Shown here: in pieces, positions 1 to 64,000 of the stretch | Position numbering within the stretch: the first letter of the stretch is position 1 | Layout of the letters: every line of letters starts with the position of its first letter | From: Polytrichum commune | Lineage: Eukaryota; Streptophyta; Polytrichopsida; Polytrichales; Polytrichaceae | DNA length: 64,000 nt | Direction: 5' to 3' | Assembly (NCBI GenBank): GCA_950295325.1 | Contig: OX485804.1 | Coordinates: 56,234,001 to 56,298,000, forward strand | Notes under the pieces: model-generated | Told to the model about the DNA's origin: nothing | Database searches by the model: none | Seen by the model: the letters and a program-made list of their open reading frames with translations, nothing else | Position numbers and translations under genes: made by a program

Positions 1-507
1 AAGGGTCTTGGACCCACATTATTTCTACCCCCACTAGACACTTAGAGCAGCCCACCTAATTGTTTTCACGCTAATTCTCCACTCACACTAATAGGATTAT
101 TTAGTGCATACATGCATGTGCAGTTAGGTTGCCTTTTCAAATAGGTGGCCTCCTTATCCATGCAAATTACTTTGGGTCAAAATCATAATGTGCAAAAACT
201 TGTAACTTTGTTCACTCATTCACACTAGTTTGAATATTTGCTACCACGGTAGCAAAATATAGCAATATTTTTCTTACTGTGGTTTCTAAACATATGGATC
301 ATAAACAAAGTTATGAGTTTTTATGCTCTAATTTGGACCCAAGAAAATTTGCATGGGTAAAGAATCAACCTACATAACATTACTCAGCTGATGAGTTGTA
401 TTCAACTACCTTGACTTGATATTTGATCTCAAGCACCAGGATCCGGCATCCGGAGGCATTCTTTTTTAATTTGTTGCAAGACCCATGAACACAACCCATA
501 AGCCGAG
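1..507. other. gene-free left edge
   Basis: I see no gene, splice-flanked exon or terminal repeat here. The sequence is AT-rich intergenic DNA ending at the TA target site of the Tigger-like element. Confidence 0.5.
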
Positions 508-509
508 TA

Positions 510-1423
510 TAGTCCACCCTCTATAAGTGTTACCTCTATAAGTGTTAAAATTCCATAAGTGTTAACATTTTTTCTACTCCCTACTTGGGGAGACTACAAT
601 AATGTTAAGTGTTAAGTGTTAACTGATTGGCTACTCCCCTCTTTGTAATTTTGCCCTCTATATCTGTTAACTTATTATTATACTATATAATACCATACAA
701 TACAATATACTGTAACATAGCACATGTAATATATTGTAACATACTGTAACATACCCCCCATTTAGAAATTATTAGGGTTTAGGATATTGACTGCAAGTCC
801 CTCCTTCGTCAACTCACTTTACCCTAGTAGGTTGAGCCAGTCTACTAGCGTTTGAATTTCTGAGAATGTTGTTTTCGAATTTCAGACTTGTAGGGCGAAT
901 CACATACCATTAGAAAGCTATTGAGGAGAATTTGACTTGAATAATCCTTACCAACCATCCAATGAGGAATTGATGGAGATGTTCAACCCAAATTCCTTTG
1001 TTGAGGAGGAGGATGACACTGAAACTCTTGCATCTGAACCTATAGCCCATGTGTGTTACAAGGATGTGCAGTCTTCTCTTCAAACTTTACGTCATTATCT
1101 TGAGCAGAGGTCTACTGATGTTATGCATTTGGTCAAGAAATTAGAAAAGTTTGAGAAAGAGATTGATCACCTACATGTGAATCAGCTCCAACAGACCTCT
1201 ATAGATGCCTTCTTCCATCCTAGAGGAGTGTAAATGGAGGAGTGAGACTCCTCAATTGTATTTTGGAACTTCATTTGGTATTATAACAATATTTTACTTG
1301 TGTTACACATTTATACGTGTTATGTTTTGATTTGTTAAACTCTATATTCTATAAGTGTTAACACTCTATAAGTGTTAACAATATTACCACTCCCAATTGT
1401 TAGCACTTATAGAGGGTGGACTG
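510..1423 (+). mobile_element. pogo/Tigger-like DNA transposon, internally deleted
   Basis: The ends are terminal inverted repeats matching at 19 of 21 positions (510-530 against 1403-1423), with core CCACCCTCTATAAGTG. They are flanked by the TA dinucleotide (508-509 and 1424-1425) that Tc1/mariner/pogo elements duplicate. Subterminal copies of ATAAGTGTTAAC recur inside both ends (about 536-575 and 1350-1380). At 914 bp the element is far too short for a full transposase. It keeps only a C-terminal coding remnant, so it is a non-autonomous deletion derivative. Confidence 0.75.
937..1233 (+). pseudogene. C-terminal remnant of a Tigger/pogo-like transposase
   Basis: About 98 codons are open here. 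The first codon shown is TTG and the frame opens just after a stop at 922-924, so this is not a natural N-terminus and is more likely the tail of a last exon. The segment has an acidic stretch (EEEDDTE), then a helical part with heptad-like leucines (LVKKLEKFEKEIDHL), and ends with QTSIDAFF followed by a few residues. Tigger/jerky-type transposases commonly end in a dimerisation-like helix and a QTSI-x-x-FF motif, which is the basis for the call. The HTH, CENP-B-like and DDE domains are all missing. It lies wholly inside the inverted-repeat element and has no independent function I can see. Confidence 0.6.
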
Positions 1424-1634
1424 TAATTTATGTGTTCACGTAGGTCCATTATGTATAAACTGCACATAGCAATGTACTTTAAACAATAAGTTTCCAAGAA
1501 TCGAGGCCCTAATTTCATGCATGAAGACCAAGCGTAGTCAAGTGACAAGCTCTCATTTACCGCCATCTCTGAGGACTAAGTCCAGACACGGACGGAATCC
1601 ATTGCACTTTTGAGTTTCAAGTCGGGCTTCAACT

Positions 1635-2794
1635 CACTACACCTTTTTACGTATTTAGTGTCATTTTCTATATGGACTTACATTGTGCTATAACTTTTTT
1701 AATTAATATAGATCTAGTCTTTTACCAAAAAAAGGGTCAGATTGGTTGCCTGGACATTGTAGGACATTATAACATCTACTTAGTTAAAAATTACACTAAA
1801 AAAAAAAAAGTTTTAGTAGTGTGTAACCCCAAAAAGTAAATGACACTAAATACCATGAACGATGTAGGAGGAAGAAAGAAAGCGAGGGGGGGGGGGGGGG
1901 AAGTAACGGAACATCTCATAATGACACGATATGGAATGAAGTCATGGTGCATGAAATTTGCGCAAACGATTATGGTTGGTGTAATGGAAATAACACCAAC
2001 ATGGATGTTTCAAGAGTTTTGCAGTGGGTGGCTGACATTGTTGGAGCAAGTTAGTATTTGCATGCCCACAAGTTAGTTTTTTTGGGGGCCCATGGAATGC
2101 AATTGACATAGTCCAGATTCTATACCGAATGTGCGAATTTATTGAATGGACCTATTCGCTTGGGGGCCCATAAAATACAATCGACATAGTCTAGAATCAT
2201 GGAACCGACCCACATGGCTAAATAATGTTGTTGAGGATGTGATTGCGTAACTTATACATATTTGCTCAAGTCAATGCTACAATTGTGGTTGCCGTGCAAG
2301 GAGGGCTACCACAAGCTCTTAAAAAATTGGAGTTTACTGATCGTATCCCCATGCACCGAGTGGGGGCATAGTTGTCTGCCGGCCTAGTTGCATCTGCCAT
2401 CCTCCGACTCCCACACCGAATACAATATTTAATGGCACTAAATTCTAATTGGCTTGCTCAATACTAATTGTAAACTGCAGTATAGTGTCATGGCACTAGA
2501 TCTTAACCCAACATTATTTGTCGTTACTTGTACATTGCTTGGGGATGTTAGATTAACAGTGCTGCAATTACTGTCGCTAACTATGTGGATTTCTCATCCA
2601 AATTGCAATTATCCATGACAATCTTTCATCACTAGTTGTTGACAAGAGAAGATAGGGTTACGGCCCAATGGATGAACTCATATATCGTCCATGACAATAT
2701 TTGTTCACTTATTCATAAGAAGTGTCATCCAAAAAGTTACCACTGTGAAATTAAATACCACATGACACTGAATATCACATTTAGCAGTGTAGTT
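1635..2794. mobile_element. possible small non-autonomous CACTA-like element
   Basis: The left edge reads CACTACAC and continues to TATTTAGTGTCAT. The right edge, read on the minus strand, gives ACTACAC and TATTCAGTGTCAT in the same order and spacing. The motif GACACTAAATACC recurs inside (about 1840 and 2755). No coding capacity and no clear target-site duplication were found. A poly-C/G run and an A-rich run also occur within it. This could be a decayed CACTA MITE or chance similarity. Confidence 0.3.
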
Positions 2795-3488
2795 GTGTTC
2801 GTAAGTTAGAACTCCTCGCTTGAGCCTCGTGGTTTGCGAATCACCTTCCAGACACCGCATGTGGTGGAGTGCGCTCTCCTTCCCAAGTGATGTCGAAAGT
2901 ACTAATCATCTCAACTTCCAACTTCCAATTGTCCGCTATTTATTAGGGCATCTCAACTACCGTATTTACTAGATATCCATATACAGTACCCATGTCTTAA
3001 GTGAGCACTTACAACTGAAGCTTCACAAAGATTGCAAATTTTGCCTTCTTCCCTGGATCTATATATCTTTGTGCTTGTGGGCGGAGGGTTCCATTTGTGA
3101 GACAAGCTTGTTGACATGTTGTGTGAAATGGTAGATGAGATATGTTTTGGTTCGACTACTTGTGCAATTTACATAGTCCGTTGCAAAGGCACGGAGCATT
3201 ATGAGAAACTTGATGTTCACAAGGAGCTTCTCAAATTTCCCTCTAGGGAAAAGGGGAAACATGGCCTAATACCCATGCTTTAATTACATCAAGGAAAAGG
3301 AGTTGTTTATTTCCCCTTTGAACATGTCACTTGGGAAAGCGGTGTCATTTCCACGCATGTCACATAGTCACCCACGCACGTCTTTTAGGTTTCCAATGAA
3401 GAGTCCACCCCCCATGATATACACCAGGTATGTGGTGTTGTAATGTGTGAATGATTGCCTTGACATTGTCCCCCATCCCATAACATCA
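2795..3488. other. gene-free stretch
   Basis: Nothing recognisable is present; open frames are short and lack splice or motif support. Confidence 0.4.
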
Positions 3489-3660
3489 AATGATATGAGG
3501 ACACTTGGTGCACTTGTCACAATCACATGATGCCCGTGAAATGTTTGTATATTATTAGTGAACTATACAAAGTTTATCAAACCTTGGTATATTTGTTGTC
3601 TTGAAATATGCCCAAGGAATGCCTATTGTAATCTTGGGATGTGGTTTGGGACCTAATTAA
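3489..3660 (+). repeat. diverged copy of the 4.8-5.3 kb repeat
   Basis: This stretch aligns by eye with 4825-5028. Both start AATGATA(T/C)GAGG, pass through CTTGGTGCACTT and TATTATTAGTG, and end GTGGTTTGGGACCTAAT. It lacks the roughly 40-bp insert with GTACGACGTACTG found in the later copy. It looks like an old dispersed duplicate; no coding role is seen. Confidence 0.5.
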
Positions 3661-4824
3661 GGATACTAAATCATGCATTCCATACTATACACCAAGTATT
3701 TGTTGTAGTGTGTCAACAAACACTATAATATTACTCAGCCTAGCACGTCCATATCCTTTTTAAAAGGGGGAGTGGAAGGTGAGAGGCTAACGTAGACGTA
3801 GGTAGCATGGTAGCTAGAGCAATATTTAGCTAACAATGTGTTTAGTGGCTAGCAAGCCACAAGGGGTGGGAAGGGGGTGGATTCTTCATACCACGTAAGA
3901 ATTGATGTGAGAGTAAGAAGGGGTAATATTTGAGGCATTAGTGTACGTAGTATACACAAGGGAGAGATATTATTTTTCTCCATTGCGTACATTTAAAAAA
4001 TCCATTAAAAATGTTGAAGTAAAGGTAAATGTACTAAAAGGGGGTAATAGATGTGTGAGTTCATCCAATTCACATTTTGGTCTATTGTTGTCATATGGTA
4101 ATAGTTCTCATTGACCACATTTTCCATTCTTGTTGGGGTTTGCATTTGGGTTTTAGGGTTTTCCAAATTGGAGGGCCCAAACTCATGGGCACCCTTGAGT
4201 TTTTCTCTTTGGATTGTGGCTAAGTTATTGTGCTCTTGTCTTTGTTTGTTTATTGCAATCGATGAGTTACATGTTATGGATGGAAAAAATGTCCAATGAC
4301 TTTCTCATTGAAAAGCAAAAATCAATTTCATATGTAAAAAAGGCATATTTAATTCTTGTATATGTAATGGAGGCGTTTTTCACATTAAATTGAAAAGCTT
4401 GGTATAAATACACAAGTCCATTTTCTAGCTTGTCATGAGTACATATACATTTTTTTTCTCCTATATAGACTCCTCCTATGTAGGGTAATGATTTCATAGT
4501 GACCCATGCACGTCATTTTCGAACTAAGAGCAACCCCTGGGCTTATATGAGTTGGGACTCCACATGGGATTTGTTCCAACCAGACATGTCAACCATGTCA
4601 ATTTGAACACTATTAAATATTGGTTTACATTTGATAACGTTTCTCCCACGTGAATTTAGCTAGCTACCGGTGGTCAATGCTATGGTGTGACCAATACTCA
4701 AGCTAAGTATACCCAAATTACGGGAGAAACCCAAAATATAACCCAACAAATTTCAAACCCCATAGAAGTTTAATCCAAAACTGTATAATATTATGACACA
4801 CTTTCCACCATTCTAATGATCTTT
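3661..4824. other. gene-free stretch
   Basis: AT-rich intergenic DNA. Short open frames (for example near 4111-4299) carry no family signature. Confidence 0.4.
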
Positions 4825-4914
4825 AATGATACGAGGCACTTGGTGCACTTATCCCCATTCCATAAAGCCCTTGAAATGGTTACATATTATTAGTGTGGCT
4901 AAAGCTTGGCATAT

Positions 4915-5401
4915 TCGGTGCCCTAAAATATGTCCAAGTAGTACGACGTACTGTAAGGAGTGAAAGAGAGGCGACCGCACCAGTGGTTGGGGATGTGAAT
5001 TAGGACGTGGTTTGGGACCTAATGAAGAAGGACGCTGAGTCATCATCGCCACCGTCAATAGATAGGCACCTCGCCATCACGCGAGACTCCTCGGCTGCTC
5101 TGTTTTGTTGTCTTCTTCGTCTTCCTCCCTCGCACTCTTCTTCTGCACCAGTGGCAGACCGCATAGTCGGTGCCCTAAAATATGTCCAAGTAGTACGACG
5201 TACTGTAAGGAGTGAAAGAGAGGCGACCGCACCAGTGGTTGGGGATGTGAATTAGGACGTGGTTTGGGACCTAATGAAGAAGGACGCTGAGTCATCATCG
5301 CCACCGTCAATAGATAGGCACCTCGCCATCGCGCGAGACTCCTCGGCTGCTCTGTTTTGTTGTCTTCTTCGTCTTCCCCCCTCGCACTCTTCTTCTGCAC
5401 C
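4915..5401 (+). repeat. 252-bp tandem duplication
   Basis: Copy 1 is 4915-5166 and copy 2 starts at 5167 and matches for about 235 bp. The period is exactly 252 bp (84 codons). I saw only two substitutions between copies (in the CGCCATC-CGCGAGACTCC segment and in the following pyrimidine run), so the duplication is recent. The unit is rich in CT tracts and holds the ancestral GTGGTTTGGGACCTAAT motif shared with 3489-3660. Open frames cross it on both strands only because the period is a multiple of three. Confidence 0.8.
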
Positions 5402-8400
5402 ATCTCCTGCTTCTTCCGTTGACAGATAGACAGGCACAGAAATCGCCACCCTGCTCCCCTCTCACAATCCTAACAACTCGTGTTCCAGATACCAGATCTT
5501 ACTCTGCTTTGGGCGTCGGAATTAATGCGTGGTGATCCGGGGCTTGCTTGCTTGGTGGATTTTTCGTTTGGGTTGGAGGAGGATTTGTGTATTGGTTTTA
5601 TAGGAGACTGACTGCAGCTAGGCGCAGTATTGGGCCGACGGACGCAGGTTATGCTGAGGAGGAGCAGGAGGTTGAAAGAGTGAGGAGGGTGGATCTGCTC
5701 TGGATGGTTTGTACCCACAGGAAGAATTAAGTTGCGGGGATCATCGTCAGGGGTGGGTTGCGGATTCGTCGGGAGGAGTGGCGGGGGATTGACGTCCGTA
5801 TCACAGGTGCGTTTGGTGTTCAGTTATTCCTTCACTAGATTTTTGCGGCGCAGCGGTTTTCATTGCCTTCGTGGACGTTATGGATGTGATTTCTAAACCT
5901 CTATATCGGGTGATGGTTTTGTCTATGTGCTGGTTGCTTTCGGGGTGCATAAATGATTTCACCCTGGATTATATTGGAAGTTGGAGATGACCAATTCCAT
6001 AGCATACCAACCATTCATTCAAGACACAACAATATGGGGGTTTTGTGAACTCGTAGTACGCCACCATCTTCATCATGCTGGCGAGGCTGGGTAGTTCTAG
6101 AATCTTTAGCGCCCCTAGTATACTAGCCAAAGGCAGCTCGCCGTGGTTTCTAGTTCGCTATAGTAGTCGCTCTGGTATTTGTGAGGTCGTCTTTCTCAAT
6201 GTTTGTGTGTTTCCTCTCATCCTGCACAACTCGAGCTCCTGAACGCATCTTCAAAACTTATCACTAATTCCAGTACCAAACTCTAGACGAAATCCCCAAC
6301 CCTTTTGGGCATTGTGATTTTGTGCAAAGTGACTTTGCAGTCCGATGAATTTGATCGATTTCACCTAAACTACGTGAGCGATTGGGATTTCAGAGGTGGG
6401 TTAATCTCTAATTCTTCGCAACCCAAGTAACTTGTAGATGCATCTTTCAAAACTGGACACTATCTCTAATACCAGTTGTAGATCAATATCCTCACCCCTT
6501 TAGTGCTTTATGAATTTGATTAACTTCACCTAAACTGTGTAAGCGATCATAATTGAAGTTCTATATTCTTGGATTGACGTCTTGGATTTGAACTAGCCCT
6601 TCAACTGTAGGGTTCAAATTTGAAAACCCTTCAAAATGAACCTCATATGAGGGCTTCACTCTTGAACACTGCTAACAACGCTCCCCTCTCGTCTGCGCTT
6701 CGAACGACTCCCATGGTGCCCAATTTGGTCCACTGTCCACGATATGGTGACGCTTCCAGGTGGTGGCTGCCCTGTCAGGCCTTTTTTTGGTCAGGCTCCC
6801 TTGGTTCTCTCGTCGGAGAATGTGCTTTCTGATGATTTCTGAGAGTGAGTGAAGTGTCTTTGTCTTTGTCTCCGCCCTTGCTTGAAAAGGCTGCTCGAGA
6901 GCAACTTCTATTTGAGCGCTTGGCTCTTCTTTTGCTGTTGTTGCGGCAGGGTGTTTGACGTGCCCTGTTTGCATTGGATTTTAGTATACTTCTCATGCTT
7001 TGTTTGTAATGGAGTTCCTGCGAGGCAGTCAGATGGAATTCTAGCTTAGAGCAAGTACTTTGCCAGTGGCGAGCGTTGTTATGTATTGCGATGTTGGAGC
7101 TTCGACCAGTTCCTGCACCGCGGCGGTGAGGACGAGTACTTGCTGAAGCTATGTTTTTTTTGTAGGAATTAAGGATTTGGCGGAGTGCACATGTTGAATT
7201 GCAGTTTGTGCACATTTGTGTGAAGACGTCTTGGTTGCCTAAGACTTCTTGCACGCATTGCATAAAGAACTTGACAGTGTTCTCCGTAGCTAATGCACGA
7301 TGCTATGTTGCGCTAATGTAGTGTGTAGGTCTCATTTCCAGCCGTAGCAATGTGTCAACCCTAGTACTAAAAATTATGTACGAACATGTTGTGATGGATA
7401 AGTCCGGATCAAAGAGCCTAAGAAAGGGGAGTTCGCGAATCTTCAGTGGTGCTATACTTATTGCCTCATATTCAACTCTCCAAGGCCATTGAGTCCAATA
7501 TCGGTGACATTAAGGCGTTGCACTTTAAAGACTTTCGCTGTGCAAGTCAGAGAACCAAACAATTCTTCTACTCTAGATGGAGTCCAGACGGAGGAACATA
7601 AAGAAAGTTAGGATTTTTGTAGTAGTCCTAGAAATAGTAGGACATTCATAAGGCCTTTCGATTGTGTGGGTATCGAGTACGATCTTATTCACTGGAAATG
7701 TGTCTTGCAGGATGTTGAGCACGAGAACATGTAGGCATGTTGCTCAATGTTGAGCACACACATGATACACTAGATGCAACACCTAATTTAATAGTTGGAC
7801 ATTGGACAACATTTGAGAAAACGTGTTTGTTTTGTAATGCTTCAAGGTCTTGTCTATGCAACCAACATTGATGATTTTGTATGTTTTAGGTGCAACTTGA
7901 TTATTGGTGCAGTCTATGGTGATGAAGTTGGGACGTACTTGAAGGTTTCAAAACGCTTAGTTGTTGTACATGGTGATGTTGCATCATTCGTGTGAAACTG
8001 GCAATCTGTTGAAGTTTGATTCCTTCCATTGAGAGCATTAGAGTGGGCGGTTCAATTAAGGTGGTTAGATGAGGTTCATTATGGTGTAAGGGATGCGGAT
8101 TGGGTTTAATTAGATTCCAATTATTGCCAAGCCTCACACATTAGGTTCAGCTTACATGTTAGGCTGATAGAGCTTTATGTTGCACCAAGTTATAGTTCCG
8201 CTTGCGGCGATCGAGTACTAGATGTCCCTAGTTTCAATGGCCTCATCATTCGTGTAAGCTCTTGCTTCCTTTCACATTATTTTGGCATTCTGTACAAGGT
8301 TGAATTTCGTATGACAACATAGGTGGAAGTCGAGAAGGACTATATGTTTTGTGTCATTGTCTTTTACTCGATGGAGATCCTTTGGATTGTCGTTGTTTTT

Positions 8401-11400
8401 GGAGTGACGAGGGTTTCTTTGACTCTCTTATCTTTTATCTTCTCATGTAGTTTAGTCTTTTCTATCCCGCTTTGTTTCAAGGATGTGTTCTCCTATTTCC
8501 AACGACATGTTGTTCTGCAGAAAGGAATTTTTTTGTCTATCTTTTGATGTGTTTTCCAACCAAAAGCTTGCAACCAATATCTCTTGTTTTAGACAATGTC
8601 TAAGAACTTAAACGTTGAGGTAATCATGTATTGTGATTTCAAGAGATTTGTAGAGATGGTTGAAATTTTAGCGTTTGGATGCCAATTTAAGTGGTACCCA
8701 TCATTGTTGAGGGGGCAATCATACACATGGGAAGTTCATGTATGTTCTATAGTATGAAACTTGAAGGAATTCATAAACATCTACTTAAGAAACTGTAGAG
8801 CATCAAGATCATGGAAGTCTTTATCAATATTGCATGAATGCAACCAATTGGTCAAACTACAACATGATAAGCTATTGTTCTTGTAGGAATTAACACGAGT
8901 CTAAGAGGTAGACTACAAACAAAATTGTTTTGTCTACAATTGGATAAACTTAGTTTTATGTGTTGATTTAGCAAGTAAACAGTTTTTGGGGACAAATATA
9001 GTTGTCATGAATCAAGTTCACTAATTTAACAAAACTTTTGGTGAATGTCTACATCGTGTGATGTTTGCAAATTTTGAACAATGCCCAGTTTGTATTAGTT
9101 ATGAATGTTGTCTGAATGCAATGTAATGGTTGATGAACAACATGATAAGTTATAGTTCTTCTTGTAGGATTCAACACTAGTCTTAGAGATGGAGTACGAG
9201 CTAAACTGCCAAGTTTGTATTGGTTCGAAACAACCAGTCCTAGTCTTGACCATGCACAATTTTGGAGATTGAAAATTTGGAAGTTTTAAATTAGGGGGGG
9301 GGGGACTAGTTTATCAAGTATGGGATTGGCAGTAATGATCACTTGTGTATATTACCATCACAGAGTCCGGTAGTGTATACTGAAGTAGGTGTTAGGTTAG
9401 ACACGCACACAAAATTTGAACTTTAATTCTTTCCGACCACACACCAATATTGCTAACAAGTTGACCAAATTAGAAAATCTAGAGTGTAGCTCCATCTCAT
9501 AGACATGTGGATCCCTTGTACAAAATATGACACAATATGTGTCGAAATCCTCATGTGGTGTCTTGAGAGATTCTACTTTCGTTATGTTTGTGGAGCTTCT
9601 TGTTTTTTGCTTCCATGCCTGACCTTTCCTTTCGGATGTTTGATCAATTAGCATTTGCAACTTTGGTATCTATATTTCATCTCCACATCAAGCATCCAAC
9701 CTCTACAAAAGTTCATGCGTCACCTTGAAGAATTAAGATTTTGACACCAAAGTGCCTATTTTGTTCATCACCTATGCTATTAGAGTAATACTTAGCCTAG
9801 AATGCAAGGATTTTCAACTATTTTAATTTGAAAGTCAATGTTACTTGCATGTGTTTTGTGTAGAAGAATAGAGAGTGTAGAAGTTGTGCACTTGATTTCA
9901 CGAAGCTGCCAAGCAACACCAAAGAATTACAATCATGTCTTGCATTTTGCTAGACCAAGCACCTCTAATTGATGTTTTTGAGAAATTTACAACATGAAAT
10001 TCCAACAACTTTTGAATGAGCAACAACATTCCTCTAAGTGGGTAGCTTATGACATTTGGCAATGAGTATATTAAAAAACAACAATTTGTCTAGTTGAGCA
10101 TAAACAACATCATACTTTCCTACGAGGATTTAAAAAATGATATGTTTATGAACATGTTGCAACTTTTATGCTTTCATTAAATTGAGTTGGTGAGGCTTTG
10201 GACAATCAATCTTATTTTCAGGTTTGGAGGAACATGGGGTTGTAGTGACTTCCTAGAGTATGATAAGAAGTTGAGCAAGGACTTTGCATATGATGAATAG
10301 AGAAAACAAAATATGAGATTGTGCAAATTTCCTAAATTCTTTGACTCTTATTACAACGTGTCAAATATACCAGTGGCCGTGTGTGCTCATTGCGATTTTT
10401 TCGTTGGCAGTGTGTTTAGGCTCACATTGAGGTATTTTAACGTGGAGCCAAGACTAATTATTGTTGAGGAAAATATTCAAGACTACTTCAAGGTGAGCCT
10501 ACGACTACTTTCATGTTGTATGTTCAAGTAGTGGGCATGTGTGTTTTGTCATATGGAAGTATGTGAGTTGAATTATCTATTATATTCCTAAAACAAGTCC
10601 TAGTGACATATGTATTTGGTCAGCGACAGAATGTCGCAAATGATGGTCACGTTTGGAACCTTGTAGTGTGGACGACGAGAGTCATTCATGTATCGAGTTT
10701 TGTGAGCCACAAATCGCATATGTCTTACGTTACTCTCCAACAATCATTTCTTACGTCCTCAATGTGAGGATGTTGGGGCTACGCTCACAAATATTCAATT
10801 TATATGGACCATAACCTTTTTCTCATTTATAAAAGTTATGTCCAATAAAGACAATAGGGTGTCTAGCTCATATGATTTAGAGGCATAACATAGTTTTGGA
10901 CACAATGCAAAAATAAGTTCATAAGCTCTAAAATAACATAGGGTTCTGATTATAAGGGGCAAGGATTTTATATATGGTACATAAGTATAGGATGCTTGGT
11001 GCTTGGGATGCATTAGTATTAGTTGATGAATCGTATGGGGCTCACTCAGTAAGCCTTATGGATAATTTTTATACACCCCCTACTTTGCATGCTTTTTGGC
11101 TACTCCACGGTGAAAACCAATGAATTTCGATGATTTTTTGTCCATAACCTTGTCCTTTAAATTGAATGTTTGGATTAATATTCTTTGAAGTGCCTAGGAC
11201 ATGAAGTAATGTTTTCCATTTCTATTCTACTTGATGTATTATTGTACCAAAAAACACAAACGAATGTAACCAAATTCATTAGGCTAAGCCGCACGTATAG
11301 CAAAGTGTCCACATATAGCGTCGATGGAACTCTATACTACATCAATTGTGATAAGAATCAATGATGCAATCAATATTGAAATCAACCTATATGGCTTATT

Positions 11401-11990
11401 GTTTTTTTAGGATTTTTTTTGCATTTTGGGCTTGCAAAATACTTGAGTCGTGTAACTTGACCATGGTAGATGAGAGTAGGATCTAAGGTTCTTGTTTTGA
11501 ACACCATGCTTTATCGCTTGTATGCAGAGGCTTGTATCGCTCATTAGATTTCCTACGCTAGTCATCAATAATGATTAGTGATGCATAAAATGAGTTTTTG
11601 AATTCCATGGGAACTCCCACAAAAATACTTCCCCAACCAATATAAATGAATTGACACAAAAACATGTGGCCATGTTATTTATGTTAGGAGAATAGGAAGG
11701 AAGGGAGATTCCATTATGAGCACAATTAGACGAGGAGTACAATTGAAACATGCTCATTTGAAGGCTTCTTTTGTGTTGGCCCACTCTCCATGTCTTTTTG
11801 AAATTTTAGGGCTTTACCTAGATCAAAAATTCTCGACTAGAATGAATTTTGCGACTGTGATTTGTAGAGGTGGTTAAAATAATTTGTACGTATTGAGTAA
11901 AATTGGGTGTATGGGGTTTTGTGTATGCTTACAAAAGTCATAGAATGAGATGTTGGCAAAATTGATGTAAAATGCAGGTTTTATTCCATC
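5402..11990. other. long gene-poor stretch upstream of the resistance gene
   Basis: The 5400-5870 part is GC- and pyrimidine-rich and resembles a plant 5' leader, with a possible donor CAG|GTGCGT at 5807, but no coding exon follows that I can identify. From about 6600 to 11900 there are only short open frames. Two of them (7795-7995 and 10313-10531) each contain one Cys-x2-Cys pair but no recognisable domain. Just before the kinase start there is a plausible acceptor (ATGCAG, ending 11978), so the resistance gene may have an intron in its 5' leader. Confidence 0.4.
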
Positions 11991-13658
11991 ATGGCCGTTG
12001 AACTTGGGCAATTCTTGTTGAAGCAAATTTCAATGCTCTGGCGGTTCATCATCACTTGCTTCATATATTTCTTGACACTTGTTCACAAAAAGAAACCGCA
12101 TGGATGTGAGCTTTCGGATTCTTTGCAATGCGTATGGAAAGAGGAAGAAATGATCAAAATGTCCGACGAGATGATCAAAATACAAACTATTGTCCGACAA
12201 GATGACGTGTTGAATAAGCGACAATGCACAAATCTTGTCGACAAGCTTCCTACAACCGTTCATGGTATTATTGAGATGATCACATCCATGAAGCAATCCT
12301 TCGAAGTAAGCATTGTGGTGATGGAGTTGCGTCGTATCATACAAAAAGGGGAAGCATTGGTGAACGAATGTGGGAGTGGAGATTGGTGTCGTGCAGCTCT
12401 TTTCCAATTAGACAACAAAGAGGCCTTTCGGGAACTCGTGTTTGATTTGAAGTGTTGTTGGGAGGCGGTGCATGAGATATACTCGACAAACCGTCCAAAT
12501 CCACAAAATTGCACAATGTGTAAGGATTTGAATGTGGCTACTTTAAAGGAAGTTGAAGGCGATGAACAAGACTTGCAAAAGAAACTTGAAGGTGTGCTTG
12601 AGGACTCCAAAGAGCACATATTAGCAAAGCAATTATTGAAGAGATTGAAATGTGACTTGCAACAAGTGAGAGGTGGAGAATTGGATGCTTTGGAAATACC
12701 TAAAGACTTTCCAAAACCTACGCTTGTGAAACAAATGGGTGCTGGTGCATCCGGATCAGTGTATGAATCGATATGGTTGGGATTACCAAGTGCAACAAAA
12801 ACGTTGGCGGTTCTAGAGGATTGTTCTAGTTTTCGCAAAGAAGTCGGGATCTTGGCAGGATTGAGCCACCCAAACCTCATCAAATACTTTTGTTGTGGAA
12901 TAGACGAAGAACATAATGAGTTACATTTGGTGATGGAGTTGATGGACATGAGTTTGACAAAAATGTTGGAGAAGCGCAATAAGACACTCTTACCATACGT
13001 TGTTGCAATTGATGTTATGCTTCAAATTGGAAGCGGCATGTGGTATCTTCATGACATGCATGTCGCCCATCTCGACTTAAAGCCAGACAATGTGCTTTTA
13101 AGCTTCATGACCATTGATGGAGCAAAGGATACAAGTCCTTACCCATGCAATGTCAAATTGATCGATTATGGCACTTCCAAATTGGAAGTTCAAAGCAAAC
13201 CGCAAACACGAAAGGTTGAATATATTGTTGGTACACCAAGGTATATGGCTCCTGAGCAAATGGTCAAAAACTTAGCTTGTATGGCATGCCCTTTCCAAGC
13301 GGATGTATGGTCTTTTGCTATGACATGTTCAGAGATTCTTTCACAGAAGGCACCATTTCATGACACAAATAAAGTGAAAGAAATTCTTCCAAAAGTAAAG
13401 AAGGGTGAAAGGCCAGAGCTACCTATCAATTGTGGGGAGCTTACCAAATTGATGGAGGAATGTTGGAGGGAAGATCCCTTACAAAGGCCAACATTCTCCG
13501 ATATTTGCAAGAGACTTATAGGCTTGAAGAAAATGTTCATGAAGGGAACATATTCGAGTGATACGGTTCCCCAATTTGGTGGAGTCAAGAACTTTTCTCA
13601 AAAGATGTCAACAACATCGAAAGGTTGCAAAGACGAAACAAATCATGGTAGTGAGAAG
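11991..13658 (+). CDS. kinase-NBS-LRR resistance gene, exon 1 (protein kinase)
   Basis: This exon encodes 556 residues and begins at ATGGCC (11991). Residues 1-40 hold a hydrophobic, possibly membrane-spanning segment (MLWRFIITCFIYFLTLV). Residues 45-240 are helical. Residues about 243-505 form a protein kinase: glycine loop GAGASGSV, an ATK lysine, catalytic loop HLDLKPDN, DYG in place of DFG, GTPRYMAPEQ, and a C-lobe ending in CWREDPLQRPTF. The HLD replaces HRD, so it is a non-RD kinase, as in many plant immune kinases. The exon ends GAGAAG|GTAAATG at 13658 in phase 0, and its frame continues into the NBS exon. A kinase fused ahead of NBS-LRR is the PNL class known from mosses. Predicted role: intracellular immune receptor, inferred from domains only. 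The downstream LRR is interrupted, so the full product is probably not made. Confidence 0.85.
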
Positions 13659-13815
13659 GTAAATGCCACTTCCATTACAATGTGCTTGCTATTAAAGTTA
13701 TTCTCAATTCATCAATTGCTTTGATTATATATTGTGGAAGTTTGAAGTTGAACATGCATTTTGGGCGGTAAGGTATAATAGTGTTTATTGACATATTTAT
13801 GTGTTGTACATATAG

Positions 13816-14868
13816 GTGTTTGATGGAACATTGTTGAATGATCCAACGGTGGTTAGTCTCGAGAACAACCTTGCAAGAGTGAAAGATCACCTCAAAGAAG
13901 TGAATACCTTGGGTATTGTCGGCATGGGTGGAATAGGGAAGACCACATTGGCAAAGGCCATATTTGATGATACGAAGTCCACATACGATGCGTCATGCTT
14001 TGTGGGGCAATTGAAAAGTAGGAGTTTGCTTGATATCCTACGTGAAATTTTATCAAAATTTGGCGTGCACATAGAAGTTAGGGATTTAGTGCATGCGCAC
14101 AAGTTGATGGAAGAATTGTTGGACGAAAAGAAGGTCCTTTTGATCTTGGACGATGTTAAGGATGAAGCTCAAGTGAATGACATTATACCAACGGTCATCT
14201 TAGATCGGAGCAAGGGGACCACACTTATTATAACAACGCGTAATTGGGGTGCAATTAGAAATCGTGTGGGAGCGAGTGGTACAAGATTTGAAGTGAGCAA
14301 GTTAGATGATGATGCGGCAAAAACTCTCTTCAACATTCATTGTTGTTGGGAAGCATCTCATTTATCACCACAATTTAATGATATACGCGACATAATTGTG
14401 GAAGCTTGTAAGGGCTTGCCTTTGAGTTTGAAAGTCATGGGGGCATACTTACGTGGAAAAGAAAAGTTACGAAGTTGGGAACGCGCATTGCAAAGGATGA
14501 AAAGGGGAAGAAATTTGGACGGGGAGGATGATGAGATATGGAATACCTTGAGAGTAAGCTTCGATGATGGTTTAACTCAAGGAGAAAAAAATATGTTTTT
14601 GGACATAGCTTGCTTCTTCGGTGGAGATGTGCATCTTAGTGGCATGTCAAAAGAAAGAGCCCTACGCATGTGGACCGATAACAACGTCCCTCCAATTTCC
14701 GCATTGGAGAATTTGGTCCATCGGGTATTGGTAACCATAGAAATTGATGGTGACGGTGAAGAAATTTTGCAAATGCACGACCACCTGCGTGCCATGGGAC
14801 AAATGATTGCTGAGAAAGAATATGCGGGTACTCGAATTTGGAACGAAAACGGACTAACAAGCTGCTCG
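13816..14868 (+). CDS. kinase-NBS-LRR resistance gene, exon 2 (NB-ARC domain)
   Basis: The exon follows a 157-bp intron (13659-13815, GT-AG) in phase 0 and encodes 351 residues. It carries the NB-ARC series in order: P-loop GMGGIGKTTLA, kinase-2 KVLLILDDV, RNBS-B-like TTLIITTRN, GLPLSLKVMG, the RNBS-D-like FLDIACFF, and an MHD motif in LQMHDHLRAMGQ. The FLDIACFF and MHDHLRAMG forms are closer to TIR-type NBS domains than to coiled-coil types, which fits the moss class. The domain should bind ATP/ADP and act as the receptor's switch. It ends AGCTGCTCG|GTATGTT at 14868, again in phase 0. All key motifs are present and no stop interrupts the exon. If the intron were not removed, translation would stop at 14878. 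Confidence 0.88.
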
Positions 14869-15544
14869 GTATGTTATTAACATTGGCTATACTGAGACAT
14901 TGTCTTACGTATTATAATTGCAAATGATTTCTTCAAAAAAATTGGGTTGATGGAAAAACTTCTATTGAGAATGACATTTGGGGTGGATATTTGGTAAACT
15001 TTTAGGATGTTATAGATGCTTAGCACAAACTCATGTCATGTACTAGTACTTAGAAATATTGCACAAATAGAATATGCTAATACTTTCATGTATTCTTAAA
15101 AACAGGATGTGGGAAAACTTGAAGGTTGTTTTTACTTTGGCAATGGCATAAGTCACAAGCTATGTAAGGTTCAACAAATCCAAGATGGAAGTTTGAGCTA
15201 TCTTCGCCTATTGAGATTTCAAAGCATAGACATGGAGATTTCAATTGTCATCAACAACATGATGTGCATATGTACACTTGCTACACGTTCTTTCAACTTG
15301 AAATGTTTTATGATAGACTTACAAGCAACATTTTTGGTTGAGAGGAATACGAGGATTTGGCATAAGAGGAGTTGGAGGCCTTGGGATAACATGAGTTTCA
15401 AAACTTGTGCAAATCTATTAACAAATGCAGATCTCTGGAAATCTTTTGTGAAATTACAAGTATTGCAATTGCGAGGATGTTCATTCTTGAATCAAATAGC
15501 CAAAGAAATGTTTTCCATCACCACTCTCATAGAGGTAGATCTCA

Positions 15545-18500
15545 ATGGTTCAAATTTGACAACAATACCGAAGGAATTGGGGAACTTGACTTCTTTGACA
15601 ACCCTTGATTTGGGGCATTGTACAAGCTTGACAATGATATCGGAGGGATTGGGGAACTTGACTTCCTTGACAACCCTTCATTTGAGAGGGTGCAAGAGCT
15701 TGACATTTATACCGGAGGGATTGGGGAACTTGAATTCTTTGAAAACCCTTGATTTGACGGAGTGTACGAGCTTGACAACGATACCGGAGGGATTGGGGAA
15801 CTTGAGTTCTTTGAGAATCCTTACTTTGACAAAGTGTACGAGGTTGACAACGATACCGGAGGGATTGGGGAACTTGAGTTCTTTGACAACCCTTGATTTG
15901 ACAGGGTGTGAGAGCTTGACAACGATACCAAATGGATTGGGGAACTTGACTTCTTTGACAACCCTTCATTTGACGGACTGTACGAGCTTGACAACGATAC
16001 CGGAGGGATTGGGCAACTTGACTTCTTTGACAACCCTTGATTTGACGGACTGTACGAGCTTGACAACAATACCGGAGGGATTGGGGAACTTGACTTCTTT
16101 GACAACCCTTCATTTGACGGACTGTACGAGCTTGGTAACATTACCTGAAGGATTAGGGAACTTGACTTCTTTGACAACCCTTGATTTGACGGACTGTACG
16201 AGCTTGATAACGATACCGGAGGGATTGAGGAACTTGAGTTCTTTGACATCCCTTCATTTGACAAAGTGTACAAGCTTGACAACGATACCTGAGGGATAGG
16301 GGAACTTGAGTTCTTTGGAAACCCTTGATTTGACAAGGTGTACGAGCTTGACAACGATACCGGAGGGGTTGGAGAACTTGAGTTCTTTGGAAACCCTTCA
16401 GTTCAGAAGGTGTACGAGCTTGATAACGATACCGGAGGGATTGGGGAACTTGAGTTCTTTGGAAACCCTTGATTTGAGGTACTGTGAGAGCTTGACAACG
16501 ATACCGGAAGCATTGGGGAACTTGAGTTCTTTGGAAACCCTTGATTTGAGAGGGTGCAAGAGCTTGACAACGATACCGGAAGGATTGGGGAACTTGACTT
16601 CTTTGACAACCCTTGATTTGACGGAGTGTACGAGCTTGACAACGATACCGGAGGGATTGTGGAACTTGAGTTCTTTGATATCCCTTCATTTGACTGAGTG
16701 TACGAGCTTGACAACGATACCGGAGGGATTGTGGAACTTGAGTTCTTTGATATCCCTTCATTTGACTAAGTGTACGAGCTTGACAACCATACCGGAGGGA
16801 TTGTGGAACTTGAGTTCTTTGATATCCCTTCATTTGACTGAGTGTACGAGCTTGACAACGATACCGGAGGGATTGGGGAACTTGAGTTCTCTGACAACCC
16901 TTGATTTGACAGGGTGTACGAGCTTGACAACGATACCGGAGGGGTTGGGGAACTTGAGTTCTTTGGAAACCCTTCAGTTAAGAAGGTGTACGAGCTTGAT
17001 AACGATACCGGAGGGGTTGGGGAACTTGAGTTCTTTGGAAACCCTTCAGTGCAGAAGGTGTACGAGCTTGATAACGATACCGGAGGGATTGGGGAACTTG
17101 AGTTCTTTGACAACCCTTGATTTGACAGAGTGTACGAGCTTGACAACGATACCGGAGGGATTGGGGAACTTGAGTTCTTTGACAACCCTTGATTTGACAG
17201 AGTGTACGAGTTTGACAACATTACCGGAGGGATTGGGGAACTTGAGTTCTTTGATAGCTCTCCATTTGACAGAATGTACGAGCTTGACAACGATACCGCA
17301 GGGGTTGGGGAAGTTGAGTGCTTTGGAAACCCTTCAATTCAGAAGTTGTACGAGCTTGATAACGATACCGGAGGGATTGGGGAACTTGAGTTCTTTGACA
17401 ATTCTTGATTTGAGACGGTGTGAGAGGTTGACAACGATACCGGAAGGATTGGGGAACTTGAGTTCTTTGAAAACCCTTGATTTGAAAGGGTGTGAGAGCT
17501 TGACAGCGATACCGGAAGGATTGAGGAACTTGAGTTCTTTGGAAACCGTTGATTTGAGAGGGTGTGAGAGATTGACAACGATACCGGAGGGATTGGGGAA
17601 CCTGAGTTCTTTGACATTCCTTGATTTGACTGAGTGTACGAGCTTGACAACGATACCGGAGGGATTGGGGAACTTGAGTTCTTTGGAAACCCTTCATTTG
17701 ACTGAGTGTACGAGCTTGACAACGATACCGGAGGGATTGGGGAACTTGAGTTCTTTGGAAACCCTTGATTTGACAGAGTGTACGAGCTTGACAACGATAC
17801 CGAAGGGATTGGGGAACTTGAGTTCTTTGGAAACCCTTGATTTGACAAAGTGTACGAGATTGACAACGATACCGGAGGGATTGGGGAACTTGAAATCTTT
17901 GACATACCTTCATTTGACAGAGTGTACGAGCTTGACAACGATACCGGAGGGATTGGGGAACTTGAGTTCTTTGGAAACCCTTGATTTGACAGGGTGTGAG
18001 AGGTTGACAATGATACCGGAAGGATTGGGGAACTTGAGTTCTTTGAAACAACTTGATTTGACAGAGTGTACGAGCTTGACAAGATTACCGGAAGGATTGG
18101 GGAACTTGAGTTCTTTGAAACAACTTGATTTGACAGAGTGTACGAGCTTGACAAGATTACCGGAAGGATTGGGGAACTTGAGTTCTTTGGAAAACCTTAA
18201 TTTGACAAGGTGTACGAGCTTGATAACGATACCGGAGGGGTTGGGGAACTTGAGTTCTTTGGAAACCCTACAGTTAAGAAGGTGTACGAGCTTGACAACA
18301 TTACCGGAGGGATTGGGGAACTTGAGTTCTTTGATAGCTCTCCATGTGAGAGATTGTACGAGCTTGACAAGGATACCGGAGGGGTTGGGAAACTTGAGTT
18401 CTTTGGAAACCCTTCAATTCAAAAGGTGTACGAGCTTGATAACGATACCGGAGGAATTGGGGAACTTGAGTTCTTTGACAATCCTTGATTTGAGACGGTG

Positions 18501-19518
18501 TAAGAGGTTGACAACGATATCGGAAGGATTGGGGAACTTGAGTTCTTTGAAAACCCTTGATTTGAGAGGGTGTACGAGCTTGACAACGATACCGGAGGGA
18601 TTGGAGAACTTGAGTTCTTTGACAACCCTTGATTTGAAAGAGTGTACGAGCTTGACAACATTACCGGAGGGATTGGGGAACTTGAGTTCTTTGACAACCC
18701 TTGATTTGACAGAGTGTACAAGCTTGACAACGATACCGGAGGGATTGGGAAACTTGAGTTCTTTGACAACCCTTGATTTGACAGAGTGTATGAGCTTGGT
18801 AACATTACCGGAAGGATTGGGGAACTTGAGTTCTTTGAGTACCCTTGATTTGAGAGGGTGTGAGAGCTTGACAACGATACCGGAAGGATTCAGGAACTTG
18901 AGTTCTTTGCAAACCCTTCATTTGAGAAGGTGTGAGAGTTTGACAACGATACCGGAGGGATTGGGGAACTTGACTTCCTTGACAACCCTTGATTTGACAG
19001 GGTGTACGAGCTTGACAACGATACTGGAGGGATTGGGGAACTTGAGTTCTTTGACAACCCTTGATTTGACAGAGTGTACGAGCTTGGTAACATTACCTGA
19101 AGGATTAGGAAACTTGAGTTCTTTGAAGTCCTTTGATTTGACAGAGTGTACGAGCTTGGTAACATTACCTGAAGGATTGGGGAACTTGAGTTCTTTGAAA
19201 TCCTTTGATTTGACAGAGTGTACGAGCTTGACAACATTACCGGAGGGATTGGGGAATTTGAGTTCTTTGACAACCCTTGATTTGAGAAAGTGTACGGGCT
19301 TGACAACGATACCGGAGGGATTGGGGAACTTGAGTTCATTGACAACCCTTGATTTGACAGAGTGTACGAGCTTGACAACATTACTGGAGGGATTGGGGAA
19401 CTTGAGTTCTTTGACAACCCTTGATTTGACAGGGTGTACGAGCTTGACAACGATACCGAAGGGATTGGGGGACTTGACTTCTTTGACAACGCTTGATTTG
19501 ACGGAGTGTACGATCTTT
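15545..19518 (+). repeat. 72-bp LRR-coding tandem array, block 1 (about 55 units)
   Basis: The segment AACTTGAGTTCTTTG recurs every 72 bp (for example 15799, 15871), with almost no indels across 4 kb. Units differ mainly at the solvent-exposed positions (TTLDLT, ETLDLR, KTLDLK, ISLHLT) and at the E/K/G/R before the Cys. Higher-order copying is visible: 17221-17500 and 18301-18580 share rare variants at a spacing of 1080 bp (15 units). Because 72 is divisible by three, all six frames stay open for long distances, which explains the large antisense open frames here. Confidence 0.92.
16297..16299 (+). other. in-frame nonsense codon in LRR array
   Basis: The unit reads GAG GGA TAG GGG where the consensus is GAG GGA TTG GGG (Glu-Gly-Leu-Gly). 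One T-to-A substitution creates the stop, and the reading frame on both sides is the same. Confidence 0.9.
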
Positions 19519-19583
19519 CACTAGTAGAAAACATGGTTAAAAAAAACCACAGTCGTTTTTCTATTGCGGTTCTTTTGACCACT
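19519..19583 (+). repeat. CACTA left terminal inverted repeat
   Basis: 65 bp beginning CACTAGTAG and ending TTTTGACCACT. It differs from the right repeat at one position (CCACAG here, CCGCAG on the right). It supplies the His and stop codons that end the upstream LRR frame. An inner imperfect palindrome (AACCRCAG ... TTGCGGTT) lies in its second half. Confidence 0.92.
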
Positions 19584-22109
19584 GTTTTGTGGGGTGTTGC
19601 GCCAAACGTGAAATCATGCTACACTTGCAATTTCCATTGAGTGCCGAATGAAAATACGAGTGTACATGTATATGTTCCACGCGTGTTTGGAGTACATGCC
19701 ATTCCTTCATTGAATGCATCGGTGTTCGCAGTGCTGCGCGCTCCAATACTAATTTCCTCTCTTGTAATTATGAACAAGATGTGAATATCGAAGGAGAACA
19801 AGCAACCGGAATGCAATTACTGACTTGACTTTTTCGCTTGTGTTGTGGTTGGTGTACTGATGGTTTTAGCTGTAAATCGTGCAGTCATGTACCATAAAAT
19901 GGCCCAGTCCTATGCAATCTTCTCTACCATGCGTGCAAATCAACGCAGTGTGTACCAATCTTACTGTACTGTCCGCCATTCACAAGACCTTAAGGCGGAT
20001 GAGTTTGAGAAACTTCCAGTGAACGTTCAAGAACCTAGTGAAAAATGGCTGACTTTTTGGCTGAATATATGCAAACTGGCTCAAAGTAGTAAAGACGGAC
20101 CGAAAGTTCCCAACAATTAGCTGGTTGGACTTGGAGACACTTATTGTCATCTTTGATGGAGCCAGTATTCTCCACGGGAGAGTGGGAGGCGGGAACTGCA
20201 CTGGAGCTCAACTCACGATGCTAAATGGTGGGCAACATTAAGGAGACACCTCCAAAAATGGAGGCCCCGACGAATAAGCCATCAACGCACAGGTTCAGGG
20301 TGCCATAGGTCTGAGGTCACGACTAAGCAGAGATTCAAACATGAATTTATTCCACATCGGATGCACATGGTTAAAGAACAATAGTGAGAAGAACACCTTT
20401 GAGTGGCTAGTCTTTCAGTAGAATGAAGGGCAACGGAACCTCAGCAAATTGAGTTTGGATGTGTACAAAGTTGGTTTTACTGCCTATGTGTCGTGTGAAA
20501 TGTGATTCTGACACCGACACATCACATGGAACCTGCTCAAAATGAAGTTGCAGACTAAAAACGAGAAACCCATGCATACGGCAATGGATCAATGCACTTA
20601 ATGCTGTACATAATATTGTATCAATCCAATGTTCACAGACATTTCATGCATGCCCATGGATTGCTTCATACTCGGAGCGTACAAGATGTATGCAACACTC
20701 CGATAACAACAATTCTTAGCTCATTAGAATGCAGGGCATTATGCCAGTAACTACACCATTGTAAAGTGAAAAAAATGCAGCATATACGTTGCTTTCCACG
20801 AAAACCAACACATATAATGGAGGACGAGCAAGGAACTCTCGCCACATAAATTGGGTATCATTCAAAATTGCCAATTCAACGCCAGAATGTTTTGAAATCA
20901 TATATGTCCTCCTTGCCATCAAGTCTACAATTTTGTGGTCATTTGTGAGTATCAGAGCCACATATCACTCCACATAAGACCAAGGCAAACTTCTTGCTTC
21001 ATCCTACAAAAACATGTCCATATGTAAACTGTGGCATTGACATCATCTAATTATGCAGTTCATGGAACTCGGAAATTCCTACATATGTCCATACTAAAAT
21101 ACATATCTCCTAGTTACAGCGTCGTCCGATGGTCTCCTTCCACGGTGACCAAATGTAGGCTCATTCCAATCGCTCCCACCAACTTTGTCAATCAAGATTC
21201 CACAATTTCCATTATGTGTTCCACCGGGTTGCTGTGCTCCATATGCTGGGGCTCTTCTCCAGAGGGCAGTCCAATTTCGCTGTGGGCAGTCATCAATGTC
21301 TGCATCCCGCACGAATTCCAGGTAACCGACTCATAAACAGATTGCGACACCGTCCCCGTACTGCAAGAAACCACCTGGACGTTAAAATTCCCGGACAAAT
21401 TCGGAGTCATGCCTCTAAATATGTCGCTGCGAGTAGGTGTGAAATACAACCTGTCCTTTCAACACATTCATATCAGCTTGCATGTGTGTCCAAGGAATGC
21501 CGAGCAGCTTACTGTGCGGCACACCTCAATTACAATGCGTTGATAAACAATAGTCTGCACCTGCACTACATACTATTCTTCAAAGTTCTGGGTGTTCTCA
21601 CAAATACCGTGCATGGCTGGCGTGAGGCTAAACCTTGCAAGTAACAACATTTCATATCCAAACAAGTGTCCTCATGAACTCATTCAAGGGATCATCCAAC
21701 ATAAAATATGTGATGTAATAAAAGTGACATTATCAATAAACAAAATCCATGAATGGTGGGGAGGGGGTGGGGGGAACTCGTCGCCTGTAAACATATCACG
21801 TGTTGTTGACATTTATATGCTGAATTTGGCCGCACAGCTTTCCTGCACCTTAATTAATAAATCTCCACCTCCTACTACACATAGGGGGCACAGCTGCACA
21901 ACCGAAATTATTATGCATATTGGGGTTGAGGGTCAACAAATACAGGGCTGAATTGGATCAGTTCCACTACAATTTGTCGGCGACAAATCCGTCAACTCCT
22001 TGTGCTTCGCGTGAGGGTCTGTTACTGCAAATAACACTACTTACAAGACTCAAACATTGCAATTGACATTGGGTGGGACCTTCCTCTTACCATTCACTTT
22101 GTTTGGCAT
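19584..22109. other. left subterminal region of the CACTA element
   Basis: No family could be recognised. On the minus strand, open stretches at about 21449-21192, 20961-20716 and 20592-20407 look protein-like in composition and might be exons of one unknown gene or of captured host sequence, but I could not join them with convincing splice sites. Nothing else is supported. Confidence 0.35.
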
Positions 22110-25100
22110 TTAGGTACCCTTCTTGTTGGGGGGTCTGTTCTGCTCGGTCTTCTTCCTCAATTGCGAAGAATCCCGCGGCTTGGCAGCTTCCAAAGATTCT
22201 GTCGTGGTGGATGGTGAGTTCGTTCTCTTCCCTTTCGGCCCCTCTCCAACCGCATTGGAGGATGCCCTGCCACAAACAGCTGAGGTGAGCTTACCCATCA
22301 ACCGAGTTATTTCTTCCATAGTCGGAATCTGCATTATGTAGCATACGCCCCACAATATGGGACTGTTGGGCAGTCCCTCTGCTTGGTCCAGGAAGGCGAT
22401 GTGCTTTGGGTAGCGCCCTTCCTTCTTGAACATCACCGGAGTGTCTTTGTAGAACACTCTTATTACACTAATCATTTGTTCTCCTTTCTTGCATAAATCC
22501 TGCTCGTCGTTTAGGCACCTAGACTTGTGGTTGATTCCGGCGTAGGCCTCCGCCACAACCTTCCCGTCGAACTTTGGATGCAAAACCCAAACCTTTACTC
22601 TGACTCTGATTGGACTCTGCGACACAAATATCGATACCCACAATTATATCAAGTCACTGCCATTCGTTTAATTACAGGGTCAACTTCAGCCAACTTTGAA
22701 GACGACAATTCTATTATGCATTACAGTCACAACCAGAAGGTGGAACACTCACACTATTGGGAGGCCGCCTGGCAAATGAAAGTTGAGTGATGACAGATGC
22801 ATCCATCTGCGGAGTTCTCTGTCTCTTTGTCGAGGGACTTGTACTTTTTGCATTGCCTCTTTGGGTCCTTCTCTCGGAGACTTTGGGTGGATTCGCCACC
22901 TTCCGCTTCACTGGAACCTTGGGTAGCACAGGCAGCTCTTCGCCATCTGATTCTGTTTGGATTGCATCGCGTCCAGTATCTTCTCCATTAGATTCATCAC
23001 CCTCTTCCAGGCTGATGTCCACATCGGATTTTAACCTTTCATGTTTGGGCCCGTTCATTGTTTTGCTATGTACATCATTGTCGTCACTTTTCTGACCAGA
23101 ACCTCCATCAAGGTAGCCATCGCCTAAGTCCGCAGGCCACCTCAACTTTGGGAACGTCGTTTCACCATGAGGACTTGTCCCACCAAGTCCTGCCGTATCC
23201 TCCTCATATGAATAGTTCATCAAATGTGAACTCTCTGGAGACCAGGAGGGGCTCCTAGTCTCCTTCCTTCTTGAGCTCCTTTGAGAGGTTGAGTCTCTTC
23301 CCTTTGTGGCAAATTGGGTGACTGGCTTTCTCACAGATTGTTTGGCGCGTGCACGAGGGCTTTCATCCGAAGTTGAGTCGGATGACAATAGCTCAACAGG
23401 TTGGTTGGGTCTCCCTCTCGCCGCCGTGTGATTTGTGCGGCCGCCACGATGTGGGACATCCTTCGCCGTCTGGACCTCAATATCCACTTCCAGAACTCTA
23501 AAGGGAACTGTGTCGTCCAACTCCTGCGGAGCTGCACTTTTCGCCTTCGTGTTCTTCATGTATCGCAAGTCACTGTCCTCCTCTCTATTTCCTTTGTTGC
23601 CTGCCTGGAAGTTTGGTTTGCCCGGTTGCACATGTGACTTGCCTTCTCTATTCTGCAATGTGGTTAAGGGAGTGGTGGAGGGCCTGGTCAACCCCTTCAA
23701 CACCTCTGACGTCGTGCGATTGCTCGGCCTCTGAGTCTGTGTCTGAGTTAATGCACTGTCGTGTGCGACATACTTATGGGCTTCAACACAGACAATGTTA
23801 GCTAGAGAGTCACATTCTGACGACAAATTAGATACAAACTCATCTACCAATGCATGGAGTTTGTTGCTAATGTCGAGCATGGGCGGTCGCTCCACAAGAC
23901 CGTCCGAAGAAGAAATTTTCGATGACGACGATGTGTGCGATAGACGCGGCAGTCCCGTACCCCGTAAGGGATTTTCTTTCTGCAGGTTCATAACATGGGC
24001 AGCACACCCATGGGTTAGAGATTCTACGTGTGCAGTCTGGTTTAGGGGGAAAATACAAGTGTTATACTTCCTGAACTCCTGCCGTCAATCAGTGGGACTC
24101 CTGTGTTGGAAAATTCATGCAAACACAATAAAGTGGCCATTTAGGGGTTCATGATATTACCGGATGTGCTTTCTCCTGCGCATAGGAGCTGCAACGAGCG
24201 CCACCTTCACTTTCGGTTGTGGATCTCCTATCTCTGGAGGTACTATGGCGTTTTGCCTACATACACCCAAACAAAGTGATGAGTTAGGACAGGTGTCAAG
24301 AATTGCACACCCCAAGGAGGTGTGAGGGGAGACAAATCCTTGCAGCCACCAAAGAACGGTGGACCTCACAATTCCTGAACTAGGAACAGCTGAATCCTCA
24401 TTACAAATTTTCATAGTACAAGGAGAGGATATGATAACGTACTCCCGTGCCTTTCTTTGTTGATGCATTTGCCTTGTTTCTCTCGCATTCTCTGCTCCCT
24501 TCCGATGACTTCCAGTAATCTACCAATTGCAACCATGCCGCTGATGAACAATCATCAGGCCTGCTACTATCACCGTGTAGGAGCCATTGACGATGATACA
24601 ATGATCTATTTCTCTTGTATAGACGTTGGAGATACCCCTCTACCATGCCGTCCGGGAGTGGCTTCTCTATTATGAACTGTCGCTTCACTTCTCTCATGAT
24701 TTCTTGCATGGTGCATGGATTCTTTATGTCTATATCGGCGCATGGAACAATTGCAAGTGCAGCTAGTTTGAGTGCGTTCAAGAATTGCGCTTTGTATTTG
24801 ACTATGGCACCATTGTGGTTTTGTTCGAGCCGGACTTGTGGCACTCTACCTTCTGCAATGGATCTTTTCACTTCTTTTAGATATGACTTCTCTTCTACTC
24901 TAAGTTGCTTTCTCTGTGACAACGTGGAGGGTGGGGATGACTTACTGGATGTTGGACTTAACAATGTGGGGCTATTGTTTGTATTTATCACCAAAGATGG
25001 CTCCTTCAGGGAGTGACGCCGGTCGCGCAAGGTACCTCCTTCCGATGATGTATGGGCACTGGCAACTGTGTGAACAGATTGCCGCCCCAATGTTGATGGC

Positions 25101-26213
25101 GCTGGCCGTGCACTCTCTGCTCCCAAAACCTTGCTAGACTCCACACGACCCCCACTCGTATCTCTGGTTGTATGGGTTTCTCTTTGTTGCCCACAACTGC
25201 CTTGTCCCATTCCAGTTAGGAGTCCAGCAACTGTCTGGCCCTCCGCAGCTTCCACAGGCATACACTGTGTCCGTGTGCGAGGTTGCGTACTTTCATGTGG
25301 TGGATTTTGCACCTGTCCTGATGTGTAGTATTCTGCGGCTGCCGCATGACTGGGTGGGGAGCCAAATGGTGCACCTTGTGGCCGATTCTGCTGCGGCAAC
25401 AATGCGCGGCCAGAGGTAGTCCCATCGAACTGCGTGTCTCGTGGCTGTGCAGGATATGACACGTGATTGTTGTATGCATTGGATGGAGTAACTGGTGTAC
25501 CAATATACGGATTGTACATGGATTGGGGTAGACCACCCATACTTCCATAAACCGGCTGGACAGATTGCCACGGAATTGTGTTCTGTTGTTGGTGATAGGG
25601 CGCTGAATAAGGCATGCTGAATATCTGCATACAATGATTTGTGAGTAGGCAAGTTTATCTTCGTCTGGGGCATACCAACCATGAGCACGGAACCTAGACA
25701 ACTATATGCAGGGCATCCAATATGTTACATTGGCAATGCCAGGAGAGAACTGCATTACATCCAATTCATAATGCACGGGAGAAGGACAATAAAGAGACAT
25801 CGGTATGATCTCAGGGCGACTGCACTGGTGAGGAGGGGAGGGGTCGGACCTGTGATTGGTCGATCCTCTGTGGTTGCGCTGATGCACCTCTAAATACCTG
25901 TATATACAAAGGGGGAACACATGAGTGTCAATGCAAGACCTATTTGTGGTGGAAATGACAGCTAACTACTTCAACGACGTTGCAAAAGAGTGCAATTCAA
26001 TGTGAATGTGCATAAATCAGAATTACTTACAGGCACGTTTTCCATGTTGCCACAAGGCCATGCATTAGTGTTGGCCAACTGAGGATGCAGAGTGCGAGAA
26101 ACACATACCGGTCGGGACAAGTCGTCCACAAACTGGGTGCTCCTCACGACGTCATATTCCGTGAGGGTCCCCTGACTGTATTGGTCGGCCATAGTATTCA
26201 TATAATTGTCCAA
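22110..26213 (-). CDS. TnpA-like CACTA accessory protein (plant transposase 24 type)
   Basis: On the minus strand four exons join in phase 0: 25624-24443, 24256-24161, 23979-22753 and 22616-22110 (stop), about 1000 residues together. At least one further exon lies upstream and ends at the strong donor CCT|GTAAGT at 26031. The start codon is not fixed. The N-terminal part is Gln/Pro/Tyr-rich. The central part contains YLQRLYKRNRSLYHRQWLLH and WKSSEGSRECERNKANASTK, the kind of segment seen in plant En/Spm-associated transposase 24 proteins. A long Ser/charged linker follows (23979-22753). The last exon has a small folded-looking domain (VWVLHPKFDGKVVAEAYAG) with a basic tail. TnpA proteins bind subterminal repeats and help bring the ends together; that role is inferred. 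It runs opposite to TNP2, about 5.4 kb away, so a shared divergent control region is likely. Confidence 0.7.
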
Positions 26214-29200
26214 TATAGAACTGGGAAAAATATCGGGGCCCTACTATGCGAAGGACTTCTGAGTGTTGGGCGATCACGTAATTGTGGTCGTAGATTGTGT
26301 CTGCCCAAAGTTACAGAGTGGAATCTGTGCACTATCACGGAGGCATTGCAACCAACTTCATCAATACCTGGCCATATCTTGCATTGCAACTGGCATGGCC
26401 TCGATCACTGAATTCTGCCATAGAGAAACCTAATAAAAAATGGAGGTTGATTTGAGACCACTACACACTACAGACCATCAATATACGGATCAAGGTTGAA
26501 TGGAGGCTGGAAATGGGTTTATGATGGAAAAGTGAAAAGAACCTGCTGATCTTGGATAAGCTGATGTGAAATGTGTATGTAAGAGGCCTGCTACTCCATA
26601 ATCATGAACCAATGGGAGAGTGATCTCTGATCTGCAAAAGTACACCGCCTGCAAGCTAGAAAAAGTTGAGAAATTTTGTGAAGAGTCCTAAAAAGGGTGT
26701 CACATAGAGAATCAAAAGAGAAGAATCTAACATCCAGCAACACGGAATACTCAAGCATGGAGAAATATACGACACAGCGTGTACCCTTAAACCGGCATCA
26801 AACACAATACACTATTGCCGTTGTCCAACTTGAACACGGCATAAGCAATGACCACGAATTGGAAGGAAGACAAATCCCAGGGAGTGTGTAGTTCCAAGGA
26901 GCATACAACTACATGTCACAGGACATGGCCATACGGGATCCACATCGACATTGCTAACTATTGGTGAGCAAAGTATCGCTACATAAATCGGATTACTTAC
27001 AGCCTCTTCTGGTTTGTTTTCAACATTCCTGTGTGCACGTTCAAGACGCTGCAGTGGTGCCAAAGGCAAAATACTGTTCTAAGCATAGTGTCTTTAATAG
27101 AGAATACCAGCACATAAGTTTATCTCTCAACCACGCATCTAAACAATGTCACCCCGGATTAAGAAATAATTGTGGTCACAAGCATGCCAAAAAATAGTTA
27201 GCACCGGACTACTTTTCCATTGCCATCTCACCCGAATACGACCACTTCGACACTACAGCGAGTCGACGGCACAATTGCGCAGTGGTTCCCTCATCCAGGA
27301 GGGGACCATTGATATGGTCATTTCAAAATGCACGATGACAGGAAAACTGTTACAGAGGGAACTCTGCGTGATGTAATAGCCAATCCCCATATGACATACA
27401 TTTGAGGATAGAGGAAATAGTCGTAACACACTTTGCCATACACCACTCAAAACATATCTGTCTGGGAGTGATCAAACAATGCCCACATACCGGAAACAAC
27501 AAGAGAATACTCACAGGAGGCAACTTGAGCAAGGAAGATTAATATGGACATATGTATCAAATGCTGCCTAAACACTCACCAACAAACTTGCCGCAGACCA
27601 AGACTGAAAAATATGACGATATGGTCATTTTGAAGTGAACGATGACAGGAAAACTGTAACAGATGATCTCTCCGTGGTGTAATAGCCCATCACCATAGTC
27701 CACACATTTGATTCTAGGGGAAATAGGCAAACATGCTGGGCCAATACACCACTCAAAACAGATCTGACTAAGAGTCTTCACAAAATAGCCACATACCGGA
27801 TACAACAAGACCGTACTCACAGGAGGCAACTTGAGCAGGGTTTAGTTTTAACATGGACATATGTATCAAATGTTGCCTAAACAATCACCAACAAACTGAA
27901 AGCAGACCAAAATTGAAAAAACTGATGACGGAAAATGGCACAGCCACATCCTGCGTGTTAAAGGTAGCTCAAAACAACAACATTGGCGGGGGATCTTGGC
28001 AGCATCAACATGTTGGGTTTGCACACCGACCCAACACAGGTCAAACACATCAGGGTGCACAGTGTGGGGTTGTGTGGCACAGGCAGACAAACTGGTGCAC
28101 TCTGACGCACAAGTGATAGTCGAGCCCCCAGACAAAGGCGACGGGGCGTGCGAAGGGTTCAACACCAAAAGAAGGTTGCTTGACTAAGACCCCTGGCGCA
28201 AAAAACATGGCGATGCTTTAGGGTCCGCATCCGGCATGCTATAGGCAGGTCAGAGCGACAAAGAACGAAGGGAAACTTGCGTGTATGAAAACTGCACATG
28301 TTGCACACCTATGCCAGCATGAGATGGAAACCACAGGCTGCGCACAGATAGGTGATTGGATTGGCCAACGGGAGGCAAGTGCGAAAGTGACCATGGATCA
28401 CTGCAACACTCCACTCCTTGTACAGTGTAGGGTAGCAAGGCGGAGGCACACAAAGACCGAGAGGCAATGCACGCTGATGTTGAGGATAGAGTCTGCTCAT
28501 GTGAGAAAGGCGAGGAGGAGACGATGTAGTGAGTCTGAGAGAAAAGAAAGATTCGCGGAGACGAGGAGACGATGCACCTAACAGAGACTCCTAACGAATG
28601 CAGGTGATTGACAGGATGTATGCAAGTCGAGGCAGAACCAAACCGACTCAGAGGGACCTCGAGGGAAATTCAATTGCCAAGCAGCGGGAAATTGAAGCGA
28701 AAGAGATCCGTTCCGGGGGAAAGTCGAAATGGGAAGAGTCTGCAACAAAGTGTGCCTGATGAGGGTGGGCCAACTGCCAGCCTCGAGCGAAGGGGAATCG
28801 TGTCGAAGATCTTCAACCATCATCACCCGGGGGCTGGATCAAATCCCCACGTACGCACAGCGGCCTGGCAGCATGGCCATGGCAATCATGGGGTTAACTC
28901 CAGCCCCCACCGATGACGTGGTGGGAGACACGTCATCCTCAACACGTGTGAATAACTTTTCCCATCCACATCGTCGCCCCCTGATGGACGGTCAAGATTG
29001 CCTCGGGCAGCACATTGCCTCGGGCAGGGAGCCATCAACGGCCAAAATTAATCGGGCAGTCTGGTTGTGTATTTTCGGCGGCGGGCTCTACACAGGTAGG
29101 CTCCACCCTGCTTGAACTCCGCCATTCTTGTCATCCCCGTTCGTTCTACCCATCTGCTCTTGCATGTACGCAGCTTTGTCATGGTTTTTGGAGGTTTCGG

Positions 29201-31586
29201 CAAGCTCGTATTGCAGTAGACGGCAACTCAGCGATCTTGGTGCTGGATGTGTGTTGCATTCTGCTGGTTTAGGGGAGGACACATACCCCGCGTAACGCAT
29301 CGGCGTTCACGACGCGTTGCGCCATTGTAGATCGCATTGTGTGAGGTTCCTTTGTGTCATGCCGCAAAGCGTGAATGATACAACCGAGGCTATCTTGGCG
29401 AGGACTGCCTTTTGCGGGGTCTGCGACGTTGCAACTTGCCGAGGTTATCTCTTTCTTTTGTGAAGAGTTCATGTGTCCTTCACCTTGTGTGTGCATATCT
29501 GCGACGGTTTGGGCTCCCGGGTCCAGAGCTGTGTTACAAAGCTCTATTGTCCGTCTACATGACGGCATCGTCGCACTTTCACCCGAGGAAATTTGCGCCA
29601 TTGCTGACTAGCTTGGCGTTCTACATGTCAGGTTCTGTGTAGCCGTGATGTGTTGTTTAGATCCATTCACTCTGCGATTTGTGGTGGATCCGCCCCAATG
29701 TTTCTGTGTGTGGGTGATTGTATGACGGCGTGGATCAGCCTTGTTCATGCCATGTCGTAGTTATTGTGTCGAGTAGATCAAGTCATCGCCGTGTGCCGAT
29801 CATAAAACTTGCAGTACTATGACTGATCTTGTGCCTCATTGCAGAATGAACGTCTCCGTGATTGGGACTTGAATTGCACACGCTCTCAGAGGCGGACGAG
29901 GGACGCGTGGCTGCTGTCCTCCCTTGTCTCAGAGTAGCTTGAATGTTTGGCGTTGTTATCTATTTTGTGACATTTTCTTAACTTCTATAACTGGATTTCC
30001 GGGCAAACTGTGTAGCAATTATGTCATTATGTCATTATTGGCATCTTGCATCCTTAGCTTGGTCAGCATTCTTCAGTATGTTTTTATCGTGACGACTGAC
30101 CCAGTTGTGTGTGGGTATGCACTTGGAGTGTCACACCTATTGGAGGAGATCGCCGTCGCAGCAGAACGTAATTACAAGGGCATTCTGTTGTCAGATGCAA
30201 TCTGACAGCGGAGTCTGCGATCCGAAAGGTAAGTTTCCAAGCCCCATTTTTGGCTAGTGTGCTTTGCCGATACGATTCTTAATGTTTTCACCCAAAATAT
30301 ATGAAACCTGCCTCCACCAATGTTGACCACGCAACAATGGCTTGGTTCAGCACTATGGATTGACCCACTGGGTCCTCTTCAACATTGTCGTGCCTGCGTG
30401 TTCCGTTATGCCACACACTGCCTATGCAGTTCGATCTGTAGCCAGACTTGTTTCGGCAATGCAGAGTCGGAGTGTAACATCAGTTACAGATGGGCAGATT
30501 CAGTAATATATAGTTATCATGGTTGTCATGCTGCAAGGATGTAGATGTTTGCGGTTGAGTTGCCTGCCAGAATGGCTACACCATCTTCAACCTGGAGGAT
30601 TGTTAGAAGTCTAATGGTTTAAACATACAACGTATTCTTAGTTCACTGTGTAAGAGCGTATGATGTGTGTCAGAATGTGTGTCATTCTCAACTCAGCTGA
30701 GAAATGTACGAAAAGTTAGAGGGTTCACCCAGTCTGGTGATGATGTTGGGTATGGGAGAACAGGTTGTGTCGAGAATGGCAGCCACTGATTGAGCACCAT
30801 GATCATATAAAGTGCCTTCGTAATGCGCGCAACAACATGAATAGGACTTTGATGGGCTTTCCATCTTACCTCCTGAATTATGTCAAGCAATGTCCCCATA
30901 TTCTGTGAAGATCACCTCACTTTCATGGGAGGTACTGATTCGTATTTGTGTCAAGTAGCAGTATGTAGAAGGCATGGGGTCTTTATCTGCGGAGGATGCA
31001 GGGAACCGGGCTTCACCGGCTGACGATCGAGTCCTCAGGGGAACCGTTGAGGTAAGATTGCGTGTACCAGAAGATCTGCGAGGACCATGTAAGTATGGAT
31101 GCTTACATGAAACCCCTGTTGCAGGCAGACATTGACAACACTACTTGCCCTAATGATTCTTCGGAGTGTCTGTTGCTGGCAGTATATCTAAGGTCCATTG
31201 CCTGAGTGAATAACTTGTGTATATGGTCAACGACACAGCTAACAAGACAGTAGTGTGGATGCTGGAGTGGTTTAGCGCCATTTTTACTTGGTGCCCCGGC
31301 GTGAGTTGATGTGGATGAAAACCGTGTGTATGACTAGCAATATCGGTGTCCCCTTCAGTGAATGATTTGCACCCTTTTAAGGTGGTTGATAGCAAATTAG
31401 CCAAGGTGCGAGGTGAGTTGCTTCACATTGATCTCATATTGTAATGGTGCAATAAGTCTACAAGACTATGAATGTTGGACTGCCCAAAGTTATGTGTCGC
31501 CTGCCGTAGCTGGGACGTTCTTCTGTTATGCAAGACTGGGTTCATTAAAGAATAACATGGTGCTAAAACATGATGCAGATTGAGGC
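26214..31586. other. region between the divergent CACTA genes
   Basis: No conserved protein was recognised. The region should hold the promoters and first non-coding exons of both the TnpA-like gene (leftwards) and TNP2 (rightwards). It includes the 307-bp tandem duplication at 27311-27926. The GC content rises around 28600-29600, which would suit a promoter or leader, but no TATA box or start site can be assigned with confidence. Confidence 0.4.
27311..27926 (+). repeat. 307-bp diverged tandem duplication inside the CACTA element
   Basis: Copies start GATATGGTCATTT at 27311 and 27618. They share GATGACAGGAAAACTGT, ACACCACTCAAAACA, CACATACCGGA, CACAGGAGGCAACTTGAGCA and the end segment ATGGACATATGTATCAAATG. 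Many substitutions separate them, so the event is old. Confidence 0.75.
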
Positions 31587-34500
31587 ATGAGCATGGAGGG
31601 TGAACCAGTAGCTCGGCTTCCACTAGACCATCCACTCCGCATCAAGGCAAGGGATTTGAAGTTGCAGCAGCGAGACGAGGATCGTGCTGACAGGAATGCA
31701 TTGTCTAGGTACAGGTGCCCTTGCAATCTTTGTGGGGGGCGGAGACGACCCTACAAGACCAGCACAGTTGCAAGGCACCTCAGGCATCGGGGCCGACATG
31801 GTGCCTTGAGAGGTAGTACACAGGTAATTACGCACATCGACCATAGTTGAGGGAGTGGTCATGAAATACTTAAACTTTATTATTGACGTGACCATTTTGT
31901 TGTCGATGTGTGTTTTAATATTGGTGTATGTTGACATTTAGGGTGACGACTATGACTCATCTGACGAGGAGTGGGATCAGCACATTGGCTCACACGCTCG
32001 AGCATTTCTCGGCCTGAATGAGCCAATAGCTGAGATAGCTCTCGACGACGGCGTTGGAATTGGGATGATGGTGAGGAATGCTTTCACGTTTGCGGACAAC
32101 ATACACATGCGTGCGGCTGTGGCCGCCTGCCCCGAAGCTGCCGTTGCAGAGGGGTCCCCAATGCAGCACCGGCAGGATGGACTCGGAGATGCGGATATTG
32201 TGAGCAACATTAATGTGCGGTCAGAAGGTGAATACATTGCTGAGTTTCAAACAAGGTCCCTGCAGTCCAATTGCAGTAACGATCACAGCCAATGCCCACG
32301 TCAACATGGAACAAGCAATGTCGATGGAGGCTCCAGCGGAGAGGAGGGTTCGGCCAATTTAGGGGCCGAAGATGGGGACGCGGAGGAGAACTCTAGTGAT
32401 TCCTCCAGGAGGGAGCCAGGGGATGCATCGGACGACGAACAGAGTGATGAGGAGGACCTGGAAGAGCTGCTGGGTCAAATTCCCGAGGACCGAATGGGTT
32501 CGAATCCCGAATTTGATATTGCCGCAACACTGCCCTTGTATGAGGGCAGCACCTTGTCCATGCTATGCGCAACCTTGCTCATAGTGAATTGTTGTAAGAC
32601 ACACGGTGTGTCCAACACATTTACGAATGAGCTACTTATGCTCCTGAGTATGAGTATTCTGCCCGCGGGAAATTGTCTTCCGAAAACGGAGTATGAGGCG
32701 AGCAAAATTCTGCGGAGACTTGGGTTGGCATATAACATGATACATGCTTGTCCTAATGGGTGTTGTTTATTTAATGGTGATTTAGAGGATGTTGAGAAAT
32801 GTCCAGTGTGTGAGCATGATAGGTACAGAATGTGCGGGAGGTCAAGGGTACCGACTTTGATATTGCGTCATTTTCCCCTTATCCCTCAGCTGCAAAGGAT
32901 GTTTAGCTCTAAGAAGTTGTCAAAGTTAAATGTATGGCACTATTTTAACAAGTCGGTTGATGGAAAGATGAGACACACTGCTGATTCTCCACAGTGGAAT
33001 TTTGTGAACACAGAACTGGAACCTGAAGCGGGCAATGATATGTTCGGTCGAGATCCGCGGGATATCCATCTAGGACTTGCCCTGGACGGCATGAACCCAT
33101 ATTCTGAGAAACGCTCAACCCAAAGCTTAACTCCAGTCATTGTGTTCAACTACAACTTGCCTCCGTGGTTGGTAACCAAAAAATACTTTGTAATGTTATG
33201 TCTTCTGATTCCAACTAAATTAAGTCTAACAGGTTCAAATATTGATGTCTTCGTACAACCTCTGGTAGATGAGTTGCAACAACTGTGGAGTCGTAGGGGG
33301 GTTCTTACATGGGATGCTAGAGCTAATTTGGGAGTGTCCCACTTCAACCTGAGGGCCGTTTTGATGTGGACATTGCACGATTTTCCGGCCTATGGATTGA
33401 TTTCTGGACTAACTACAAAAGGGTTCAAAGGTTGTCCTGTATGCGGACCCCACACAGTATCTCGCAGGTCCAAAATACTGAGGAAAAATGTGTACTGCAA
33501 CTGCCATAGAAGATATCTGCAAGGAGACCATTATTTTCGGGGCGCAGCTGCAGCATTTGACGGTGAAGCAAACCATGAAACGGCGGCCGAACCACTAACA
33601 GGAAACCAAACAATTCGGTATGGCCGTCAATCAGAGGCCTACATTGACGGAGGGGGCACAGAGAAGGACGACGAATTTCCTGCCAAGGAGCACGGTGTAA
33701 AGAGAGTATCAGCGCTATACCAGTTACCATACTGGAGGGTTAGTATTGCGAAACCTGTTGCTATTTATTCTCCTAATTTTCATTGAAAGGAATGACATGG
33801 TTGAATATCTCTGGTTGTCAATTCATGTCTACCTTACATGGCCAGGAAGATGATATGATCACCGGGATGTTGTGAATATTCCTGGTCCTTGCTGGACACA
33901 CTGCAATGTTTAACTTCAGAGTCTGTAATGAATTAAGAATAAATGCAATGCAGACAATACCCTGACTCTATCAAAATGGACAGTTTGTTGTTGCCAGCCT
34001 GCTCATTCATCTACAACTGCAAATGAAATATATGTAATTTGACATATGTATATATGAATATCAGACAATGAAGCATTGCCTACTTGCTTGCAGGTTGTTG
34101 TGGTCCCAAATGTGCATATATGATGTTGGACACTAGCATGTTGTGGCTTGTTGTTGAAAACACCTAGTGACTTACGAGACCATTATGCACATTGCAACAT
34201 ATGCTTACTATTGCAGCTTGTAGCCGCAGAAGCTTCCAATCAGGCACCTCTTGGATGTAATGCACATTGAGCGCAACATATGCGACAGCTTAGTGAAGTT
34301 ACTATTTGGAGCGAAAGACACCGCAGCCTCGCGTCGAGATATGGAGGAGGAGAGAATACGGCAACATTTGTGGGTTCGTCGAGGGCCGGTGCCTGGTGGA
34401 AATTACATCAAGCCTCCTGCACCATACGTGCTGACCAAAGAGGAACAAAAAAATTTTCTAGAGCAATTGGCTGGAATATCACTACCGACGGGCTATTGTG

Positions 34501-36328
34501 GGCCAATGCAGAAGCACATACTCCAGAATAGAATTGGTAACATGAAGTCCCATGACTTCCACATCTTTTTCCAATTTATACTCCCTGTTTGTTTGAGGCA
34601 TCTTATGGACAGGGGGCCCCGATCGGCCATTATTCGGCTTGCAAGGTTGTTCACAATGATCTGCAAAAAGGTCATAGCTGTGACAGAGTTAGAGCGTTTA
34701 CAACATTATGCAGCCGAAACAATGTGCTTAATGGAGGTATGGTTTCCTCCTTCTTTTTTTGACATTATGGTCCATTTGCCAATCCATCTTGTTAGGCAGG
34801 TGAAGTTGTGCGGCCCAATTGCCAATGCTTGGTGCTATCCGGTAGAGAGACACTTGAATGTTTTAAAAAAATATATCCGGAACCGGGCACACCCCGAGGG
34901 TGCCATTGCGAATGCTTACTTGTATGATGAGGCACTCGGATTTTGCACCGAGTACTTGAAGCTCTATCCCTTCACACGACGAAGAATTTGGGATGACGAG
35001 GAGGAGTTGGGTGATTGTGGAGAACTGCTAGAAGGAAAAGCCCTAAACCGAGAACTAACCAACGAGGAGCGGAGAGCAATCCATTCTTGGATTATTAGGA
35101 ATTCAGAGGCAACTAGGGAGCCTTGGAGGTAAACCATATGCATTATGTCTTGATGAATAATCAAATTCACGCCTAGTCTGTATGTAGCCATGGCCTTTGC
35201 GTTCAGGTGCTGTCACACCCACTAATGTATAGTTATTTTGTATCTGCCAGACAATACCAGGCCCTTAAAGAGCAACTGGAGGCAGGAAGGGCAACATTCA
35301 GGAGGGATGCTGCATTAAGAGGGCTTAGCCGAAGACAACAACGTGCTTATCCTAATGACCTCTTGAACGACTTGCCTGACTTTGTGGACTGGTTGCCATC
35401 ATACACCACGCAGTTGGTCAACACACATGGTTCACGCAATGTTGACATCGATTTGCTCCGACTATCGAGTCTCCCTTCTCGAGATGCTGAGAGTTATCAG
35501 CAAATGTGGGCCTATGGGAACCACTACAGGGTGTACAACGAGGGAGATGAACGAGGGTTCGTGACACAAGATTATGGAATCGCCAGCATATTTGGAGCAG
35601 AGGAGGGACAAAGCGCAGGTGTGAGTATGGTAGGAGTCTTGAAAGAGATTATTGTTGTTCGATACTCAGCGCAAAGGAGGGTAGTGTTTCGTGGTTCATG
35701 GATTCGCAATGCTCCTGGGGCACAGTCATCCACGAAGGTAGACCAGTATGGCTTCACGATTGTCAGGTTCAATGATCGGATTGCCCGTGACATAGAACCG
35801 TATGTGTTACCGGCCACAATCCGCCAGGTATCACAATGTAGTGAGTCTGATTGGGGTTCATGTGGGAATGTGGCTCCTCCCTGTTGAAGTGTGCCCCAAT
35901 GTATGGTGCATCGGAGGATGTGCATATATTGTGTGAATCCATACAATACCTTTGTTGACTATTTGTGCACATGGCGCAAGGTGTTCTTCATTGAGGATTG
36001 GAGGCATCCTGCGTGGCGCGTGGTGCTCCAGAAGGAGCCGCGATCGCGGAGAGTGGTGGACAACGACGATGAACAGACATTGGGGATATCGGGGGATCTG
36101 ATTGGCCTCCAACTACCGTTGGACATGAACGCAGCGCATTTCAGGCCAAACCCTGTGAATGCAGGGGAGGCAGTTCCAGCCGCGGAGATTGCCAGGCTGA
36201 ATGCACTAGTGGCTGGTGATCCACATCAAATTCACCAACATGCAGGGGCCAATGGACGAAGGGGAAGGGGAAGGGGAAGGGGAAGGGGAAGGGGAGGCAA
36301 CCGGAGGAGGTTGCCAAGAAGGAATTAG
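31587..36328 (+). CDS. TNP2 transposase of the CACTA element, five exons, apparently intact
   Basis: Exons 31587-31823, 31942-33738, 34230-35128, 35251-35827 and 35981-36328 join with GT-AG introns into one frame of about 1285 residues without stops. Exon 1 (ATGAGCATGG) has a Cys/His cluster (RYRCPCNLCGG, HLRHRGRHG) like the transposase-associated N-terminus. Exon 2 begins with an acidic linker, then the TNP2 core: ACPNGCCLFNGDLEDVEKCP, FPLIPQLQRMF, HLGLALDGMNPY, YNLPPWLVTKKYF, DVFVQPLVDELQQLW, MWTLHDFPAYG. The exon 2/3 join gives PYWR|KLPIRHLLDVMHIERN, and the exon 4/5 join gives TIRQ|VFFIEDWRHPAW, both standard TNP2 strings, which confirms the splicing. Probable acidic catalytic residues are in LDGMNP, LHDFPAY and HIERN. 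The C-terminus is a Gly-Arg tail. It should cut and join the element's ends in the nucleus. Confidence 0.9.
36254..36296 (+). repeat. AGGGGA microsatellite coding the Gly-Arg tail of TNP2
   Basis: Repeats of GGAAGG encode alternating Gly and Arg (GRGRGRGRGRG) just before the TNP2 stop at 36326. The number of units could vary without changing the frame because the unit is 6 bp. Confidence 0.8.
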
Positions 36329-36913
36329 ATAGGACCTTGGAATTCGGACATGGCAGTCATGTGCTTTGCAACACCTCGAATGGCGCTGACGGCATTTTTC
36401 CGGTAGACACCAGTATTTCTGATTGCATAAATGCAACTCAAACATGATATTTTGATGTTTCCTGTTAATGCAATGCATCGAACTTACCCCTTGTGCACAT
36501 CGTCTCTACAGACACAGCAATGGTTTGTCATCTTTGATGTGGCAATTGTGATAACATTGTGGGTTACTAATGTCAATCATGTGGTCATGTAATATTTCAG
36601 GTGGTTGATGAGATTCCTATTTCCGAACTATTAAAGCTCAAAGATTCGAAGTGTTCTGGGGACATCTGGGAATGGGACTGTGGACGGCAGATTGTGGACG
36701 TACATGTCTACCTTACACTGAAGGAAGATTACACTTGTCATATTTGAGGATGTTTTTATGTAGAGCTTTCTATTACTTGGCAAAGAGGTCTTGCTTCTAA
36801 GATGTTTATATTTTGTGATGCGAGACATAATATTGGGCCTTGCCTCAACTTTGTTCAGGTAGGTGAATGATGAATCTATCTGTTTTAAATCATTGTTTAA
36901 TCTTGTTGCACAG

Positions 36914-38634
36914 TTGATCTTCCCCTGCACACTCCTGGGTACTGGAGAACCTTGGACCCTGATGAAAACAATAAGTGTCACATAATACTTGAACTATGAG
37001 TCAGGTATGTTCTCTTCCTTGTACCTTGAAATTTGAAAGTCGGATGACTAGGAGTTCCAGCTGCTCAGTTTATCGGAGCTCAGCGTGTAGGAGATTGTTC
37101 AGATCTGCTGCCCTTGGCTTCTGTTGGACTACGGTGTGGGTTCACTGATTTGCATGACTTCATGTATTTTATTGCATGGACTCATTTTACTCCTCTGTGG
37201 AGAGCACGGACTTTCAGAATGTAAAGCAAGTATAAACTAATACCTTCAGCTGATGAAGACTACTGCTTTCAAGTGATGTTTGGATCTTTCATGTGCGACT
37301 TTGTTGACAACATATATTTGTGATGTTACATAAATGTAGCTATCCTTGAATTGTGCAAGAAAATTCTCAAAAAATAGGGGTGTGGGGGATTTTCGTAATG
37401 ACGTGAAAACCACAAATATTCCTGTAGAAGTATGGAGATACTATCTTCTTGTCAATCGGCCAAAGGTACACTAATCTTATCCTTATTGAGAGACTTGCAA
37501 GGCTAAAATGCAACCTCGTGTATCCTTAATCAACTAGTGTGTCTAGCTACTGCTTGAATCTATCTGTGAAGTTCTTATATAGTTTTTAGCTGTTGGGTAC
37601 ATCTATGTTGTTCTTCCAATATGTTCTGCATGCTGTGTGTGAATGTTGTGGTCGTTCTTGCAGTTATGAAGGATAAACATAATTGAGAACTGTGGAAGCA
37701 ATTATTGTCTAAAACGGATTTCCTTGCTATTCCTTTTTAATCCAAACTTGAAGTTCACAAAGGCTTGTGTGAACAAAATGTTCCTTTATGGGTTGTGCAT
37801 TTGTATGGCAACGATCATTTAAAAAATATTCCAATAAATTCATTATTATTTTGATTTTTTTTTTTTTGGACCCTTTAATGATGTCTTTACTACAGGTTTC
37901 AGATACTCTGTTTACCTGGGCAGACCTTCAGGCCAAGCAAAACAATGAGTTGCTAAAGAATATGGGCAACTTTGTTCATCAGACCTTGTTTTTTCTGGCC
38001 AAACCTTCAGGTCTGCACCACCTCATATTCAAAAGTTATGAAAGTATTCTCTAGCTAGTTTATGAAAGTGTTATGAGACTAGTGTTTCTGCTTGTAAATT
38101 ATATATGAAATGATCATATACAAATGATTATGAGATGAAGGTTTTGTGGGATTTTTTGACAGGGGAAGGTGGGTATATATCAGTGGCTACCGAAGCTATC
38201 AACCCTGTAGAGCATGAACTCACAGCCAATTTCGGATCCGAAGTTGAGAAGGTTGTGACTGAGTATGTTGACGCTATGGAGAAATTGAAGTTGAAGACAT
38301 GCTTAGAGTAGCAATGAACGCTTCCAGTCTTGGCAACCTTTATTTACAGGCACTGCACCTAAAGAAGTTTTGGAGAATTGTCAGGACCCATTTGTGCCGT
38401 GAAAGTCCTACCTTTGTATGATTGATTCTATGTTGAGGAGCTCCATCATGGCGATGTTTGTAAATCCTAACTTTCTGTCATATCAATCATGGTTCATGGG
38501 AACAGGACAGCAAATTCTGGAAGTTGTACAAGGAAGATCCACCTGCTTGTGCAATTGTGTTGAAGGCATCTGTTGGACCGGTTCATTTGTTGACGACACT
38601 TTTTGAACCATTCATGCCAAATTTCTCCCACAAG
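36914..38634 (+). pseudogene. captured methionyl-tRNA synthetase gene fragment
   Basis: Five exon-like pieces with introns still between them match the middle of plant methionyl-tRNA synthetase in order. 36914-37004 gives FPCTLLGTGEPWTLMKTISV. About 37360-37475 gives KFSKNRGVG and TTNIPVEVWRYYLLVNRP, including the KFSKS-type active-site loop with N for S. 37896-38010 gives SDTLFTWADLQAKQNNELL and GNFVHQTLFFLAKPS. 38163-38349 gives EKVVTEYVDAMEKLKLK and later AMNASSLGNLYLQ in a shifted frame. 38506-38634 gives FWKLYKEDPPACAIVLKASV and LFEPFMPNFSHK. The fragment is broken by TAA at 36983-36985 and by a frameshift near 38300, and lacks both the N-terminal catalytic part and the tail. Retained introns show capture at DNA level. 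It lies downstream of TNP2 in the same orientation and cannot make an active enzyme. Confidence 0.8.
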
Positions 38635-40920
38635 GTAGGCTTTCAGAAGACCTTGCAATCATCTTTTCATGTGGCTCAGTTTCAGGCTTGAATGTCTTTG
38701 AAAGTCAAGAGGGTGCATCTCAATCACCATTCCAAACTTGACTTACTGTGGATCGAAATAGGCTACTTTGCAGAAGGCCTCGGATCCGAGGTCTGTTGTC
38801 CTTGGGGGTTGCTAAACTTGATTTGAGGTCAAGTTTATGGTTTCAGGTTGAATGTAGGCATGCCATGTTTGGGTTTCATGTCTAGCTACATTCAACCTGA
38901 CTCCATAAATTTGAAATCGAATCATTGTATTCTTCATATACAGAGACACGCATGTGTTCATCTAACCGGCCTTTCCAGATTGGGGTGCTATGAACTCCTC
39001 CTCTCCAGGTAAAATTTCGACTCGTTATTCGTGCCAGTTGTTTTTACATGATCCGTGCTTGCATTGTGGGCGTTTTTTGTTCGTTTGAATTGTCTTCAAA
39101 TAGATATTAATATGTGATGTAATTTTTAACTTGTTAAGGAGATGACATGGCAATTATCCTATTCATGCAGTATTTGCATCAATTTATAGTGAGTCTAGTG
39201 TAAGGTTCCTTCTGATACTTGGACTTGGAGCTGTATACTTTGCAGAGTAAATGACAAGCTCCACTAAACTCTTGCCTTGTATCTACTTGTTATGACAGTC
39301 ACTAAATGTGGAGTTGTTTAGTGTACAAAGCATAAATCCTGAAAGTGTAATTATTTGTGCAGATTGGCAAGTCTGGAACTCTATGGACTGTGGCAGCGGC
39401 TTTGAAGCGCTACAGCATCCTGGACCCGGAACGCCAATCCTGTTCTCTGCTCAATGTTCGAAATGTGGCCATAGATTCAATAGCAAATTTGTACGTGTTG
39501 GAACATGTCATCCACAGTAGTTCATTTTTCAGAGAAGAAAGGTTCAAACATATTGGGACCATTGAATGTAGTTGCATTGAGACTTTGAGAGATGTGGGAC
39601 GCAGTATTAACTGAGCATGGCGGATAATGTTACTGAGCTTCATTGGAGTTGCCAAACAATGAAACTCTAGTATGTTGCCCAAAATATTCATATCGCTGAA
39701 ATGTATGATGTGAAGTTTGTGTGCAGACTATGACGCTTGATAGACATGTATGTGTGTAATTTTGTGCACGACTTTCTTTCATGGGAATGTAGTTATCATT
39801 GCAACCATTGTACAGACCATTTTTTTCAATTCCAGTGTCCCTTGCTCATTGACCTGTCCCATTTGTAATCTATGATTTGAATACAAGAGCAAGTAGCATT
39901 CGAGTGTAGGTTGAATGCATGTCGCAATCGTTTTTGGGTTCAGTCCGCTTGAGGCACAACGCATTGCGGGTGTCAACGGAAATCGAGTGTCACTCGATTT
40001 CCAGTGCCAGTGGAAATCGAGTGACTCGACACTCGTTTTCAGAAGACAGTGGAAATCGAGTGACACTCGTTTTCAGAAGACAGTGCAAGTTGGCTGCAAC
40101 TGTATTTTGACTACAAGTTGCATCCAAATGCCACATGTTTCCAACAGGCACTGGACAGCCATCGTCATTGCAGCTAGGGCTGAACCCAATACGTAGGAGC
40201 ATTTCGGTGTGAGTGGCAGTCAATATAGGACAAACCCGTCCCACAATTAAAGGGAGTGTGTGCACTGTTGGTCGATTGAAACACGCGTAGGAATTGAAGA
40301 ACATCGATCTAAGAGCGCATTGGGCACGATTGGATGAGATCCGCGGGTTTGCAAGTCGGACCGGTTATGTGTTAACAAACTTGCCATTTCCTTCATAAAA
40401 ATAGGGTATATTTCATAAATTCCTACTCCATGGTAGGCCCCTTTTCTGCAGTCTTCAACTTCGAATGGTCGTATTTCCACTTCATCCGGACCATTTGTAA
40501 CCAACTGCCGGTTCTCCCCAGGTGTGCATTAATTGTTGCAGAGGCAATCGAAGACATACCTGTGTATTGACATAATACGGACTTGGCAAGCAATTGCATA
40601 TCTCCTGAAAGTCATATATATAGCTCATGGAATGACATGGGACTGTGATTTCAAATTAACTCCGAATCAATGTTTACTCTTTGCAAAAGGCACCAAACAC
40701 TTGCTGATACGTACGTACCTAAACTAACCCAGACATATATATATATTTTACGTACGTAAAGGATGTGTGAAGACATTAAGTTTCCAAAAATTAATTGCAC
40801 GCAAATGCATATACACAGAATATAAAGAGAAATGATCTATGAATGTGTAAACAGTTAAAACCTTGAATGACAGTGACCCAATATTGGTAATTATCGCCCC
40901 CCCAAAAAAACTATTAAAAT
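38635..40920. other. right subterminal region of the CACTA element
   Basis: No gene recognised. The stretch at 39357-39614 is open and begins after a plausible acceptor (TGTGCAG), but it matches no family I know; it may be further captured sequence. A cluster of palindromic GAAATCGAGTGACACTCG units lies at 39975-40085. Confidence 0.4.
39975..40085. repeat. palindromic ATCGAGTG/CACTCGAT repeats
   Basis: At least three units of GGAAATCGAGTG with adjoining GACACTCG and TTTTCAGAAGACAGTG occur close together, partly as inverted copies. They lie about 0.9 kb from the right end. They could be subterminal binding sites for the TnpA-like protein, but the same motif was not found near the left end. 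Confidence 0.5.
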
Positions 40921-40985
40921 AGTGGTCAAAAGAACCGCAATAGAAAAACGACTGCGGTTTTTTTTAACCATGTTTTCTACTAGTG
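40921..40985 (-). repeat. CACTA right terminal inverted repeat
   Basis: Read on the minus strand it begins CACTAGTAGAAAACATGG and matches the left repeat at 64 of 65 positions. It ends abruptly against DNA that is not LRR (AACCTTGCAAGTC onwards). Confidence 0.92.
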
Positions 40986-41132
40986 AACCTTGCAAGTCAA
41001 CAAGTTATCATTATTAACCTAGATTTCACATCACAATGCATATTCACATTGTACAATCTTAAAATACCGTATACATGAGAGGCTCAAATTGGGTAGCAAA
41101 AATGTTTAGTGATTGGCAGCTAAGTGACATAT
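40986..41132. other. non-LRR DNA between the CACTA end and the gap
   Basis: These 147 bp are AT-rich and have no similarity to the LRR unit, although an insertion into the array should be followed by LRR. They also do not repeat the 3 bp left of the element. Confidence 0.6.
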
Positions 41133-41332
41133 NNNNNNNNNNNNNNNNNNNNNNNNNNNNNNNNNNNNNNNNNNNNNNNNNNNNNNNNNNNNNNNNNNNN
41201 NNNNNNNNNNNNNNNNNNNNNNNNNNNNNNNNNNNNNNNNNNNNNNNNNNNNNNNNNNNNNNNNNNNNNNNNNNNNNNNNNNNNNNNNNNNNNNNNNNNN
41301 NNNNNNNNNNNNNNNNNNNNNNNNNNNNNNNN
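41133..41332. other. assembly gap of 200 N
   Basis: Exactly 200 N, the kind of round number used for gaps of unknown size. The distance and even the order across it cannot be trusted. Confidence 0.98.
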
Positions 41333-41334
41333 TG

Positions 41335-43760
41335 ACAAAGTGTACGAGCTTGGTAACGTTACCAGAAGGATTGGGGAACTTGAGTTCTTTGAAATTACTT
41401 GATTTGACAGAGTGTACGAGCTTGACACAATTACCGGAGGGATTGGGGAACTTGAGTTCTTTGACAACCCTTGATTTGACAAAGTGTACGAGCTTGGTAA
41501 CGGTACCAGAAGGATTGGGGAACTTGAGTTCTTTGAAATTACTTGATTTGACAAAGTGTACGAGCTTGACACAATTACCGGAGGGATTGGGGAACTTGAG
41601 TTCTTTGACAACCCTTGATTTGACAAAGTGTACGAGGTTGACAACGATACCGGAGGGATTGGGGAACCTGAGTTCTTTGACATCCCTTCATTTGACTGAG
41701 TGTACGAGCTTGACAACGATACCGGAGGGATTGGGGAACTTGAGTTCTTTGACAACCCTTGATTTGACAAAGTGTACGAGCTTGGTAACGGTACCAGAAG
41801 GATTGGGGAACTTGAGTTCTTTGAAATTACTTGATTTGACAAAGTGTACGAGCTTGACACAATTACCGGAGGGATTGGGGAACTTGAGTTCTTTGACAAC
41901 CCTTGATTTGACAAAGTGTACGAGGTTGACAACGATACCGGAGGGATTGGGGAACCTGAGTTCTTTGACATCCCTTCATTTGACAGAGTGTACGAGCTTG
42001 ACAACATTACTGGAGGGATTGGGGAACTTGAGTTCTTTGACAACCCTTGATTTGACAGGGTGTACGAGCTTGACAACGATACCGGAGGGATTGGGGGACT
42101 TGACTTCTTTGACAACCCTTGATTTGACAGAGTGTACGATCTTTACAACATTACCGGAGGGATTGGGGAATTTGAGTTCTTTAACAACGCTTGATTTGAC
42201 AGAGTGTACGAGCTTGACAACGATACCGGAGGGATTGGGGAACTTGAGTTCTTTGACAACCCTTGATTTGACAGGGTGTACGAGCTTGACAACGATACCG
42301 GAGGGATTGGGGAACTTGAGTTCTTTGGAAATCCTTGATTTGACAAAGTGTACGAGATTGACAACGATACCGGAGGGATTGGGGAACTTGAAATCTTTGA
42401 CATACCTTCATTTGAGAGAGTGTACGAGCTTGACAACGATACCGGAGGGATTGGGGAACTTGAGTTCTTTGGAAACCCTTGATTTGACAGGGTGTGAGAG
42501 GTTGACAACGATACCGGAAGGATTGGGGAATTTGAGTTCTTTGGAAACCCTTGATTTGACAGAGTGTACAAGGTTGACAACGATACCGGAGGGATTGGGG
42601 AACTTGAGTTCTTTGGAAACCCTTGATTTGACAAAGTGTACGAGATTGACAACGATACCGGAGGGATTGGGGAACTTGAAATCTTTGACATACCTTCATT
42701 TGAGAGAGTGTACGAGCTTGACAACGATACCGGAGGGATTGGGGAACTTGAGTTCTTTGGAAACCCTTGATTTGACAGGGTGTGAGAGGTTGACAACGAT
42801 ACCGGAAGGATTGGGGAATTTGAGTTCTTTGGAAACCCTTGATTTGACAGAGTGTACGAGGTTGACAACGATACCGGAGGGATTGAGGAACTTGATTTCT
42901 TTGACAGCCCTCGATTTGACTAAGTGTACAAGCTTGACAACGATACCGGAGGGATTGGGGAACTTGAGTTCTTTGGAAACCCTTGATTTGAGAGGGTGTG
43001 AGACCTTGATAATGATACAGGAAGGATTGGGGAATTTGAGTTCTTTGGAAACCCTTGATTTGACAGAGTGTACGAGGTTGACAACGATACCGGAGGGATT
43101 GGGGAACTTGACTTCTTTGACAACCCTTGATTTGACAAAGTGTACAAGCTTGACAACGATACCGGAGGGATTGGGGAACTTGAGTTCTTTGAAAATCCTT
43201 GATTTGACACAGTGTACGAGCTTGACAACGATACCGGAGGGATTGGGGAACTTAAGTTCTTTGGAAACCCTTGATTTGACAAAGTGTACGAGCTTGACAA
43301 CGATACCGGAGGGATTGGGGAATTTGAGTTCTTTGACATCCCTTGATTTGACAGAGTGTACGAGCTTGACAACGATACCGGAGGGATTGGGGAACTTGAG
43401 TTCTTTGACAACCCTTGATTTGAGAGGGTGTGAGGGCTTGACAACGATACCGGAGGGATTGGGGAACTTGAGTTCTTTGGAAACCCTTGATTTGACAAAG
43501 TGTACGAGCTTGACAACGATACCGGAGGGATTGGGGAACCTGAGTTCTTTGAGAGCCCATGATTTGATAGAGTGTACGAGCTTGACAACGATACCAAAGG
43601 GATTGGGGAACTTGAGTTTTCTTTGAGAACCCTTGATTTGACAGAGTGTATGAGCTTGACAAAGATACCGGAGGAATTGGGGAACTTGAATTCTTTGGCA
43701 ACCCTTGATTTGACAAAGTGTACAAGCTTGACAATGATACCGAAGGAATTGGGTATGAGC
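41335..43760 (+). repeat. 72-bp LRR-coding tandem array, block 2 (about 34 units)
   Basis: Same 72-bp unit as block 1. A higher-order unit of four LRRs (288 bp; KCTRL, KSLTYLHLREC, GCERL, ECTRL) is repeated back to back: TACGAGATTG recurs at 42351 and 42639. A related four-unit set occurs once in block 1 near 17850-18050. Confidence 0.9.
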
Positions 43761-43802
43761 CCAAAATGGTGTGCTCACATGTGTCTTAAGGTTAAGGATT
43801 AG
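41335..43802 (+). pseudogene. second LRR block, 3' end of a resistance gene
   Basis: The frame is open from the gap to 43626 with the same 24-residue LRR as block 1, about 34 units. At about 43616 the usual GAGTTCTTTG reads GAGTTTTCTTTG, two extra bases, so the frame stops at 43624. In the shifted frame two more LRRs follow (TECMSLTKIPEELGNLNSLA) and the protein would end in GMSPKWCAHMCLKVKD and TAG at 43800. No kinase or NBS part is seen with it. It may be the continuation of the resistance gene beyond the CACTA insertion or the 3' end of a tandem paralogue lost in the gap. The variants LLEGLGNL, GLGDLTSL and ECTIF at 41997-42152 also occur at the end of block 1, so the two blocks share a duplicated segment. 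Confidence 0.75.
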
Positions 43803-44742
43803 TAGCATTTAGGATTTGAGGTTTTTTTATCAATTATTTAAAACATAAAAAGAGTGGGTTGAAAGTCGTAGTATTAATTATGCGTTAGGCCTAGGTACTT
43901 GCATTCTTAGTATTGTTAGCATTGGTTGGATTGATTAGAAGGATGTTAGTGGTTAGGACTTATGTTTCGAAATTATGAGGAACTGTATTAGGCTTAGTGT
44001 TGGGTTTTAGTTAGCTAGTTAGAAGTAATTGGGTGTTACATTATGGAAGGGCCACTGCCCATTCAAGGGCTGACTCACTGTTACCCTAGCGAATTCAGGG
44101 CCCCTGGACCTGTAACGGCAGGGGAGGGTGCAGTCTGTCTCTCTCTCCGAAGGAGGACTGGGAGGTCACCGAACCACGGACGCAGAGGCCGAAGGGTGTA
44201 GCCTCTGCCGAATACACAACCTTAGGAGAATCAGGGTCAGCTGGGGGTCATCGGTTGATCAAGGTGAAAGTTGCCACGACAATGTGGGAGGAGGGGGATT
44301 CACCAGGGTTGCAGTTACTTCGGAGGCGGAGCAGCATCAAGGAAGGCTCACAGTGGATTCAAAAGAGAGAATTCGGAGGTGGCGGCTGAACCAGACAAGG
44401 GGCGACGGCCTTGAAGGACTGACAATACCGAAATTGAGTCAGTTGTATACCGGCTGGAGGTGAGGGGAAAATAATGCTGGAGAGATAGGGAGCTACACCG
44501 CACAACCAATCGGCAAGTTCAATCTGGGTCAAAAAGGGTGTGTCATCTGGGGTGAGCTACCCTCACGATTCGGCACATTGGTGTGGATCAATTGCAATGC
44601 TGCAGGAAAATCATAGGGTGCACAAAGGGTGAGGGGCGGATTTACATCTGAGAACGCTGGATTCGATCAAGGGTCGGGTCTCAAGGCAGCAGATTGTTTG
44701 GTCTGATCGTTGAGGGGGTGGGGGTCGCATCCTTGCTGCAAA
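43803..44742. other. gene-free stretch after LRR block 2
   Basis: The first 240 bp are AT-rich and could be a 3' untranslated region. From 44040 the DNA turns GC-rich with an open frame (44128-44463) of no recognisable family. I see no RNA gene or terminal repeat before the CACTACAAC motif at 44743. Confidence 0.4.
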
Positions 44743-44954
44743 CACTACAACAAAATCGATAAAAAACGACTTTATTTATGATTGTTATTTGAGTTGTTGA
44801 GGACTACAATGACTATTAATTTTTGTGTTATTACGGACGACTTATAACGGACAGACAGTCGTTGGAGACGTGACGTGGGAACCTGGATGATATAGTCGTA
44901 TAGGGTAGTCGTAAACATGGTGAGCGGACGTGGCAAGCCGAGATGACACATATT

Positions 44955-45110
44955 TCACGTGGCATTACGTGGCATCCACGACACGACCTCACATCCATGT
45001 CATCATCTGATGTGGCATCCACGCCACAACCACACATGCAGATCATCATCTGACATGGCATCCATTGCACGTCCTCACCTCCAGGTCATGATCTGAGTTG
45101 GCTCTCACGC
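44955..45110 (+). repeat. about 50-bp tandem repeats, CACTA-2 subterminal region
   Basis: Three imperfect units share GTGGCATCCACGCCAC-like cores and TCATCATCTGA. Position near the element end suggests protein-binding repeats, but this is inference. Confidence 0.5.
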
Positions 45111-45893
45111 CATGTCAACAAACACGTGGCTTCTGAGTCAATTGGCCATGTCATCGTTACATGTGGGCAACTAATATAATGCCATGTGTCCATAAATATA
45201 GTTCTTGTGTAGTCATTTGCCGGTTGCCATGTGTATCCTAAACGACTATTATGTTACTATTGAAAAACTACATGCTAGTGACATGTGCACGGGTTTAGGC
45301 CATCCGTCAGCACATTGAGGCCTTGTTTATTCTTTCATTAGTGGACATTTGAGTGCGTGTGCCAATGTGTCAGGGGTACACGTGTCATTTGTAATGACTC
45401 AGTTTTCCACGTGGATGGATAAATGACTAGAATTCGACAGCGGCAACAAATTTTTTTCTTCATGTGCGGCCATGATTGTGCCACGATGGATGTGTGTCAT
45501 GCCATTTTGACTGCGAGGTAACTCTGTATGGTTAACAATGACTACACTGCAAAAGGTGTGCAGTCATTGATGTATATTTAGCATCCATCCCAACTTGACA
45601 ATGACTACAAAATCTGCTACGAACTCTACCTCAACGACTACAAAATTGCTACTCAACACATGCCAATGACAATGGGAAATTGCGTTCACCATACCTTTCA
45701 AGCATGCAACTACCATTCAAGCATTAAAGAAGGAGACTCGATGGGTGAGTGGGGATCATATTTGAAAAAGAATACATATTCCAAATTTATTGTTTTGTTC
45801 CCATCAAAATGCGTGGGCGTGTTCATGAGTGGGTTCAGAGTTTACAACACAGAAGCCCTCTATGTCCTCCCTGATAAGTTCGTGGGGGGAAAA

Positions 45894-47586
45894 TCATGCT
45901 GCTCTTAGGTTCCTTTCGTTCCACAGTGTGCAGCCTCCCACCACATTTTTCATTAACCATTGGTCTCCGTCCTCATGTGGATATGCAAGTTTCACGTCAC
46001 CTAAATAAGCAGTGGTTACGTCCACTTTGTAGCAAAACTCCGGAATGACCTTAAAATGAAATTTATGCACACCCCCCACATCGCTGATTTTACCAATGGC
46101 CACCTTCCGTCTCTTGTTTTTAGGGCTCATCATATGCACGGATTGCCCAACATTGAACTACACCCATACACCATCCACAAAACAATCAATGGCATACCTC
46201 ATACAATGTAAATATCTAATTAGTAATGTGTCAACAATCAGGGCTTCATGTGGCACTAACCAATGTTTTCGTTGCCCTCCAATGTCACTTCCATAATGGA
46301 CTCAAAAACCCACACCAAACAATGCATACGACATTTATACGCTCCTCAAAATGTTCTGGGATGGATTGCTTAAGGACTGCTGAATGACTTCTAAATGACT
46401 GTTAAATGAACGCTAAATGACTGCCGAATGACTACTGTCTAACTGCTAAATGACTGCTAAATGACTTCCAAAAATGTTCAGGAATGGATTGCACAAACCG
46501 GACGTGCAGGCAATATTGTATTGCCTAATGTGGTATCCCATGTTTTCGCACCCCTTCCCCGCAATTCCATCCTGTTTGAACCACCAATGTCACCTATCTT
46601 GCTTGGTGACATGATCTTGGGGTTTTTGCTCTCAGATTCCGGAGATTTTCCCTTCCCCACTGACGCAACAAGGGATGCATCCTCAGCCAACACAACAACG
46701 TCTCCGTCCTCTACATGCTCAGTCTCCACAATTTGCTCCAACCCTTTCCCTCCTCCCAAACTCCCACCTCCACCATTGATGCGCTCCCCACTCCCACCTA
46801 CCTTCTGTGCCACTCCCCTAGTTGCGTTTTCCATATTCCCTCCCTTCCCCCCCCCCCCTCTCCACTATCTTCCACCCCACTCCCACCCACTGCAATGTTG
46901 GGAGGGCCACTGCCATGTTCTACAACCCCACCTACAACAACTCCAACTTCCTGCCTCCCATCATCCGGGGTTATTGGCGGCCCAGTGGCCGCCGCCGCTG
47001 CAGCTCGCCTCTTCACACCTCTCTTTGCTGTCGTCCCTTTTTTGGGGGCCTTCTCGTTTGCACGGCCCTTGCTCCTCACATGGCTGTTCTCTTGCGACAC
47101 GGTAACCCCCTTCAACTTAGAATCTTTGCTTCTAGTGAACCTAGTACATACCAAGGGCTCGTGGTCATGTTCACTATGATCGTCTGTGTCATCCACCACA
47201 TCTATTGGCAACGTAATGGAGGTTCCAATGCCAGCCGGGCGGGATTGGGCTTGATTCTCGCACGTAGACTTAGGAACGCTTCCATGGATGCCCTCGTTAT
47301 TGACTGCCATGTTGGGCTCGCTCACAATGGTCCTTGACTATAGTGTAGTCATTAGGCTCGTCACCATAGTAGCCAAGCTATTCAACGTCAGCGTGTTAGC
47401 TTTCAGAGCTTGCTCATTGTTCTGATTAATCAGTAACACCTCAGACAGTTGATGCCTAAACTCGGCCTGGGTTAACTCCATAGCAGCAATGCGTGCTGAC
47501 ATCCTTCCTGACAAGGCTTGTTGTGCACGCCACAAACAAGGACTTCCAACCTTAGAGTGGGATCCAGTTGGGGTCTGCCCTAGCAT
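45894..47586 (-). pseudogene. decayed TnpA-like protein of the second CACTA element
   Basis: Read leftwards, 47586-47341 encodes a helical segment (MSARIAAMELTQAEFRHQLS). An in-frame TAG at 47338-47340 interrupts it and the same frame resumes with SEPNMAVNNEGIHG and a basic, Ala-rich linker to about 46850. A run of 12 C (46845-46856, G on the coding strand) then marks a shift into the frame carrying MENATRGVAQKVGG and LEQIVETEHVEDGDVVV, which ends at 46478. A last exon (about 46160-45894, acceptor GGGTGTAG) encodes SPKNKRRKVAIGKISDVGG, DVTTAYLGDVKLAYP and VGGCTLWNERNL. That exon resembles the last exon of the first element's TnpA-like protein in layout (basic PK-KV start, central beta-like part, Gly-x-x-x-W near the end). 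The gene is not functional as it stands. Confidence 0.5.
46375..46470 (+). repeat. TGCTAAATGAC short tandem repeats
   Basis: Seven or eight copies of a 10-12 bp unit around AAATGACT occur in about 95 bp, within the intron between the last two TnpA-like exons. The same AATGACTAC core recurs elsewhere in this element. Confidence 0.6.
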
Positions 47587-47604
47587 TCATTTGAATACAA
47601 TTTC

Positions 47605-47880
47605 ACCACTACACAATGACACATAATCCACTGACTGCAGCTACACAATGACTCATTAAGCACTAGGTGCAACTACACAATGACTTAAATACAACTGTCA
47701 ATACATTGCACCAACAAGACATATAGCGGGATATACAACTACATAATGACACATAAAATACATGATACGACTAAACAATGACACATAAAACATTGAATTA
47801 CGACTGCACAATGACTAATATTGGCTACTAGAATCAACTACACAATGACACATATTATGTAGGATACAAGTATAGAATGA
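47605..47880 (+). repeat. ACTACACAATGACACAT subterminal-type repeats
   Basis: The motif AACTACACAATGACACAT and close variants recur eight or nine times, spaced 25-45 bp. Spaced direct copies of a short motif are typical of TnpA-binding regions near CACTA ends. This suggests the lost right end was near here or somewhat beyond. Confidence 0.6.
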
Positions 47881-48102
47881 AACATGGATCACTCCATACA
47901 TACAACTGACCAGCAACCAGTAAAATACACATGCAAACATTTTTCGGATCTTACAGAGGTGCATGCCCCTGTCTGCTCTGATTCCTGCAGGTCCTCCGCT
48001 ATTTCCGTAATCCCGGGACTCCTTTGTCTCTTTTTCCTTTGTCTCTTCTTCCTCTGTCATCATGAACACACGCTCAATTAGTGGCATGTGAGGCCAAACC
48101 AC

Positions 48103-48462
48103 CCACCCTTAAGCGTCCTAGTCCGGGTGAGGGAGTGGGGATCACAGTCATATTAACCTAGCTAAATCATTCCAATGTCATTAATTTCCATTGCATTTTA
48201 CATCAATGTTGGGCACCCCAATTCATTCCATAACAAGATTGAAAGTGTTAAGAAACACTCTTCTCCGTAATGGCACTATTAGCATCCCCAATTACAATCC
48301 CACACAACTCACCCACAAATCCACCCCCTAATTCCACCTACTAATGCCTTGTAGTCACCTAGTTTGCTAATGAACTAGCTATCTAATTACTATTAGGTCA
48401 TAATTCACTTCATCAACTAGCACCTAGTCTAGTGTAAATCTACGGCTCCTCCCCTTATATCA
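48103..48462. other. gene-free stretch
   Basis: AT-rich; nothing recognised. Confidence 0.4.
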
Positions 48463-49795
48463 CTTCGGTCCTTCACCTAGAATCCTTTGCCTTGGTCGTT
48501 GACCTCAACCAGAAACCTTTGCCTTCGGCAGTCTGCCCCAACCAGAAGCCTTGAACCTTAGGCCGTGGGCCTCAACCAGAAGCCTTGAACCTTAGGCAGT
48601 GGGCCTCAACCAGAAGCCTTGAACCTTCGGCCGTCTGCCTCAACCAAAAGCCTTGAACCTTAGGCCGTGGGCCTCAACCAGAAGCCTTGAACCTTTGGCC
48701 GTCTGTGTCGCAACCCTTGCTAGGTCCCTTAATCATCTTGCCAATTTTTGTTTCTAGCAAAGGTTACGAGCGCTAACCCTTCGCATTCCGCCATGCTAAT
48801 GGATAGCTCCTCTTACCCCGGACCAATAGTTCATAGGAGGGAACCAACCCTCCTACTTTGCTTTCGGGACTCATCCCTTAATCGGTAACCCATTTCCCCA
48901 ATGTGGACTTCCATCCATGGAAGTCCAATCCTATGTTGATCATCGCGTTGCCGGAGCAACACTACAACAACCCGAAGCATACTAGGCAACTATGGCCTCA
49001 CAATAGGCCAAAGCCCATGGAGGCCTTGCCGTTCGGCCTCGGGTGGGTGAGGCCACACCACCTCACCCATATAAGCCTCTAGGACTTCACGCGGGGCCCC
49101 TACCCCACCGTCAACCAACCTCTTGTCTCTCTACCAAGAGTTGGGGCCAAGTGGACATTTTCCTTTAGCTGCTGGGCCTAGAACCCCCCAGCAGCTTCAG
49201 ACCATCATAACTTCCTTGTATGATGTCTGATCATGCCAACCAACCACTCCATCTTCATCTACGCTTCACGTAGATGCCGATGGACTCCTCACTTGCCCCA
49301 TTCAGGCAAGTCTTGAGGAAGTTATGCCTGTTTGAACCTTGGCAGTCCCGGGAATCACTCCCAGGCACTGCTGTACCAGGGCGCTGTCCCGGGACAGCGC
49401 CCCACTCAAATGGCCATAACTCCTAGCTCACACCTCTGATTGAGGTGTTCTTGAGCATTCTAGAATCACCACGCCATGAGCTACGCACAGCTCTTGGCTT
49501 CACCCTCATGCCTCCTAGTCTCCGTGGGTGGGAGGCGTTCCCAACGCCCGGGGCCCTCACCCACACTAGGATCACTTGGGCCCTCTCACCAACGGCGCCA
49601 CAAGTCCCGGGTGTCACTCCGGGGTCCCCCTTGTGCCCACGGTGTTTCGGGCACTCCTCATGGAGAGGTGCGCGACAGTCTGCCTCAACCAGAAGCTTTG
49701 AACCTTGGCAGCTCCCTCAACCAGAAGCCTTGAACCTTCGGCAGCTCCCTCACCAGAATCCTTGCTTTCGGCAGTTGCCTCAACCGAATCCTTAT
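48463..49795 (+). repeat. 34-bp minisatellite split by a solo LTR
   Basis: Units of the form CTCAACCAGAAGCCTTGAAC plus CTTAGGCCGTGGGC repeat with a 34-bp period over 48463-48705 (about seven copies) and resume at 49683-49795 (three or four decaying copies). The solo LTR at 48706-49677 interrupts the run, with the target duplication GTCTG being part of a repeat unit. Confidence 0.75.
48706..49677 (-). mobile_element. solo LTR, copy A
   Basis: A 972-bp sequence bounded by TGTCGC and GCGACA, flanked by a perfect 5-bp duplication GTCTG (48701-48705 and 49678-49682). It is nearly the reverse complement of 54944-55916 over its whole length. No primer-binding site, polypurine tract or gag/pol sequence lies beside it, so it is a lone LTR left by recombination. 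It contains a palindrome GGCGCTGTCCCGGGACAGCG near its middle. Confidence 0.88.
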
Positions 49796-49934
49796 CAATC
49801 CCACTAAGCCCTACCTAATTCCACTAATTCTCCAAACCCCCTACCTAATTTCCCTAATTAATTTCATTAATTCCCTTCAAACCTCCTTACCTAATTCACA
49901 CATTTTTTCCTAGCTCTAAGAGCTCTAGATCCTC

Positions 49935-50003
49935 AAGAAGAAGAAGAAAAGAGAAAAGAGAGAGAGAGAGGAGGAAAGGAGAGAAAAGGAGAGGAGAGGG
50001 AGT
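49935..50003 (+). repeat. GA-rich microsatellite
   Basis: A purine run of GAA, GAGA and GGAGA units. No gene is attached. Confidence 0.7.
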
Positions 50004-50203
50004 GCACCCAAATCACAACCCCTTAATCTTCTCCTACTTAGTAGGACCTTATCCTATCCACTAAACCCTCACCCCCAAAACCAACAAGAACATGTCCCAA
50101 ATCAAACATTTAAATCTAAGGCCCTTCCCTTTGCCTCATCAAACACTACACACTTTAACCAAAACACTCCCTAATATCACTAAGCTTCTAATTAACCACA
50201 CAA

Positions 50204-50312
50204 AATAGAGGGGGGAGCGGATGGAGGGGGGTCGAGCGGATGGGGGTTGGGAACGGGGGGGAACGCTGGAGCGGACGGGGGAACGCGGAGGGGAGCGGGG
50301 GGGAGGGGAACA
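50204..50312 (+). repeat. short G-rich GGGAACG/GCGGA array
   Basis: Imperfect units of GGGGGAACG and GAGCGGAC on the plus strand, closely related to the larger arrays at 54165-54745 and 59380-60215. It is followed directly by the conserved module at 50316. Confidence 0.7.
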
Positions 50313-50315
50313 TCG

Positions 50316-50482
50316 TGCAATTGCGGCCATATATTTTCTGGCAGTAGAAATAATATTGCATATTCATGTAGAGGACTTCATTACCTATCCATAGATACCA
50401 AGAACTCATTTTTTGAACTTCATATGAATTTTTGAGAGCCAAAAAACCGAGACTATGTCCAAACTTCCAAAAAAAAGTGTTT
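50316..50482 (+). repeat. conserved 165-bp module, copy 1
   Basis: Begins AATTGCGGCCATATATTTTC, passes GCATATTCATGTAGAGGACT and GAATTTTTGAGAGCCAAAAA, and ends in an A-rich tract before AGTG. Near-identical copies are at 54759-54920 and 59221-59360, always beside a G-rich array. Confidence 0.8.
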
Positions 50483-50639
50483 CTGAATTATATAAATATA
50501 AATATAAGCAATTGTGAAGAGTCCTTGTAAGAGAATACCATTCATAAAATTGCACACCCAATCAAAACTTTATTCAATATCAAGTTTACAAATCACGAGT
50601 GAATATGAATCAATGTAACTGAATGTGTAGTTTTTATCA

Positions 50640-50778
50640 TCCATATTATGGTTGTATTTCATCCGTTAACGTTTATAGAGTCAGATTTACAAAGAAGGGA
50701 GTACCATTTTATTAACAGTTAACACGTTTAACATTTATAGTGTGCAATATGTGGGGAGTAGAAGAAAGTTAACATTTA
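50640..50778 (-). mobile_element. decayed end of a Tigger-like element
   Basis: Read on the minus strand it has AAATGTTAAC, TTCTACTCCCC, GTGTTAACTG, ACTCCCTTCTTTGTAA and CTCTATAAACGTTAAC, in the same order as the left part of the element at 510-700. No terminal repeat is intact; the Harbinger-like element abuts it. Confidence 0.4.
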
Positions 50779-51525
50779 GGGGGCCATTCACGATCAGGGT
50801 ACTACTTTCGGGACAAAGGACTTAAGGACTTTGTCGCATTAATCTTGGTTTTTATCATGATTTATTATTATTTGATCAATAAATTTTACATAAACAAGTA
50901 GATAGTTCATAAGCTTTATCAAGAAAGATTTTTATTATTATTTAATAATCACCCTAAACCCTAGGCCACAATAGTGGCATTTTTTTGCTATTTAGGTGTG
51001 CATTGGTGGTCAATTATTTCCTGTTATGTATCTTGGTACCTTGGTAAAAGTGTCATGTGTCCATTCATATAAATTTTTTTGTCCAATTCTAATACTAGAC
51101 GTTCCTTTTATGTGTAGCCGTGAGTATATGTATATTTGGACATGTTTGGTGCCACATGTAAAGTTGGGCAATTGCTATTCAATACATATTTGGTTCTATT
51201 GGTACACACTTGAACGATGAGTGTGAGGAAAAAATTTGGGATTGTTTCCATTGATTCTTGTTGGCCTTTTCATTCCTTGATCCTAAGGTGAACAATTAAG
51301 ACAACACTCCTGAATGTCCTTTAAGGAATCAAAAGGATATCTTAGATGACCCTATTCCTTATAAATTAACTTTGTCAGTGTACTCGATATGGAGTATGAA
51401 ATGTAGGTATGATCCAAAATATGCTTCACAATACAAATCTAAGCATACCAAGCATGTGAAGTTATCCAAAAAAATCCGTTTTCCGTTAGACAACCAAAAG
51501 TAGTACCCTAACCGTGAATGGCCCC
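50779..51525. mobile_element. Harbinger-like MITE
   Basis: Ends are inverted repeats GGGGCCATTCACG followed by AGGGTACTACTTT, matching at about 27 of 29 positions, with one extra G at the left. The flanks are TTA on both sides (50776-50778 and 51526-51528), the target preference of PIF/Harbinger elements. About 747 bp, with no transposase; one open frame (50996-51220) has no family match. It needs a transposase supplied elsewhere. Confidence 0.65.
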
Positions 51526-51528
51526 TTA

Positions 51529-51990
51529 GAGATGTTTAGGATCACGTGTACAACCGATATAACTATTGCAATATTGTACTCAACTTTAGTTAACTAGATA
51601 TAACTATAGTTGACTACATTTTGTGGCATACCAAAATTAGAATAAATATAGGTAACTGCATTTTGGCAAGACATATCACAAACAACTATAGTTAACTTGA
51701 ACTTAGCACATGGATGTGATACCAACGATGTGAAAGAACGATGTGGCCTCACGAGAGGCGAGAACCTTGGTTAGCCTCCCATATACTTCTTCTCGATTAT
51801 GGAGCAAAAACCTCATGGAGTATGAACATTGCACTAAGATCCATAAACCTCATACAATATACAAGTTTTGTATGAAAAAATGATGGCTTTATTTACATCT
51901 CCAACGGTTACAAAATTGGTATGATTCAAAATTGCTGCAAAAAAAACAAAAAAAACCTATTTTGCAATGTCACGGAAGCACATTGTCGGG
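51529..51990. other. gene-free stretch
   Basis: AT-rich DNA with ACTATAGTTAACT-type repeats around 51590-51690; no gene seen. Confidence 0.4.
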
Positions 51991-53867
51991 TTAACCATGT
52001 TGTATGAAGGGGACTTCAACATGTTCACTACGTGTGTGATGGTTGACATTTCCGCTGGTTTGGTCTTCCGTCAATGAATCCAATGCTAACTCAAACCGCA
52101 TCTTCAAGCCATTTGGATCACTGTTTAGCTGAAACAAGGGGGAAGTCGAATCCTTGGCATAAATCTTCCTTGCCAAAGCACCCACTGAGAAGGACTCCGA
52201 GATAAACGTGTGCCTATGTTTCCGAGCCATCCTCACCGGAGAAGTGGATGTTCCACGTTGCCCTCGTACATGGAATAATTCTAGACCAACACAGTTGTAT
52301 TTTGCTTTGTGCTTGTTCATCTCATCCACTGAATCTCTTCCATAGATGCATCTTCATCTCCCCAAGATGCCATGCCCCTATCACACACACCAATGTACGC
52401 CGTATTATCACGGTCTTGTGGGAAATGCAGCATGACATTGTTGGGATTAAGGTCATTGTGCAACACGTCATGCTTGTGCACTACATCCACAATGCACATT
52501 AGAGCCTATGTCAAATAAGCTCAATGCCTTCGATATACAACCAACCGTTTCCGTGCTTCAAAGTCTGGCCCAGGCATTTGAAGGATTGTGCGCTCGTGGG
52601 TTTCCGGAACGCTAAAGTCATAGACCCTCATGTTCTTCAAGGAGCCTCCATTCCACCACATCGAATAGGATTCGTATGTCTTCATATTGAGGTATTGTAG
52701 CTTGATTACCCCAGGATGATCTACTGGACACGCCAATGCTTCAACTGAACGCTCCTTTCGGTTCTCCAGACTATTCGTGGCCTTCATGGTCTTCCCAACC
52801 CACTCTATCCAGCTAGGGATGAATGATGCTCCATGAATTGTGACTCTCCGCACCACTCCGAAGGTCCCTTGGAAGATTTCCTTATCCAAGGCTTTGATCT
52901 CCGCATTCCTAGGCAACCATATGACACCCTGCCGGCCCCGAGTGGCAATGTTGTCTGCCATCTGCCTGTCAATAAAAATGGGAAGGTTGCGGGCGGATGT
53001 TCTTTTTGCTGCTATTACGCCTCTTTTCCAATTCTCTAGCTTCATGTACAGCTCGGACTTCCTGCCACTACTATTTCCCTCGCCAGGATGCAGAGCATCA
53101 TATGCCATTGTTGGATTGTAGATTGCTTCCCTGGCTTGTTGTTCAATCCAGGTGTCCCAATTGCTCATGCCCCTAGCTTCTTCAAACTCCGCTCCAGCCG
53201 TGGTTTCCGTGAGAATAAGCATCAAATCGTTCCTCACCAACTCTAAACCCTTTGTACCATCATTGAGGTATTTTTTTTCCAAATAAACCATGCTGTTATT
53301 TCTAAACCACTCCAACAGCACGACCCTACAATGGTTTCGAGCCTCATCGATCCGCGGGTCGCGTTTGCCTCTATTTTTCTTTTTCCTCGATTGCGAACCT
53401 GATACCGCGGACCCCTCCTCCGTCCCTTCCGAAACTGCTGGGCGTTTTTGTCCCGGTCTTTCACCATGCTCCGAACCATGAGGTACATCACGTGCAGGGC
53501 TCTCCGGTCTTGATGTCTGCCGTGTCGGAGATCGTGGTGGCACGGACTCACCACGAGTGGCTGCATTTATATCCGTGGAACTGCCTGAGCTTGGTCCCCT
53601 TCCTGTTCTCCCTCTATGGCCACTGTTTCCCCGACTCCCACGTGTTCCACGGCTTCCACGTGTTTGGTTGCCTCATGAATGACCAACAACAAAGAACTCT
53701 TCGCCAAACCGAAAAGGATCTGGATGTGGGGGACGTGCTGCAGTACTTCCACTTCCGGCATCGTTTCCCGTACCCTCTCCAGTATGCGCAGATGCAGTGC
53801 TTTGGAGCCAAGCACGGTGCACCCTCGTATCCTCGTCTTGGTAAGGAGTAATGTCCTCCCCCTCCAT
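51991..53867 (-). pseudogene. atypical protein-kinase-like gene, broken
   Basis: The likely start is ATGGAGGGGG at 53867, about 230 bp downstream of a TATATAAAG box. The frame has TGA at 53675-53673 (SerTGAGly, where CGA is likely) and then runs open to 52521. It contains a low-complexity basic N-terminus (KKKNRGKRDPR), a helical middle, then a kinase N-lobe: QGTFGVVRRV, VGKTMK, MWWNGGSL. The C-lobe follows in other frames: HKHDVLHNDLNPNNVMLH (52499-52317), CDRGMA where DFG is expected, then VGLELFHV and a helical tail (52329-51991). At least two frame breaks (about 52545-52505 and 52325) separate these. HND-N is a usable catalytic loop, but the CDRG and VGLE motifs are unlike normal DFG and APE. 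I do not recognise a named family. It lies between a MITE and a G-rich array and may have been spread by transposons. Confidence 0.6.
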
Positions 53868-54091
53868 CGTGAAAAAAACCGCGTGAGTGAGTGAATGTAG
53901 AAATGAGTGAATGAATATAGAAATGAGTGCGTGAATCTGGAAAAAAAATTGCGAGGGTTCCCCCACAATTTGCCCTGCCCTCCCAAACCCCCTGAGACCC
54001 GCGCAGTGCCGCTGTCCTTGGGACGGCAACAAGGTCTCGGGTCCCTTTGTGGTGGGAGGAGAGGAAAGTGAGGGGAACTAAAGCCCCACGG

Positions 54092-54100
54092 CTTTATATA
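54092..54100 (-). promoter_or_regulatory. TATA box of the kinase-like gene
   Basis: TATATAAAG on the minus strand, about 225 bp before the ATG at 53867. The G-rich array begins about 65 bp further upstream. Position and sequence fit a plant core promoter; use is inferred. Confidence 0.55.
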
Positions 54101-54164
54101 GGCAAAGGGGTGCACAATCATTATGGGATCCCGGTCGGATTTGACATGGGGCACGAAAAGGACG

Positions 54165-54745
54165 TATGGGGAACATGGGAACGTGGGAACGTGGGAACGC
54201 GGGGGCGGACGGAGGGAACGAGTGGGTGGACGTAGGGGAACTCGGTAGGGAACTCGGGCGGACGGAAGGGAACGGAGCGTGGACGGGAGGGAACATGGGG
54301 CGGACGGGCGGGGAACGTGGGGCGGACGGGCGGGGAACGTGGGACGGACGGGAGGGGAACGCGGGGCGGACGGAGGGGAACGTGTGGCGGACGGGAGGGG
54401 AACGCGGGCGGACGGAAGGGAACGGGGAGCGGACGAGAGGGAACGGGAGGAAACGTGGGGCGGACGGGTGGGGAACGCTGTAGGGAATGCGGGCGGATGA
54501 AAGGGAACGGGGAACGGACGAGAGGGAACGGGAGGGAACGTGGGGCAGACGGGTGGGGAACGCTGTAGGGAACGCGGGCGGACGGAAGGGAACGGGAGGG
54601 ACCGTGGGACGGACGGGAGGGGAACGCGGTAGGGAACGGGGAGCGGACGAGAGGGAATGGGAGGGAACGTGGGGCGGACGGGAGGGAACGTGAGGCGGAT
54701 GGAGGGGAACGTGAGGCGGACGGGAGGGAATGGGTTGAAGGGGGG
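54165..54745 (+). repeat. G-rich minisatellite (GGGAACG/GCGGACGG units)
   Basis: About 580 bp of irregular units such as GGACGGGAGGGGAACGCGGG, about 20-30 bp each. Open frames on both strands (Gly/Arg/Thr-rich or Pro/Ser/Arg-rich) are by-products of the repeat. It lies upstream of the TATA box of the kinase-like gene and runs into module copy 2. Confidence 0.85.
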
Positions 54746-54758
54746 CAGGGGAACACGT

Positions 54759-54920
54759 GAATTGCGGCCATGTATTTTCTGGCAGTAGAAATATTATTGC
54801 ATATTCATGTAGAGGACTTCATTACCTATCCATGGATACCAAGAACTCATTTTTTGGACTTCATATGAATTTTTGAGAGCCAAAAAACGGACACTATGTC
54901 TAAACTTTTAAAAAAAAGTG
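54759..54920 (+). repeat. conserved 165-bp module, copy 2
   Basis: Same order of segments as copy 1 (AATTGCGGCCATGTATTTTC through GAATTTTTGAGAGCCAAAAA), a few substitutions, and the same A-rich end. Confidence 0.8.
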
Positions 54921-54943
54921 TAAATGACCGAGTTCACACTATG

Positions 54944-55916
54944 TGTCGCGCACCTCTCCATGAGGAGTGGCCGAAACACCATGGGCACAAGGGGGACCCC
55001 GGAGTGACACCCGGGACTTGTGGCACCGTTGGTGAGAGGGCCCAAGTGATCCTAGTGTGGGTGAGGGCCCCGGGCGTTGGGAACGCCTCCCACCCACGAA
55101 GACTAGGAGGCACAAGGCTAAGGCCATGAGTTATGCGTAGCTCATGGCGTGGTGATTCTAGAAAGCTCAAGAACACCTCAATCGGAGGTGTGAGCTAGGA
55201 GTTATGGCCATTTGAGTGGGGCGCTGTCCCGGGACAGCGCCCTGTTACAGCAGTGCCTGGGAGCGATTCCCGGGACTGCCAAGGTTCAAACAGGCATAAC
55301 TTCCTCAATACTTGCCCGAATGGGGCAAGTGAGGAGTCCATCGGCATCTATGTGAAGCGTAGATGAAGATGGAGTGGTTGGTTGTTATGATCAGACATCA
55401 TACAAGGAAGTTATGATGGTCTGAAGCTGCTGGGGGGTTCTAGGCCCAGCAGCTAAAGGAAAATGTCCACTTGGCCCCAACTCTTGGTAGAGAGACAAGA
55501 GGTTGGTTGACGGTGGGGTAGGGGCCCCGCGTGAAGTCCTAGAGGCTTATATGGGTGAGGTGGTGTGGCCTCACCCACCCGAGGCCGAACGGCAAGGCCT
55601 CCATGGGCTTTGGCCTATTGTGAGGCCATAGTTGCCTAGTATGCTTCGGGTTGTTGTAGTGTTGCTCCGGCAACGCGATGATCAACATAGGATTGGACTT
55701 CCATGGATGGAAGTCCACATTGGGGAAATGGGTTACCGATTAAGGGGTGAGTCCCGAAAGCAAAGTAGGAGGGTTGGTTCCCTCCTATGAACTATTGGTC
55801 CGGGGTAAGAGGAGCTATCCATTAGCATGGCGGAATGCGAATGGTTAGCGCTCGTAACCTTTGGTAGAAATGAAAATTGGCAAGATTGTCAAGGGGGGCT
55901 AGCAAGGGTTGCGACA
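54944..55916 (+). mobile_element. solo LTR, copy B
   Basis: 973 bp from TGTCGC to GCGACA with a perfect 5-bp duplication CTATG (54939-54943 and 55917-55921). It is the inverted partner of 48706-49677. CTATG belongs to the end of the 165-bp module region, showing insertion after that repeat. A TATATGGG at about 55550 and a GC-palindrome (GGCGCTGTCCCGGGACAGCG) are shared with copy A. Confidence 0.88.
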
Positions 55917-55921
55917 CTATG

Positions 55922-57543
55922 GCCGTCCAAGTCGAGAGGCTGTGCGATTGAGTGGCCCAACTTTGTTGAGAGTCCAAAGAAATGAACTGAAAATAGCCAA
56001 TAAAATATAGTAAGGGTAGCCTTAGTTGGGCATAGTGTGAAGCCTCCAAAGGCCAAGCGCAAAGTCCAAACCTTTGGCCATGAACTCCCACGGCCTCTCG
56101 GCTTGGATGGCCAAAGTGTGAAGCCTCCAAAGGCCAAGCCCAAAGTCCAAACTCAAAGGAGCATGCCACTTTATTCCTTGCTCAAAATAACCCCTCCAAT
56201 CTAACGGCCAAGATCTTGTCAATGATTGATTATTTTAATGAAAAAAAGTTCGGCCTCTCGACGGAAGTTTGGGTTGAGCATTTTGCTATACCCAAACTTT
56301 GGTCGAGAGGCCGAACTCTTGGCGCCATAACTTCCTAAAAGTGTTGCCACCTAGGCTCTTTTGGAGGCGCCGTCCTTTGGACTTCGGCCTCTAGTGTGAA
56401 GGCCGAGAGGACGGACTTTGGGCATTTCAGCATTTTCATTGGTCCAAATGTTGAACCTCTCAAAGTTTGGCCATATTGTGAACCGGCCCTTAGATTTGCA
56501 ATACATGTCTTATTCTTTTTTTGGCACAAATTGAAAATTCAAATTCAAAATACAACCAACCCAGCCGAAACAGCGTAGCCTAAGTGGAAATCTATAAATA
56601 ATGCTCATTTGAGGCCTATCCTTCCAAGTAGGGACTAAGTTGCTACGGGTCACAATAAGACCTTTGCCCCCCCAAATCAAATCAAATTTGTTAAGAATGT
56701 CATGGTAAGCCACGTCCGGGGCTTTTTCCAAGTCCCTAAGCATATGTTTCCATTCAATCCTCCCATAATCTGATTTGTAATACATGTTATAAAAGCTAAT
56801 GCAATTATTGTTTTGAAGTCTACCATCAAATGATATGTAAGATCGTATGTTCACTTGTGGTTGGTTCTTTTTATGTACCAGTTTAAGCCAATACTAAAAT
56901 AAAATAAACCTTATTATATAAATCTAGTGACACTACCATACAAGTTAGTAGAGATGTTGTATATTTTTTAAAATTATTCTATATATTTACATAACTACAA
57001 CTTATAATTTTGTGAAGAATATGTATACATAATACAACAAAGTTTAAATCAATACCTCTTTTGTGTACTCACATATACTCATACGGATTTAGTATACTGC
57101 ACCCCCCCCAAATGATCACTAATGTGGGCCACATTAAATTTAAGCCCACACCAAATCCCTAGTTTAATATCGATGTGGACCAGATTAATTTGTTTTTCTA
57201 GAATGTTCTAATTTGTATAAGGTGTTGGTAAGATATCTTTATGAAGCCTATGGGAACTCGGGGGATGCACTCTACATTATGTTTGAGAATCACGTGCGTT
57301 CATGACCCCTTCTAAAAACCCCAATGTATACCATAAGTTATATGTCTAAGTAGAGATTGTGCCAACTTGAAGTAGTTCTCGCGATTTGCGAACGTTTAAC
57401 TTTCGCTGTAGGCATCGTAAAAAAAAGTGGGTGGGTTCGTTGGAAAGTTGGAAACCTAAACTCTCAAACCATGTATGGAAACACTTCTACATGAGTGTGA
57501 GAACAAAACAATGGCACATATGTGGTAGCAATTTGGAATGACG
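55922..57543. other. gene-free stretch with CGGCCTCTCG motifs
   Basis: No gene seen. A direct repeat GTGAAGCCTCCAAAGGCCAA lies at about 56037 and 56117, and the motif CGGCCTCTCG or its complement recurs at about 56091, 56251, 56303 and 56400. The hairpin at 56248-56316 is listed separately. Confidence 0.45.
56248..56316. repeat. inverted repeat / hairpin
   Basis: Two 26-bp arms (56248-56273 and 56291-56316) starting GTTCGGCCTCTCGAC pair with about three mismatches around a 17-bp loop. It could be the core of a small MITE or a chance palindrome made from the local CGGCCTCTCG motif. Confidence 0.6.
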
Positions 57544-57581
57544 TAGGGTTTAGGGTTTAGGGGTTTAGGGTTTAGGGTTTA
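57544..57581 (+). repeat. interstitial telomere-like repeat
   Basis: Five TTTAGGG units in a row, one with an extra G. This is the common plant telomere repeat and supports a plant origin. It directly borders the 83-bp minisatellite. Confidence 0.85.
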
Positions 57582-57955
57582 TGAACCACAAATATGTGAA
57601 TTGTTGAATGAAAGGGCAAGGGGATGCGTGTGGGTTGTGAAACCATACGAACCACTAAGGTTGAAGCTCAAATATGTGAATTGTTGAATGAAGATGGCAT
57701 TCGGATGCCTGATATGCGTTGTGAAACCATATGGACCATAAAGGTTGAAGCACAAATATGTACTTTGTTGAATTAAAATGACATTCGGATGTCTGATATG
57801 CGTTGTGAAACCATATGGACCATAAAGGTTGAAGCACAAATATGTACTTTGTTGAATTAAAATGACATTCGAATGCGTGTGGGTTGTGAAACCATACGAA
57901 CCACTAACGTTGAAGCACAAATATGTGATTTGTTGAATGAAATGACAACCCATCA
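57582..57955 (+). repeat. 82-84-bp minisatellite, about 4.5 copies
   Basis: GTGAAACCATA recurs at 57637, 57721, 57804 and 57886. Each unit also has AAATATGT and TTGTTGAAT. The two middle copies are nearly identical to each other. The minus-strand open frame here is only a reading of the repeat. Confidence 0.8.
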
Positions 57956-58199
57956 AATATAGAAGCTTCAAAGAGGTATCAAAGAAGTTTCCAATGCGGG
58001 TGTCGGGAGACTTTTTCAAAAAGTGCAACTAACTTTTTGACTTCACCAACTTTCTTTTTATTCCTATTGTGTTGTCTTTATCTTACCAACGAGAATTGGA
58101 TCCTCTACATCTTGGATTACATCAAATATTATAAATTTCATAAAGTGCAGTATATAAGTAGAACATTTAGACTCATACATATAACGAGGGTAGAGTATC

Positions 58200-58747
58200 A
58201 TGGATAGGATGGGAGAGAAGAGAGACATGTTTGAGGGTCTAGGATGTGATGAGGAGATAGCAAATTTAGGTGAACCCGATATTCCATTCAATCCATCACC
58301 CGAGCGTGAGAGAGATAAGAGAAGTGCTAGAGATCGATTTCATGATGACTATATCATGACCCCTTCGCACAATCTACACAAGCATGGAAGTTGAGGGCGG
58401 AGGAGGACCAACGACGATATGCGGCGAAATTCGAGATCAATGCAGTGGAGAAGGACCTAACAAAAAACGTGGGTGGAGATCCAAATGATGTGGTTGATTT
58501 AAGCGTGGATATTTGGGTGAAGCCCGGAGATGTGGATGACAATTCAATCGACATTGAAGATGTCAAGGTAGCGGGAGAATCTTCAAGGACTTTGCCTTTT
58601 CGTAAGAAGAGGAGAGGATTATCGACTCATCGGCTACCATTGAAAGAACGGATGAAAGACCGAACAATTAGCTATGTTGATTTACTTCGACCAAATCCTC
58701 TCCCAAAAATGGACCCTCGACAGAAGCCACAAACATCTACGAGGTAG
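58200..58747 (+). pseudogene. unrecognised charged protein, frame broken
   Basis: The first frame (ATGGATAGGATGGGAG, 58200) gives MDRMGEKRDMFEGLG and an Arg/Glu-rich stretch and stops at 58394. A second frame, open from about 58351, gives TQAWKLRAEEDQRRYAAKF, then an acidic part (DDNSIDIEDVK) and a basic C-terminus (LPFRKKRRGLSTHRLPLKER), ending at 58747. The two overlap by about 40 bp with a one-base offset, so either a frameshift or an unseen small intron lies near 58350. I do not recognise a family. The strongly charged, helix-prone composition would suit a nuclear protein from a transposon, but that is only a guess. Confidence 0.4.
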
Positions 58748-58749
58748 CC

Positions 58750-59185
58750 ATGACGGAATGAAGTGGAATATTAAATCGTGCATGGTTTGTTCATGTATAT
58801 GATTTATAAAGGGCATTTGTACCGTCATCGCAATAATAAAGTTATTACTTGTACAATATGTTGTACCACTTCTATGATATATATATATATTTAAAATTTC
58901 AACCAACCGCTTATTATTGCATACTTCTATGCATGTTCATTGTTGTCTTACAAATTTTGAAATTTTAATATTATATATAGAGTAGCAAATATGTGTATTT
59001 TAGTGTATTTGTCCTTACGACAAATTGTTGTATAGATAAAAAGTCTCCTTTGGGGTGATAATTTGTTGGTCATCATATTACATTGGTTACTTTGTTGCTT
59101 GAGGGATCCTTCATTAGTTTTGTGTGGATAAGTACACCGGTTATGATATTTAGTGTCATATATATTATTTGCGAAGGGCCTAAGT
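58750..59185. other. gene-free stretch
   Basis: AT-rich DNA with an AT microsatellite at about 58880; nothing else seen. Confidence 0.4.
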
Positions 59186-59220
59186 TAGATGGGGTGCGGA
59201 TGGGGGGACGCGGGAATGTG

Positions 59221-59360
59221 CAGTAGAAATATTATTGCATATTCATGTAGAGGACTTCCTTACCAATCCATGGATACCAAGAAGTCATTTTTCGGACTTC
59301 ATATGAATTTTTGAGAGCCAAAAAACCGAGACTATGTCCAAACTTCCAAAAAAAGTTAAA
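59221..59360 (+). repeat. conserved module, copy 3 (5'-truncated)
   Basis: Starts at GCAGTAGAAATATTATTGCA and continues as in copies 1 and 2 to the A-rich end. The first 20 or so bases of the other copies are missing. G-rich sequence lies on both sides (59190-59220 and from 59376). Confidence 0.8.
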
Positions 59361-59375
59361 AAGTGCAGATTTAAG

Positions 59376-60218
59376 GGGAACGCGGGAGCGGACGGATGGG
59401 AACGCAGGAACGGACGGAGGGGAACTCTAAAGCGGACGTAGGGGAACATGGAGCGGACTTATGGGAACGTTGGAGCGGACGTAAGGGAACATAGGGCAGA
59501 CGGAGGGGAACGTTGGAGCGGACGTAGGGGAACATGGGAGCGGACGGGGGGAACGCGGGAGCGGACTGAGGGGAACGAGGGGGCGGACGTAGGGAACGAG
59601 GGGGCGGACGTACTGGAACGCGGGAGGGCGGGCGGGCGGACGGAAGGGAACGGAGCGCGGACGGGCGGGAACGGGAGGGAACGTGGATCGGAAGGAGGGG
59701 AACATGGGGCGGACGTGGGGGAACACGGGGACGGGGGGGAACGCGCGGGGCGGACTGGGGGGGAAACGGGCGCGGACGGGAGGGAACGGGTGCGGACTGG
59801 GGGGGAAACGGGCGCGGACGGGAGGGAACGGGTGCGGACTGGGGGGGAACGGGCGCGGACGGGAGGGAACGGGTGCGGACTGGGGGGGAAACGGGCGCGG
59901 ACGGGAGGGAACGGGTGCGGACTGGGGGGGAACGGGCGCGGACGGGAGGGAACGGGTGCGGACTGGGGGGGGAACGGGCGCGGACGGGAGGGAACGGGTG
60001 CGGACTGGGGGGGAACGGGCGCGGACGGGAGGGAACGGGTGCGGACTGGGGGGGAAACGGGCGCGGACGGGAGGGAACGGGTGCGGACTGGGGGGGAACG
60101 GGCGCGGACGGGAGGGAACGGGTGCGGACTGGGGCGGGAACGGGCGCGGACGGGCAGGAACGGGTGCGGACTGGGTGGGGAACGGGTGCGAACAGGGTGG
60201 GAACGGGGAGCGGATGGA
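59376..60218 (+). repeat. large G-rich minisatellite
   Basis: The left part is irregular (GGAACGCGGGAGCGGACGGA). From about 59750 it becomes a regular 41-43-bp unit, TGCGGACTGGGGGGGAA then CGGGCGCGGACGGGAGGG, ten or so copies, with TGCGGACT at 59791, 59833 and 59874. G runs of 5-8 bases recur every unit and could form quadruplexes. Large open frames on both strands are repeat by-products. It stops 5 bp before a TATA box. Confidence 0.88.
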
Positions 60219-60222
60219 GGGG

Positions 60223-60230
60223 TATATAAG
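60223..60230 (+). promoter_or_regulatory. TATA box next to the G-rich array
   Basis: TATATAAG, followed by a GC-rich leader-like stretch. The next coding sequence begins about 60665, so the leader would be long or contain an intron. As with the kinase-like gene, a G-rich array lies just upstream. Confidence 0.5.
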
Positions 60231-60664
60231 TGGAGGGGACCACTTACATACCCCACTCCACTCCTTGTGGGAGCCCGGACGACCCTCCTCTACTACAGAG
60301 TGCGGGGTAGCGGGGTGCTCGGAGGTGTTAAGGATCCATTTTTGGGATCCTTTTATACTTTTTTTACTGACCTGTTTGTGGGTGTGATCCACGTGGACCC
60401 GTTCCCTTGTGACGTGGCATATTGCTTTTTTGGCATATTCCTTGTGACGCGCCCAGTCAACTGGCCTCTGCGTGAGCGCTGGTAGCGGGGTGCTCGAAGG
60501 GTCTGCTGAATTTTTGAACTTTAATTTTTAACGACATTTTTGAACTAATTCCATAGCAACATTATTTTGAAGTGTATGCTTGGATGTTTTGTAGCACTAT
60601 TATGAAGTGCAATTAGTAATTTAAAAATTAGAGTTCTAGATTAGAATTAGAAACTACAATTTGG

Positions 60665-62414
60665 GTGGATACGGCAAGTGAAGGATTTCCAGACATGGCA
60701 AGTGGAGGATCAGGTTGTCACAGATCACATGTACGCAAGGCCGCTGGGTTGGAGTGGGATGTTTATGATGACAACACCCAAAAAACCAAGGCAAGTTGGG
60801 AGAATATACCACAACCGTGGTCAGCGAAGACTGCAATGCAGTACGTGGGCTTCCCTCACTTTGATCGGTTGTGGCCAAGACCTTGTCACGAACGACATTG
60901 CAAGGCCATCAGTGCGAGTTATATGCAGCTTGATGATGTGGAGGTAAAATGGAGATTCCTAACGATACTTAGAAGTATCTCCAATTTGGATAGATGGTCC
61001 AAGAGTGCAATTCTAAAGTCGGTGGCGTGTATGATGTGTGCGGAGCACGTGTTGCGAGTTAGGGTGGATTGGTCAAGTTTGGCTGCTCTGCATAATCAGA
61101 AATTTGGGGGTATTAGAATTGCATTCACTAAATGCACAGTTCCAGATATTCCATACACTCCCGTTCCGGAGTGGTTCAGGAGGAATCCTCGACTAGTGGA
61201 TGAGCCTGGGGCCCCAATTCCAGAGGGTCGGGAACCAAAAAAACCACGTAAACGACCAGCCAATGACGTGGAGATGGCCATCGAGGAGGCGTTTGAGCAT
61301 ATGGATGAGGACATGGAGGCAAATGTCGAGGTCAACAACCTGATCAACGACGTGGTTAACGAGGTCCTAGACGAGGTAAACCTTGGTGAACTTGGAGCGG
61401 ACCCGATGGAGAGCAGAATGGAGGAATTGCGTAAGCAACATGCGTTGGAAATTCGTGAGTATAAAATGATGATTTTCGAGTTGAAAAATCGAGTTGCAAC
61501 ACTTACGATGGGGGAGGCTGGCAGTTCAAGTAGTACACCAATTAACCTTCAGTCTTTGGAAGCAGAGAGGGACGCAGCTTTACAGGAGGCCAAGATTGCA
61601 AAGTCACAAGCCAAATCCACATACAATGGTCTTCGACGGAACCGCGTGTATGATTTGTCAATGTCCAATTGGCCCAGAAGGATGCTTTCAAGTTGGATCA
61701 TTTGGGGCCCAATTCCATCCACAATGTCTAATAGGGAATATGATCAAGAAACGCCAATGTCCTCATTGCAGATCACCCTTCTACCCTCGTTTGTACCTCC
61801 AATTTGGCCTTCGGGATTACATGCCTAACGACTGGGTGTTAAAGCCATGAGACTTTCTCTTCGATCTTCAAGACTTTGATGGGGAGAATGTTGAGTAGAG
61901 TTGGTTATACAATTATGCCAATGTTGAGCTATGGCACAAGAACAGAGATGGCGACTGGACACGAAATGTACGTCAAATTTTGTATGTTGCAGACGAGTTG
62001 TATCCCAACAAGCCCCCCGATCATGACTTGAAAAGATTTTTGTACCAAACTCTTGAATGACATTGGGATACAACCAGCAGACAATTAAAGAGAGGTATTC
62101 ATCCTCCTTGGTACAATGCAGTAGGTCTCGAATCAGTATAGGAACATGATTTGGAAGAAGATGCAGATGACATGCCTACGGAACAGGATCCGAGTAGTGA
62201 ATTGCAGTTAGAGGTGGGGTACCACAAGAACAGGATGCAATTGGCTGCAATTGATGCACTCTTGCATAGAGTTGCGGATGATGCGGTATTGAGATGGCTA
62301 AATGGTGGGCCTAGACCACGTAATGCCGTTCCATTGTCTCCTGGTAGTCGTCCATACCTCACCCGTGGAACAACGCGAAGCATGAAAGCGGGGGAATCAT
62401 CTCGAGCACGATGA
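60665..62414 (+). pseudogene. coiled-coil / RING-like protein, many stops
   Basis: From ATGGATACGGCAAG-type context at 60663-60700 a frame of about 320 codons holds WDVYDDNTQKTKASWENIPQ, a Pro-rich hinge (REPKKPRKRP), an acidic helix and a coiled coil (LEAERDAALQEAKIAKSQAK). Near 61630 the meaningful frame shifts and gives CMICQCPIGPEG, FHPQCLIGNMI and CPHCRSPFYP, a C-x2-C ... H-x2-C ... C-x2-C zinc-binding pattern like a RING finger. That frame then continues to 62414 through four in-frame stops (61848 TGA, 61896 TAG, 62058 TGA, 62139 TAG), with protein-like text between them (ELWHKNRDGDWTRN). Stops of this kind fit C-to-T decay at Arg, Gln or Trp codons. It may have been a ubiquitin-ligase-like or transposon protein; family unknown to me. 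Confidence 0.55.
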
Positions 62415-63083
62415 AGATCTACTTTAGCTAGAATAGACCTCGATTCAGATTCGGATTAGGCATTTTTGTACCATGTTTAGAAAGTTGTATAGGAACGGAG
62501 GAAGACTTTGGACACAATTAACATATTTCATGTTCAAAGAATATGTAATATAAAGAGGATTTACCGACAAGTTGTCATTTCTAAGATCGTGTAAAAGATA
62601 GCATATGGATGCCACATGTTTTAATGTTATTCGAAACTTTTAAAAAACTTACTTGAATATTAGTAATTCATATGATAGTCTAACCAAAAGTACTATTGAC
62701 TACATAGTCAATATTGAATACCACATAAATATATAATTGTATAAAACGGATAGAAAGGTCCTCAAAAAAAGGATGTCACCAACGAAGCATGTACAATCGA
62801 GCAATAAGGGATTGCAATATTTATAAAAGCATTTTCTTTAAGAAGCTCAATAAATAAACATAAAACTCCATTCACAGTAAGAATAATACAAAATAGTAAT
62901 TAATAAAGACATAACATGTTGTTGGAAATTAATTGCAATGCCAAGTTAACAAGCATATTGTATTTTAAAATTTTAAAAAAACATGCAATAAATAATTTTA
63001 TTACTATAATAAAATGATACAACTTCGAAGGTAACGTTCGCTTTGTGGTCTAAATGTCTTACCGAAGGCCCTAAGGTTGTAAC
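62415..63083. other. gene-free AT-rich stretch
   Basis: Very AT-rich; no gene, terminal repeat or RNA gene seen. Confidence 0.45.
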
Positions 63084-63159
63084 TTATATCAATTTTGACG
63101 TAAGTAATAAATTATGGGAGTACGTGGGAGCATCAAAATACCGCATTTGTACAAAACCA

Positions 63160-63505
63160 TTACGTTCGAATCCGTACTGTGGGATCATTTGCTTCGACAC
63201 ATCTTGGGTCCTCTTCAGACTCGTCTGTGCTGCAATCATCATCCGTTTGGGGAGTCGCGCTCCGAGGATGCAACTCTCGGTCACGTTGTGAGAAAATTAT
63301 CTTCTTGGTTGGCCGGGAGCCCTTTGCATCCTGTATGCCATTTTCATCTAGATGTGGTCTACCCTCATCTTCATTGTAGTCTTCAGCAGTAAACGGAAGC
63401 GATCTTCCCTGATACCTCTTCCTAGTATGTTTGACACCTCTCGTAGTTCTCTGACGCCCTCCACCCGTACCACGACTTGAGTGCACTGTGGGAACACGCG
63501 AACAC
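63160..63505 (-). CDS. possible exon of an unrecognised charged protein
   Basis: A minus-strand open stretch following a plausible acceptor (TTCCCACAG). It encodes a basic part (GGGRQRTTRGVKHTRKRYQG) then an acidic, Ser/Asp-rich part (TDDDCSTDESEEDPR). The composition resembles a linker from a nuclear or transposon protein. No domain is visible and it may be part of a gene that extends beyond the window or is decayed. Confidence 0.3.
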
Positions 63506-63507
63506 CA

Positions 63508-64000
63508 AAATATCCGGATTGGCATGTTTTAAGTGCCTAATCCGGTTTTGTCCGGATGACCCTAGTATCGTCCAGGGATTCTGTGAAGTGTAGGAGGTCT
63601 AGAACCCTCCGTACCTGCTTATTTCCTCTTCCTTAGCCAAATTTCCGGAAACCCTAATTTCCGGATATTTGGTCTTTGGGGACACTCTTAGCCTTTTTCC
63701 GGAGTGTGCCTTTCCGGAAGGTATCTCTAGGTCCTCATTACAATACTTACCCACCCCTTTATGTCTACCCTCTAGAATAGGTGGTTTCTTCCGGTGAAGA
63801 CGTCCTTGATAAGATTGGAATCCGGAAACTCCCTCACAACCAATCCGGATCGATCAGGTCCGTCTTAGCAGGTCACGCAGAGAGATCTGGATTGTTTCTT
63901 GGGACCATAGTGACCAGAGGAGTCCGGATTCCGACCGGAGATCTGACTCGACGGGGTGAGGGGGTGACCCGTACCACTTTCCGGATTGTCCCGTCCACCA
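63508..64000. repeat. CCGGA-rich right edge
   Basis: About eleven CCGGA and two CCGGT pentamers occur in under 500 bp, many as TTCCGGA or ATCCGGA (palindromic TCCGGA cores). They are nearly absent from the rest of the window. The spacing is irregular (about 20-80 bp). It may be the end of an LTR or another repeat running past the window. Confidence 0.5.

Follow-up and report, generated by a model that had tools for sequence, protein, structure and literature searches.

Gene structure at the locus

The window, by which we mean the whole 64,000-nucleotide stretch of DNA analyzed here, carries on its forward strand a gene that, judged from its predicted domains and splice sites, is a kinase-NB-ARC-LRR gene of the PNL class known from moss. 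Exon 1 (11991..13658) encodes a protein kinase domain (Pfam Pkinase, E 2.3e-41); its start at the ATG at 11991 is a guess, as the reading frame is open from 11949. Exon 2 (13816..14868) encodes the NB-ARC nucleotide-binding switch and winged helix (Pfam NB-ARC, E 1.1e-35; WHD_ROQ1, E 1.3e-6), and its NB-ARC match (13816-14877) is the only one within the window among 115 scored matches. Exon 3 begins with the N-terminal part of the LRR region, including two degenerate LRRs (15106..15555), as placed by a conserved acceptor and by translation; this splice site confirms the LRR exon start at 15106 given in a first-pass annotation of the sequence.

Splice sites were read by eye from conserved GT/AG dinucleotides in ten aligned rows, comprising the window and nine paralogues. 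All 10 rows retain the exon 1 donor (AAG/GTAAAT, phase 0; the slash marks the junction), the exon 2 acceptor (AG/GTG) and donor (GTA, phase 0), and the exon 3 acceptor (AAACAG/GATGTGGG). The predicted gene thus has the features of PNL genes: an N-terminal kinase, a central NB-ARC, C-terminal LRRs, and phase-0 introns at the PK/NBS and NBS/LRR boundaries. The kinase and NB-ARC exons are open, and Pfam LRR_14, LRR_4, and LRR_8 score above cut-off in the C-terminal LRR region on both the 5' and 3' sides of an in-frame TAG. The encoded protein would act inside the cell as an immune receptor, its array binding molecules of pathogen or non-self origin. According to the available part of one report, the kinase domain of a P. 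patens NLR elicits modest, variable cell death in Nicotiana benthamiana (PMC11218826).

A 55-unit LRR array in a single exon

Array 1 (15556..19515, forward strand) lies wholly within exon 3. TRF reports 55.0 copies of 72 bp at 15556-19517 with 87% matches and 0% indels, and unit-by-unit reading recovers 55 consecutive in-phase units, bearing out the initial description of about 55 nearly indel-free 72-bp LRRs in one exon; chance is excluded as a source of this regularity. The description of the array as nearly uniform holds for DNA (mean pairwise identity 85.5%) and less so for protein (74.8% pairwise; 0.839 to the consensus). AlphaFold2 predicts that the 44-unit open part forms a regular LRR solenoid (mean pLDDT 84), and the PDB chains nearest to this model are plant LRR receptor ectodomains and SHOC2.

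The proposal that array 1 expanded recently in tandem finds no support. The array contains no identical unit pairs, its longest run above 97% identity spans 2 units, its longest exact internal repeat is 104 bp, and no lag rises above the maximum of 200 order shuffles. A stop codon and a transposon also interrupt the array.

State of the window copy

Array 1 is not the single open array first described. A TAG at 16297..16299 (forward strand, from reading of the frame) interrupts the frame in unit 11, leaving 10 units on its 5' side and 44 on its 3' side, and the 3' end of the array is not natural, being cut at 19518 by the edge of a 21.5-kb CACTA (En/Spm-type) DNA transposon (19519..40985). The element has both CACTA...TAGTG inverted ends (19517-19588 and 40916-40987; 72 nt, 97% complementary) and a tnp2 transposase, encoded by a forward-strand ORF at 31942..33786 (Pfam Transposase_21, E 2.9e-61); a DUF4218 ORF lies at 34224..35132 on the same strand (E 5.6e-38). 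CACTA transposons are expected to be flanked by a 3-bp target-site duplication. The two ends of this element show no such match (TTT on the left, AAC on the right), which implies that the element has recombined or that its flank has been rearranged, and the class assignment rests on the ends and the transposase.

Beyond the element, a run of 200 N (41133..41332), most likely a scaffold gap and less probably a withheld stretch, directly adjoins array 2 (41333..43753, forward strand; 33.6 copies by TRF, about 33 units by unit reading). One frame of array 2 covers 31 units and extends to 43626; the array's protein identity to consensus is 0.857, and it contains an internal 4-unit tandem duplication at 99.3%. 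The earlier count of roughly 34 units in this second block agrees with TRF. Array 2 need not belong to the same gene as array 1, since it begins mid-unit at the N run. A single array split by the transposon is not supported, since no LRR unit occurs in the 147 bases that follow the element on its right and the target duplication is mismatched. The 3' flank of array 2 was likewise compared with that of the clade comprising L002, L003, L005, and L006 (numbered loci of the family) and rejected as equivalent, the matching sequence being limited to 29 bp with L005 and 35 bp with L010.

The window copy is probably broken, by the nonsense codon in unit 11 and by the CACTA element after unit 55, and would be inactive, although a truncated receptor with only 10 repeats may still be produced. 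It is unlikely that the gene is a living truncated receptor for which 10 units suffice, with the downstream units as untranslated remains. Such a receptor would be in keeping with the open kinase and NB-ARC exons, with the existence of few-unit relatives (3 units in L017, 11 in L009), and with framework N:S counts 3' of the stop that are not significantly worse than those of unbroken arrays (Fisher p 0.12). However, every array among the clade mates L002-L006 runs into frameshifts, stops, or other breaks, and NB-ARC pN/pS in this clade is the highest of six clades (0.77 vs 0.37-0.60), as in decay. NB-ARC pN/pS values for the individual loci L007, L028, and L030 come from ungapped alignments that look out of register and were set aside, and the value for L029 is also doubtful. 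As a broken member, the window locus is of value mainly for illustrating how arrays decay.

Array turnover across the family

The family set comprises 29 loci read among at least 31 other matches with an NB-ARC at least 80% identical; a PF13516 profile search returned only 5 places and was not used as a census. Among loci with units, the longest open frame holds between 3 and 92 of them. Exact tandem blocks reach 1,831 bp in L001 (at a 25-unit lag), 1,206 bp in L030, and 525 bp in L002, and in 27 of 30 arrays the units resemble one another more closely than they resemble units of other arrays.

Several sister loci retain closely similar sequence on both sides of the array. L008 and L009 are 96.6% identical in the NB-ARC, 95.4% in the linker, and 99.1% over 1,500 bp 3' of the array; their arrays, of 23 and 11 units, align barely above background and share little order, a likeness that few shuffles nonetheless exceed (1 of 100; 3 of 300). 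No Pfam domain is found at E 0.01 in the 703-aa C-terminal part of these two loci. For L019/L025 (NB-ARC 96.7%, linker 97.1%, 138 bp 3' of the array 95.7%) and L002/L006 (95.3%, 94.8%, and 95.0% over 641 bp, respectively), array order is no more alike than expected by chance (62 and 139 of 300 shuffles). Seven of the 21 array pairs tested, L008/L009 included, share more order than 95% of shuffles. L010/L011 and L019/L020 have no matching 3' flank, so a replacement of the entire 3' portion is possible at these loci. At the family level, the earlier suggestion of unequal exchange is well supported by the block duplications, the spread in unit number, and sister arrays with little or no shared order.

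Exchange looks mainly local, given that exact matches between arrays never exceed 114 bp in the 465 pairs compared (median 54 bp), against up to 1,831 bp within arrays. This contrast weighs against the idea that broken arrays such as array 1 serve as a reservoir, donating units to living arrays by gene conversion, which we regard as improbable. Arrays 1 and 2 do have 114 bp of identical sequence in common, as well as 4-unit blocks that are nearly identical, and the accessible part of one study proposes a reservoir role for pseudogenes among the Podospora NWD genes (PMC1805685).

Selection on exposed and framework positions

Across 12 unbroken arrays, exposed strand positions have a pN/pS of 1.80 (bootstrap 1.46-2.33) and framework positions one of 0.31 (0.25-0.35), as obtained by a counting method on non-independent nearest-neighbour pairs that recombination can distort. 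The corresponding values in array 1 are 1.93 (interval 1.09-4.46) and 0.53 (0.25-1.31). The expected concentration of variation at exposed positions is therefore supported in the family and more weakly in array 1, and it is reasonable to infer that the array may serve to generate recognition surfaces. At the class level, there is no support for targeted hypermutation of exposed codons, as pS is alike at exposed (0.049) and framework (0.058) positions. At positions 19 and 20, pS is near 0.10, about twice the mean, with pN/pS only about 1.0 and 1.3; given this pS, locally higher mutation is possible there.

An ancient LRR framework under strong purifying selection, with no exchange, has little chance of explaining the uniformity by itself. 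The low framework pN/pS agrees with this explanation, as does the occurrence, in nine NB-ARC relatives of only 53-60% identity, of units that match the consensus at 12 or more of 24 residues, and it is possible for old parts of array 1. The exact multi-unit blocks of L001, L030, and L002 speak against it, as does the excess of within-array identity.

Proposed mechanism

Array 1 is likely the LRR exon of a probably broken immune-receptor copy, in a family whose arrays are rewritten by unequal exchange within each locus together with selection on the surface. The switch domain would stay conserved, and the LRR array would grow, shrink, and be rewritten, mainly inside each locus, as blocks of units are lost or are duplicated in tandem and in register. 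Unequal crossing-over would be the underlying molecular event, and exchange in whole 72-bp steps would keep the reading frame. Selection may then keep the LRR framework and favor change at exposed strand positions. Points against this mechanism are the absence of a recent duplication block in array 1, the array pairs that retain shared order, and the pairs that lack a matching 3' flank.

A broader and improbable reading is that this plant NLR family has made its LRR domain into a constant-variable-constant system, in which a fixed switch and, in L008/L009, a fixed C-terminal part enclose modules re-dealt within the locus. Single-exon 24-residue modules would be interchangeable, their turnover would outpace the few-per-cent divergence of the flanks, and solenoids would reach 92 repeats. 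If the moss host is haploid-dominant, an array may be re-dealt even in mitosis, giving different receptors among shoots of one clone.

An assembly artefact, whether false expansion or repeat collapse, is very improbable: the 200 N adjoin array 2 as if the assembler had failed in an array, and L001 has its 1,831-bp exact block, but array 1 has no identical units, so repeated insertion of a single stretch cannot account for its unit count, and there are about 40 arrays that differ in content, many of them with long open frames. Long arrays of unlike content occur at many loci on several chromosomes, making assembly error an unlikely source of them.

The family bears on how new receptor specificities originate in plants, which are without adaptive immunity. 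One genome holds dozens of arrays built from a shared module, and some of them keep conserved flanks, so it should be possible to measure directly how fast units turn over, by what mechanism, and at which positions selection acts.

Comparison with known systems

Recombination changes LRR copy number in flax L/M, tomato Cf, and lamprey VLR genes, all with far fewer LRRs, and lamprey VLR assembly is somatic. Among the papers listed, no title or opening of an abstract describes very large or uniform LRR arrays in NLRs of moss or other plants. The Physcomitrella PNL class shares with the window gene the order of its domains and an intron in phase 0 at each domain boundary; the accessible text does not describe giant uniform arrays, and nowhere does it use the phrase 'number of LRR' (PMC3352924).

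Brown algal LRR-ROCO genes, in the portion of the source available, resemble this family in having 72-bp LRR modules (4-49 LRRs) and positive selection on the concave face, and differ in having one exon per LRR, exon shuffling, and alternative splicing (PMC11378527). In the present family, a single exon of a kinase-NB-ARC receptor holds the entire set of units.

The closest parallel is with fungal NLRs (Podospora HNWD/NWD, ANK/TPR), for which the accessible sections describe near-identical tandem repeats, variation in repeat number, and, as here, diversifying selection at interaction-surface positions (PMC1805685, PMC4986451, PMC12222747). Repeats of high internal conservation are defined in the same sections by internal identity above 85% over at least 100 aa; array 1 compares at 0.748 pairwise and 0.839 to consensus for protein and 0.855 for DNA, although the published measure may differ. 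WD repeat numbers in the Podospora family range from 2 to 15, compared with 3-92 units in the longest open frame among paralogues here, and fungal units are also exchanged between loci, whereas exact between-locus sharing here is at most 114 bp. The fungal repeats are WD40, ANK, or TPR, without LRR motifs in the part of the source available (PMC4986451). The present family provides, with LRRs in a plant-type NLR, a parallel to these fungal repeats.

The window gene copy

The window (C2:56,234,001-56,298,000 of the 407.8-Mb genome) carries consecutively, on the + strand, an ORF for a protein kinase (Pkinase, E 2.3e-41), one for NB-ARC (E 1.1e-35) that includes a Roq1-like winged helix, and an exon of LRRs. 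In an alignment with nine paralogues, splice signals are conserved at the end of exon 1 (13658), at exon 2 (13816-14868) and at the start of exon 3 (15106), all on the + strand, and both introns are in phase 0. The PNL class of Physcomitrella is described with the same layout of domains and phase-0 introns (PMC3352924), and the window gene agrees with that class in domain order and intron phase, which suggests a moss as its host. By membership it is a PNL gene copy that has probably lost its function.

Array 1, in exon 3, comprises 55.0 copies of a 72-bp unit at 15556-19517 with 0% indels (Tandem Repeats Finder). Read unit by unit, it encodes 55 consecutive 24-residue LRRs with the consensus LTTIPEGLGNLSSLTTLDLTECTS, and pairs of units are on average 85.5% identical in DNA and 74.8% in protein. 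The first-pass annotation had described a near-uniform array of about 55 LRRs; the copy count and lack of indels bear this out, but an in-frame TAG at 16297-16299, in unit 11, leaves 10 units upstream and 44 downstream, and the array is cut short at 19518 by the left edge of a CACTA element. This 21.5-kb element (19519-40985) has inverted ends that match at 97% over 72 nt and carries tnp2 and DUF4218 ORFs. The 3-bp target duplication expected at its flanks is absent (TTT versus AAC), so rearrangement or recombination has altered the junction.

The second LRR block, array 2 (41333-43753), opens in the middle of a unit, directly after a run of 200 N (41133-41332) that is probably a scaffold gap. 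The two arrays have blocks in common, with a longest exact match of 114 bp, and their shared order was reached by 0 of 100 shuffles; no link placing array 2 in the same gene as array 1 was found.

Elsewhere in the window, a short run of TAGGGTT, the plant telomere unit, lies inside the chromosome at 57544-57581 and adjoins an 84-bp tandem array (57582-57947). Two G-rich minisatellites based on GGGAACG occupy 54243-54754 and 59374-60222, and a direct tandem duplication of 252 bp, 98% identical, lies at 4909-5402.

Family size and broken copies

The NB-ARC exon served as query in a six-frame search of which 115 of 463 candidates were scored, so that counts are lower bounds. Besides the window itself, at least 31 NB-ARC matches reach ≥80% identity (27 along almost all of the exon, 4 partial); among the 115 scored, the next tier begins at 60%. 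The loci analysed were 29 of these 31 (L001-L029), a 59% relative (L030) and nine at 53-60% (L031-L039). The longest open frame holds 92 units in L001, 80 in L030, 72 in L021, 55 in L023, 49 in L028, 44 downstream of the stop in array 1, 42 in L016, 41 in L027 and 40 in L003, with a minimum of 3 in L017; L029 has zero units within its 7.5 kb. In the nine lower-tier loci, taken as 6-kb pieces, up to 11-52 similar units follow one another in phase. The distant relative L030 (G000:C1:69546200-69555800), with its 80 units in one open frame, contains several overlapping block duplications at lags of 26, 6 and 43 units.

Broken copies are numerous among the fetched loci. The window gene and L002-L006 form one clade (support 100/99), and the arrays of all five loci are interrupted by frameshifts, stops or other breaks. 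NB-ARC pN/pS is 0.77 in this clade; five other clades have 0.37-0.60, and comparisons between clades give 0.46. The value of the window clade is one that decay would produce, without proving it. In L008 (3597-5705) and L009 (2776-4884) the LRR array is followed by an open C-terminal part of 703 aa, which has no Pfam match at E 0.01 and is possibly an integrated domain.

Array turnover

For turnover comparisons, each locus is represented by its longest in-phase block, here called its array, which for several loci is part of the units only (e.g., 28 of 60 in L004, 28 of 57 in L015 and 32 of 51 in L025). Exact in-register tandem block duplications are present in three arrays: 24 whole units at lag 25 in L001 (1,831 bp exact), 21 units at lag 26 in L030 (exact over up to 1,206 bp) and 6 units at lag 7 in L002 (525 bp). 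Over 200 shuffles of their unit order, the longest runs were at most 2 or 3 units. The recent tandem expansion proposed for array 1 is not upheld: it has no block duplication and no identical units, its longest run is 2 and its longest exact repeat 104 bp, and no lag exceeds the maximum of 200 shuffles.

Identity between L008 and L009 is 96.6% for the NB-ARC, 95.4% for the linker and 99.1% for the 1,500 bp after the array, yet their arrays, of 23 versus 11 units, align barely above background; the residual shared order was matched by 1 of 100 shuffles in one test and 3 of 300 in another. Both flanks are near 95% or higher in L019/L025 and L002/L006, where the order shared by the arrays is also reached by 62 and 139 of 300 shuffles and so does not exceed chance; L025, L002 and L006 are all broken. 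L010/L011 and L019/L020 have NB-ARCs 99.1% identical, arrays of different length and no shared order above chance (16 and 50 of 100 shuffles). Their 3' flanks do not match, so that the whole 3' part, instead of the array alone, was possibly replaced.

Seven of the 21 array pairs tested keep order at or above 95% of shuffles (L008/L009, L014/L015, array 1/L003, array 1/L005, array 1/array 2, L004/L006 and L021/L027) and 14 do not. Across 465 pairs, exact matches from one locus to another are short (median 54 bp, maximum 114 bp), and unit exchange therefore looks mainly local. Across 26 arrays, likeness to other units is 0.827 for first, 0.771 for last (some of them degenerate) and 0.850 for middle units; lower likeness of end units is a prediction of unequal exchange.

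Selection on unit positions

The LRR strand has the motif xxLxLxx, from which five exposed positions were fixed beforehand. Each unit was paired with the most similar non-identical unit of its own array, at most 15% different, and changes were counted per codon. Twelve arrays were picked as unbroken (L001, L008, L009, L010, L014, L019, L020, L021, L023, L027, L028 and L030); the open frame of L030 covers 80 of 86 units, and L020 has a separate block of 10 more. In these arrays (422 pairs), pN/pS is 1.80 at exposed positions (1.46-2.33 when arrays are bootstrapped, with none of 2000 replicates at or below 1), 0.31 at the nine framework positions (0.25-0.35) and 1.05 at the remainder, values that come from non-independent unit pairs and that recombination can bias. 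The proposed concentration of variation at exposed positions thus finds support in the family. Array 1 (43 pairs) gives 1.93 (1.09-4.46) versus 0.53 (0.25-1.31), and 310 pairs from the remaining loci, which include many broken ones, give 1.83 and 0.49.

Mutation targeted to a position class left no sign in pS in the 12 unbroken arrays, since the three classes are similar (exposed 0.049, framework 0.058, elsewhere 0.057). At single positions pS does vary: positions 19 and 20 are near 0.10, and their pN/pS is no more than about 1.0 and 1.3. The pN of the chosen five ranks 724 among 42,504 possible five-position sets, and the highest pN belongs to position 22, just outside the strand. With stop-bearing units dropped, 1,042 units from 31 arrays include 859 different units and 449 distinct exposed five-residue combinations.

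The first-pass observation is confirmed in part and its interpretation supported in part, the latter more for the family than for this locus. In-locus unequal exchange of 72-bp units with selection on exposed strand positions, in a family whose window copy is probably broken, is the best explanation and, in our judgment, a quite probable one. Two of its steps are slightly weaker because of the single-position pS values and the residual shared order.

Predicted structure

Single-sequence AlphaFold2 modeling of the 44-unit open part alone predicts a regular LRR solenoid (mean pLDDT 84.4, pTM 0.54). Foldseek's top PDB hits comprise ectodomains of the plant receptors GASSHO1 (E 5.3e-34), FLS2 and RGFR1, together with SHOC2 and one LRR chain from a sperm axoneme map. 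Scaled by query length, TM-scores among the 50 matches listed are 0.15-0.32, so the overall curvature of the predicted solenoid is tentative.

Comparison with known systems

Judged by titles and abstract openings, the papers listed by literature searches include none on giant, uniform arrays in the NLRs of mosses. An immune role of the moss-type receptor is inferred; when the kinase domain of a P. patens NLR was tried in Nicotiana benthamiana, the response was modest and variable (PMC11218826). In its way of working the window family resembles the fungal NLRs of high internal conservation, which show repeat-number variation, homogenisation and diversifying selection at the binding face (PMC1805685, PMC4986451 and PMC12222747). 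The repeats of the window family are LRRs, whereas LRR motifs were not found in fungal NLRs according to PMC4986451. Brown algal LRR-ROCO genes (PMC11378527) have LRR exons of 72 bp, between 4 and 49 LRRs, and concave positions under selection, but devote one exon to each unit, unlike the window family, in which a single exon holds the array.
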